Source of the DNA: Micromonosporaceae bacterium
Lineage (GTDB): Bacteria > Actinomycetota > Actinomycetes > Mycobacteriales > Micromonosporaceae
Direction: 5' to 3'
Assembly (NCBI GenBank): GCA_016880465.1
Contig: JAEHDK010000613.1
Location: forward strand, 1-45,832
DNA length: 45,832 nucleotides
Below are positions 1 through 45,832 of this stretch, piece by piece (the first letter of the stretch is position 1; each line of letters starts with the position of its first letter). The notes below the pieces were generated by a model. It was not told where the DNA came from. It did no database searches and was given only the letters and a program-made list of their open reading frames with translations. The translations under genes were made by a program, and so were the position numbers.

Positions 1-134
1 CCCCCAGGACCAAGGCATTCGCACCACCCGAACCGACCCGCACCCAGACCGACGACCGGCCCCTGGCCACCGTCTGACACCAAAGCCCACCCCATCAAGG
101 CCCCGCCACCCGGCGGGGCCTCGGGCTGGCCGCC

Positions 135-884
135 CTACAGCTCCCGGCGCCCGCCGAACCTGACCGCACCCGCCATCGTCGCCACGGTCAGCACCACGGT
201 GACCACGGTGGCGGGCAGGTAGTCGACCGGAGCGCCATCCCGCACCCGGCTCGGCAGTGCGCCAACCAGCGATGTCGGCAGCCACCGGCCCAGGTGCGGG
301 ATGTTGGCGATGACTGCGAGGATCAGTACCGTCACGATCGCTATGCCCGCGGTCGCGAGCACCCCGCGCACGAGAGCTGCGACGAACCCGACCAGGGCCA
401 CCACGAACGCCAGGAACAACGCGCCCAAGGCGACACCGAGGAGCATCGACCCGACCGGAAGGCCGCCCAGCAGCACCACGGTTTCGTACCAGGCGGCCAA
501 CGAACCCAGCACCAGACCGGCGATGGCCGCGCCCGAGTTCACCACGTACGCCGGTATCACGATCGCCCGTACGCCCGTGACCCGGGTACGCAGAAACACT
601 GCCATCTCCCGGCGGGCGTCGAAGGCGAGCGCGGACGAGGCCACCAGCACGACGACCAGCAGCCCGATCTGCGAAGCGTTGCCGGCAAACTGAGCGATCC
701 CGTCGGCCGGTACCGGCGGGGGGAAGTCGACCCGCACGCCCTCGGTGGCGAACCGGCCCAGGATCGCGCCGAGATAGCGCGCCGTGAGCGGTCCGGTCAG
801 CCCGAAGAACAGATAGATCCCGATGATCGCCACGAGCCGGCGCGTCCGCACCAGCCGCAACACCTCCAGCCGCCAGATCGTCAC
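135..884 (-). CDS. ABC transporter permease, ABC-2-like
   Basis: 249 aa ORF with multiple hydrophobic segments; overlaps the stop/start of the adjacent ATPase gene. Confidence 0.75.
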   Translation of the reverse strand: MTIWRLEVLRLVRTRRLVAIIGIYLFFGLTGPLTARYLGAILGRFATEGVRVDFPPPVPADGIAQFAGNASQIGLLVVVLVASSALAFDARREMAVFLRTRVTGVRAIVIPAYVVNSGAAIAGLVLGSLAAWYETVVLLGGLPVGSMLLGVALGALFLAFVVALVGFVAALVRGVLATAGIAIVTVLILAVIANIPHLGRWLPTSLVGALPSRVRDGAPVDYLPATVVTVVLTVATMAGAVRFGGRREL

Positions 885-1759
885 GAGGTCAACTCCAGGA
901 AGACGTCCTCCAGGTCAACCGCCTCCGGCGCCAGACTGACGACCCGCGCACCGCACGCGGCTAGGGCAGCCGGCAGGCCGGACTCGGCCTGGGCCAGAGA
1001 CCGCACCCCGACCCGCAGCCATCCGTCGCCCGTCGCCACGTCGGTAACCCATTCGCGCGTACGCAGGGCCTGCGCGACCGGTTCCAGCGGCGGTCGCAGG
1101 TGGATCCGGTAGGCCGGCACCGCCCGGCCCACCAGCAACCGGTCGAGTGGGCCCTGGTACCTCAGCTCACCTTCGCGCAGGATGCCCACGGTGTCGCACA
1201 CCTCCTGCACATCCGACAAGATGTGGCTCGACAGGATCACCGTCGCCCGGCCACGCAGGTGGCCGATGAGGTCCAACACCTCCCGCCGGCCGGCCGGATC
1301 GAGCGCGGATGCGGGCTCGTCCAGGAGCAGTAGCTCGGGGTCGCTCACCACCGTTGCGGCAAGACCCAGCCGTTGCAGCATCCCGCGGGAGTAGCCACCC
1401 ACCGTCCGGTCCGCGGCCACCGCGAGGCCCGCATCGCGCAGCACGTCGGCAACGCGCCCAGGCGGCATGCCCGGCGCCACCAGGTGCGCCGCGAGCGCGA
1501 CGACCTCGCGGCCGGTCAGCCACGGATCGAACTGCGGCGTGTCGGGTAGCAGAGCAAGCTTGGTCCGCGGCAGGTCGAGGCGCACCGTGCCCGAGGTCGG
1601 TCGGCGCAGGCCGGCCAGGATGCCGAGCAGCGTGGTCTTGCCGGCGCCGTTCGGCCCCACCAGGCCGTACACCGAGCCGCGCGGTACGGCGAGATCGACA
1701 CCGTGCAGCGCCACGTGTGCCCCATATCGCTTGCCGAGGCCGGCGGTCTCAACAATCAT
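881..1759 (-). CDS. ABC transporter ATP-binding protein
   Basis: Walker A GPNGAGKTT, signature YSRGMLQRLGLA, Walker B LLLLDEPASALDP; start MIVETAGLGKRYG at 1759 inside the longer ORF 881..1837. Confidence 0.88.
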   Translation of the reverse strand: MIVETAGLGKRYGAHVALHGVDLAVPRGSVYGLVGPNGAGKTTLLGILAGLRRPTSGTVRLDLPRTKLALLPDTPQFDPWLTGREVVALAAHLVAPGMPPGRVADVLRDAGLAVAADRTVGGYSRGMLQRLGLAATVVSDPELLLLDEPASALDPAGRREVLDLIGHLRGRATVILSSHILSDVQEVCDTVGILREGELRYQGPLDRLLVGRAVPAYRIHLRPPLEPVAQALRTREWVTDVATGDGWLRVGVRSLAQAESGLPAALAACGARVVSLAPEAVDLEDVFLELTS

Positions 1760-1953
1760 CGATGCTCCCGCCCGACGAGCAGGTAGACGATGCCGCCAAC
1801 CGGAACCGAGAAAAGGCACAGCACGACCCAGACCCACTTCGGGAGGTACCGCACCTGGCCGCGGGAGATGTCATAGAGGCAGTACGCGACAAACGCCACC
1901 CCGAGGACCACCAGCGGCAGCAGTGCGGCCAGCGGGACATCTTCCGATCTCAT
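1756..1953 (-). CDS. Small membrane protein with PLDc_N-like (phospholipase D nuclease N-terminal) domain
   Basis: Sequence ..VAYCLYDISRGQVRYLPKWVWVVLCLFSVPVGGIVYLLVGR is typical of the PLDc_N family; ATGA overlap with the ATPase start. Confidence 0.7.
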   Translation of the reverse strand: MRSEDVPLAALLPLVVLGVAFVAYCLYDISRGQVRYLPKWVWVVLCLFSVPVGGIVYLLVGREHR

Positions 1954-2022
1954 GGGATCAGCCTGCCCCGCCGCGGGCCCGACGACCAAATACCCCGGGC
2001 GTCAACTCTGGTCGAGGCGGAG

Positions 2023-2664
2023 CTAGTGCGGATGCTCGCCGAGCAGTCGGGTGGCAAGCACCGCGGCCTGAGTACGCCGCTCCAGTCCCAGCTTCGCCAG
2101 CAGGCTAGACACGTAGTTCTTGACGGTCTTCTCGGCGAGGAACATCTTTCCCGCGATCTCCCGGTTGGTCAGCCCTTCGGCCACATGCTCCAGAATCCGG
2201 CGCTCCTGCTCGGTCAGCGACTTCAGCTCCCGAGGTTCCTCCACTCCGTGCCGGATGCGCTCCAGAACCCGCTGAGTGACCGCCGGGTCCAGAAGGGACT
2301 GTCCACCGGCGACTCGGCGGACGGCGCCCACCAGGTCGGTGCCGCGGATCTGCTTGAGCACGTACCCGGCCGCGCCGGCCATGATCGCCGCGAAGAGCGC
2401 CTCGTCGTCCTCGTACGAGGTGAGGATCAGGCCCTTGATCGACGGGTCGACCGACCGCACGTCACGGCACACGTCGATACCGCTTCCGTCCGGCAGGCGG
2501 GCGTCCAGTACGGCCACATCGGGCCGTAGCGCCGGGATGCGCCGGGCTGCCTCCTGAGCCGAGTCCGACTCCCCCACCACTTCGATGTCGTCCTCGGCCG
2601 CCAGCAGTTCGTGCAGGCCACGGCGGACGACCTCGTGGTCGTCGAGCAGGAAAACCCGGATCAT
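2023..2664 (-). CDS. devR: NarL/LuxR-family response regulator, DevR/DosR-like
   Basis: DDHEVVRRG receiver, VLDARLPDGSGIDVCRD, LTSYEDDEAL, and HTH LTxQER..GLTNREIAGKMFLAEKTVKNYVSSLLAKLGLERRTQAAV, closely matching remembered M. tuberculosis DevR. Confidence 0.88.
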   Translation of the reverse strand: MIRVFLLDDHEVVRRGLHELLAAEDDIEVVGESDSAQEAARRIPALRPDVAVLDARLPDGSGIDVCRDVRSVDPSIKGLILTSYEDDEALFAAIMAGAAGYVLKQIRGTDLVGAVRRVAGGQSLLDPAVTQRVLERIRHGVEEPRELKSLTEQERRILEHVAEGLTNREIAGKMFLAEKTVKNYVSSLLAKLGLERRTQAAVLATRLLGEHPH

Positions 2665-2699
2665 GAGTACTTTGTACCTGTCCCATCGGGTATCGCCAA

Positions 2700-2713
2700 G
2701 GGCCGAAGGTCCT
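2700..2713. promoter_or_regulatory. Candidate DevR-box-like site GGGCCGAAGGTCCT
   Basis: One mismatch to GGGNCN4GNCCC; 35 nt upstream of the devR-like start (minus strand). Confidence 0.4.
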
Positions 2714-2911
2714 CTTCGGTTCGGCGCCGAATCAGTAGCCCTAATTGTCGGAATTATGGCATTTGGATCGGGGGCTGCTCGGACGTTGTCGGCCCGGTAC
2801 CACGATCGGCAATGCCTGCGAACGCGGTACGGAGCCGATGGTCCGCGCGAACGGTGACCTTAAGCACTGAGCCTCAGTATCGACGTCCTCGACGGTGAAA
2901 GGGGAAGGGAG

Positions 2912-3364
2912 ATGGACGTCATGAGACTGACCGTGAAAGACCTGGCCGCAACGATAGTGGTGGCTGGTGCGGTAACGCTGTACGCCTGCTTCCTCGTCGA
3001 TGCGAACCTACCGCTGGTGTCGGGGCCGCGGGCCCTTGCTGGTGCCGTGTTCGTGCTCGGCATTGTCGGCTGCGCTCTTGGCGGTAGCAGCGGCACGACG
3101 CTGGACCGGACCCGGCCGCCGATCTGGCTGGCTTTGTCAGGCACGCTAGGAGCGGTGTCGCTCATCGCCGCCCTCGTAGCCGTGATTACCGGCAACGAGG
3201 TCGCCTTGGGGATCCTGGTCGGCGGTACCGCGCTCTTGTGGTTCGTCACGACGGCCCGGCGGGTGCGCACCGACCTGCGGCAGAGCGCGGCGGACGGCGA
3301 CGATCGCCCGCCGGTCGCCGCCGGGCAAGCCGTACCCGGCACGCGTAGCACCCTGGCCCCGTAA
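2912..3364 (+). CDS. Hypothetical four-TM membrane protein
   Basis: 150 aa with four hydrophobic stretches; RBS-like ggggaagggag upstream. Confidence 0.7.
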   Translation: MDVMRLTVKDLAATIVVAGAVTLYACFLVDANLPLVSGPRALAGAVFVLGIVGCALGGSSGTTLDRTRPPIWLALSGTLGAVSLIAALVAVITGNEVALGILVGGTALLWFVTTARRVRTDLRQSAADGDDRPPVAAGQAVPGTRSTLAP

Positions 3365-3425
3365 GCTGGGCTCGGCGTACGACGGCCTTGCGATTGTGCG
3401 ACAAGCGTCAATGCGGGCCCGAGCC

Positions 3426-3462
3426 GGGTCCTTCGACTCTGGACGGGTTGGTCCCTCGACCC
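3426..3462. promoter_or_regulatory. Tandem DevR-box-like sites GGGTCCTTCGACTC (3426-3439) and TGGTCCCTCGACCC (3449-3462)
   Basis: Each has one mismatch to GGGNCN4GNCCC; shared GGTCCYTCGACYC; proximal site ends 59 nt before the USP start. Confidence 0.45.
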
Positions 3463-3521
3463 TGTCGCACCAGCGGTCGTGGGCAGCACCCTGTCGGTGA
3501 GGGATGACCAAGGGAGGAGAA

Positions 3522-4397
3522 ATGGAGACCACACCGATCGTGGTGGGTACGGATGGGTCGGCCCACAGCCAGTATGCGCTGCGCTGGGCGGCTCGGGAGG
3601 CGCAGCGCCGCAACGCATCGCTGCGAGTGCTGTTCGGCTACAACTGGCCCTGGTCCGGCAACCAGTTCGAGACCGCCCAGGACATCCGCCAGGTAGCGCA
3701 GGAGCAAGCCGAACAGGTCATCGCCAACGCGATCGGCGTCGTGCGAGAAGTGGCCCCGCAGATGACCGTGACCGGAGCAGCCATCACCGGCGAGCCGGTG
3801 CAGATGCTTGTCGAGGCTTCCAAGCATGCCGTGCTGACCGTGGTCGGCAATCGCGGCCACGGTGGTTTCACGAGCCTGCTCCTGGGTGCGGTGGGCCAGC
3901 GGGTGGCGACCCACGCGGCGGGTCCCGTCGTGGTCGTCCGCGGTCGCGCCGACACGGACCGCGGCCCGATCGTCGTGGGTGTCGATGGTTCGCCGGCGGC
4001 GGCCGAAGCGCTCGGAGTCGCGTTCGAGATGGCGGCCAGCCGTGGTTGCGAGCTCACCGCGGTCAACGCATACGCCGTGCCGCATCCGCCGTGGGGTGTC
4101 GACGTGGCGCCGTTGACCTACGTCCGCGCCGAGGTCGAAGCCGAGGCGCGCAAGGGTCTCGAGCAGGCGCTCACGCCGTGGCGGGAAAAGTATCCGGATG
4201 TCAAGGTCGGGACTCTCGTGGCGCGTGGCAGCGCGGCCCAGGTGCTCGTCGGCGCCTCCCACGGCTCCCAGCTCGTGGTGGTCGGCAGCCGCGGACACGG
4301 CGACCTCGCCGGTACGATAATTGGCTCGGTCGGCCTGCAACTGCTGCACCACGCCGACTGCCCGGTCCTCGTCGTACGACCACACCCGGCCTCGTGA
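3522..4397 (+). CDS. Universal stress protein, tandem USP domains
   Basis: Two USP domains (PIVVGTDGSAHS.., PIVVGVDGSPAA..) with GxxGHG/GSRGHGDLAGTIIGSVG motifs; GGAGGA RBS before ATG 3522. Confidence 0.9.
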   Translation: METTPIVVGTDGSAHSQYALRWAAREAQRRNASLRVLFGYNWPWSGNQFETAQDIRQVAQEQAEQVIANAIGVVREVAPQMTVTGAAITGEPVQMLVEASKHAVLTVVGNRGHGGFTSLLLGAVGQRVATHAAGPVVVVRGRADTDRGPIVVGVDGSPAAAEALGVAFEMAASRGCELTAVNAYAVPHPPWGVDVAPLTYVRAEVEAEARKGLEQALTPWREKYPDVKVGTLVARGSAAQVLVGASHGSQLVVVGSRGHGDLAGTIIGSVGLQLLHHADCPVLVVRPHPAS

Positions 4398-4398
4398 C

Positions 4399-4448
4399 CA
4401 CCTGCCGCGGAGGACCATCGTCCGTTGTGGACGATGGTCCTCCAGGTG
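4399..4448 (+). terminator. Strong hairpin: perfect 15-bp stem GGAGGACCATCGTCC-gttgt-GGACGATGGTCCTCC (4409-4443), outer CACCT/AGGTG
   Basis: Perfect inverted repeat just downstream of the USP stop codon. Confidence 0.75.
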
Positions 4449-4463
4449 CCGGTCCTACCGGCA
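4447..4463. promoter_or_regulatory. Perfect dyad TGCCGGT-cct-ACCGGCA
   Basis: Inverted repeat 54 nt upstream of the acyl-CoA synthetase start; could be operator or structure. Confidence 0.3.
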
Positions 4464-4517
4464 GTCCCCGCCCGGGTCGGCTGAACCTGTCGATCGGGTG
4501 AGAAGGAAGAGACCACG

Positions 4518-7160
4518 ATGAACAGCTCGAGCTGTGACGTCCTCGCGGCAGACGGCCGCATCGTCCACATCCGGACGGTCCTGCCCGACGACGCCCAGCC
4601 GCTGCGGGCGCTGTACGAAACAGTCAGCGACGAAAGCCGGCGGCTGCGGTTCTTCTCACCCGGCAGGGCACAGATCCAGGGCGAGGTGCAACGCCTCGTC
4701 CGACCGGCCAACGCGGACCACCACGCGGTGCTGGCGATGGACTCCGGCCGACCCGTCGGCGTAGCGTCCTACGAGCGCGTCGACGGTTCGACGCGCGCCG
4801 AGTTCGCCGTTCTCGTGGCCGACGAGTGGCACGGCAACGGCGTGGGTACGCTGCTGCTGGAGCAGCTCGCCGCACACGCGCGGCACGCCGGCATCACCGA
4901 GATCGTGGGCGACGTCCTGCCGTCGAACACGGGGATGTTGCGGGTCGTCACCGGCGTCGCACCAGAGGCGCGCATGCGGTACGAGACCGGTGTGGTGGAG
5001 GTCCGCCTCCCCACCAAGCCCGACGACCTCGCGCTGGCCGCACTCGACCTGCGCGAGCGAACCGCCGAACGGCACTCGCTGCGCCCGGTGCTCGCCCCGG
5101 CCGCAGTCGCGGTCGTCGGCGCCGGGCGGAGCCCGCACGGCATCGGGCACGAGGCCCTCCGCAGCATCGTCGAGGCCGGCTACACAGGCCGGGTGTACGC
5201 GGTGAACCCGAACGCCACCGAAATCGCCGGAGTGCCTGCCTACCCCAGCCTGGCCGGCCTGCCCGGGCCCGTCGACCTCGTGGTGGTGGCGGTGCCCGCC
5301 GCGGCGGTCAACGGGGTCCTTGCCGACGCCGGTGCCGCCGGCGCCCGCGCGGCCGTCATCCTGTCGGCCGGCTTCAGCGAGTGCGGCACCGACGGTCAGG
5401 CCGCTCAGACCGCACTCCTGCGCACTGCCCGCGCCCACGGAATCCGGCTCATCGGACCCAACTGCATCGGGGTGCTCAACACCGACCCGGCCGTACGGTT
5501 CATGGGGACCTTCTCCGCCGCGATTCCTCGCGAAGTAGGTGGCCTCGCCGTCGCGTCGCAATCCGGTGCCGTCGGCATCGCCATCCTGGACCATGCCGCA
5601 CGTACCGGTACCGGCATCTCGAGCTTCGTAACCCTGGGCAACAAGGCCGACGTGAGCGGCAACGACCTGTTGGCGTACTGGTACGACGACCCGGCCACCC
5701 GGGCCGTCGCGCTGTACCTCGAGTCGTTCGGCAACCCCCGCAAGTTCGCCCGCATCGCGCGGGCGGTGGCCCGCCGCAAGCCCGTCCTTGCCGTCAAGAG
5801 CGGTCGGTCCCTGGGCGGGCAACGGGCCGGCGCGTCCCACACCGCGGCGGCTGCCGCGCCCGACATCGCGGTGGACTCGCTGTTCGCCCAGGCCGGCGTC
5901 GTACGCACCGACACGCTCGGCGAACTGCTCGACGCGGCCCGGGTCCTGGTCGACCAGCCGCTGCTGGCGGGCAACCGGATCGGGATCGTCGGCAACGCCG
6001 GCGGCGTCAACGTGCTCGCCGCCGACGCGGCCGAGTCGGTCGGTCTGGTCGTACCGGAGGCGGCCAGCGCCGGCGGGAACCCGCTGGACCTTGGTGCGGG
6101 TGCCACGGCCGACGGGCTCGACGCCGCCCTGACCGGGTTGGCCGACAGTGGCGAGGTCGACGCGGTCATCGCCGTGTTCGCCGCGACGCGCGCGAATGAC
6201 CCAGTGGCGGCCATCGAGGCGATCGGACTCGCCGCCGACCGCGCGCCCGCGATGCCGTTCGTCGCCGTGCTGCTCGGCGTCGAGAACGCGCCGCCGCACG
6301 TGGGTGCCCGCCGGGTGCCGGTGTACGGACTGCCGGAGCAGGCCGTCCAGGCACTCGGGCACGCCGCCCGCTACGCCGCCTGGCAACGGCGCCCGCTGGG
6401 CGCCCGTCCCGCACTGTCTGATGTGGATTCCGCACGCGCGCGGTCCATTGTGGAGGATGCGCTCGCGGAGGGCGGCGGATGGCAACCGATGCCCCGGGTT
6501 GTCGAGCTGCTCAGGTGCTACGGCATCCCGTTCGTGCCGAGCGTGCTCGCGGGCGACCTCGCCGCCGTCGAGGCCGCCGCGGCTCAGGTCGGGTACCCGG
6601 TTGTCGTCAAGGCCGCGGATCCCACGATCGTCCACAAGAGCGACCGCGGCCTGGTACGGGTCGACCTCGCCGACGTGTTCGCGCTGCGGCACGCGTACGG
6701 CGCGATCGCATCCGCGCTCGGCGCCCCGGATGCCTCGGTCATCGTGCAGCCGATGCGCCGTGGCGGTGTGGAGCTGGTCGCGGGCGTCGTGCACGATCCG
6801 CTGTTCGGCTCGCTGGTGATGGCCGGACTCGGCGGGGTGCACACCGACCTGCTCGGCGACCGCGCGTTCCAGCTCCTGCCCGTCACCGACCTGGATGCGG
6901 CCGCCCTCTGGCGCCGGCTGCGCGGTGCACCGCTACTCACCGGGTACCGCGGCAGCACGCCGACCGACACCGCAGCGCTGGAGGACCTGTTGCTGCGACT
7001 TGGCCGGCTCGCCGAGGACCTGCCCGAGGTCGCCGAACTCGACCTGAACCCGCTGCTCGCGTTCCCGCAGGGCATCGTCGGGGTCGACGCGAAGCTACGC
7101 CTGCAACCAACCGGCACTGAACCGGATCCGACACTGCGCATCCTGCGACGTGCCGGATGA
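4518..7160 (+). CDS. GNAT acetyltransferase domain fused to ADP-forming (NDP-forming) acyl-CoA synthetase
   Basis: N-terminal GNAT (EWHGNGVGTLLLEQL), CoA-binding Rossmann region, SHTAAAA catalytic-His region, C-terminal ATP-grasp (GYPVVVKAADPTIVHKSDRGLVRVDL). Confidence 0.88.
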   Translation: MNSSSCDVLAADGRIVHIRTVLPDDAQPLRALYETVSDESRRLRFFSPGRAQIQGEVQRLVRPANADHHAVLAMDSGRPVGVASYERVDGSTRAEFAVLVADEWHGNGVGTLLLEQLAAHARHAGITEIVGDVLPSNTGMLRVVTGVAPEARMRYETGVVEVRLPTKPDDLALAALDLRERTAERHSLRPVLAPAAVAVVGAGRSPHGIGHEALRSIVEAGYTGRVYAVNPNATEIAGVPAYPSLAGLPGPVDLVVVAVPAAAVNGVLADAGAAGARAAVILSAGFSECGTDGQAAQTALLRTARAHGIRLIGPNCIGVLNTDPAVRFMGTFSAAIPREVGGLAVASQSGAVGIAILDHAARTGTGISSFVTLGNKADVSGNDLLAYWYDDPATRAVALYLESFGNPRKFARIARAVARRKPVLAVKSGRSLGGQRAGASHTAAAAAPDIAVDSLFAQAGVVRTDTLGELLDAARVLVDQPLLAGNRIGIVGNAGGVNVLAADAAESVGLVVPEAASAGGNPLDLGAGATADGLDAALTGLADSGEVDAVIAVFAATRANDPVAAIEAIGLAADRAPAMPFVAVLLGVENAPPHVGARRVPVYGLPEQAVQALGHAARYAAWQRRPLGARPALSDVDSARARSIVEDALAEGGGWQPMPRVVELLRCYGIPFVPSVLAGDLAAVEAAAAQVGYPVVVKAADPTIVHKSDRGLVRVDLADVFALRHAYGAIASALGAPDASVIVQPMRRGGVELVAGVVHDPLFGSLVMAGLGGVHTDLLGDRAFQLLPVTDLDAAALWRRLRGAPLLTGYRGSTPTDTAALEDLLLRLGRLAEDLPEVAELDLNPLLAFPQGIVGVDAKLRLQPTGTEPDPTLRILRRAG

Positions 7161-7198
7161 ACGCCACCACGGGTCGACATGGAGATGAGGCGGGTGAC

Positions 7199-7750
7199 AT
7201 GAGAGTTCTCGTCACAGTTGCCAGCAGGCACGGGTCCACGTGGGAGATCGGCGAAGCCATCGGCCGCACGCTTCGGGACCACGGGCTCGAGGCGGACGTA
7301 CTGCGCCCGGAGGAGGTCGCCACCCTCGACGGGTACCGCGCGGTCGTGGCGGGCAGCGCCGTCTACTTGGGACGGTGGCTGGACAGCGCTCGGCAGCTGG
7401 TAAAGAAGCACGCGGACACGTTGGCCACCCTGCCGGTGTGGCTGTTCTCGAGCGGACCGGTCGGCGCCCCGCTGCGACCGGCCGAAGAACCGGCCGAAGC
7501 CGCGGCCCTGATGAGCGCCACCGGCGCCCAGTCGCATCGGCTGTTCCCCGGAAAGCTCGACCGGCACACCCTCGGACTTGCCGAAAAGACCGTCACCATA
7601 GCCCTGCGTGCGCCCGATGGCGACTTCCGGGACTGGCCGGCCGTCCACGATTGGGCGGCGGATATCGCGTCCACACTGTGCGCCGACCCAACGGCAGAGC
7701 GACCTCGGGCGCCGAGCGGGACCGCGCCGACGATGCCCAAGGCGGAATAG
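7199..7750 (+). CDS. Flavodoxin-domain protein
   Basis: MRVLVTVASRHGSTWEIGEAIG.. flavodoxin P-loop-like start; GSAVYLGRW motif. Confidence 0.8.
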   Translation: MRVLVTVASRHGSTWEIGEAIGRTLRDHGLEADVLRPEEVATLDGYRAVVAGSAVYLGRWLDSARQLVKKHADTLATLPVWLFSSGPVGAPLRPAEEPAEAAALMSATGAQSHRLFPGKLDRHTLGLAEKTVTIALRAPDGDFRDWPAVHDWAADIASTLCADPTAERPRAPSGTAPTMPKAE

Positions 7751-7760
7751 GAGGTGCCCG

Positions 7761-7994
7761 ATGCCAATGATGAATGGATTCGGCGCGGTATTCTGGCCGG
7801 TGATACTGCTGCTCGTCGCGGTGGTCGGGATTACGGTCGCGTTTCTCGCCACGGCGATGAAACGCTCGGACCCCGATGCCACGGCCGCTGACGACCCGGC
7901 CGAAGACGCCCTCCGGATGCGGTTCGCCCGCGGAGAGGTCGGCGTCGAGGACTACGAACGTGACTTGGCGTTGTTGCGGAGCCGCCGGTCCTGA
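7761..7994 (+). CDS. Small SHOCT-domain membrane protein
   Basis: One TM helix followed by DALRMRFARGEVGVEDYERDLALLR, typical of SHOCT; RBS aggaggtg before ATG. Confidence 0.75.
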   Translation: MPMMNGFGAVFWPVILLLVAVVGITVAFLATAMKRSDPDATAADDPAEDALRMRFARGEVGVEDYERDLALLRSRRS

Positions 7995-8020
7995 CGGGTT
8001 CGCCCGGACCGCCTGACGCG

Positions 8021-8052
8021 AGCCGAGCCCGGGCCATGTCCCGGGCTCGGCT
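8021..8052 (+). terminator. Hairpin AGCCGAGCCCGGG-ccatgt-CCCGGGCTCGGCT
   Basis: Perfect 13-bp stem downstream of the SHOCT gene. Confidence 0.75.
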
Positions 8053-8060
8053 GGTTGCCT

Positions 8061-8100
8061 GGGTCCGTCGCCGCAACACCTGGTCCAGGCCGAACGTCCC
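8061..8100. promoter_or_regulatory. DevR-box-like pair GGGTCCGTCGCCGC (8061-8074) and AGGCCGAACGTCCC (8087-8100)
   Basis: Each has one mismatch to GGGNCN4GNCCC; upstream of the first acg-like gene. Confidence 0.35.
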
Positions 8101-8181
8101 GGGCAGGCGGGCGGCTGGCCTCTGCCGGGCGGCTGGTGCAGCCCTCCAGCATGAGGTTGACCAACGACCACGGGAGGCACG

Positions 8182-9303
8182 ATGAACGTCGACCTTGGCC
8201 GCCGGACCGACGACGGTGGGCTGGGCGCGGCACTGCCCGACTGCCTGTCCGCGGCAATCGCAGCCCCGTCGATACACAACACGCAGCCGTGGCGCTTCCG
8301 GGTCGCCGAGCATCACATCGACGTGCTCGCCGACCTTACCCGGCGGTTGGACGTGGTCGATAAGGCCAGTCGCGAGCTGTATCTCAGCTTGGGCGCGGCC
8401 GTACTGAACCTGCGGGTGGCGATCGCGGCGCACGGTCGCGCACCCATCATGCGCCTGCTACCCGACGCCGGCAAGACAGAACTGGTCGCCCGCATAGCGC
8501 CCGGTGCCGCCCAGCACAGGTCGGAGACGACCCGCCTGCTTGCGCGGGCCATCCCGCAGCGGCGCACCAACCGTAGGCCGTTCTTCGCCATCGGCGTGCC
8601 GCCAGAGGTGATCGCGGAGTTGCAGGCGGCGGCCGCCATTGAAGGCGCTCGTCTCGTACCGGTCGACGCCACGGGTCGGGACGCGGTGCTGGGCATCGTG
8701 CGCACAGCCGAGATGCTACGCCGCCGCGATCCGGCGTACCGCCAGGAACTGGCCAACTGGACGATCGAAGTACCACCGCGCCGGGACGGCATCCCGCCAG
8801 CCGCGTACGGCCCGTGGAGTGCGCTGGAGTCGATACCCCTGCGCGACTTCGGGCTTGTCCAGCCGGCCCGGCACCGCACGACCGTGTCGTTCGAACCCGA
8901 GCCGACCCTGGCCATCCTCTACTCCGCGGGCGACGGCCCGGAGCAGTGGCTGCGTGCCGGTCAGGCGCTGGAGCGGCTGTGGCTGACCGCGACGGTGCGC
9001 GGCCTGGCGACGACGCTGATGACCCAGCCGTTGGAGATTCCGCAGCTGAGGTCGTTGTTCCACGACCGAGACCGGGGCCAGGCCGCACAAGCGATCCTGC
9101 GCTTCGGGTACGGTCCACCCGCGCCGCCGTCGCCACGCCGGCCGCTGGAGTCGTTCGTCATGGACCATGCACCCGCAGCCCGCACCGGGTGGCCGAGCGA
9201 GGCGATCCGGCCCGTCGGCACGCCTCGGATCGGGACCTTCGGCTCCGGACCGGTGCCGTCTGGTCCTACCTGGAGGCACAGCGGCAGCGGTCCGATGGGA
9301 TAG
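8182..9303 (+). CDS. Acg-family nitroreductase-like protein 1
   Basis: AAPSIHNTQPWRFRV and RRTNRRPF motifs of the Acg family. Confidence 0.82.
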   Translation: MNVDLGRRTDDGGLGAALPDCLSAAIAAPSIHNTQPWRFRVAEHHIDVLADLTRRLDVVDKASRELYLSLGAAVLNLRVAIAAHGRAPIMRLLPDAGKTELVARIAPGAAQHRSETTRLLARAIPQRRTNRRPFFAIGVPPEVIAELQAAAAIEGARLVPVDATGRDAVLGIVRTAEMLRRRDPAYRQELANWTIEVPPRRDGIPPAAYGPWSALESIPLRDFGLVQPARHRTTVSFEPEPTLAILYSAGDGPEQWLRAGQALERLWLTATVRGLATTLMTQPLEIPQLRSLFHDRDRGQAAQAILRFGYGPPAPPSPRRPLESFVMDHAPAARTGWPSEAIRPVGTPRIGTFGSGPVPSGPTWRHSGSGPMG

Positions 9304-9308
9304 ACAAC

Positions 9309-9328
9309 GCCGGCCGACCCGGCCGGCG
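9309..9328 (+). terminator. GC hairpin CGCCGGCC-gacc-GGCCGGCG
   Basis: 8-bp perfect inverted repeat between acg-like 1 and the doxX-like gene. Confidence 0.35.
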
Positions 9329-9348
9329 ACCAAGAGGGGAGAAACGCC

Positions 9349-9978
9349 ATGACAACCATGGTTCCCCCGCGCCACAGGCCAGGCATGGACGACAAGGCGG
9401 CCGGCCCCGAGGCGCGGCGCACAACGCCCATCTCAACAGCGTCGACCGCCACCCCGCCCGAGTCGACAGCAGCGCGGACCGGCCGGCCGGCCGCCGGCGC
9501 CGTCGCCCGGTACGCCTGGTTCGTCGCGAGGATCGCGATGGCCTGGATCTTCCTCTGGGCCTTCCTGGACAAGGTGTTCGGGTGGGGGTACTCGACCCAA
9601 GCCGGCAAGGGGTGGATCGACGGCGGCAGCCCGACGAAGGGCTTCCTGTCCGGGGCCAAGGGACCGTTCGCCGACTTCTACCACGACCTGGCCGGTACGG
9701 CGTTCGCCAACTGGGCGTTCATGCTGGGCCTGCTCGGCATCGGCGTAGCGCTGCTGGCTGGTGTCGGCATGCGTATCGCGGCCGCAGCCGGGGCGCTGTT
9801 GCTGACGATGATGTACACGGTCGTGCTTCCGCCTACCACGAACCCGTTGATCGACGACCACATCGTCCTCGCTGTCCTGCTGGTGGGCCTGGCGGCGGCC
9901 GGCGCCGGCAACACCCTGGGGCTGGGCCGCTGGTGGGCCGGTACCGGTCTCGTCAAGCGCTTCCCCTGGCTCAAGTGA
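9349..9978 (+). CDS. DoxX/DoxD-like membrane protein
   Basis: RYAWFVARIAMAWIFLWAFLDKVFGWGYST.. typical of the DoxX/TQO small subunit family; four TM segments. Confidence 0.75.
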   Translation: MTTMVPPRHRPGMDDKAAGPEARRTTPISTASTATPPESTAARTGRPAAGAVARYAWFVARIAMAWIFLWAFLDKVFGWGYSTQAGKGWIDGGSPTKGFLSGAKGPFADFYHDLAGTAFANWAFMLGLLGIGVALLAGVGMRIAAAAGALLLTMMYTVVLPPTTNPLIDDHIVLAVLLVGLAAAGAGNTLGLGRWWAGTGLVKRFPWLK

Positions 9979-10026
9979 CCGGCTCCGGCTCGGCCCCGAG
10001 CCGAACACGTGGCCGTTGCCACGCAT

Positions 10027-10060
10027 CTCCCGGCGCATCCTGCCCAGGATGCGCCGGGAG
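10027..10060 (+). terminator. Hairpin CTCCCGGCGCATCCTG-cc-CAGGATGCGCCGGGAG
   Basis: Perfect 16-bp stem downstream of the doxX-like gene. Confidence 0.8.
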
Positions 10061-10173
10061 AGATTTGGCCTAGCCGCCGGTACCGTGACTTACCTGCGGC
10101 ACTACCACACCCGCCGGTACGGCGTTGATCCACCAGATGTCCGCGACTGGATCCGGCAGGAAGGGAAGTCACG

Positions 10174-11151
10174 ATGAGCGGCACCAACCCGGCGGCGGCA
10201 CTGGCCGAGGCGGCTGCGGCAGCCGCGCGAGCACCCTCGGTGCACAACACCCAGCCGTGGCGCTGGCGCGTCAGCCCGGACGGCCTGGACCTGTACGCCG
10301 AGCGCAGCCGCCAGCTGACCGCGACAGACCCCGATGGCCGGATGCTGACCATCAGTTGCGGCGCCGCCCTGCACCACGCGCGGATCGCGCTCGCGGCCGA
10401 GGGCTGGGTCGCGTCGGTCGACCTGCTTCCGACCAAGGGTGATCCGGACCACCTGGCGCGCATCACGCTGGCCGGCCGCACCGACGTCACACCGGCCGCC
10501 ATGCGGTTGGTGCAGACCATCGCGGTCCGGTACACCGACCGGCGGCCCACTGTCGACGTACCCATCCCCGCCGACGCGTTCGAAGCGCTGCGCCGGGAGG
10601 CCGGTACCGAACACATGGGCCTACATCCCCTGCGCACGAGCGGCCTTGCCGAGCTCGCCGCCGCCGCGGCGGCGGCCAACCGGATCGGCGTCGCGGACCT
10701 CGACCAGCGCGCCGAGCTGGCGTACTGGATCGGCGGCGAGCGCCCGAGCGGCGCCGGCGTACCGGACGCCGCGATCCCCGCACAACCGCCGCAGACCGGC
10801 GTACCCGAACGCGACTTCGGCCACCCCGGCACGCTCGCGGTCGGGACCGGCCACGACGCGAAGGCCACGTACGCCATCCTCTTCGGCCGCGGCGACCAAC
10901 CCGCCGACTGGATCCGCGCGGGCGAGACGCTGTCCGCCGTATGGCTGCTCGCCACCGAGCTCGGCATCGCGGTTCTCCCGCTCAGCTCGGTCGTGGAGAT
11001 ACCGGCCACCCGGGAGCGGCTGCACCACATCTTGTCCAACCTGTACATCCCGTATCTCGTGCTACGGCTTGGCAAGGCCGATCCCGACCACGCGGGCGCG
11101 GCCCGCACACCCCGGCTCGGCCCCGAGCAGACCATCGAACGCGCAGGCTAG
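10174..11151 (+). CDS. Acg-family nitroreductase-like protein 2
   Basis: ARAPSVHNTQPWRWRV, RYTDRRPT motifs. Confidence 0.85.
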   Translation: MSGTNPAAALAEAAAAAARAPSVHNTQPWRWRVSPDGLDLYAERSRQLTATDPDGRMLTISCGAALHHARIALAAEGWVASVDLLPTKGDPDHLARITLAGRTDVTPAAMRLVQTIAVRYTDRRPTVDVPIPADAFEALRREAGTEHMGLHPLRTSGLAELAAAAAAANRIGVADLDQRAELAYWIGGERPSGAGVPDAAIPAQPPQTGVPERDFGHPGTLAVGTGHDAKATYAILFGRGDQPADWIRAGETLSAVWLLATELGIAVLPLSSVVEIPATRERLHHILSNLYIPYLVLRLGKADPDHAGAARTPRLGPEQTIERAG

Positions 11152-11238
11152 CCCGGTCCGGCCGCGACCTTCGGCGACGATCGCGGGTAACCGTGGCGGC
11201 GCCACTCAGGTCCCGCACACCTGGATACCCGCCGAGTC

Positions 11239-11252
11239 GGGACGTACGGCCC
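11239..11252. promoter_or_regulatory. DevR-box-like site GGGACGTACGGCCC
   Basis: Matches GGGNCN4GNCCC at all specified positions; ends 54 nt before the acg-like 3 start. Confidence 0.5.
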
Positions 11253-11306
11253 TGCACATCATCAGCGTGCGGGCACAGGGTATGGCTGAGGACAAGGAGA
11301 CTGGTC

Positions 11307-12302
11307 ATGACCCGCTCGGACGCTCGGGAGAGCGCGCTGACCGCGGCGGTTCGCGCCGCACTGCATGCGCCGTCGGTGTTCAACACGCAGCCGTGGCAGT
11401 GGCACCTGGACGGCGATGCAGCCGAGCTGTACCTGGACAGTGATCGGCGACTCGAGGTGGTGGATCCACTCGGCCGGCTCATGACGGTCAGCTGCGGGGT
11501 GGCCCTGCACCACGCCCGGATGGCGCTCGCGGCGGAAGGGCAGGGCGTACTTGTCGAGCGCCGGCCGGCCGACGGCCCACCCACACTGGTCGCCCGGTTA
11601 CATATGCTGCTCGACCACGAACCCACGGATGACGAGCGCGCCATGTACGCCGCGATCCCTTGTCGGCGCACCGACCGGAGGCCCTACAGCGACGATCCGG
11701 TCCCCGGCGCGGTGGCCGCTGGGTTGGTGGCGGCAGCGAGGCGCGAGGGCGCGGTCCTGCACATCCTGCGACCAGACCAGGTGCCGGCGTTCGCCGTGGC
11801 GGTGGCTCGCGCCGGTGACCTGGAGATGGTCGACCCGGAGTACCGCGGCGAGCTGATCCGCTGGACGAACCGTCCACCGTGGAGCAATGACGGTGTACCG
11901 CCGACCACGGCCGTGCGGCCCGCACTGCGCGCCATACCGCCCCGCGAGTTCTCGCTTGGCGTGGAGCGCGGGATGCATCCCGGGTCGGGTACCGACCGGG
12001 GCGCTCTGTTCGCGATCCTCACCGTGGGGCGGGATGACGAGACCGGCTGGATCCACGGGGGTGAGGCGCTGTCGGCTGTCCTGCTCACCGCGACCGCCAA
12101 GGGCCTGGCCACCGCACCCATCAGCGACGTGATCGAGGTCGGGGTCACCCGTGAGGCGGTACGCAGACTGCTCGGCACGGCGCGACACCCGTACGCCGCC
12201 ATCCGCTTCGGCTACGGGGCGCCCGCCACGGATCTGCCTGCCGTACCACGGCGCCCGGCACACGAGGTCATCGCGAGCGTGGACGATGGACGTGCGCGAT
12301 GA
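11307..12302 (+). CDS. Acg-family nitroreductase-like protein 3
   Basis: HAPSVFNTQPWQWHL, RRTDRRPY motifs. Confidence 0.85.
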   Translation: MTRSDARESALTAAVRAALHAPSVFNTQPWQWHLDGDAAELYLDSDRRLEVVDPLGRLMTVSCGVALHHARMALAAEGQGVLVERRPADGPPTLVARLHMLLDHEPTDDERAMYAAIPCRRTDRRPYSDDPVPGAVAAGLVAAARREGAVLHILRPDQVPAFAVAVARAGDLEMVDPEYRGELIRWTNRPPWSNDGVPPTTAVRPALRAIPPREFSLGVERGMHPGSGTDRGALFAILTVGRDDETGWIHGGEALSAVLLTATAKGLATAPISDVIEVGVTREAVRRLLGTARHPYAAIRFGYGAPATDLPAVPRRPAHEVIASVDDGRAR

Positions 12303-13261
12303 CCACCGTCGACCTCACCCCTCGACTCCATGCCGCGGTCGATGCCGCGATCCGGGCGCCCTCCCTGCACAACACCCAGCCGTGGCGGTTCCGCTGCCGG
12401 GACGGCAGCCTGGAGGTACGGCTGGACCGTTCCCGCCGCCTGGCCGTCGCCGATCCGCGCGGCTGGGCCGCCCGGCTCGCCTGCGGGGCGGCCGCCCTGA
12501 ACGCCCGGCTGGCGCTGGCCGTGCTGGGCCTCGCGACCACCGTGCGGCTCAGGCCGGACCCTACCGACTCCGACCTGATGATCCAGCTGACGTGTGGTGG
12601 CGACCAGGCACCGACGCCGATCGAGCAACGCCTCTTCGACGCCATCGCGCGCCGGCGCAGCAACCGGGCCCCGTTCTGGCCGCAGCCGGTGCCCGCCGAC
12701 GCGCGGGCGGCGCTCGTCGCCGCTGCCCGCGTCGAGAACGCCTGGCTCGAGCTGGTCATCGGTACCCCGGCCGTCGAGGCAATCACCGAGATCGCCCGGG
12801 CGGCCGGCCGGGTGCTCGACCGCGATCCGGCGTACCGGGCCGAGATGCGCGCGTGGGCCCGCGACGACGACAGCGCTCGCGACGGGGTGCCGTGGTGGGC
12901 CGGAGGCGTCAGCCAGGAACCGCACGACGTGCTACCGGTACGTGATTCCGGCGGACCTACCCGAGCGCCCGGGCAGGCCTTCGAGGGTGAGCCGTTGGTG
13001 GCCGTCCTCGGAGCGGCCGGCGACGGCGCCAACGACCAGCTGACCGCAGGCATGGCTCTGCAACGGGTTCTGCTCACCGCCACCGCCGCGGGGCTCGCCG
13101 CGTCGATGCTGTCCCAGCCGATCGAGGTAGCCGCCGCGCGCGAGCAGCTGCGGATCGCGCTCGGCCGGTACGGGACACCGCAGATGGTCGTGCGGATCGG
13201 TTACGGCCGGCCCGCCTTCCGCACCCCCCGCCGACCGCCCACCGACGTCATCGATGCCTGA
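12299..13261 (+). CDS. Acg-family nitroreductase-like protein 4
   Basis: RAPSLHNTQPWRFRC, RRSNRAPF motifs; ATGA overlap with preceding gene. Confidence 0.85.
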   Translation: MTTVDLTPRLHAAVDAAIRAPSLHNTQPWRFRCRDGSLEVRLDRSRRLAVADPRGWAARLACGAAALNARLALAVLGLATTVRLRPDPTDSDLMIQLTCGGDQAPTPIEQRLFDAIARRRSNRAPFWPQPVPADARAALVAAARVENAWLELVIGTPAVEAITEIARAAGRVLDRDPAYRAEMRAWARDDDSARDGVPWWAGGVSQEPHDVLPVRDSGGPTRAPGQAFEGEPLVAVLGAAGDGANDQLTAGMALQRVLLTATAAGLAASMLSQPIEVAAAREQLRIALGRYGTPQMVVRIGYGRPAFRTPRRPPTDVIDA

Positions 13262-13297
13262 GGCCGCTGTCGCTCACCGTCCACAAAGGAGAACGTC

Positions 13298-14191
13298 ATG
13301 GACAACAGCAAGCAACCCATTGTCGTCGGCGTGGACGGCTCATCAAGCAGCACCATCGCGGCCGAGTACGCCGCTGCGCTGGCCGTCCGGCGGAACCGAC
13401 CGCTGCTGCTGGTGCACGGGTATCTCTATCCGTCCGCCTACGGCGCGCTCGGGTTCAGCCCGTACTCGCCGGTCATGCCCGATACCCGCGACAGCGTCGA
13501 TGCCATGATGAAGGCGTCGGCGGAGCACCTGCGCCAGCAGTACCCGGATCTTGATATCGGCACCCTGCAGGTCGCGGCCGGTGGCGCCCTTGCTCTGATC
13601 GAGCAGTCACAACGGGCCGAACTCCTCGTCGTCGGCTGCCGCGGGCTGGGCGGCTTCGCCGAGCTGTTGCTCGGCTCGGTCAGCTCGCAGGTCGCCGCAC
13701 ACGCGGACTGCCCGGTCATCGTCATCCGTCCAGCCGATACGCCACCCCCGGCTGACGCGCCGATCATCGTCGGTGTCGACGGCTCACCCGAGTCCGCACT
13801 GGCGGTCGGCTTCGGTTTCACCGAGGCAGCCGCCCGGGGCGTGGGCGTCACCGTGCTCAACGTCTACTGGGTCACCGCCCACCTGGACCTGCGCCGCTCC
13901 GGCGAGGAGCTCGACAACGAGGCCCGGGAACACGCCGGCCATCTTGTCAGCGAAGCCGTCCGTCCCTGGCTCGACAGGTACCCGGATGTCCCGGTGACGA
14001 CGACCTTGCTGCACCATCTGAACCCCGAGTACCAGCTGGCCGAAGCATCGCGCGGGGCCAGCCTCGTCGTGGTTGGTGCCCGCGGCCGGGGTGGCTTCAC
14101 CGGTCTACTACTCGGCTCGGTCAGCCAGGCCCTCGTCCACCATGGCCACTGCCCCGTCGCGGTCGTCCACGCCCACCGGAAGAGTCAATGA
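13298..14191 (+). CDS. Universal stress protein, tandem USP domains
   Basis: PIVVGVDGSSSS.., PIIVGVDGSPES.., GARGRGGFTGLLLGSVS. Confidence 0.9.
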   Translation: MDNSKQPIVVGVDGSSSSTIAAEYAAALAVRRNRPLLLVHGYLYPSAYGALGFSPYSPVMPDTRDSVDAMMKASAEHLRQQYPDLDIGTLQVAAGGALALIEQSQRAELLVVGCRGLGGFAELLLGSVSSQVAAHADCPVIVIRPADTPPPADAPIIVGVDGSPESALAVGFGFTEAAARGVGVTVLNVYWVTAHLDLRRSGEELDNEAREHAGHLVSEAVRPWLDRYPDVPVTTTLLHHLNPEYQLAEASRGASLVVVGARGRGGFTGLLLGSVSQALVHHGHCPVAVVHAHRKSQ

Positions 14192-14234
14192 CTACCAGCC
14201 AGGAGCCGATGAGGACCCATCCCCACCTCCGGCA

Positions 14235-17200
14235 TTAGGTGTCCGGGCCGGCCGGTACGCCGACCAGGGCGGCGATGTGCCACCGCGGATCGATTCCGAT
14301 CTCGGCGAACAGGGCGTGCGCCGCGGCCCGGCGCGTGTCCGCCGCTGATGTGTCGCCGAGGATGTGTGCGGCGTGGCCGGCGACCAGGTGCGCGCGCGCC
14401 TGGCCGAGACGATGGCCCGTCTCCTGGTCGATGCGTACGGCACGATCCGCTTCGTCGGCCGCCACCGCGGGCTCACCCCGGCCGAGGTGGGTCGCGGCGA
14501 GGACGGTGCGGGCCTGACCCTCCAGCAGCCGGTACCCGCCGCGCTGGGCGAGGTCGACCCCCTGCCGGGCCAGACTCGCGGCGGAGTCGGGCCGGCCCCC
14601 GGCGTGGTGGGCCGCGGCCAGCCGGACGAGCACGTCGACCTCGAGGAGGCGGTCATCGGATTCGCGGGCGAGCGCCAGCGCCCGCTGCAGGCCGGCGATG
14701 GCCCGCGCCTGGTCGCCAACGTGCAGGTCGACGCTGGCCAGCGCGGCCAGCGAGGCGCTGACCTGAGATTGGTCGCCGATCTCGTCGGCGATCACGTATG
14801 CCGCTTCGGCGAGATCTCGTGCCTTGCCGAACGCGCCCAGGTCGCGGTGTATCTCGGCGAGGCTGTACTGGATGTGGCACAGGTAGTAGCGGTCACCAGT
14901 CTCGTGTGTCGCGGCCAACGCCGGGGTGAGGGTGTCGACCGCGTCGTCGAGCCGGCCCAACGTGTGGTAGTCGACGCCGAGGGCGGCGTTGACCCTGGCC
15001 TCGGCCGCTCGGGCACCCATCCGCCGGTACGCGGCGGCCGCCCGCAGGTGATGCTCGACGGCCTGCTCCAGGCGTCCGAGTCCCCAGCAGACCAGGCCGA
15101 GGTTGGCCAGCGCGGTGGCCTCGCCCGCAGCCCAGCCGAGTTGCCGGCGCATCACCAGCGACCGGGACAGGTAGTCGGCGGCGGGCTCGAGCCGCCCGAG
15201 CATTTGAAAGCAGCCGCCGACGCCGCCCGCCCCGGCCGCCTCGCCGTGCGCCCAGCCGGCCCGCTGGGCATGGCTGATGGCCAGCTGGTAGGAGGCGATT
15301 GCCTCCTCGTACCGTCCGCGTACGGAGTGCAGCAGGGCCAGGCTGAGGTGGCTCGCGGCGATGGCACGCTGGTCGTGGTCGGCCTCGGCGGCGGACCGCC
15401 CCGCCTCCGCGGCGGCCTGCCAGTCCACTGTGCACATGCGAGAGACGAAGTAACCACGCAGCGCGTCCGCCAGCCGCCACGCGACCGGCCGCGAACCGTG
15501 CTCGGCCGCGTACCGGATCGCGGCGACCAGGTTGCCTCGCTGGGCGTCGACCCAGGTCGACGCCTCGGTCTGGTCGGCGAACCGGTACGGGTCCGCCGGT
15601 GGAGCCGGCAGTCGCACGAACTCCGGGTACAGGACCTCGGCGGCCGCGTCGACGTGGCGCTGGAAGTACTCGTACAGCCGGTCCAGCGCGAAGCGGCGCT
15701 CGACCGCGGGCTCCTCCGTCAGGGCCCGGTCGGTGGCGTACTCGCGGAGCAGGTCGTGCAGCGCGTATCGCCCTGGAGCGTGCTCGTCGACGAGGTGTGC
15801 GGAGGCCAGTTGGTCCAGCCGGACCGCGGCTGTGGCGGGATCGGTGCCGGCCAGCGCGGCGGCGGCCGGCACCGTGGTGTCGTGGCCCGGGTTGACGCCC
15901 AGCAGGCGGAACAGCCGCCGCACATCCTCCGGTTGGGCCCGGTAGGACAGGTCGAATGCGATGCGCACTCCGTCGGCACCGGTCTCCAAGCTGCCCAGCC
16001 GGTCGCCGCGCAGCCGGTCGTTGTACTCGGCGAGGCTGGAATGCGGGCGGGCGACCAGACTCGCCGCAGCGATCCGCAAGGCCAGCGGCAGGTTACCGCA
16101 CATGGCCGCCAGCTCGGCGGTGGCCTGCGGCTCCGCGTTCACCCGGGCGGCGCCGAGCAGCCGGGCCAACAGGGCGTACGCCTCGTCGTCGCCGAGCACA
16201 TCGAGGCTCACCGGTACGGCGCCGTCGCAGGCGACCAGGCCGTCCAGCCGGTCGCGGCTCGTGACCAGCGCCAGGCAACCGGGTCCGCCCGGCACCAGCG
16301 GCCGTACCTGGTCCGGGTCCAGCGCGTTGTCCAGCAGCACCAGCACCCGCTTGTCGGCCAGCAAGCTACGGTACAGCGCGCTCGCTTCGTCCACATCGGA
16401 CGGTATCCGCTCGGCGGGTACGTCCAGCGCCCGCAGGAACCGGGCCAGCGCCTCGATGGGCCGCACCGGCGCGGCGGAGGCGTGGCCGCGCAGGTTCACG
16501 TACAGCTGCCCGTCGCCGAACCGGTGCCGGGCCCGGTGCGCCCAGCGCACGGCCAGCGCGGTCTTGCCCACCCCCGCGGTCCCGGCGATCACGGAGATAA
16601 CCACGGCCACGGCGTTCGGGTCGTCATCGACCGGCAGGACCGAGTCCAGCTGCTTCAGCTGAACGTGGCGACCGGTGAAACCGGCCACCACGGCCGGCAG
16701 CTGAGCCGGCCGCTGAGCCGGCCGCTGAGCCGGCTGCTGGGCGGCGGGCCGTTGGGCGGACTCCTGAGCCGGCCGCTCGGCCTGGTCCGGCTCTCCCGCT
16801 GCCGCCGCGATGAGAACGGCCCGCTGTACCTCGCGCAGCTGCGGCCCCGGGTCCAAGCCCAGCTCACCACGCAGGACCTGACGCGCCCGGTGGTACGCAT
16901 CCAGCGCCTCCGCCCGCCGGCCGCACCGGTGCAGCGCCTCCATCAACAAGGCCCAGCGGCCCTCGCGCAACGGATGGTCCTCGACCAGCCGGTACAGCTC
17001 GTCGACGGCCTCCGTACACCGGTCCAGGCGCAGCAAAGCGCCGACGCGCTCCTCCTCCGCGGCCACCCGCAGCTGTTCTAGGTACGCGAACCGGACCGCG
17101 AGCACCGGACGCTGTGGCACATCGGCGAACACCGGCCCGCGCCACAGTGCCAGAGCCTTGGCCAGCCGCGACGCCGCCGGCTCCAGCCGGCCCGCATCCC

Positions 17201-17528
17201 GCTCCCGTCGCCCGGCGGCGACCAGGTGCTCGAAGACCGTGGCGTCGACGTCGCCGTGCGCGGCGACCAGCTCGTAGCCGCGGCCCCGGGTCACCAACGT
17301 GCCGTCCCCCAGCATCTGGCGAAGCCGCATCACGTACGCCTGCACGGTGTTCACCGCACGCCTCGGTGGCCGATCACCCCAGACCGCGTCCACCAGCCGG
17401 TCCGTGCTCACCGCCCGGCCCACCTCGGCCAGCAGCACGGCCAGCAGCAGCCGCTGCTGTTCCGCCGACACCGGCACCCAGCCGGCGGCGCTGCGTACCC
17501 GAACCGGTCCAAGGATGCGAAACCGCAT
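14235..17528 (-). CDS. AfsR/SARP-family transcriptional regulator (winged helix-BTAD-NB-ARC-TPR)
   Basis: N-terminal MRFRILGPVRVRSAAGWVPV.., BTAD region, P-loop GTAGVGKTALAVRWAH, multiple C-terminal TPRs. Confidence 0.92.
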   Translation of the reverse strand: MRFRILGPVRVRSAAGWVPVSAEQQRLLLAVLLAEVGRAVSTDRLVDAVWGDRPPRRAVNTVQAYVMRLRQMLGDGTLVTRGRGYELVAAHGDVDATVFEHLVAAGRRERDAGRLEPAASRLAKALALWRGPVFADVPQRPVLAVRFAYLEQLRVAAEEERVGALLRLDRCTEAVDELYRLVEDHPLREGRWALLMEALHRCGRRAEALDAYHRARQVLRGELGLDPGPQLREVQRAVLIAAAAGEPDQAERPAQESAQRPAAQQPAQRPAQRPAQLPAVVAGFTGRHVQLKQLDSVLPVDDDPNAVAVVISVIAGTAGVGKTALAVRWAHRARHRFGDGQLYVNLRGHASAAPVRPIEALARFLRALDVPAERIPSDVDEASALYRSLLADKRVLVLLDNALDPDQVRPLVPGGPGCLALVTSRDRLDGLVACDGAVPVSLDVLGDDEAYALLARLLGAARVNAEPQATAELAAMCGNLPLALRIAAASLVARPHSSLAEYNDRLRGDRLGSLETGADGVRIAFDLSYRAQPEDVRRLFRLLGVNPGHDTTVPAAAALAGTDPATAAVRLDQLASAHLVDEHAPGRYALHDLLREYATDRALTEEPAVERRFALDRLYEYFQRHVDAAAEVLYPEFVRLPAPPADPYRFADQTEASTWVDAQRGNLVAAIRYAAEHGSRPVAWRLADALRGYFVSRMCTVDWQAAAEAGRSAAEADHDQRAIAASHLSLALLHSVRGRYEEAIASYQLAISHAQRAGWAHGEAAGAGGVGGCFQMLGRLEPAADYLSRSLVMRRQLGWAAGEATALANLGLVCWGLGRLEQAVEHHLRAAAAYRRMGARAAEARVNAALGVDYHTLGRLDDAVDTLTPALAATHETGDRYYLCHIQYSLAEIHRDLGAFGKARDLAEAAYVIADEIGDQSQVSASLAALASVDLHVGDQARAIAGLQRALALARESDDRLLEVDVLVRLAAAHHAGGRPDSAASLARQGVDLAQRGGYRLLEGQARTVLAATHLGRGEPAVAADEADRAVRIDQETGHRLGQARAHLVAGHAAHILGDTSAADTRRAAAHALFAEIGIDPRWHIAALVGVPAGPDT
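16701..16736. repeat. Tandem 12-bp repeat (ctgagccggccg x3, last degenerate) in the SARP linker
   Basis: Direct reading; encodes the AQRP-rich linker between BTAD and NB-ARC. Confidence 0.8.
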
Positions 17529-17703
17529 ACCCGCTCCCTTCCAGCCTCGTCACCGGCGGTTCGGAGCATGCCCATGTCCGGATGGCTCACTTTAGTCAAC
17601 GCGACGTCGTCGCGACTCAGCCCGCCACGGCATCGTCCGGCCGGGGCAGCCACCACGGCGGCCGCCTCGCCCGCGGAGTCCGCGTGACGGCGGCGGAGCT
17701 GGT

Positions 17704-19206
17704 TCACAGGTCGTTGCCGGCGTACGAAAGGTTGAAGCTCTTGTTGGCCAGTGGGAAGTCCGGCACGATCGTATCGACCATGGCCAATGGCAGTGCGGGC
17801 CAGTTGAGGAACGACGGGTCGACGATCTTCCAGCGGGCCAGGGCGGCGGCGTCCGGGTGCAGTTCCACGCGGTGCACGATCGTGCCGCGCCAGCCTTCCA
17901 CGATCCCTACCCCGGACGTGGATGCGCCCGCGGCGGGCGGGACCCGGCTGGCGAGCCGGGTCGCCAGCAGTGTCGGGAGTAGCTCCCGTAGCAGTGCGGC
18001 CGATGTCTGCGCCTCCTGCGCGCGAACCAGGAACCGGGCCAGAACGTCGCCGCTGGTGTGCTGCGGAACGGTCACCGTACTGCCCTGGTCGCAGAAGGGG
18101 TGCGCCACGCGCGCGTCATAGGACAGGCCGCTGGCTTTGGCCACGTAGCCAAGGGTGCCGGTGTCGACGGCCTGCTGGCGGGTCAGTACGGCGGTGCCGG
18201 TGAACCGTTCGCGGATGACACTGTTGCCGAGCGCGATGTCGACGACCTGGGCAAGGTCGGTGGCGATCGCGCGGATGTCGGACGTGTCGGGGATGTGGTT
18301 CAGCGCCGCGCCGCCTGGAAAGATTCCGCCGCGTAGTAGCCGGTGGCCGGTGGTGGCCTTGTTCAGCCGCAGCAGTCGTTCCCGGATTCGTTGGGTGTGG
18401 GCGTGGGCGATGCCGTACGCGACGTCGTTGCACAGCGCCCCGATGTCTGCCACGTGGTTGTGTAGGCGTTCGAGCTCGAGCAGTGCGGCCCGCATCCGCG
18501 CGATGCCGGGCGACGTCTGGATGCGAAGTGCGTCCTCGACGGCGAGGCAGTAGGCAAGGGTATGGCCGGCGGCGGTGTCCCCGGACACCCGTTCCGCGAG
18601 GGCGAGGCCGTCGTCGACGGACTTTCCTTCGCTGAGCTTCTCGATGCCTTTGTGGACGTACCAGAGGCGGGCTTTGAGTTTGAGGACGGTCTCGCCGACA
18701 ACCGAGAACCGGAAGTGGCCTGGTTCGATGAGTCCGGCATGCACGGGCCCGACGGGGATCTCGTATACGCCATCGCCCTCCACGGTCAGGAACGGGAATG
18801 GCTGCGCCGTGGACGGCTCCGGCCGGGGACCGGCGTCGCGGCGCATCGGGTGCCACGACGCGGGCCAGCGCGGGTGGTGGACCAGCGAGCGGGGCAGCGG
18901 GTGGTTGTCGGGTTCGATGCCGTACAGGTCCCGCATCTCCCTCTCGAACCGGCTGGCCGGGAACGAGATGCTGGCCAGGCTGGGAACGTGCGGTTCGGCG
19001 GCAGCGGCGCGCAGCACCAGCTCGACGCGCCGGTCGGGCGGACCGGCGGTGAACACGTACACCACGCGGAACATCTCCCTGCCGCGGTCCGCTGGGGAGT
19101 CGTGGTGGGCGGCGACGAGGGCGAGCCGGTACCCGTTGCCAAGGAGCCCGGCGGCGTGGGTGGCCAGGTCCGTGGCATCGATATCGAGGCGGCTGAACTC
19201 GGCCAT
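17704..19206 (-). CDS. Hydrogenase-4/complex I NuoCD (HyfG/HycE)-like large subunit lacking NiFe cysteine motifs
   Basis: HKGIEKLSEGKS and ERVSGDTAAGHT region aligns by eye to HycE ERVCGICG; C-terminus IVPDFPLANKSFNLSYAGNDL in place of DPCxxC. Confidence 0.88.
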   Translation of the reverse strand: MAEFSRLDIDATDLATHAAGLLGNGYRLALVAAHHDSPADRGREMFRVVYVFTAGPPDRRVELVLRAAAAEPHVPSLASISFPASRFEREMRDLYGIEPDNHPLPRSLVHHPRWPASWHPMRRDAGPRPEPSTAQPFPFLTVEGDGVYEIPVGPVHAGLIEPGHFRFSVVGETVLKLKARLWYVHKGIEKLSEGKSVDDGLALAERVSGDTAAGHTLAYCLAVEDALRIQTSPGIARMRAALLELERLHNHVADIGALCNDVAYGIAHAHTQRIRERLLRLNKATTGHRLLRGGIFPGGAALNHIPDTSDIRAIATDLAQVVDIALGNSVIRERFTGTAVLTRQQAVDTGTLGYVAKASGLSYDARVAHPFCDQGSTVTVPQHTSGDVLARFLVRAQEAQTSAALLRELLPTLLATRLASRVPPAAGASTSGVGIVEGWRGTIVHRVELHPDAAALARWKIVDPSFLNWPALPLAMVDTIVPDFPLANKSFNLSYAGNDL

Positions 19207-19207
19207 G

Positions 19208-20692
19208 TCAGCTGCCCCCGGCGATGAGGGCTGCGGCGTCCAGGATCCGCTGCAGCGGCCCCAGCCAGATGCCCAGCGCTACGGCCGCGGCTAGACCCAC
19301 AGCAAGGGGCAGCCAACCTTGCCCGCCGCCGGCTGTCGATGCCGGTTCCCCGCCAGTCGATGGCGACCCGGGCTGCTCGCCCAGCAGCATCGCGGCGGTG
19401 TGCCGGGCGACTGCGGTGAACGCGACCAGGACCAGGACGAACGCGGCGGCGACGGCCCAGCCGAGGCCGCCTGCCCAGCCGGCTCGGGCGATGCCGAGCT
19501 CGGAGGAGAACAGGGCGAACGGTGGCATCCCGAGCAGCGCGGCAATCGCCAGGCCGAAATGGGCGGCCAATCCCGGGGTACGGCTGGCCAGCCCGCGTAC
19601 CGCGTCGATGTGCGGGCTGCGCACCGTGTGCAGGATCTTCCCGGCGCTGCAGAATGCGACTGCTTTGGCTAGGCCGTGGCCGAGGATGTGTAGCAGGACC
19701 GAGGCCAACGCGAGCCGTCCGCCGACCGCGGTACCCAGGGCGACCAGGCCCATGTGCTCGATGGACGAGTACGCCAGGAGACGCTTGTAGTCGCGCTGGG
19801 CGATGAGCAGCAACGCCGCTACGGCAAGCGAGGCCAGCGCCGCGATGAGCAGCAGGGTGCGGGTGTAGTCGGGGCCGAGCGCGATGTCGGTCATGGTCTT
19901 GTAGCGCAGGATGGCGTAGAACGCGACCGACAGCAGCACCCCCGACATGAGAGCGGACACGGGAGCAGGCGCTTGGCTGTGCGCGTCGGGGAGCCAGGAG
20001 TGCATCGGGGCCAGGCCCGCTTTGGTGCCGAAGCCGAGCAGGACAAGTCCGGCGGCCAGCCGAATGAGGTCGGGGTCGAGCTCGGCGGCATGGGCGTGCA
20101 GGTACGTCCAGTTCAGCGCGGTGACGCCGTGGGCACCGGTGGCGACGGCGGCGGCGTAGACGCAGACGGTGCCGAGGAACGCTATGGCGATGCCGACAGA
20201 GCACAGCACGACGTACTTCCAGGCGGCTTCGACGCTTTCCCGGGTGCGCCGGTGCCCGACCAGAAAGGCGGTGACGATGGTGGTGGCCTCGACCGCCACC
20301 CACAGCAACCCCAGGTTGTCAGCGAGGACGGCCAGGCACATGCAGCCCAGGAACAGTTGGACCAGTACCAGGTACCGGCGGGCCGCCCCGACCGCGGTGG
20401 CGTCGGCGGTGAGCTCGTCGCGCAGGTGGCTGACCCCGGCCCAGCAGGCGATGGTGGCGACCGCGCCGACGGCGATGAGCAGGTAGGCGGTCAGCGCGTC
20501 CGCGCGTAGGAACCCCGAGGTGAGGGTCGAGCCATGAGCGGTGTGGGCGGCCAGCGCTATGCCACTGCCCAGGGTGGCTGCGGCGGCGAGCACGGACGCC
20601 CAGGCAGCGGTCCGCCAGGCAAGGACGGCCGCGAATGCGGCGGCCAGAAAGGGGGCGGCTGCCGGTGCGTAGAGGGCAACGGTCGGACGCAT
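19208..20692 (-). CDS. Proton-translocating antiporter-like subunit (HyfF/NuoN/NuoM-like)
   Basis: GTKAGLAPMHSWLPDAHSQAPAPVSALMSGVLL motif, ~14 TM; start MRPTVALYAP at 20692 with ATGA overlap. Confidence 0.88.
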   Translation of the reverse strand: MRPTVALYAPAAAPFLAAAFAAVLAWRTAAWASVLAAAATLGSGIALAAHTAHGSTLTSGFLRADALTAYLLIAVGAVATIACWAGVSHLRDELTADATAVGAARRYLVLVQLFLGCMCLAVLADNLGLLWVAVEATTIVTAFLVGHRRTRESVEAAWKYVVLCSVGIAIAFLGTVCVYAAAVATGAHGVTALNWTYLHAHAAELDPDLIRLAAGLVLLGFGTKAGLAPMHSWLPDAHSQAPAPVSALMSGVLLSVAFYAILRYKTMTDIALGPDYTRTLLLIAALASLAVAALLLIAQRDYKRLLAYSSIEHMGLVALGTAVGGRLALASVLLHILGHGLAKAVAFCSAGKILHTVRSPHIDAVRGLASRTPGLAAHFGLAIAALLGMPPFALFSSELGIARAGWAGGLGWAVAAAFVLVLVAFTAVARHTAAMLLGEQPGSPSTGGEPASTAGGGQGWLPLAVGLAAAVALGIWLGPLQRILDAAALIAGGS

Positions 20693-21351
20693 CAGTCGTG
20701 CAGCTCTCGTAGTTCGTCGAGGTCGGTACTCCCGAAGGTGGCGTGCAGACGGTTGGTGAGAATCTGCAGCACCAGGACCGCCAGGGCCAGGTCGGCGGAC
20801 ACGCCGAGCTCGACCACGAGCGGTACGCCGCCCGTGGCCAGGAACGCGACGGCGGCGATGCCGTTGTCTATGAGCAGCACGCCGATGATCTGGGAGATGG
20901 CGCGTTGGCGGGTGGCGGCGAGGAAGAACCCGATCAGCACCACCGCCAAGCCGACCGGTGTGGCGCGGCCGGACGCCGACGACGCCGCCGCGACGAGGGG
21001 ACGGGCGGCCGCGTAGCCGAGCAGGGTCAGCCCGGCGGCGGCGAGGATAGAGGCCGAGATGTTGACCAGGGGCCGCGTCTCGCGGGCGTCCGGTACGAGG
21101 CGGTGCACCCGGCGCAGCATCCACGGCACGATGCCGGCTTTGAGGATGCCGATGCCGGCGGCGACGGCGAGCGCAGCTGCGCTGTGGTGCTCGGCGGCGA
21201 GCAGGACCGCGATGGTGGTGAGCAGCGCGCCTTGCAGGGTGAGCAGGCTGACCAGCGCCGAAACCTGGCGGCGCCAGAGGACCCCGAGGGCGGTGAGGAG
21301 GAACAATCCACATGCCAGGTTGAGCAACTGGCTGGACACATCATGGCTCAT
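20692..21351 (-). CDS. HyfE-like membrane subunit
   Basis: Hydrophobic 219 aa protein between antiporter and HycD-like subunits; position and profile match HyfE/Rv0085. Confidence 0.78.
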   Translation of the reverse strand: MSHDVSSQLLNLACGLFLLTALGVLWRRQVSALVSLLTLQGALLTTIAVLLAAEHHSAAALAVAAGIGILKAGIVPWMLRRVHRLVPDARETRPLVNISASILAAAGLTLLGYAAARPLVAAASSASGRATPVGLAVVLIGFFLAATRQRAISQIIGVLLIDNGIAAVAFLATGGVPLVVELGVSADLALAVLVLQILTNRLHATFGSTDLDELRELHD

Positions 21352-21362
21352 CGCATGCTTCC

Positions 21363-22301
21363 TCAGGCCAGGATGGCGGAGGCAAGGACGGCGAGCAGTC
21401 CGAGGAAGAACGACCCAGCCAGCAGTTCGGGGACCCGGAACAGGCGCAGCTTCGCCGTCCAGACCTCACCGGCGCTCAGCAGTGCGGCAAGTCCACAGAC
21501 CTTGCCGATGAACACGGCGGCCCCGACGGCGAGCCACATCGGGTCCAGGCTCGTGGCGACCCCCCAGGGGGCGAACAGGTTCGCCAACAGACCGAGCAGG
21601 ATGCTCAGCCGCAGCGCCGCCGCCCATTCGACCAGAGCCAGGTCACGGCCGGAGTATTCGAGGACCATCGCTTCGTGCACCATGGTCAGTTCCAGGTGCG
21701 TGGCGGGGTTGTCCACCGGGATCCGGCCGGTCTCCGCCAGCGTTGCGATGGCCAGAGCGGCGGCGGCCAGCAGGCTCGCTGGGGTGAAGACCCGGGCCGG
21801 TTCGGTGGCGCCCGCGGCGACGATCCTGGACAGGTCGGTCGAGCCGACCCGAAAGGACAACGCGAACACGGCTAGGAGCAGGGTGGGCTCGACCAACGCC
21901 GCGATCACCATGGCACGGCTGGCACCCATGCCCCCGAACGCGGTTCCGGTGTCCAGTCCGGCCAAGGCCAGGGCGACGGTGCCGAGCAGCAGCAGTCCGA
22001 CGACGACGATCAGGTCCGCGCCCCCGAACAACGAGGTGGCCGCGATGAAAGGCCCGGTGGCCGCGACGATGAGGCTGGTGGCCATCATCACCGCCGGCGC
22101 GGCAACGAAGAACATGCTGGCGTCGGCGGGGCTGGTGGGCTGCTTGCGCAGCTGCTTGCACAGGTCCCGCCACGGTTGCGCGATGCGGCCACCGGCGCGG
22201 CCTGCCAGCCGTGCCGGTACCGCCCGGGTGACTCCCACCACCAGCGGCGCGGCCAGCGCGAGCAGTGCGGCCTGGGCGACCGCAACCAGCCACGGCGTCA
22301 C
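21363..22301 (-). CDS. HycD/HyfC/NuoH-like membrane subunit
   Basis: TGRIPVDNPATHLELTMVHEAMVLEYSGRDLALVEWAA motif of HycD/NuoH; GTG start at 22301. Confidence 0.88.
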   Translation of the reverse strand: MTPWLVAVAQAALLALAAPLVVGVTRAVPARLAGRAGGRIAQPWRDLCKQLRKQPTSPADASMFFVAAPAVMMATSLIVAATGPFIAATSLFGGADLIVVVGLLLLGTVALALAGLDTGTAFGGMGASRAMVIAALVEPTLLLAVFALSFRVGSTDLSRIVAAGATEPARVFTPASLLAAAALAIATLAETGRIPVDNPATHLELTMVHEAMVLEYSGRDLALVEWAAALRLSILLGLLANLFAPWGVATSLDPMWLAVGAAVFIGKVCGLAALLSAGEVWTAKLRLFRVPELLAGSFFLGLLAVLASAILA

Positions 22302-24316
22302 CGGATCACCCCCGCGACGAGCACGACGACGAGCGCGACGAGCATGTATGCCAGATAGCGGTGTACGCTGCCCGACGCCAGCGCGCGCGCCCGGGTGCCG
22401 ACGGCGGCAACGGTGTCCACCACGGGCCGGTAGAGGCGGTTCTCGATCCGGTCGGGGATCTGCTGGTGATAGCGGATCGCCGCTACGTGGTAGGCGGATT
22501 CGGTGTCGTGGGTGACGTCGATATCGCGTTCGGGGGCCAGCACGTCGTCGAAGACCCGTTGCAGCGGCTCGGCGAACGAGGTCGCGGTGTACTCCATCCG
22601 GGCGGTGAGCGGTCCGTCGCCGCAGTCCCAGGCGATGGCCCGGCGCCGCGCCCGGCCGAGGCTGCGCGCGGTGACCGCGACCGTGCCCGTGACGGCGACG
22701 ATGCCGACCGCGAGCCACAGCGGCCGGACGCTGGCGGCGGTGCCGGCCAGGTGCAGCCCGAGTACCTCCCGGTTAACCGGTGTCCCGCCGAGCTGCAGGC
22801 CGGCCAGTACGCGGGTAAGCGCCGGTGTCGCGAGTGCGGGCACGACCGCCAGGGCGACGCAGCCGGCTGCGGCCACGCCCATGGCGGTGAGCATGCTGGC
22901 TGGTGACTCGACGGCACGAGCCGCGCAGTCGCTACGGGGTCGGGCGAGAAAGCCGGTGCCGACGGCTTTGACGAAGGTCACTACTGCCACCCCGGTGGTC
23001 AGCGCGACCACCGCGACGGCCAACGGCGCGGCGATCGTCAGGGCGGTGTCCGCGCCCTGGCCGGGATGCAGAAAGGCTTGCAGGAGCAGCCACTCCGAGA
23101 CGAATCCGTTGCCGGGGGGCAAGGCCGCGGCGGCCAGTGCACCGGTGGCAACGAAGGCGGTGGTGACGGGCATCGGCCGCACCAAGCCGCCCAACTGGTC
23201 GAGATGCCGGGTGCCGGTGGCCCGGACCACGGACCCGGCACCCGCAAACAGCAGGGTCTTGAATGCGGCGTGGTTGACGGTGTGCAGCAGGACCGCCGTC
23301 ATGGCCAGCCCCGCCGCAAGCGTGTTGCCGGCGTGGGCGAGCACGCCGGTAAAGCCGATGCCGAGCAGGATCAGCCCGATGTTCTCGCTGGTGGAGAACG
23401 CCAGCAGGCGTTTGAGGTCGCCGGCGACGGCTGCCTGCATGATCCCGTACAGGGCCGACAGCGCGCCAAGGGCGGCGACGACCAGCCACCACCAGCGTGG
23501 TCCGCCGCCGAGTAGGTCGAACCCGACCCGCAGGATGCCGTATACCCCGAGTTTGACCATGGCGGCGCTCATCAGCATGGAGACGTGGCTCGGTGCTTCG
23601 GCGTGGGCGCGGGGCAGCCACGGGTGCAGCGGCACCGCCCCGGCCTTCGAGGCGAACCCGGCCAGGCACAACAGGAAGACCGCGCCGGTGACGGCCGCCG
23701 GCAGGTGACCCGCAGCAGAGCGGATGCCGGCGAAGCTGACCGAACCGGTGGCAGCGGCCAGCCAGAGCAGCCCGACAAGCAGAGCGACGAATCCGGCCTG
23801 GGTCATCGCCGCGTACCAGACCCCAGCGGAACGAACCGCGGCGCGGTGCCGGTGTTCGGTGAGGACCAGCAGCAGCGAGGCGACCGCCATCAGCTCCCAG
23901 ACAGCAAGCAGCGTCGGCACGCTCCCGGCGACCGGCACCAGGGCCATGGCGGCGGTGAAGACGGGAAGTACGGTCAGCGACGTGCCCGAGCCGGGACCGC
24001 GGCCGTCACCCCCGGCGTAGCCGATCGTGTAGATGCCCACGACGGTGGTGACCGCGCCGACGATCACCAGGAACCAGCCCGACAGGGCGTCCGCATCTAG
24101 GGTCAACCCCGCAAGCGGCAGCACACCGGGCAACTCGGCCCGCCAACCGATCCCGGTCACCGCCGCGATCCCGGCTGCGACACCGGCCGTACCGGACACC
24201 GCCGTCAGGACACCGACGACACGTGCCCGCCACCGGGAAGGCGTGCCGATCGCGGCCACGGATGCGCACATGGCCAGGCCGGTGGTGGCGGCCAGGCCGG
24301 CCGCGATGGGGTTCAC
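22298..24316 (-). CDS. HyfB/NuoL-like antiporter subunit
   Basis: SKAGAVPLHPWLPRAHAEAPSHVSMLMSAAMVKLGVYGILR; ~16 TM. Confidence 0.9.
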   Translation of the reverse strand: MNPIAAGLAATTGLAMCASVAAIGTPSRWRARVVGVLTAVSGTAGVAAGIAAVTGIGWRAELPGVLPLAGLTLDADALSGWFLVIVGAVTTVVGIYTIGYAGGDGRGPGSGTSLTVLPVFTAAMALVPVAGSVPTLLAVWELMAVASLLLVLTEHRHRAAVRSAGVWYAAMTQAGFVALLVGLLWLAAATGSVSFAGIRSAAGHLPAAVTGAVFLLCLAGFASKAGAVPLHPWLPRAHAEAPSHVSMLMSAAMVKLGVYGILRVGFDLLGGGPRWWWLVVAALGALSALYGIMQAAVAGDLKRLLAFSTSENIGLILLGIGFTGVLAHAGNTLAAGLAMTAVLLHTVNHAAFKTLLFAGAGSVVRATGTRHLDQLGGLVRPMPVTTAFVATGALAAAALPPGNGFVSEWLLLQAFLHPGQGADTALTIAAPLAVAVVALTTGVAVVTFVKAVGTGFLARPRSDCAARAVESPASMLTAMGVAAAGCVALAVVPALATPALTRVLAGLQLGGTPVNREVLGLHLAGTAASVRPLWLAVGIVAVTGTVAVTARSLGRARRRAIAWDCGDGPLTARMEYTATSFAEPLQRVFDDVLAPERDIDVTHDTESAYHVAAIRYHQQIPDRIENRLYRPVVDTVAAVGTRARALASGSVHRYLAYMLVALVVVLVAGVIR

Positions 24317-24789
24317 CGGCCGGTCAGGCCGCGCAACGCAGCGACTATCGCGTCCGGTTCCGGCGGGCAGCCAGGCACCTGCGCATCGACCGGGACCACA
24401 TCCGATACCGGGCCGGCCACGCCATGCCCACCCGCGAACACGCCACAGTCCTTTGCGCAGTCGCCGATCGCGACGACCAGGCGCGGTTCGGGCATCGCCT
24501 CGTACGCCTTGCGCAACGCGCTGGCCATGTTGACCGTCACCGGCCCGGTCACCGTCAACACGTCGGCGTGGCGGGGCGAGGCCACCAGCCGGACGCCATA
24601 CCGTTCGATGTCATAGACGGGCGAGAACGCCTGCCCAATCTCGATCTCACAGCCGTTGCACGATCCGGCGTCGACGTGCCGGACCTGTACCGACCCGGCC
24701 AGTCCAGCCGCTTGCGGCAGCCGTTCACCACGATCGCCGGCCGGTTCGGCGACCCGGCCCGCGGATCGGATCTTGCGGATCAGGCCCAC
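24313..24789 (-). CDS. NuoB/HyfI/HycG-like [4Fe-4S] subunit
   Basis: SCNGCEIE..VTGPVT..GDCAKDCGVF..VPGCPPEP N2-type ligand pattern; likely GTG start 24789 (ORF open to 24831). Confidence 0.85.
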   Translation of the reverse strand: MGLIRKIRSAGRVAEPAGDRGERLPQAAGLAGSVQVRHVDAGSCNGCEIEIGQAFSPVYDIERYGVRLVASPRHADVLTVTGPVTVNMASALRKAYEAMPEPRLVVAIGDCAKDCGVFAGGHGVAGPVSDVVPVDAQVPGCPPEPDAIVAALRGLTGR

Positions 24790-24919
24790 GCCGACACCGC
24801 TTGCCCGGCCGGACACCGGTCCCTGACACACGCGGACTGGCCAGCGGGGCGACGGACATCCGAAGCTGTCCGGTGCACGCTGGCTCGGTCGGGCCGGGCG
24901 GCGGTTCGGGAGGCAGGCG

Positions 24920-25261
24920 TCAGGACTGGGTCGCGCCGTCGGCGCGCAGGTCGTCGAGCAACTCCACCTGTACGGACAACACCTCGGTCAAGATCCGGCG
25001 GGCGACCGCCAGAAGTTCGGCGACCTGCGGGCTGACCAGCGAGTAGTAGACGGTGGAGCCCTCCTTGCGGCTGACGACGAGGTTCAACCGGCGCAACACC
25101 GACAACTGCTGGGAGAGGTGTGCCGGCTCGATACCGACCTGCGGCAGCATCGCGGACACCGGATGCTCGCGCTCGGAGAGCAATTCCAGCACCCGGATGC
25201 GCGCCGGATGAGCCAGGGCCTTGAAGAACTCGGCCTTGGCCTGGTACAGCGGTGTGTTCAC
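24920..25261 (-). CDS. ArsR-family transcriptional regulator, Rv0081-like
   Basis: LYQAKAEFFKALAHPARIRVLELLSERE..HLSQQLSVLRRLNLVVSRKEGSTVYYSL; contains no cysteine. Confidence 0.9.
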   Translation of the reverse strand: MNTPLYQAKAEFFKALAHPARIRVLELLSEREHPVSAMLPQVGIEPAHLSQQLSVLRRLNLVVSRKEGSTVYYSLVSPQVAELLAVARRILTEVLSVQVELLDDLRADGATQS

Positions 25262-25404
25262 CAGTCACCCCCTCCGCCGGACCCACGCCAGCAACCAGTG
25301 TCCGAGCCCATACCGTAGCCCCAACACGGCGGCAATCCAGCGGCAGCGCCTCCGGGCCCCGCGCCGGCCCCGACTTATTGCGCGCTACATGGACAGTGTA
25401 GAGG

Positions 25405-25436
25405 TTCACAAGTTGCTAAACTTAGCAAGTAGTGAA
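25405..25436. promoter_or_regulatory. 32-bp nested dyad TTCAC-aag-TTGCTAA-ac-TTAGCAA-gta-GTGAA (candidate ArsR operator)
   Basis: Two perfectly centred inverted repeats in the divergent arsR-pckA intergenic region, AT-rich in a GC-rich context. Confidence 0.7.
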
Positions 25437-25503
25437 GCCGCTGGGAAGATCGCGCCCGCCGGGGCTGCTGCGCCGACAACCCAGCACCGGGAAGGACCCA
25501 TCG

Positions 25504-27333
25504 ATGACTGATCCGGCGCCGCTGCGGCTGCCCAGCAATCCCCCGACCAGCCACCCACGGCTTCTAGCCTGGGTGACCGAGGTCGCGGCACTGACCACCC
25601 CGGAGCAGATCGTCTGGTGCGACGGGTCGGCGGAGGAATGGCAGCGGCTCACCAACCAGCTCGTCGACGGCGGTACCCTCGTGCGGCTCAACGAGGCGAA
25701 GAAGCCGAACTCGTTCCTGGCCCGCACCGACGCGTCCGACGTCGCTCGCGTCGAGGACCGCACCTTCATCTGCTCGCTCGACGAGACCGACGCCGGTCCG
25801 ACCAACAACTGGCGCGCCCCGGGCGAGCTGAAGCAGCTGTTGACCGACCTGTACCGCGGCTGTATGGCTGGGCGCACCATGTACGTCATCCCGTTCTGCA
25901 TGGGCCCCCTCGACGCCGAAGAACCCAAGTTCGGCGTCGAGGTCACCGACTCGGCATACGTCGCGGCCAGCATGAAGATCATGACCCGGATGGGTACGCC
26001 GGTCCTGGACGTGATGGGTACGGACGCCGACTTCGTGCCCGCCCTTCACTCGGTCGGCGCGCCCCTTGCCCCTGGGCAGGCGGACGTAGGATGGCCGTGC
26101 AGCGACACCAAATACATCGCCCACTTCCCGGAGACACGCGAAATCTGGTCCTACGGCTCCGGGTACGGCGGCAACTCGTTGCTCGGCAAGAAGTGCTACA
26201 GCCTGCGCATCGCCTCGGTGATGGCGCGGGACGAGGGCTGGCTGGCCGAGCACATGCTCATCCTCAAGCTCACCAACCCGGCCGGCAATGTGTACTACAT
26301 CGCCGCGGCGTTCCCGTCCTCCTGCGGCAAGACGAATCTGGCCATGCTGGAACCCACGATCGACGGCTGGACGGTCGAGACCCTCGGTGACGACATCGCC
26401 TGGATGAGGTTCGGCGACGACGGCCGGCTCTACGCGATCAACCCGGAGTACGGGTTCTTCGGCGTAGCGCCGGGCACCGACTACACCACCAACCCCAACG
26501 CCATGCGCACCCTGGACAAGGGCAACTCGCTATTCACCAACGTCGCGTACACCGACGACGGTGACGTGTGGTGGGAAGGCATGGCTACGCCACCGGGCCA
26601 TCTCACCGACTGGCTCGGCCGCGACTGGACGTCCGGCACCGCCGCGCCATCGGCACACCCCAACAGCCGGTTCTGCACCCCGATCACGCAGTGCCCGATC
26701 CTGGCACCCGAATACGACGACCCACGCGGCGTGCCGATCTCGGCGATGCTGTTCGGCGGCCGGCGCAAGACCACCATCCCCCTTGTCGTGCAGGCACGGG
26801 ACTGGAACCACGGGGTCTTCATGGGCGCCACCCTGTCCAGCGAAACGACGGCGGCCGCGGTCGGGCAGGTCGGCGTCGTGCGCCGGGACCCGATGGCCAT
26901 GCTGCCCTTCATCGGCTACCACGCCGGGGACTACCTGCGGCACTGGACCACGATCGGCAAGCACTCGGCCAACCCGGACCTGCTGCCGTCGATTTTCCAG
27001 GTCAACTGGTTCCGCCGCGGCAGCGACGGCCGCTTCCTGTGGCCCGGTTACGGGGAGAACTCGCGCGTACTGAAATGGGTAATCGAACGCTTGGAAGGCA
27101 CCGCGGACGCCGTGGACACCCCGATCGGATACGTACCGGCGCCGGGGGCGATCGACACCAGCGGCCTCGAACTCCCGCCTGCGGACCTGGCGGCCGCCCT
27201 ACGGGTCGACCCCGCGGAATGGACGCAGGAGATCCCGCAGATCACCGAGTGGTTCGCCACGTTCGGCGACCGGATCCCCGCCACCCTGTGGGCCGAGCTC
27301 GACACCCTGAAAGCACGGCTGGTCAGCCCGTAA
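25504..27333 (+). CDS. pckG: Phosphoenolpyruvate carboxykinase (GTP)
   Basis: [48 protein letters not shown] motifs. Confidence 0.95.
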
Positions 27334-27434
27334 CACCTCATCCCGGGGCGGCACCGCCCGGCCGGCCAACTCTGATCCGGGCCAGCGAGCCCGAGCCACA
27401 CCACGCGCCCCGCACCCCCCATCAAGGAGATCCG

Positions 27435-27641
27435 GTGACCGTCACCCGTACGGAACTGGCACGCCACATCGAGGCCGCATTCGGCCACGGCCCGGTCCGG
27501 CGCGACAACCTGTTGGCGTACGCCGTTGGCAGCCACGCCCGCCCCGAGATCATCACCGTGATCGGGCAACTGCCCGACAAGACCTACCCCAGCATCCGCG
27601 ACCTCTGGTACGACCTCGCGGACCTCCCGGCGACCAACTAG
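27435..27641 (+). CDS. DUF2795-like small protein
   Basis: VTRTELARHIEAAFGHGPVRRDNLLAYAVGSHARPEIITVIGQLPDKTYPSIRDLWYDL; RBS aaggaga before GTG. Confidence 0.65.
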   Translation: MTVTRTELARHIEAAFGHGPVRRDNLLAYAVGSHARPEIITVIGQLPDKTYPSIRDLWYDLADLPATN

Positions 27642-27662
27642 GTCCACCCGGCGGCGAGCGGG

Positions 27663-27694
27663 CCGAGGCGGACGTGCGGTGGCAGCCGCCTCGG
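27663..27694. terminator. Hairpin CCGAGGCGG-N14-CCGCCTCGG between convergent genes
   Basis: 9-bp perfect inverted repeat in the gap between convergent ORFs. Confidence 0.5.
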
Positions 27695-27697
27695 GTG

Positions 27698-28462
27698 TCA
27701 CTGGGTCGTGGCCGTCAGCCGGCTGGACCGGGATGGCGGCGGGACCAAGCGGTAGCCCAGTCCACGGACCGTCACGATGATCTGTGGATCTCCCTGGTTG
27801 TCGCCGAGCCGCATCCGGAGTCGCTTGATGTGCACGGTGAGTGTGTTCGATGCGTCGCTGGCCTGCCCGCCCCAGATGCTTTCGTAGATCTGGTCCCGGG
27901 TAATGACCCGGTCGACATGGATCATGAAGAAGCGCAGCAGGTGGTACTCGCGAAGGGGAAGCCGAATGGGTTGGCCGTGCAGTCGGACCTCCAGGGTCGC
28001 CGGGTCCAGGCGCAGCCCGCCACACTCGAGTACGGGCTCCAGCGTGCCGATGGTCTCCGGCCGGATCGACCTGAGGATCGCGATCAGCTCAGCAAGGCGG
28101 TACGGCCGCGCGATGCAGGCCGTGGCGCCAGCCACGAGGGCCTCGCCCGCGTAGCTCCCCTCACCGGCACTCACCCCGACCACGACGGGAGTCCTGGTAT
28201 GCCTGGCGACGGCGCGGACGAAGCTGCTGCTACTGATGGCACCCGGCGCTGCGGCCACGACGGCGGTGTCCGGTCGCGTCGTGCCGGCCAGAACCAGTGC
28301 CTCTGCCGGGTCCGCGCAGACCTCGACATCGACGTGCTGGCGGGTCAGTTCCGCGACGAGGGGACCGCCGGGATCCAGTGTCGGGTCGACGATGAGTAGC
28401 CGGAACCGTGGGCGCCAGCCGTTCGGCGTCTTGGACAGCTCGAGGAGGTTCGAGGCCAACAC
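27698..28462 (-). CDS. OmpR-type winged-helix regulator with degenerate receiver domain
   Basis: C-terminal LPLREYHLLRFFMIHVDRVITRDQIYESIWG..TLTVHIKRLRMRLGD..VRGLGYRLV; receiver has AVVAAAPG at the phosphoacceptor position and ARPY instead of KPF. Confidence 0.85.
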   Translation of the reverse strand: MLASNLLELSKTPNGWRPRFRLLIVDPTLDPGGPLVAELTRQHVDVEVCADPAEALVLAGTTRPDTAVVAAAPGAISSSSFVRAVARHTRTPVVVGVSAGEGSYAGEALVAGATACIARPYRLAELIAILRSIRPETIGTLEPVLECGGLRLDPATLEVRLHGQPIRLPLREYHLLRFFMIHVDRVITRDQIYESIWGGQASDASNTLTVHIKRLRMRLGDNQGDPQIIVTVRGLGYRLVPPPSRSSRLTATTQ

Positions 28463-28474
28463 CCGCCACTCGTC

Positions 28475-29335
28475 CTACCCGAACCGGCCGGTGATGTAGC
28501 CCTCGGTCCGCGGGTCCTTGGGGTTGGTGAAGATGCGGCCGGTCTCCCCGAACTCAACCAGCCGGCCGTGCCGGACCTGCTTCTCGTCCACCTCGGCGGT
28601 GAAGAACGCCGTGTGGTGGCTGACCCGGGCCGCCTGCTGCATGTTGTGCGTGACGATCACGATGGTGTACTGCTTGCACAGCTCGTACATGAGGTCTTCG
28701 ATCCGGCCGGTGGCGATCGGGTCGAGCGCGGAGCATGGCTCGTCCATCAGGATCACGGCCGGCTTGATGGCGATGGTGCGGGCAATGCACAGCCGCTGCT
28801 GCTGACCGCCGGACAGTGCCATGCCGCTGGTCTTCAGTTTGTCCTTCACCTCGTCCCAGAGGGCCGCGCCGGTGAGGGCCTCCTCGACCATGTCGTCCAT
28901 GTTGCCTTTGATGTTGTTTATCTTTATGCCGTACGCAACGTTCTCGTAGATCGACTTCGGGAACGGGTTGGGCTTCTGGAATACCATTCCGATCTGGCGG
29001 CGGACCTGGATCGGGTCCACGTCCCGCGCGTAGATGTCCTGTCCGAGGTAGGTGATCGTACCGGTGACCCGGGCGCCACGGATCAGATCGTTCATCCGGT
29101 TCAACGCCCGCAGGATGGTGGACTTGCCACATCCAGATGGTCCGATCATCGCCGTGATCTCGTTCTGCCGCACCGGCAGCGTGGCGCCCCGCACCGCCTC
29201 GTAGTCGCCGTAGAAGACGCTGACATCCCGCAGCTCCATCAGCGCCGCGCCACCGTCGGCCGGCTGCCGTTCCGCGCCGTCGTGGCGCCAGCCGGCGTCG
29301 ATGTGCACGGCGGGCCGGTCGTTGGTAGCCGTCAT
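28475..29335 (-). CDS. pstB: Phosphate ABC transporter ATP-binding protein PstB
   Basis: [59 protein letters not shown]; start chosen at MTATND (29335), alternative 29239. Confidence 0.95.
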
Positions 29336-29397
29336 GGATGTCACCTCAAAGGCTCGGCGGCGGTGGGTCAACGGGGTACCGGTAGAAGTGCTCATGG

Positions 29398-30306
29398 TCA
29401 GCGTTCCTTGATAGCAAAGCGGTTGGCGATCAGCCGACTGATCAACGTGGCGAGCAGCACGATGACCACGAGCGTCAGGGCCGCACCCCAGGCTCGGTCG
29501 GTCGCGGCCTCGAATGGCTCCGTGGCGTTGCGGTAGATCTGGACCGGCAACGCGGTGTTGCTCCCGGACAGGTGCCAGTTCACCCGCTGGGTCAGGCCGA
29601 CGACCAGCACGATCGGAGCCGTCTCGCCGGCCGCGCGCGCGACCCCGAGCAGCGCGCCACTGGCGATGCCGGAGACCGCCGCCGGAAGCACGACGGTGAC
29701 GATGGTGCGCCACTTGCGCGCGCCGAGTGCCAGGCTCGCCTGCCGCAGCTCGTCGGGCACGAGCCGCAGCATCTCCTCGCTCGAGCGGATCACGACCGGC
29801 AGCATCAGACAGGCCAGGGCCAGCGCACCGGCCAGGCCGCTCTGCTCGGTGGTGAGCACCACCGCGGTGTAGATGAACAGGCCCATCACGATCGACGGCA
29901 CGCCGGTCATCACGTTGGACATCAGCCGCACGCTCCGCGCGAGCGCGTTCTGTTTCCCGTACTCGTTGAGATAGATGGCGCCCAGCACCCCGAGCGGAAT
30001 GGCCAGCAGCGACGCCAACCCCGTCATCAGCAACGTGCCGGCGATCGCCGGGCCGATCCCGCCGCCCGGGTTGGCCAGCTGGCGCGGGATCGGCTTGGTG
30101 AGGAAATCCCAGCTGATCATTTTCGCGCCCTTGGCGATCACGTAGTACATGACCAACGCGACCGGCACGACCGCGATGATCACCGACAGCCATATCCCCG
30201 TCCGGACGAGGGTATTGGCCAAGCGCCGCCGCGTCGCCAGCGAGCCCCGGCCCAGACCTGACGGGGCCGACAGCGGCTGCTGCGCAGCCTGGACGGTCGT
30301 GGTCAC
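29398..30306 (-). CDS. pstA: Phosphate ABC transporter permease PstA
   Basis: [55 protein letters not shown]. Confidence 0.95.
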
Positions 30307-31301
30307 GCCGACGCTCCCTTCATCCGGACATCGGCGCGCCGGACGACCACCGCGGCGGCGTAGTTGATCACAACGGTGATCGCGAAGAGCAGCACACCCA
30401 ATGCGATCAGTGCGGACCGACCGGGCGGCACCCCCGGATCGCCGAAGTTGAGCGCGATCACCGACGCGAGCGTGTTGCCAGCCGCGAACAGGTTCGGCGT
30501 TATCTGGGTGGCGGCCCCGATCGTCAAGGCCACCGCGATCGTCTCACCCATTGCACGCCCCAGCCCGAGCATGACCGCGCCGACCATGCCGCCGAAGCTG
30601 TGCGGGAAGACCGCTCCCCTGATCATCTCCCATTGGGTGGCGCCCAGGGCGTACGCGGCTTGCTTGTCGGCGTCCGGAACAGTGGCGAACACCTCTCGGG
30701 TGATCGACGTGATGATCGGGATGATCATGATTGCGACGATCATGCCCGCGGTCATGAAACCGCGACCGGAGGAGACCGGTTCGCCGAACAGCGAGCCGAG
30801 CACGGGGATGTCGCCGAGGGCGCCATGGAGGCCGTTGTAGACCTTCACCAGGGCTGGACCTACGACGATGATGCCCCAGAGGCCGAAGACGACCGAAGGG
30901 ATCGAAGCGAGCAGATCTATCACGGTGACCACCGTCGACCGCAGCCGCGTCGGGGCGAGCTCGGTCAGGAACAGCGCGATGCCGATCGAGATCGGCACGG
31001 CGAAGATCAGCGCGATGATCGAGACGACCGTGGTGCCGTAGACGAACGACAGGGCACCGTACACCGGCCCCGCTCCGTCGACCTCGAGCGGGACCCACGA
31101 CGGGCTGGTCACGAAGCCCAAACCGGCGTACTTGAGCGCCGGCCACGCCTCGCGCAGTGTGGTAACCAAGATCAGCACCAGGATGGCCAGTACCAACGCA
31201 CCCGCCGCCAGGCTCACCGCGGAGAAAGCGCGATCCGAGGCCGCCCCACGCCCCCTGGCTGTCAGCGGCTGGGCGGGCGGTCGGTCGGTGATCTGCGTCA
31301 C
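30303..31301 (-). CDS. pstC: Phosphate ABC transporter permease PstC
   Basis: [57 protein letters not shown]. Confidence 0.95.
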
Positions 31302-31328
31302 GTGGATGCTCCCGAAATGAAGATGTGC

Positions 31329-31365
31329 CCTCGGGGACGGAATCCAGACGATTCCGTCCCCGAGG
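31329..31365 (-). terminator. Intercistronic hairpin CCTCGGGGACGGAATC-cagac-GATTCCGTCCCCGAGG
   Basis: Perfect 16-bp stem between pstS and pstC. Confidence 0.85.
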
Positions 31366-31386
31366 TATCACCCGAGCCGGTGGACC

Positions 31387-32481
31387 TCAGCCCTGCACCT
31401 GCACCTTGTCGATCTGCGCCAGCGCCTTCGTCTGAAGAGCTGCCGGCAGCTTCGCGAAGCTCACCGACTCCGCGAACTGCTGCCCGTCGGTGAGCAGCCA
31501 CTTCAGGAAGGCCTTGACGTTCTTGCCCTTGGTCGCGTCGGTGTACGTCGGCTTGACCAGGATGTACGTGGGCGCAGTGATCGGATAGCTCGCCGCACCG
31601 GTCGCGTCCAGTGGATCGTAGGACAGATCATCCTTGACCGTCGCGCCGGCCAGCGCCGCGGTCGTCCCGGCCAGGGACGGTTTGACGTACTTGCCGTCCT
31701 TGTTCTTGATCGCCGCGAACACCAGGCCGCTCGCGGTGGCATCGGCAAGGTCCACGTAACCGATCGCGCCGTCGCTCTGCTTGATGATCTGTGCCACGCC
31801 GGTGTTCTTGTCGCCGCCCTGGGTGTCCGCGGGCCAGGCGACCGTGTCGCCGGTGCTGAGCTTCCATGCGGGCGCGGCCTTGGTCAGGTACTTCGTGAAG
31901 TTGTTGGTCGTGCCGGAGCCGTCCGAGCGGTGCGCCACGACGATGTTCTTGTCAGGCAGGTTGGCGTTCGGGTTGTCGGTCTTGATCGCCTGGTCGTTCC
32001 ACTTCTTGATGTCCCGCTGGAAGATCTTGGCTACCGTGTCGGCGCTCAACTGCAGATCGGCCACCCCGGACAGGTGGTACGCCACGGTGATCGGCGCGGC
32101 GACCGTCGGCACGTAGAGGAACGAGCCGTCCGCCGGACCGTCACCCGCCTTGACCAGGCTGTCCGAGCCGGCGAAGTCGGTCAGTCCAGACCCGAACTCC
32201 TTCTTGCCGGTACCAGATCCGGTCGAGTTGTAGGTGATGTTGAGATTCGGCGCGACCTTCGCGAACTCGTCCAGGGCCTTCTGGTAGTACGCGTTGGGGA
32301 AGCTGGCGCCGGACGCCTTCAGCTCACCGGACAGCTTCGAGAGATCGGAGCCGGCACTGGCCGGGGTGTTGCCGGCGCCGGTCTCGTCACCGTTGCCGCC
32401 GCAGCCGGCGAGTGCGAGCGCAGCGATCGTGACACCAGCGATGCTGGCGAGGACGCGCCGCGAGAGCACGTTGCGGTTCAC
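31387..32481 (-). CDS. pstS: Phosphate-binding lipoprotein PstS
   Basis: Lipobox ALALAGCGG; GASFPNAYYQKALDEF, YNSTGSGTGKKEF, VAHRSDGSGTTNNFTKYL; GTG start 32481. Confidence 0.95.
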   Translation of the reverse strand: MNRNVLSRRVLASIAGVTIAALALAGCGGNGDETGAGNTPASAGSDLSKLSGELKASGASFPNAYYQKALDEFAKVAPNLNITYNSTGSGTGKKEFGSGLTDFAGSDSLVKAGDGPADGSFLYVPTVAAPITVAYHLSGVADLQLSADTVAKIFQRDIKKWNDQAIKTDNPNANLPDKNIVVAHRSDGSGTTNNFTKYLTKAAPAWKLSTGDTVAWPADTQGGDKNTGVAQIIKQSDGAIGYVDLADATASGLVFAAIKNKDGKYVKPSLAGTTAALAGATVKDDLSYDPLDATGAASYPITAPTYILVKPTYTDATKGKNVKAFLKWLLTDGQQFAESVSFAKLPAALQTKALAQIDKVQVQG

Positions 32482-32571
32482 CTCAGATTGACCTCTCTGT
32501 AGGAGTTTCCGTCCGGCCAGGCTGACCTGACGTGGCCGACCGTAGAAGCGACGGGTAGCCGGATGCCTCAT

Positions 32572-32593
32572 CAGGAGTGAACGTCGGGTGAAC
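32572..32593 (-). promoter_or_regulatory. PHO box: two 11-nt direct repeats GTTCACCCGAC GTTCACTCCTG on the minus strand
   Basis: Matches the Streptomyces PhoP direct-repeat PHO-box pattern (GTTCACC); about 90 nt upstream of pstS. Confidence 0.75.
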
Positions 32594-32811
32594 ACCGCAG
32601 CGTGGTCGGGTAACCGGACATCGTCGGTCGAAGTGGAGAGGAGCTTACTAACCAGATCGGGTACGGCCAAAACAGATTACGAGTCATTCGGCGATTCCGA
32701 GTGCGGCGGCACCGGTCGGCGGCCCGAGCGGTGTGGTGGGCCACCCGCCCGGTACTCGCACATGACCGGATCATCATTGACACCGCCACGTCGCGAATGT
32801 AGCCAAGCTGG

Positions 32812-33837
32812 TCAGAGGTGGTAGGTGACGATGCCGTCCACAATGGACCTGGTCGCCCGGCCTTCGGCGGCGAGCAGATCAAGGTGGACGGCCGTCTCGC
32901 CGACGGCGAGCATCTGGTTGAAGGGGTCCAGCTCGGCGAACCGCCTGCCGCGGCGGGTCCACGGCAGCCGGTGCGCCACCTCGTAGGCCGTGTGCCCGCC
33001 CTGGTGTGCCGCCGCCAGACACGCGTCCAGCCGGGCAGTGTGGTGCACGAGCAGCTCCCGGGCCCGCTGATGGACACTCGGCGCCACCGGACCGTGCGCG
33101 GGCAGCAGGGTCGCGTCCTGGTACCCGAGCATGAGCCGCAGCGACGAAAGGTAGTCACCAAGCGGCAGGTCGGCCGGCTGCGCCTCGAACCCGACCGACG
33201 GCGTGATGTGCGGCAACACGTGGTCGCCGGCGAACAGCAGCCGGTGCTCGGCGTCGAGGAACACGACGTGACCCCGGGTGTGACCCGGCGCGGCGACCAC
33301 CGCCAGCCGGCGCGTGGCCAGCCCGACATCCGAGACGTCGGTCAGCCACTCGTCCGGCTTCTCCCACAGATCGACGTCGATGCTCTCGCCGAACCCGGCG
33401 TCCCGCAACGTCTCGACAAGAGCGGTCGCGCCACACGACAACAGGAACGCCAACCGCACCGGTGCGACGTCGCCCGGCCGGGTGAGGACGAGGTCGATGG
33501 CCGGCTGCTCGCCGAGACCGAGCGCAATCCGGGACCCGAACAGCCGCCGCAGCACCACCGCCTGCGTGTAGTGGTCGCGGTGGACGTGGGTGACCAGGAA
33601 CCGGCGAATATCACCAAGCTCGTACCCGAGAGTCTGCAGTCCCTGCTCCAGCTCCTGCCGGGACTCGTCCAGCGCCCAACCCGAGTCGACGAGTACCAGC
33701 TCGTCGCCATCCTCGATCACGTAGACGTTGACCGCCCGCAGCCCGTCGTTGGGCAAGGGCAGCGGAATGCGGTGCACCCCGGCCGCTACCGGGTAGACGC
33801 CCGGCGCCGACCAGGTACCCGCAGGGCGACCGTCCAC
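32812..33837 (-). CDS. MBL-fold metallo-hydrolase
   Basis: THVHRDHYTQAVVLR (HxHxDH) motif, AAPGHTRGHVVFLDAEHRLLFAGDHVLP. Confidence 0.9.
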   Translation of the reverse strand: MDGRPAGTWSAPGVYPVAAGVHRIPLPLPNDGLRAVNVYVIEDGDELVLVDSGWALDESRQELEQGLQTLGYELGDIRRFLVTHVHRDHYTQAVVLRRLFGSRIALGLGEQPAIDLVLTRPGDVAPVRLAFLLSCGATALVETLRDAGFGESIDVDLWEKPDEWLTDVSDVGLATRRLAVVAAPGHTRGHVVFLDAEHRLLFAGDHVLPHITPSVGFEAQPADLPLGDYLSSLRLMLGYQDATLLPAHGPVAPSVHQRARELLVHHTARLDACLAAAHQGGHTAYEVAHRLPWTRRGRRFAELDPFNQMLAVGETAVHLDLLAAEGRATRSIVDGIVTYHL

Positions 33838-33879
33838 GCTGATCAGGCTACCGGCGAGAGCCGGTGGGCGATCGGTGAC

Positions 33880-34683
33880 CTAGCCCACCGTGACCGAGCG
33901 CTGGTCTTGATCGTCCGGGCGGCCTGCCGCCGGAGGATGCGCCGAGCGTGGTCCGGGGCCGCGCGGGTACGTCGGTGTCCAGCTGAGCAGCCGGCAGGCC
34001 TTGGCGGTGCTCCACAACTCGGCCGACCTATCGCCGGTTATGTGGAAGATCTCGAATCCCGCGCGGAAGTCGATGGCCGCGAGGACCGCACTGGCCACAT
34101 CGGTGGCGGCTGTTGCGTGTATCGGCGTGCCGCCCGGCGTACGCCAGATCCGCGGCTTCTTTCCCCGGCCCCAGGCCGGCCACACGTCGTCCGGGGTCGG
34201 CCAGGCCAGCCGCAGTACGTTCACCGACATACCCCAGCGGGCCGCTGCCGCGCGGCCGGCTTCCTCACCGAGCCTCTTCGTCAGGCCGTACGGATCGACC
34301 GCGTCCGGCGGGTCCTCCTCCAGCAACCGGCGCGCGGTCACCTTGTCGTACACCGACAGGCTGCTGATGTGTACGGCGTGCCGGACGCCTGCGGTGTGGG
34401 CCACGGCCAGCGTCAGGTACACGGACTTCACATTGACGTCGAACGTGTTCGCGACCGCATCCGGGCGCGACGCTCTGGCCGCGCCCATCGCGCAATGCAC
34501 CACCACGTCCACGCGATCCAATGCCGTGGCCAACACCCGATGGTCGGTCGCGTCGCCCACCACCTGCTCCCACGGTCCGCGGCACGGCCGCGGGTCGAGG
34601 ATGCGGATGTCATGCCGCCGGCCGAGCAAGGGCAGGATCAGACCGGCGACGTACCCGGAACCGCCGACGACGAGTATCCGCAC
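33880..34683 (-). CDS. NAD-dependent epimerase/dehydratase family protein
   Basis: VRILVVGGSGYVAGLILPLL Rossmann start, YDKVTARRLLEEDPPDAVDPYGLTKRLGEE (YxxxK-like region). Confidence 0.8.
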   Translation of the reverse strand: MRILVVGGSGYVAGLILPLLGRRHDIRILDPRPCRGPWEQVVGDATDHRVLATALDRVDVVVHCAMGAARASRPDAVANTFDVNVKSVYLTLAVAHTAGVRHAVHISSLSVYDKVTARRLLEEDPPDAVDPYGLTKRLGEEAGRAAAARWGMSVNVLRLAWPTPDDVWPAWGRGKKPRIWRTPGGTPIHATAATDVASAVLAAIDFRAGFEIFHITGDRSAELWSTAKACRLLSWTPTYPRGPGPRSAHPPAAGRPDDQDQRSVTVG

Positions 34684-34735
34684 CTGGTGATCGTCTCCGG
34701 CCGGCTGGGCGGGCGCAAGCCTGAGCCGGCGGCGG

Positions 34736-35539
34736 TCAGCGATGCCCGGTGACGACCGCGATCGGCGACCCGGCCCTGTCGATGAGGGTACGGGCGACTC
34801 GACCGAGCAGCCGGCTGCTGCGCGGGCCGTGCCGGTTAGCGCCAAGGACGACGAGGCTCGCGCGCCGCCCCTCGGCCAGCAGGGCACGCGCGGGGTCGGG
34901 ATCGCGGTGCGGTCGCTTCTCGACCGACACATCGGGATACTTGTCCGCCCAGCCGGCCACGGCCTCCGCCAGCAGCCGGTCGACCGTCAGTCGAGCCGCG
35001 CTCAGGTCGTAGACGTACGGATCCACCGGGTTCAGGTCGTTGCGCGGTACGCCCGTCCACACGTGTACCGCCAGCAGCGACTTGTGCCGGAGATCGGCCT
35101 CCTCGAATGCGAACGCGAGCGCGGGGTCGTCGGTTGCGGAGATGTCCAGGCCGACCAGCACCGGACCGTCGAGGACCGCGCCGACATCAGGCGGGACGAC
35201 CAGGACCGGACAGTGTGCGTGCGCGGCAACCGAGCCATGGACCGAGACCGCGGGCGCCCCGGCAAGGGGCCTGCCGACCACGACGACGCGAGCCGCGCGG
35301 GACTCGGAGACGAGTGTCGCGGCAAGGTCGACACCCGCCGGCGAGGCGGTTACGTCGAGCCCCGGCCAGGTGGAACGGGCGCGGCGGATCGCGTCGGTGG
35401 CTGGCCGGCTCGCCTGGGCGTACAGATGCAGTGGCAGTCCTCGGCGCCCGGCCTCGGTGGCCGCCTGGTCCACCACGGCCGCCATGTCGCACGTGTCCTC
35501 CGTGGCAGCGATGACCCGATCGGGTAGTCCGAATTGCAT
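34736..35539 (-). CDS. Universal stress protein, tandem USP domains
   Basis: VLVGLDISATDDPALAFAFEEA, LVVLGANRHGPRSSRLLGRVARTLIDRAGSPIAVV; RBS ggaggtg before ATG 35539. Confidence 0.82.
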   Translation of the reverse strand: MQFGLPDRVIAATEDTCDMAAVVDQAATEAGRRGLPLHLYAQASRPATDAIRRARSTWPGLDVTASPAGVDLAATLVSESRAARVVVVGRPLAGAPAVSVHGSVAAHAHCPVLVVPPDVGAVLDGPVLVGLDISATDDPALAFAFEEADLRHKSLLAVHVWTGVPRNDLNPVDPYVYDLSAARLTVDRLLAEAVAGWADKYPDVSVEKRPHRDPDPARALLAEGRRASLVVLGANRHGPRSSRLLGRVARTLIDRAGSPIAVVTGHR

Positions 35540-35592
35540 GGCACACCTCCCTATATTGCCCAACGCTGCGCTGTCCGGTCGCCGGGCGTCAG

Positions 35593-35606
35593 GGTCCGGC
35601 TGCCCG
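35593..35606. promoter_or_regulatory. Weak DevR-box-like site GGGTCCGGCTGCCC
   Basis: One mismatch to GGGNCN4GNCCC; 53 nt upstream of the USP start (minus). Confidence 0.3.
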
Positions 35607-35640
35607 GAGCCGGCGGCCCCTTGGCCCCTTACTCCGTGTC

Positions 35641-35693
35641 CGGCTACCGCGAAGGGCCCGGCCTGCTGGAGGTCGGGTCCTTCGCGGTAGCCG
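35641..35693 (-). terminator. 20-bp hairpin CGGCTACCGCGAAGGGCCCG-N13-CGGGTCCTTCGCGGTAGCCG (one wobble/mismatch)
   Basis: Inverted repeat immediately downstream of the hsp20 stop. Confidence 0.8.
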
Positions 35694-35695
35694 GG

Positions 35696-36124
35696 TCAGC
35701 TCTTCTTGCTGATCGACTTGACCTGGCCGTTCCCGGTCTCGACCGGGATGTGGACACCCAACCCGACGGGCTCACCGATGGTCGCGGTGACCTCCAGGAT
35801 CCCGTTCGCGTACCGGGCGCGGATCGTGTCATCCTTCGTACCGGCCGGCAGCGTGATCGTGCGGTGGAACGAGCCGTAGTGGAACTCCGAGCGGCCCTTC
35901 TCCCGGTGGTCACCGGTGCGGCGCACGGTCAGGCGCAGCGCGCCCTCCACGTAGGTCAGGTCGAGATCCTTCGCCGGATCGACGCCAGGTAGCTCCGCCC
36001 GTACGACGTACCGGCTTTCGTCGAGGAACTCCTCGATGCGGATCGTCGGCTCGACGAACGGGAACCAGGACAAGTCGGCCCAGTCGAACGGAGTGAGGTT
36101 TCCGCGCAAGCGAGTCGCCAACAT
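35696..36124 (-). CDS. Hsp20/alpha-crystallin family protein 1
   Basis: IRIEEFLDESRYVVRAELPGVDPAKDLDLTYVEGALRLTVRRT..FHRTITLPAGTKDDTIRARYANGILEVT. Confidence 0.92.
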   Translation of the reverse strand: MLATRLRGNLTPFDWADLSWFPFVEPTIRIEEFLDESRYVVRAELPGVDPAKDLDLTYVEGALRLTVRRTGDHREKGRSEFHYGSFHRTITLPAGTKDDTIRARYANGILEVTATIGEPVGLGVHIPVETGNGQVKSISKKS

Positions 36125-36182
36125 TGTCAACACCTCCTCTCTGTCTCACCTCCATCGGATCGCGGCCACCCGGGGCCGGTGA

Positions 36183-36196
36183 GAGTCCTTCGGACC
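36183..36196. promoter_or_regulatory. Weak DevR-box-like site GAGTCCTTCGGACC
   Basis: Two symmetric mismatches to the pattern; 58 nt upstream of the hsp20-1 start. Confidence 0.25.
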
Positions 36197-36633
36197 TAAC
36201 GGTCGCGCCCAATGGCCCGAGACGCCGGCAATGGGCCGACCGCATCGGGCCTGACCGCCACGGTACGGCCGATCGGCGCCATCCTGGTCAGCTCCACCGT
36301 GACCTCGAGGATGCCGGCATCGGTGTACGAGGCGGCCACGGTGGCGTCCTTGGCACGCCTGGGCAACACCACGGTGCGCCGGAAGGTGCCGTACCGGAAC
36401 TCGGAACGAGCCCGGGCCCGGTACCGCTCCAGCCGCTCCACCACGACGGTCAGCTCGCCGTCGGCGACCCTGACCGATATGTCCTTGGCCGCGTTGACTC
36501 CGGGCAGTTCGGCGCGGAGGACATAGCTGGTGTCGTCCTCGTACTCCTCGATCGGAATGGCGTTGCCCAGCCGGGACAGCCGCACCCGGTCGAGCGGAGC
36601 CATCAGCGTCTCCCGCCAATGTGCCAACGTCAT
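36196..36633 (-). CDS. Hsp20/alpha-crystallin family protein 2
   Basis: IPIEEYEDDTSYVLRAELPGVNAAKDISVRVADGELTVVVERL..FRRTVVLPRRAKDATVAASYTDAGILEVTVE. Confidence 0.9.
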   Translation of the reverse strand: MTLAHWRETLMAPLDRVRLSRLGNAIPIEEYEDDTSYVLRAELPGVNAAKDISVRVADGELTVVVERLERYRARARSEFRYGTFRRTVVLPRRAKDATVAASYTDAGILEVTVELTRMAPIGRTVAVRPDAVGPLPASRAIGRDR

Positions 36634-36691
36634 GCCTTGACGCTAGAGCCAAACCCGCCGCGCCGTTATCGGCGACGGACCCGCATCGCAC

Positions 36692-36705
36692 GGGACCTTG
36701 GCCCG
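36692..36705. promoter_or_regulatory. DevR-box-like site GGGACCTTGGCCCG between hsp20-2 and pntAA
   Basis: One mismatch to GGGNCN4GNCCC; 58 nt upstream of the hsp20-2 start, in a divergent promoter region. Confidence 0.35.
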
Positions 36706-36791
36706 GGTCGGTAAGGGCGTCCGGCGCTCCCGCGGCCGACCGCGAACACGAACACTGGGGCCAGCAGAACTGTCCTTCAGGAGGTGTACCG

Positions 36792-37943
36792 ATGCGTCCA
36801 GTCGTAGTCGGCGTGGTACGGGAGTGCGCTCCCGGCGAGCGACGGGTGTCCCTGGTCCCGGACCAGGTGCGCGCGTTGGACTCCGCGGGGCTGCAGGTCG
36901 CGGTGGAGTCCGGTGCGGGCGCGGCGGCCTGGTTCGCGGACGGCGCATACGCGCAGGCCGGTGCCCAGGTGCTCACGGCCGGGGAGATGTACGCCACCGC
37001 GGACGTCGTCGTCGGCATCGGCCGGCCGCCGGCCGAGCGGCTGCGTGCCGGGCAGGTGGTCATCGGCCTGCTCGACCCGCTCGCCGACCCGGCATACGTC
37101 GTCGGCTTGGCTGGGCGCGGCATCACGGTCATCAGCGTCGACGGCCTGCCCCGCACGCTGAGCCGCGCGCAGGCCATGGACGCGCTCACCTCACAAGCCA
37201 ACGTGGCCGGCTACAAGGCGGTCCTGGTCGCCGCGAACCTGTTCAGCGGGTACTTCCCGATGCTGGTGACCGCGGCCGGCACCGCTCGCCCGGCGCGGGT
37301 ACTCGTGCTCGGCGCCGGTGTGGCCGGGCTGCAGGCGATCGGTACCGCCCACCGACTGGGTGCGGTCGTCGCGGGTTACGACATCCGTCCCGAGTCGCGG
37401 TCCGAGGTGGAGTCCGTCGGCGGTACGTTCCTCGCGCTCGACCAGCCCGCGGGCGGCGAGGCCGACGGCGGCTACGCCCGCGCTCTGGACGCCGGCGAAG
37501 TGCAGCGGCAGCAGGACGCGCTGGCCGAGCAGATCGTCCGGCACGACGTGGTCATCACCACCGCCCGGGTGCCCGGCCGGCGTCCCCCGCTGCTCGTCAG
37601 CGATGAGGCCGTCAAGGGTATGGCGCCCGGCTCGGTCATCGTGGACCTGGCCGCCGGCCCCCACGGCGGCAACGTGGCGCCGTCCCGCGCCGACCGGATC
37701 ATCGTGACCGACAACGGCGTGACCGTCGTCGGTGCCGAGAACCTGGCCGCCACCGTACCGACCGCCGCTTCCGCGGCGTACTCCCGCAACATGGCCGCCG
37801 TCCTGCGCCACCTGGTCCGGGACGGCCAGCCGGTGATCGACCTCGCCGACGAGATCCAGGCCGGGGTCGTCGTCGCGCACGGCGGCAAGATTGTCCACCC
37901 GGCCGTCGCCCGACTCATCGAATCCGAAGGCATTACGCCATGA
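36792..37943 (+). CDS. pntAA: NAD(P) transhydrogenase subunit alpha part 1
   Basis: VVREC APGERRVSLVPDQVRAL, VLVLGAGVAGLQAIGTAHRLGAVVAGYDIRPESRSEVESVGGTFL. Confidence 0.93.
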   Translation: MRPVVVGVVRECAPGERRVSLVPDQVRALDSAGLQVAVESGAGAAAWFADGAYAQAGAQVLTAGEMYATADVVVGIGRPPAERLRAGQVVIGLLDPLADPAYVVGLAGRGITVISVDGLPRTLSRAQAMDALTSQANVAGYKAVLVAANLFSGYFPMLVTAAGTARPARVLVLGAGVAGLQAIGTAHRLGAVVAGYDIRPESRSEVESVGGTFLALDQPAGGEADGGYARALDAGEVQRQQDALAEQIVRHDVVITTARVPGRRPPLLVSDEAVKGMAPGSVIVDLAAGPHGGNVAPSRADRIIVTDNGVTVVGAENLAATVPTAASAAYSRNMAAVLRHLVRDGQPVIDLADEIQAGVVVAHGGKIVHPAVARLIESEGITP

Positions 37944-38221
37944 CAGCCCAACTCACCATCTTCGTGCTCAGCCTGCTCGTCGGGCTCGAGGTCATCAGCA
38001 AGGTACCGGCAACGCTGCACACGCCGCTGATGTCCGCGGCCAACGCCATCCACGGTGTCGTCCTGGCCGGCGCCATGCTCATCGCGGTCACCGCCGACAA
38101 CCTCGTCGGGTACGCGCTCGCGTTCGTCGCGGCGGCCTTCGCCGCGATGAACGTCGTCGGCGGGTACGTGGTGACCGACCGGATGCTGAAGATGTTCCGT
38201 AAGCCGGGTGACCGGCCGTGA
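37940..38221 (+). CDS. pntAB: NAD(P) transhydrogenase subunit alpha part 2
   Basis: Short TM protein VISKVPATLHTPLMSAANAIHGVVLAGA..NVVGGYVVTDRMLKMF. Confidence 0.93.
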   Translation: MTAQLTIFVLSLLVGLEVISKVPATLHTPLMSAANAIHGVVLAGAMLIAVTADNLVGYALAFVAAAFAAMNVVGGYVVTDRMLKMFRKPGDRP

Positions 38222-39591
38222 CCATCGTCTACCTCGCTGCGGCCGTGTGCTTCGTGCTCGGCCTGCACCTGATGAACTCGCCCGCCACCGCGCGGCGCGG
38301 CAACCAGCTGTCGGCGGCCGGCATGGTCACCGCCATCGCCGCGACCGCGGTGCAGGTGGTGCGGTCCGGGGCCACCACCGGCGGATGGATCGCCCTGGGC
38401 GCGGGTCTCGCGGTCGGCGCCATCGCCGGCCTCTACAGTGCCCGTGCCGTTGCGATGACCGCCATGCCACAGCTCGTCAGCCTCTTCAACGCGGTGGGTG
38501 GCGGTGCGGCGGCCCTGGTGGCGCTGCACGAGGTCAGCGGCCACACCGCGTTGAGCGTGACCGTGCCCACCGCGCTGGACGTGCTGATCGGAGCAATCAC
38601 GTTCGCCGGCTCGCTCATCGCCTCGGGCAAGCTGCAGGGGCTCGTACCCGGGCGGCCGGTCGTGTTTCCGGGCACCCGGGTCACCACCGCGGCGCTGACC
38701 GTCGTCATGCTCGGTGCCGGTGGCTTCGTCGCCGCCGGGGTGGGCGGTACCGCGGCGATCGCCGTACTGGCCCTGGCCGCGACCGGCTTCGGTGTCGCGA
38801 TGGTGCTACCGATCGGCGGCGCCGACATGCCGGTCGTCGTCTCCCTGCTCAACGCGTGCACCGGCACCGCGGTCGCGATGGCCGGCCTGGTCATCGGCAA
38901 CAACGTGCTCATCATCGCGGGCGCCCTGGTCGGTGCCTCCGGCGCCATCCTCACCAAGCTGATGGCCGACGCGATGAACCGCTCCCTGGTCAGCATCATG
39001 GTCGGCGGCTTCGGCACCGGCGACAACGGTCCCTCCGGGCCCGGCGGCCCGGCGGCGGGGGTACGGGAGATCTCGGCGGACGACGCCGCCATCCAGCTCG
39101 GGTACGCCAGCAAGGTCGTGATAGTGCCCGGCTACGGGCTCGCCGCGGCGCAGGCCCAGCATGCCGCCCAGGACCTGGTCCGGCTCCTCGAGTCGCACCG
39201 CATCGAGGTGACCTACGCCATCCACCCGGTGGCCGGCCGGATGCCCGGGCACATGAACGTGCTCCTCGCCGAGGCCAATGTCCCCTATGGACAGATGCGC
39301 GAGCTGGACGAGGCGAACGCGGAGTTCCCCCGCGCCGACGTGGCACTGGTCGTCGGCGCGAACGACGTCACCAACCCGGCCGCCCGCCGGCCCGGGAACG
39401 CGGTCTCCGGCATGCCGATCCTCGACGTCGACCAGGCCGCGCATGTCATCGTCCTGAAGCGGTCGATGGGGCACGGCTACGCCGGCATCGAAAACGAGCT
39501 CTACACCAACCCGAAGACCGGAATGTTCTTCGCGGACGCGAAGGCCGGTCTGGCCGCGCTCTCCGCGGCGGTCCAGCCGCTGGTCGGATGA
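38218..39591 (+). CDS. pntB: NAD(P) transhydrogenase subunit beta
   Basis: GGADMPVVVSLLNACTGTAVAMAGLVIGNNVLIIAGALVGASGAILT, IVPGYGLAAAQAQH, GANDVTNPAARR. Confidence 0.95.
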   Translation: MTIVYLAAAVCFVLGLHLMNSPATARRGNQLSAAGMVTAIAATAVQVVRSGATTGGWIALGAGLAVGAIAGLYSARAVAMTAMPQLVSLFNAVGGGAAALVALHEVSGHTALSVTVPTALDVLIGAITFAGSLIASGKLQGLVPGRPVVFPGTRVTTAALTVVMLGAGGFVAAGVGGTAAIAVLALAATGFGVAMVLPIGGADMPVVVSLLNACTGTAVAMAGLVIGNNVLIIAGALVGASGAILTKLMADAMNRSLVSIMVGGFGTGDNGPSGPGGPAAGVREISADDAAIQLGYASKVVIVPGYGLAAAQAQHAAQDLVRLLESHRIEVTYAIHPVAGRMPGHMNVLLAEANVPYGQMRELDEANAEFPRADVALVVGANDVTNPAARRPGNAVSGMPILDVDQAAHVIVLKRSMGHGYAGIENELYTNPKTGMFFADAKAGLAALSAAVQPLVG

Positions 39592-39594
39592 GCC

Positions 39595-40167
39595 ATGTTC
39601 CAGGTACGCATTCACGGGCGGGGTGGGCAGGGTGTCGTCACGGCCGCCGAGCTGCTGTCGGTGGCCGCGTTCACCGCGGGCCGGCACGCGCAGGCGTTCC
39701 CGAGCTTCGGATCGGAGCGGACCGGCGCCCCGATCGTGGCCTTCTGCCGCATCGATACGCGGCCGATCCGGCTGCGCGAGCCGGTGCTCCAGCCGGACGT
39801 GCTGATCGTCCAGGACTCCACCCTGATCCAGCGGGTGGCGGTCTTCGACGGCCTGCCGCCGCACGGGTATGTCCTGCTGAACACCCGCCGGCCGTGGGAG
39901 CAGCTGGGCATCGAGGAGCTCACGCCGGACCGCGTCGTCCTCGTGCCGGCCACCCAGCTCGCCATTGTCCATCTTGGACGACCATTGCCGAACGCCGCGC
40001 TACTGGGCGGGTTCGCGGCGCTCAGCCGCGGTCTCGTCCCGCTGGACGCGGTGATCACCGCGATCAGGGACCGGTTCCAGGGTGCGGTGGGCGACGGCAA
40101 CGCCGCCGCCGCCGCCGCGGCGTACACGCTGGTCCGCGAAACGGTGCAGGAGCCGCTCCATGCTTAG
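39595..40167 (+). CDS. porG: 2-oxoacid (pyruvate):ferredoxin oxidoreductase gamma subunit
   Basis: VRIHGRGGQGVVTAAELLSVAAFTAGRHAQAFPSFGSERTGAPIVAFCRI. Confidence 0.92.
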   Translation: MFQVRIHGRGGQGVVTAAELLSVAAFTAGRHAQAFPSFGSERTGAPIVAFCRIDTRPIRLREPVLQPDVLIVQDSTLIQRVAVFDGLPPHGYVLLNTRRPWEQLGIEELTPDRVVLVPATQLAIVHLGRPLPNAALLGGFAALSRGLVPLDAVITAIRDRFQGAVGDGNAAAAAAAYTLVRETVQEPLHA

Positions 40168-41335
40168 CCAGATCGAAGGCTCGCGGGCGGTGGCGGAGAC
40201 CGTCGCACTGTGCCGACCGCAGGTCGTGGGCGCGTACCCGATCTCGCCCCAGACCCACATCGTGGAGGGGCTCAGCGCGCTGGTGAAGGCGGGCACCCTG
40301 GGCGGCTGCGAGTTCATCAACGTCGAGAGCGAGTTCGCCGCGATGTCGGTGGCGATCGGCGCCTCGGCGGCGGGCGCCCGGGCCTATACCGCGACCGCGA
40401 GCCAGGGCCTGCTCTTCATGGTGGAGGCGCTCTACAACGCCGCCGGACTCGGCCTGCCGATCGTCATGACCGTCGCGAACCGGGCGATCGGCGCCCCGAT
40501 CAACATCTGGAACGATCACAGCGATGCCATGTCGCAGCGCGACTCGGGCTGGATCCAGCTCTACGCCGAGCACAACCAGGACGCCGTCGACCTGCATGTG
40601 CAGGCGTTCCGGCTGGCCGAGGAACTGTCGACGCCGGTGATGGTGTGCATGGACGGCTTCGTACTGACCCACACGTACGAGGAGGTGGCGGTCCCGACCC
40701 AGGAGGCCGTGGACGCCTACCTGCCGCCGTACCGGCCGCGCCAGCTACTCGACCCGGCCGAGCCGGTCACCATTGGCGCGATGGTCGGCCCCGAGGCGTT
40801 CACCGAGGTACGGTACCTCGCCCACCGGGTCCAACTCGCCGCCCTGACCCGGCTCCCCGCGCTCGCGGAGGAGTTCGCGGCGTCGTTCGGCCGGCCCGCC
40901 GGCCGCCCCGTCCGGCCATACCGGACCCGGGACGCGGAGACGGTGGTGGTCGCCCTCGGCTCCGTGCTCGGCACGCTGAAGGACACCGTGGACGAGCTCC
41001 GTGCGGAAGGCGAGTCGGTCGGCGTCCTCGGCATCACGCTGTTCCGCCCGTTCCCGCTCGACGCGGTCCGAGCCGCGCTGCGACAGGCACGCCGCGTGGT
41101 CATCCTCGAACGGGCCTTCGCTGTCGGGGCGGGCGGCGTCGTCACCGCGGACCTCGCGCCCGCACTCGGTCCCGGGCAGCAGAGCTACACCGTCGTCGCC
41201 GGACTCGGCGGCCGGCCGGTCACCCGCGCATCGCTGCGGCGCGTGCTCGCCGATGCGGGCGCCGGCACTCTCGACCCGCTGACCTTCCTGGACCTGCGGC
41301 GTAGCCTTATCGCGCCGGCCTGCGAGGGAGCCTGA
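40160..41335 (+). CDS. porA: Pyruvate:ferredoxin oxidoreductase alpha subunit
   Basis: EGSRAVAETVALCRPQVVGAYPISPQTHIVEGLS, VESEFAAMSVAIGASAAGARAYTATASQGLLFMVE. Confidence 0.93.
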   Translation: MLSQIEGSRAVAETVALCRPQVVGAYPISPQTHIVEGLSALVKAGTLGGCEFINVESEFAAMSVAIGASAAGARAYTATASQGLLFMVEALYNAAGLGLPIVMTVANRAIGAPINIWNDHSDAMSQRDSGWIQLYAEHNQDAVDLHVQAFRLAEELSTPVMVCMDGFVLTHTYEEVAVPTQEAVDAYLPPYRPRQLLDPAEPVTIGAMVGPEAFTEVRYLAHRVQLAALTRLPALAEEFAASFGRPAGRPVRPYRTRDAETVVVALGSVLGTLKDTVDELRAEGESVGVLGITLFRPFPLDAVRAALRQARRVVILERAFAVGAGGVVTADLAPALGPGQQSYTVVAGLGGRPVTRASLRRVLADAGAGTLDPLTFLDLRRSLIAPACEGA

Positions 41336-41336
41336 G

Positions 41337-42338
41337 ATGCCCGCGACCCGGGTGAAGTTCTACCAGACCGGCAGCTTCGCGGTAGGCAACCGGCTGCTCG
41401 CGCCGGAGCAGCGGGCCGTACAGGCCAGCGCTGGCCGGACCAACGCGATCACCCGCGGCCACCGCGCCTGCCAGGGCTGTGGCGAGGCGCTCGGCGCCCG
41501 GTTCGTGCTCGACGCCGCCATGCGGGCCACCGGCGGGCAGCTGGTTGTCGTCAACGCCACCGGTTGCCTGGAGGTGTTCTCGACGCCGTACCCGGAGAGC
41601 TCGTGGCGTGTCCCGTGGCTGCACTCCCTGTTCGGCAACGCGCCGGCCGTCGCCTCCGGCGTCGCGGCCGCGCTGCGCGCCCGGGGCCGGCCGGACATCC
41701 GGGTCATCGGCCAGGGTGGCGACGGCGGTACGGTGGACATCGGCTTCGGGTGCCTGTCGGGCATGTTCGAGCGCAACGACGACGTGCTGTTCGTGTGCTA
41801 CGACAACCAGGCGTACATGAACACCGGCGTGCAACGCTCCGGTGCCACTCCGCCGGCCGCGCGCACCGCCACGACGCAGGCGGTGGGCCCGGCGCCCGGC
41901 AACGCGTTCGGGCAGGGCAAGAACGCCCCGCTCATCGCCATGGCGCACGAGATCCCGTACGTCGCCACGGCCACCGTGGCGGACCTGCGCGACCTGGAGG
42001 CCAAGGTCATCCGGGCCATGGCGTTTCGCGGTGCCCGGTACCTGCACGTGTTCGTACCGTGCCCGCTGGGCTGGGGTAGCCCCGCGCGCGACACGATCCG
42101 CCTCGCCCGGCTGGCCGTCGAGAGTGGACTGTTCCCGGTCTTCGAGGCCGAGCGGGGGGAGGTCGTTGCCGTGCGGGGCATCCGGCATCGGGTCGGCGTA
42201 CGGGAGTACCTGCGACCGCAGAAGCGGTACGCGCACCTGTTCGAACCCGTGGAACGTACCGACGTCATCGGTCGGATCCAAGCCGGCGCGGACCGGAACA
42301 TCGCCCGGTTCGGGTTGCTCGACGGAGGGCCGCCGTGA
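41337..42338 (+). CDS. porB: Pyruvate:ferredoxin oxidoreductase beta subunit
   Basis: HRACQGCGEALGARF, VIGQGGDGGTVDIGFGCLSGMFERNDDVLFVCYDNQAYMNTGVQRSGATP (TPP-binding). Confidence 0.93.
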   Translation: MPATRVKFYQTGSFAVGNRLLAPEQRAVQASAGRTNAITRGHRACQGCGEALGARFVLDAAMRATGGQLVVVNATGCLEVFSTPYPESSWRVPWLHSLFGNAPAVASGVAAALRARGRPDIRVIGQGGDGGTVDIGFGCLSGMFERNDDVLFVCYDNQAYMNTGVQRSGATPPAARTATTQAVGPAPGNAFGQGKNAPLIAMAHEIPYVATATVADLRDLEAKVIRAMAFRGARYLHVFVPCPLGWGSPARDTIRLARLAVESGLFPVFEAERGEVVAVRGIRHRVGVREYLRPQKRYAHLFEPVERTDVIGRIQAGADRNIARFGLLDGGPP

Positions 42339-43960
42339 TGGGCACACCGTTCGGCATCACCCTGCAGGTCGGCTCCAGCCTGGCCAACAAGACCGGCGCC
42401 TGGCGTACCGAGCGACCCGTGTATCTCGACCGGATGCCGCCGTGCAACGACGCCTGCCCGGCCGGTGAGAACGTGCAGCGGTGGCTGTACCACGCCGAGG
42501 ACGGCGGGTACGAGGCGGCCTGGCGCCAGATCATGGAGGACAACCCGTTCCCCGCCATCATGGGCCGGATCTGCTACCACCCCTGCCAGGACGCCTGCAA
42601 CCGCGCTCACCTCGACCAGCCGGTCGGCATCAACTCGGTGGAGCGGTTCGTCGGCGACCTGGCAATCCGTCGCGGGTGGACGGTTCCGGTCCGCGCCGTA
42701 CCGTCCGGCCGCCGGGTGCTTGTCGTCGGGGCGGGCCCAGCTGGCCTCGCGGCCGCGTACCACCTCACCCGGCTCGGCCATGCCGTGACCGTGCGGGACG
42801 CCGGTGAGCGGCCGGGCGGCATGATGCGTTATGGCATCCCCGCCTACCGGCTGCCCCGCGACGTGCTCGACGCGGAGGTTGCCCGGATCGTCGACATGGG
42901 TGTGACGCTCCAGCTGCGGTGCGCGGTGCCCGACCTGACGGCCGCGCTGGCCGAGGGCTTCGACGCCGTGTTTCTCGGGATCGGCGCGCAGCTGTCAAAG
43001 CGCACGTACCTCCCGGCCGGCGACTCGGCCCGCGTCCTCGACGCGCTGGCCGTCCTGCGCGGTGTGGCGCAGGGCGATCCGCCGCTGCTCGGCCGCCGGG
43101 TCGTCGTCTACGGCGGCGGGAACACCGCGATGGACGCGGCGCGCAGCGCAAAGCGGCTCGGTGCCACGGACGCGCTGGTCGTGTACCGGCGCACTCGTGC
43201 CCAGATGCCCGCCCGACCCGAGGAGGTCGAAGAGGCCGAGCAGGAGGGCGTACGGATGCGGTGGCTGTCCACCATCGCGGGCGCGGACGGCGGAGCGATC
43301 ACCGTCGAGCGCATGGAGCTGGATGAAACCGGCTTCCCCCGGCCCACCGGCCTGACGGAGCAGCTGGCCGCCGACGCGGTCGTGCTGGCCATCGGGCAGG
43401 ATGTCGACCGATCCATCGTGGACGGTGTGCCCGGCGTCGAGGTGCGCGACGGTGTCATCCAGGTCGGCCCGGACATGATGACCGGCCGCCCCGGTGTCTT
43501 CGCCGGCGGCGACATGACGCCGTCCGAGCGTACCGTCACCGCGGCGGCCGGCCACGGGAAGCGGGCGGCGCGGCACATCGACGCCTGGCTACACGGCACC
43601 ACCCGCGCGCCGGCGTCGCGGCCCGATCTCGCGGCGTTCGAGAACCTGAACACCTGGTACTACTCGGATGCCCCGGCGACCGTCCGACCGACGCTCGATG
43701 CGGCCCGCAGGTTGTCCACGTTCGACGAGGTGGTCGGCGGACTGGACGAACAGACGGCGTGTTACGAGGCGCGTCGCTGCCTGTCCTGTGGCAACTGCTT
43801 CGAGTGCGACAACTGCTACGGCATGTGCCCCGACAACGCAGTCATCAAGTTGGGTCCGGGCCTGCGCTTCGCCATCGACTACGACTACTGCAAGGGGTGT
43901 GGCATCTGCGCCGCCGAGTGCCCGGCCGGCGCGATCGCGATGCGGCCGGAGGAGACCTGA
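42335..43960 (+). CDS. GltD-like FAD/NAD(P)-binding protein fused to C-terminal 2[4Fe-4S] PorD-type ferredoxin domain
   Basis: VLVVGAGPAGLAAAYHLTRLGH, VVVYGGGNTAMDAARSAKRLG; C-terminal CLSCGNCFECDNCYGMCP and CKGCGICAAECPAGAI. Confidence 0.92.
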   Translation: MMGTPFGITLQVGSSLANKTGAWRTERPVYLDRMPPCNDACPAGENVQRWLYHAEDGGYEAAWRQIMEDNPFPAIMGRICYHPCQDACNRAHLDQPVGINSVERFVGDLAIRRGWTVPVRAVPSGRRVLVVGAGPAGLAAAYHLTRLGHAVTVRDAGERPGGMMRYGIPAYRLPRDVLDAEVARIVDMGVTLQLRCAVPDLTAALAEGFDAVFLGIGAQLSKRTYLPAGDSARVLDALAVLRGVAQGDPPLLGRRVVVYGGGNTAMDAARSAKRLGATDALVVYRRTRAQMPARPEEVEEAEQEGVRMRWLSTIAGADGGAITVERMELDETGFPRPTGLTEQLAADAVVLAIGQDVDRSIVDGVPGVEVRDGVIQVGPDMMTGRPGVFAGGDMTPSERTVTAAAGHGKRAARHIDAWLHGTTRAPASRPDLAAFENLNTWYYSDAPATVRPTLDAARRLSTFDEVVGGLDEQTACYEARRCLSCGNCFECDNCYGMCPDNAVIKLGPGLRFAIDYDYCKGCGICAAECPAGAIAMRPEET

Positions 43961-43962
43961 CC

Positions 43963-44445
43963 TCACACCGCCGCCGGCCGCCGGGAGTGCTGCGCAGCCC
44001 ACACGACGGTGGCTATCTCGTCGGCCAACCGCACGACGGCCGCCTCGACCCGCGGCGTCAGCTCGGTGCCGAGCGACGCGTCGCCCGCCTCGACGGCGTA
44101 GAGCACGAGACGGCCCGGCAACCTGCCCGACTCGCGCGCCAGCTCGACGGCGTTCCCCAGGTCGAGACCGTGCGAACCGGCCGCCCGGGCGCGGTCGCCG
44201 GCGGACTGCCCTACGGCCAGGCGGTGTACGCGGCCGGGGTGGGCCGGTGCGGCGAGAATGGCGTCGACAACCACCGCGAGCTCCTTGCCCTCCCACAGGT
44301 CGATGAGGTCGCTGGTCTCACCGAGACTGGTGGCCAGGACGGCCTCGGGCAGGCCACGCTCGCGCAGCAGGGACACGACGGCGGGGCCGAGCCCGTCGTC
44401 GCGCCGGTACGGGTTGCCCACGCCGATCACGATGATGCCCTTCAT
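43963..44445 (-). CDS. Hydrogenase maturation protease (M52/HycI-like)
   Basis: IIVIGVGNPYRRDDGLGPAVVSLL, VVDAILAAPAHPGRVHRL, SHGLDLGNAVELARESGRLP. Confidence 0.88.
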   Translation of the reverse strand: MKGIIVIGVGNPYRRDDGLGPAVVSLLRERGLPEAVLATSLGETSDLIDLWEGKELAVVVDAILAAPAHPGRVHRLAVGQSAGDRARAAGSHGLDLGNAVELARESGRLPGRLVLYAVEAGDASLGTELTPRVEAAVVRLADEIATVVWAAQHSRRPAAV

Positions 44446-44528
44446 TGCGGTCTCCCTGGTACTGGTCCGTGCGACGGTGCGGTAGCCCGCCCCAGGCTCA
44501 GCTTCGGCCCATGCAGCAACCGGTAACA

Positions 44529-44542
44529 GGGACCAACGGCTC
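44529..44542. promoter_or_regulatory. DevR-box-like site GGGACCAACGGCTC
   Basis: One mismatch to GGGNCN4GNCCC; ends 59 nt before the ABC ATPase start. Confidence 0.35.
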
Positions 44543-44601
44543 CGGCTGGTGGTGTCGTTGGCCACTAGATTGCCGGCCGGCGGCCGGCGCACGCTCGGGT
44601 T

Positions 44602-45816
44602 ATGGCCGAGGTGGTGCTCACGAGGCTGGGCAAGGTGTTCCCCGGTGGCGCCGTCGCGCTGGAGGACGTCGACCTCACCATCGCCGATGGCGAGTTCGTC
44701 GTGCTGGTCGGCCCGTCCGGCTGCGGCAAGTCCACGCTACTTCGCATTGTCGCCGGTCTCGAGGACGCCACGACCGGCAGCGTCACCATCGACGCTCGGG
44801 CCGTTGACGACCTCCCGCCCAAGGAGCGCGACATCGCGATGGTGTTCCAGAACTATGCGCTCTATCCGCACATGACCGTCGCCGAGAATCTGGCCTTCAG
44901 CCTGCGCATCCATCGGTTGCCGAAGGCGCAGATCCGGCAGCGGGTCGCCGAGACCGCGGCGGTGCTCGGCCTGGAGCCGCTCATGGACCGCAAGCCCAAA
45001 GCGCTCTCCGGCGGTCAGCGACAGCGGGTCGCGATGGGCCGGGCGATCGTACGCCAGCCGAAGGTCTTCCTGATGGACGAGCCGCTGTCCAACCTGGACG
45101 CGAAGCTGCGGGTGGCCATGCGCGGCGAACTCACCCGGCTGCACCAGCGGTACGGCACCACGACGATCTACGTCACCCACGACCAGGTGGAAGCGATGAC
45201 CCTCGGCGACCGGATCGCGGTGCTCAACCGGGGTCGCTTACAGCAGGTCGGTACATCCGACGAGCTGTACCGCGCACCGTGCAACGTGTTCGTCGCCGGC
45301 TTCATCGGCTCCCCGGCCATGAACCTCGCCTGCGGCCGGATCGAGCGGGCGCCGGGCGGCCTCGCCCTCGTTCTCGGCGATCACCGCTGGACGCTTCCCC
45401 CGGCCGGGCCCGCGCCCGGCGGTGGCATCGCGGACTACGCCGGCAAGGACGTTCTCGTCGGGCTGCGCCCGGACGCGCTGGACATTGCGGCGGGTCCGGT
45501 CGAGGCCGACGCGCCGCGCATCGTCGTACCGACGGTCGCCGTCGAGTCGCTCGGCAACGAGAAGAACATCCTCTTCCTCCCGCCGTTCGAGGTACCCGAC
45601 GTGACCGGGCAGGTGACCGCGGCTGCCGCGGCGACGGGCATCGACACCGCGTTGACGGCGATGTGGACGGCCACTGTGGACGCCGCCGCCCGCGTCGCTG
45701 CCGGCGGCACCGTGCAACTGCAGCTCGATCTCGGCGCGCTGTACTTCTTCGACGCGCCGACCGGTGCGGCGATCGGCGCTGACGCGCGCGACGCGATGCC
45801 TTCTATGGCCGGGTGA
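44602..45816 (+). CDS. Sugar-type (MsmK/UgpC-like) ABC transporter ATP-binding protein
   Basis: [55 protein letters not shown]-terminal TOBE-like region. Confidence 0.92.
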
Positions 45817-45832
45817 TCGACGCCGCCCCGCG

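Follow-up and report, generated by a model that had tools for sequence, protein, structure and literature searches.

A nickel-free energy-converting hydrogenase-related complex in a Micromonosporaceae bacterium, with a predicted polar pocket at the former NiFe site

Results

The large-subunit gene (ehrL) found in the window, i.e. the whole 45,832-nucleotide stretch of DNA analysed here, almost certainly encodes part of a six-subunit, nickel-free energy-converting hydrogenase-related (Ehr) complex (HyfI-B-C-E-F-G) related to complex I, in which the place of the nickel ligands appears to have become a new, conserved pocket instead of degenerating. The explanation that best fits the whole, to which we assign a probability of about 0.5, is a nickel-free Ehr in which a ligand pocket would gate the pump and the [4Fe-4S] cluster would serve as an optional input. 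The identity of the complex as an Ehr is near certain, and its mechanism is what we infer.

Identity of the large subunit and its operon

The open reading frame of EhrL was confirmed to exist and to lie on the minus strand, running from an ATG at 19206 down to 17704; the plus strand of the same interval contains internal stops. The protein matched the Pfam models Complex1_30kDa and Complex1_49kDa and, marginally, NiFeSe_Hases (28.0 bits; cut-off 25.8), and its matches to complex I and hydrogenase models of NCBIfam were all sub-threshold. Since the NiFeSe_Hases score exceeds the cut-off, automatic annotation could name EhrL a nickel hydrogenase; the preliminary description had warned of such a misannotation with good reason, as M. 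tuberculosis rv0084-rv0087 are listed as possible formate hydrogenlyase/hydrogenase. The best match among solved structures was E. coli HycE (7z0s_E; phmmer, E 1.4e-53). An AlphaFold model of EhrL (mean pLDDT 81.4, with values below 50 at residues 135-180 and 494-500, i.e. around the pocket and the C-terminus) matched the fold of HycE with a TM-score of 0.82 and that of complex I (NuoCD/Nqo4) with a TM-score of 0.77.

Upstream of ehrL, on the same strand, are found genes for HyfF-, HyfE-, HyfC-, HyfB- and HyfI-like subunits and an ArsR-family regulator (Table 1). The antiporter-like and NuoH-like membrane subunits expected of an Ehr are thus present, as is the NuoB-like small subunit with its proximal cluster cysteines, which have been lost in two other lineages (see below). 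Every pump residue checked in the ion-translocating membrane arm is kept, and judging from this residue conservation the complex very probably translocates ions.

Table 1 Features of the Ehr operon in the window. Residue numbers of the HyfF-like subunit refer to a 490-aa version starting 4 codons later.
Feature	Coordinates	Strand	Length (aa)	Residues and remarks
HyfG/HycE/NuoCD-like large subunit (EhrL)	17704..19206	-	500	S208-G209-D210-T211 and S494/G497 replace the NiFe cysteines
HyfF-like antiporter subunit	19208..20692	-	494	E131, K220, H335, K339 conserved
HyfE-like (NuoK-related) membrane subunit	20692..21351	-	219	
HyfC/HycD/NuoH-like membrane subunit	21363..22301	-	312	E138, E190, D197, E204, E210, E215, E279 conserved
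HyfB-like antiporter subunit	22298..24316	-	672	E141, K224, H349, K353 conserved
HyfI/HycG/NuoB-like small subunit	24313..24831	-	172	[4Fe-4S] cysteines C58, C61, C125, C155; D124 beside C125
ArsR-family regulator	24920..25261	-		Same place as Rv0081-type regulator; ORF family beside Ehr in 29 loci

Several other genes of the window deserve mention. A GTP-dependent PEP carboxykinase (PEPCK; 25432-27333) adjoins the operon, and a few other loci likewise have it near Ehr. Some 13-19 kb away from the window operon (38218-43960), we found an NAD(P) transhydrogenase beta subunit, a TPP-enzyme C-terminal-domain protein, possibly of the 2-oxoacid:ferredoxin oxidoreductase type, and a Fer4-flavoprotein (42335-43960); a link of the latter to Ehr was discarded as too weak (present in 5 of the 24 carriers versus 18 of 273 other genomes, p 0.028 uncorrected for kinship). 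At 2023-14191, a LuxR-type response regulator, two universal stress proteins, an acyl-CoA-ligase/GNAT fusion and several nitroreductase-like proteins are reminiscent of the mycobacterial DosR regulon, and a DosR-box search of the window gave no match.

The former NiFe site

In an alignment with HycE and HyfG of E. coli MG1655, the motif LSDRVCGICGFAHS reads LAERVSGDTAAGHT in EhrL (C-G-I-C becoming S208-G209-D210-T211) and the C-terminal motif IIGSLDPCYSCTDR reads ANKSFNLSYAGNDL (D-P-C-Y-S-C becoming N-L-S494-Y-A-G497), the four nickel-ligand cysteines being replaced by S208, T211, S494 and G497. The claim that all four are absent therefore stands, and compensating cysteines at ligand positions, which had been named as the finding that would speak against it, were not found in this alignment: none of the remaining EhrL cysteines (in AYCLAVED, ALCNDV and HPFCDQ) aligned with a nickel-ligand position.

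The same replacement, together with the change of I/A/V to D210, is fixed across about 99 relatives. Among the 99 Cys-less relatives, which come from many phyla, aspartate occupies position 210 in 99/99 and position 261 in 98/98, serine or threonine occupies position 211 in 96%, and S494 and G497 are found in 99%. Altogether, E161, S208, D210, T211, N250, D261, R440, N492 and S494 are strictly conserved polar residues at or around the place of the former NiFe cofactor. D261 aligns with Nqo4 D139, which pairs with the quinone His in complex I; every Cys-less Ehr has Asp at this position, whereas the Cys-bearing sisters described below have Gly and HycE has Phe. E. coli HycE and HyfG continue for 32 further residues after CTDR, a stretch that a maturation protease removes; EhrL and its relatives end exactly at that point, as mature HycE does, so nothing is left for such a protease to cut. 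I160 and G209 occupy the positions of Nqo4 H38 and Y87, the quinone-ligating His and Tyr of complex I, and every member has Ile and Gly there; MbhL E21 is the counterpart of E161, and the Arg in the PRG motif of hydrogenases that of R440 (for the roles of Nqo4 H38 and Y87 and of MbhL E21, see PMC7684303).

Relatives and a cysteine-bearing sister clade

Ehr complexes have been reported from mycobacteria, Nitrospira and ammonia-oxidising archaea. Our scan of the genome collection yielded at least 584 confirmed relatives, the best 80 of which belong to Actinomycetota, Acidobacteriota, Rokubacteria, Nitrospirota, Pseudomonadota, Verrucomicrobiota, Bacillota, Omnitrophota, Nitrososphaeraceae and Patescibacteria. 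All four cysteines are kept in L103 (Thermincola), L106 (Bacillota), L109 and L111 (both Acidobacteriota), among these best 80, and in L027, which came from the class search. Cys-bearing members fall near the base of the group in the tree, and a single Cys-less clade was not rejected (p-AU 0.54), which allows, but does not prove, one loss of the nickel cysteines instead of several. The sister clade formed by L103, L106, L109 and L111 is probably group 4f-like. It shares with EhrL the subunit types, where readable, the NKSF C-terminus without extension and I160, but keeps CGxC and CYxC and has A/V at 210, G at 261 and E at 492.

When the Cys-less set was compared with these four sisters, which are few sequences for the purpose, consistent differences were found in HyfG at S208, D210, T211, D261, W439, N492, S494, G497, L500, L203 and D463, in HyfI at four columns including D124, beside the cluster Cys125, and in HyfC at A211 and L232; HyfB, HyfF and HyfE showed zero fixed differences. 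As the changes are concentrated in the HyfG pocket and spare the antiporter subunits, the transition to Ehr looks like the conversion of an active site on an unaltered pump. That these columns line one pocket is suggested by homology, the model being of low confidence there, so that the geometry of the proposed pocket is tentative. Two genomes also carry short, divergent homologues of the Ehr large subunit (L028 in G012 and L030 in G035; 309-362 aa as read); they lack the pocket motif and have a different C-terminus (DLPDPAP), and G035 carries one of them in addition to a normal Ehr.

Independence from nickel maturation

HypD was surveyed in 297 genomes of the class, 24 of which carry the close Ehr family. 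Eleven of the 24 carriers lack HypD, some of them listed as 100% complete, and so do named isolates, among them Mycolicibacter kumamotonensis, Actinopolymorpha pittospori, Pseudonocardia acaciae and two Cryobacterium; the dependence on Hyp maturation that marks group 4 [NiFe] hydrogenases, as do the four nickel-ligand cysteines that EhrL lacks, is therefore not seen in these carriers. HypD is present in three of the four Cys-bearing sisters. Over the survey, Ehr and HypD co-occurred above expectation (p 0.003, uncorrected for kinship). On another contig of the window's genome (C808, 5550-10908), HypD stands beside the large subunit of a separate NiFe hydrogenase whose cysteine motifs are intact, so the Hyp genes of this genome are uninformative about Ehr. 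Separately, the genome of L027 (G011), listed as 98% complete, encodes a Cys-bearing large subunit (CAGC, LCYAC) and gave no HypD match, so that NiFe maturation is apparently missing despite the four cysteines.

One fixed pocket shared by 99 Cys-less relatives, together with the 11 Ehr genomes without HypD, argues that the replacement of the nickel ligands is not decay. Operon make-up, missing ligands and HypD-free genomes all agree with the preliminary assignment to an Ehr-type complex lacking the NiFe site. A cryptic hydrogenase was ruled out by the absence of HypD from carriers and by the missing C-terminal extension. A working hydrogenase with alternative nickel ligands would be in keeping with the retained active-site Glu (E161) and Arg (R440), but with cysteine at none of the four ligand positions, no maturation extension and many carriers free of HypD, it can hardly be entertained.

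Electron path

The six Ehr subunits have ligands for a single cluster, located in HyfI, where all four [4Fe-4S] cysteines are intact in the window and the CNGC spacing is hydrogenase-like. A relay subunit with two clusters is present in the characterised redox members of the complex I superfamily; in formate hydrogenlyase (FHL) this is HycF. No ferredoxin-type relay subunit is encoded in the window operon, nor are FdhF or a HycB/HycF-type relay, which define formate hydrogenlyase; the NuoE/F/G/I electron-input and relay subunits of complex I are equally absent, from the window ORFs and the loci compared. A regular-expression search for ferredoxin motifs revealed no recurrent relay gene in the flanks of 80 loci, nor did a ferredoxin or formate dehydrogenase partner recur there; just the ArsR gene did so widely and sensibly. 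All four cluster cysteines are kept in about 77 of the 88 aligned HyfI sequences (three E. coli references included), the window's among them, indicating that the cluster is under selection in most lineages and that electron transfer may be the normal function there.

Relatives that have lost cluster ligands

Some or all of the [4Fe-4S] cysteines are missing from HyfI in Patescibacteria and Microbacteriaceae, the loci being L085, L099, L193, L194 and L196 and L060, L064, L070, L212 and L215-L223. In Daviesbacteria L085 (a contig of 1,096,538 bases) the four cluster positions read T-C-D-D, and in L099, an unclassified small-genome MAG grouping with L085 in the tree, D-C-D-D. Searching 374 genomes of the Daviesbacteria class gave five full-length Ehr carriers, L085 included; among the new ones, two have T-C-D-D and one T-E-D-D, and in the fifth, HyfI lies beyond the contig end. 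In Microbacteriaceae, C155 is lost (S or N) in 9 of 9 readable HyfI. Seven of these have lost that one cysteine only (CCCS, CCCN) and might still bind a cluster, and two have lost three (GCAS, ACAS).

Wherever HyfG was read in relatives lacking cluster ligands, its pocket is intact; the pump residues checked are likewise intact, except in HyfE of L193. The dN/dS values of HyfI were 0.07 (L060/L064), 0.14 (G886/G878) and about 0.08 (L085/L193, dS near saturation), indicating that HyfI without its cluster ligands is kept under purifying selection, and the model of the Daviesbacteria HyfI predicts a fold that is still NuoB/MbhJ-like. Fer4_7 had no match in any of six carriers with small genomes, namely five Patescibacteria and the MAG L099, while it was present in 14 of 14 controls and in every other carrier tested. 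The Daviesbacteria contig gave no match for menB, menC, menD, menF, ubiA, cydA, fdhF or POR, nor for NuoEFG, HycB/HycF or HypD, and the genome gave none for COX1. The absence of quinones from Daviesbacteria is argued from the missing men (menB, menC, menD, menF) and ubiA homologues; an argument from UbiA as such was dropped, given one weak, partial UbiA-superfamily match in the genome. The Ehr operon of Daviesbacteria lies a few kilobases from F-type ATP synthase genes (L085, 16-21 kb; contig 781-800 kb), and a second pair of ATPase-like genes occurs at about 1.09 Mb. A literature search, with most subscription journals outside its scope, found no paper on cluster-free Ehr forms, and their presence in Patescibacteria and Microbacteriaceae is likely, though not established, to be a new observation.

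Discussion

Ehr complexes lacking the CxxC motifs are already known, and the literature states no substrate or function for them, as the preliminary description had it (PMC6349859, PMC10284858, PMC10432482); the name stands for the energy-converting hydrogenase-related complexes of Marreiros et al. 2013, as cited in PMC10284858 and PMC6349859. The window complex is another member, with a group-4-hydrogenase-type large subunit of the HycE/HyfG fold lacking the NiFe-binding CxxC pairs and with antiporter-like subunits. The Ehr large subunit of Nitrospira moscoviensis (L081) is 43% identical to EhrL, belongs to the Cys-less set and has the SGD pocket. The actinobacterial gene order differs, being I-B-C-E-F-G, often with an ArsR gene, and mostly B-C-E-F-G-I elsewhere. 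M. tuberculosis Rv0081-Rv0087, annotated as a possible formate hydrogenlyase (hycD/P/Q/E), has the same regulator type and subunit order when compared by published annotation alone, and mycobacterial relatives (L037, L042, L049) fall in the same Cys-less clade as EhrL; the lack of a DosR box sets the window apart.

Outside the Ehr group, FHL (HycE) and hydrogenase-4 (HyfG) of E. coli are closest in structure and share nearly all pump residues, but the window complex lacks their NiFe cysteines and C-terminal extension, as well as the FHL-type relay and FdhF. Complex I shares the fold, the lack of a NiFe site and the Asp at the D139 position, and differs in its quinone His and Tyr and its NuoE/F/G/I modules. 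The sulfane sulfur reductase MBS of Pyrococcus has also lost its NiFe site in part and lacks the equivalents of Nqo4 H38 and Y87. It keeps two pocket cysteines and has a cluster relay, a hydrophobic pocket and, next to its proximal cluster, a shortened CxxC loop; the Glu found as E161 in EhrL is absent from it, and EhrL for its part has no pocket cysteine.

We propose that the polar pocket would bind a proton, an ion or a small polar ligand and that its occupancy would drive or gate ion translocation by HyfC/HyfB/HyfF; electrons arriving at the HyfI cluster would then be an accessory input, or redox gate, in the lineages that keep the cluster, the window's included. The redox input should be dispensable, given that cluster ligands are gone from two lineages in which everything else is retained. 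A pocket that merely served as electron-acceptor site should decay without the cluster, and no decay is seen, which favours a pocket for a ligand, ion or proton. The role of the pocket thus seems separable from electron transfer, and on the sequences compared we put a pocket function needing no electrons at roughly even odds. The cluster-free forms could, however, have arisen as secondary adaptations and so say little about the complex in the window. We advance only tentatively, somewhat short of even odds, the joint proposition that Patescibacteria and some Microbacteriaceae carry a fully or largely cofactor-free Ehr and that Ehr, though it belongs to the complex I superfamily, is fundamentally non-redox: its polar pocket would work the membrane arm without electrons, with the [4Fe-4S] cluster as an optional redox gate.

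That most lineages keep the cluster makes a redox-driven pump a serious rival, although we find it rather doubtful. A soluble low-potential donor, ferredoxin for instance, would dock straight onto HyfI, and the single cluster would hand the electrons on to menaquinone or a small molecule as acceptor in the remodelled pocket. Ion pumping would follow the complex I pattern, and lineages without the cluster would have lost the electron function and retained a leftover antiport. The widely kept cluster cysteines and the match of D261 to the coupling Asp of complex I fit such a pump, as do the respiratory chain and ferredoxins of the window's genome, the ferredoxin-linked enzymes close by and a literature that treats Ehr as probably redox-coupled. 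Against it stand the flanks without a recurrent relay subunit, the Ile and Gly at the H38 and Y87 positions of all members, the pocket still fixed where cluster ligands are gone and the Patescibacteria carriers without a ferredoxin match.

A proton-motive-force-driven non-redox enzyme, in which the pocket would serve catalysis or transport of something polar, no electrons being involved, is improbable, though it has a precedent by analogy in DAB2, where a NuoL-like subunit links the hydration of CO2, i.e. non-redox chemistry, to proton flow (PMC13144422). The polar, acidic and invariant pocket, the intact antiporter subunits and a CO2-linked PEPCK next to the window operon and near a few other loci would suit it; but HyfG resembles complex I and hydrogenase subunits, not carbonic anhydrase, in sequence and fold, no metal ligand set was recognised, and the adjacency of PEPCK is limited to those few loci.

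Under the preferred reading of a nickel-free complex with a gating pocket, D210, D261, T211, S494 and N492 are concrete targets for mutagenesis, and the cofactor-free forms make the driving reaction of Ehr directly testable: if ions move there, electron transfer is not the driver. The mycobacterial genes should not be read as formate hydrogenlyase. Ehr complexes are widespread and have so far been left without an assigned function; that selection maintains the complex in some distant bacteria after the loss of every metal-binding site suggests that electron transfer may not be its basic task at all.

Follow-up and report, generated by a model that had tools for sequence, protein, structure and literature searches.

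ArsR/SmtB-family regulators typically act as repressors when bound at a dyad in their own promoter, and some members of the family sense ligands other than metals or thiols. In the Rv0081-Rv0088 locus of Mycobacterium tuberculosis, arsR has NuoB-like, HyfB-like and other Hyf-like genes behind it. The regulator Rv0081 dimerises, activation of Rv3334 by Rv0081 has been proposed, and Rv0081 was reported to repress its own promoter, where it binds an inverted repeat (PMC6177252). Overexpression of Rv0081 raised the expression of the tested targets, and the short Rv0081 sites shifted by EMSA include GAGAATTC and GAGAATTT (PMC4757040).

The window analysed here, a stretch of 45,832 nucleotides from a Micromonosporaceae bacterium, resembles the Rv0081-Rv0088 locus in the order arsR, NuoB-like gene, HyfB-like gene and in the closest structure of its ArsR protein. 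The features relevant to the comparison are:

17704..19206, minus strand: HyfG/NuoCD-like large subunit (Complex1_49kDa and 30kDa)
22298..24316, minus strand: HyfB-like antiporter subunit (Proton_antipo_M; top NCBIfam match below cut-off)
24313..24831, minus strand: NuoB-like 20 kDa subunit, first gene of the Hyf/Ehr-type operon (Oxidored_q6)
24920..25261, minus strand: ArsR/SmtB-family regulator of 113 amino acids, Rv0081-like, without cysteine (Pfam HTH_5, NCBIfam HTH_metalloreg)
25405..25436, no strand: putative full operator dyad TTCACAAGTTGCTAAACTTAGCAAGTAGTGAA, 13 of 16 pairs symmetric
25413..25428, no strand: putative core operator TTGCTAANNTTAGCAA, one genomic copy, kept 5' of ArsR orthologues
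25504..27333, plus strand: pckA2, predicted accessory GTP-dependent phosphoenolpyruvate carboxykinase (PEPCK), divergent from arsR (NCBIfam PRK04210, tree)

Read leftward, arsR is followed by the NuoB-like gene, the HyfB-like gene and further Hyf/complex I subunits. The best NCBIfam match of the HyfB-like protein is hydrogenase 4 subunit B, under the cut-off of that model. In the translated large subunit, the first nickel-binding CxxC is replaced, with RVSGDTAAGH in place of RxCGxCxxxH. Since this nickel-binding cysteine motif is missing, the predicted complex fits the Ehr type and not an energy-converting [NiFe] hydrogenase (Hyf/Ech).

The HTH domain of the regulator scores above the curated cut-offs of Pfam HTH_5 (26.7 vs. 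22) and NCBIfam HTH_metalloreg (83.8 vs. 55), and its closest solved structure is that of Rv0081 (6jmi, E 1.2e-34; runner-up 8e-13). Like the classical autorepressors SmtB, CzrA, NmtR and BigR, the window's ArsR belongs to the winged-helix dimer family and has as its putative operator an imperfect inverted repeat in its own promoter. In contrast to these, it lacks cysteine, its operator sequence is different and its neighbours are genes of energy and carbon metabolism instead of metal efflux. As none of the 113 residues is a cysteine, a metal- or thiol-sensing cysteine site is absent, and a thiol metal site can be regarded as excluded for the translated protein. The missing cysteine limits the candidate ligands but does not argue against membership in the ArsR/SmtB family, because members sensing other ligands exist; the releasing signal is probably non-metal.

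The locus also departs from that of Rv0081. Autoregulation through an upstream inverted repeat is reported there (PMC6177252), and a corresponding behaviour of the window's ArsR is what we infer from the likeness. The operator is apparently a different one, since relatives of the mycobacterial type that share the gene order have dyads such as TATGATGAATTCTTCAAT or GGTGAAAATATTTTCAAT and not TTGCTAANNTTAGCAA. No pckA was seen in the fetched mycobacterial-type stretches, and whereas Rv0081 is described as a broad hub, the genome of the window has one site. By comparison of the sequences, the window's ArsR thus appears to be a hyf regulator of the Rv0081-like kind that uses a different operator code and has an additional metabolic target. 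Literature searches for such an ArsR with PEPCK, SulP or Ehr found nothing on point, and those for the operator letters returned unrelated matches only.

The dyad consists of the outer arms TTCAC and GTGAA, the spacers AAG and GTA, and the inner arms TTGCTAA and TTAGCAA flanking a central AC. Its sequence, its coordinates, the shared centre at 25420/25421 and its place between the divergent ArsR and GTP-PEPCK genes had been given correctly in the original prediction, as re-reading and the gene positions and strands confirm. The count of 24 symmetric bases out of 32 had to be raised to 26 (13 of 16 pairs), because the pair A25411/T25430, one of the conserved outer positions, had been overlooked. 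The dyad had rightly been called AT-rich in a GC-rich window (66% AT vs. 29% AT, i.e. 71% GC) and is among the window's most AT-rich 32-mers. A perfect 7-bp inner arm and 5-bp outer arm in the same register are expected 0.015 times per window from first-order Markov controls and were seen in 3 of 200 of them; the real window has two. Because of these two matches, symmetry alone is only suggestive of an operator. Further 32-base stretches with at least 13 of 16 symmetric pairs lie in the window near 8036, 10043 and 17957. The genome-wide search that had been proposed, carried out as pattern searches, gave a single match: TTGCTAANNTTAGCAA with up to two mismatches occurs once in the 5.5 Mb genome, and a relaxed core pattern with one mismatch still finds one site. 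A terminator role of the dyad was rejected, as there was no terminator call, and DosR-box-like matches in the window are no commoner than chance.

Cross-species conservation of the dyad is what we regard as the decisive evidence. Comparison loci were fetched by ArsR similarity, and genes in GC-rich loci were called with codon-position bias. TTGCTAANNTTAGCAA or a near match lies 5' of most close ArsR orthologues in several actinobacterial families; the families and orders with the core or a near match in this position are Micromonosporaceae, Streptomycetaceae, Pseudonocardiaceae and Streptosporangiales. A first sample of Actinomycetes loci held 45 distinct sites with at least 12 of 14 matches, and in 45-65 sites the outer positions T(-7), A(-2), T(17) and T-G-A(20-22), which overlap the outer arms described originally, are preferred. 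The core columns are conserved partly by construction, as sites were picked by core similarity, which does not apply to the outer columns or to the presence/absence test. In that test, an exact site was present in 15 of 250 genomes of the family (17 sites in total; one with the reversed control), and a close ArsR orthologue (at least 71% identity) in 29, all 15 site-bearing genomes included. The exact site is thus found in 15/29 genomes with the orthologue and in 0/221 without it (Fisher p 1.7e-16, shared ancestry ignored). Most other close orthologues among the 29 have 11-13 of 14 matches upstream, and the sites in the family genomes adjoin ArsR, hyf, pckA or malic-enzyme-like genes. For some close orthologues no recognisable site was found within 500 bp; missing sites are often explained by a site 5' of a preceding gene, and the distance from the start codon varies widely, from 29 to more than 1,400 bp upstream. 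When six distinct arsR/pckA intergenic regions of three genera were aligned (seven rows, including one identical pair), no block other than the core was clearly conserved. Conservation in orthologous intergenic regions, on which the original prediction had been staked, was strongly borne out, and divergent arsR/pckA genes with the dyad in between recur in other Micromonosporaceae genera.

Among ArsR clades, the operator sequence varies as well. In a small Streptomyces clade whose recognition helix (EAASLSQQL) carries serine instead of histidine, TTGCAGG..TCTGCAA lies in front, and mycobacterial-type and other more distant ArsRs have dyads like TGAAGAATTCTTCA, TATGATGAATTCTTCAAT and TTTGAAGAATTCTTCAAT, which the EMSA-shifted Rv0081 sites GAGAATTC and GAGAATTT resemble. 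The TTG/CAA-flanked frame is largely retained, while the inner bases vary among the clades. These clade-linked differences support, but do not prove, recognition by ArsR, because histidine and asparagine at the recognition-helix position both go with TTGCTAA and each change represents one clade. Due to its co-occurrence with the ArsR clade, its position in the promoter region and its variation with distant ArsRs, we consider it nearly certain that the adjacent ArsR of the Rv0081-like clade uses the dyad as its operator.

In most genomes the partners of this ArsR and site are arsR-hyf, arsR alone, SulP-associated loci or a malic-enzyme-like gene. As the same kind of site mostly serves other genes, pckA would be an optional partner. 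Malic-enzyme and SulP names were read from the sequences, with no family search behind them. At four Micromonospora loci the order is operator, malic-enzyme-like gene, arsR, i.e. a different C4/C3 enzyme takes the place of pckA. At least five loci of Streptomyces and relatives have a second such ArsR 5' of a SulP-family transporter; Streptomyces SulP-type transporter loci carry TTGCNAANNTTNGCAA variants, and SulP-associated ArsRs are often preceded by TTGCAAAATTTCGCAA-type dyads, which suggests a wider SulP-associated regulon of related ArsRs. No SulP gene was found in the genome of the window.

The pckA2 product passes the equivalog model PRK04210 (980 bits vs. a cut-off of 504), and the operator centre lies 83 bp from its start codon. 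PEPCK is encoded twice in the genome of the window, on contigs C249 and C576. Among 28 genomes checked, additional pckA sequence lies elsewhere in every genome that has an ArsR-linked pckA (for G441, only a contig-end fragment of the linked copy is visible), and genomes without a linked copy have a single pckA gene, the two matches in G430 looking like one gene broken across contig ends. In the pckA tree, the 8 rows of ArsR-linked copies from Micromonosporaceae group together in one supported clade, next to a housekeeping clade of 18 rows; further linked copies arise elsewhere in the tree, with four label changes in total. Micromonosporaceae pckA promoters with a divergent arsR, the window included, have an operator score of 14/14, and at 18 housekeeping pckA promoters of the family the operator was not found (best score 9/14). 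The ArsR-linked pckA is by these criteria best described as an accessory paralogue and not the housekeeping gene. The original prediction had suggested that the operator could jointly control the Ehr-type complex and the PEP/oxaloacetate node; the PEPCK identity held, and since the adjacent gene appears to encode an accessory isozyme, the controlled target would be this isozyme and not the whole node. G031 has three separate ArsR-linked pckA copies plus a housekeeping gene, and G361 an extra linked copy whose match is in two pieces. Beyond pckA2, translations of the opposite strand at 27698-32670 comprise a pst phosphate-uptake set (PstB, PstA, PstC, PstS-like) and a winged-helix response-regulator-like gene.

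We propose that the joint control extends to pckA2, which is probable, although the operator might serve autoregulation of arsR-hyf only and leave the pckA2 promoter an unaffected bystander. The site serves arsR without pckA in most genomes, and no recognisable pckA promoter was seen, as this alternative would expect. It is nevertheless unlikely, because several families have pckA linked with this ArsR family, in varied orders (divergent; arsR-pckA with the site in front; pckA-arsR), because the linked pckA of the tested genomes is accessory, and because the tree shows four changes of the linked state.

According to the reading we prefer, which is very likely as a whole, an ArsR dimer at the operator would repress both divergent promoters until an effector releases it. 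The winged-helix homodimer would read TTGCTAA in each inner half through the recognition helix EPAHLSQQL, and its wings the outer positions A(-2)/T(17) and T(-7)/A(22). Bound ArsR would block RNA polymerase at both promoters, that of arsR-hyf and the divergent one of pckA2, so that one site might couple the Ehr-type membrane complex to an inducible second PEPCK. A sigma-70 promoter scan near the dyad found no canonical promoter, so the occlusion geometry is only suggested. In Catellatospora relatives a TGTANTCT-like element lies about 14 bp past the site on the arsR side, where the window has TACACT similarly placed; it may be an extended -10 element with its upstream part covered by the operator.

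Repression instead of activation is likely. That site-bound ArsR mainly activates hyf and pckA2 is improbable: repression is the typical mode of ArsR regulators at dyads of their own promoters, as is established for the family, and Rv0081 represses its own promoter (PMC6177252, citing He et al. 2011), even though the same report proposes activation of Rv3334 (PMC6177252) and the raised expression of tested targets upon overexpression makes activation possible at some sites (PMC4757040). An RNA element, i.e. a 5' UTR hairpin instead of or besides the protein operator, is very doubtful, because the foldability of the dyad as RNA (z -2.5) and the matching of non-conserved symmetric outer positions beyond shuffles (-4/19 in 36 of 65 sites, 18.4 expected; -8/23 in 34 of 65, 20.4 expected) are opposed by a core conserved in its bases beyond mere pairing, by a position and strand that vary relative to the genes, by core differences that go with the ArsR clade, and by covariation inflated by shared ancestry. 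The excess outer-arm pairing in the 65 sites is not demanded by a protein dimer alone and could stem from template-switch homogenisation, an RNA role or ancestry.

Returning to the ArsR operator, the contrast between TTGCTAA, TTGCAGG and TGAAGA dyads represents a natural experiment on ArsR recognition, and the 16-bp operator code would make the regulon mappable in any actinobacterial genome. For the role that the Hyf/Ehr-like complex plays at Rv0081-type loci, a conserved operator in common with a duplicated PEPCK, or with a malic-enzyme-like gene, offers a concrete metabolic lead. We speculate, with the chances about evenly balanced, that a previously undescribed actinobacterial regulon exists in which the cysteine-free ArsR clade and the TTGCTAANNTTAGCAA code switch the Ehr-type complex together with a dedicated accessory PEPCK or, in Micromonospora, the malic-enzyme-like gene. 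If true, such a regulon would mean that a conserved metabolic mode couples C4/C3 interconversion to the Ehr-type complex.
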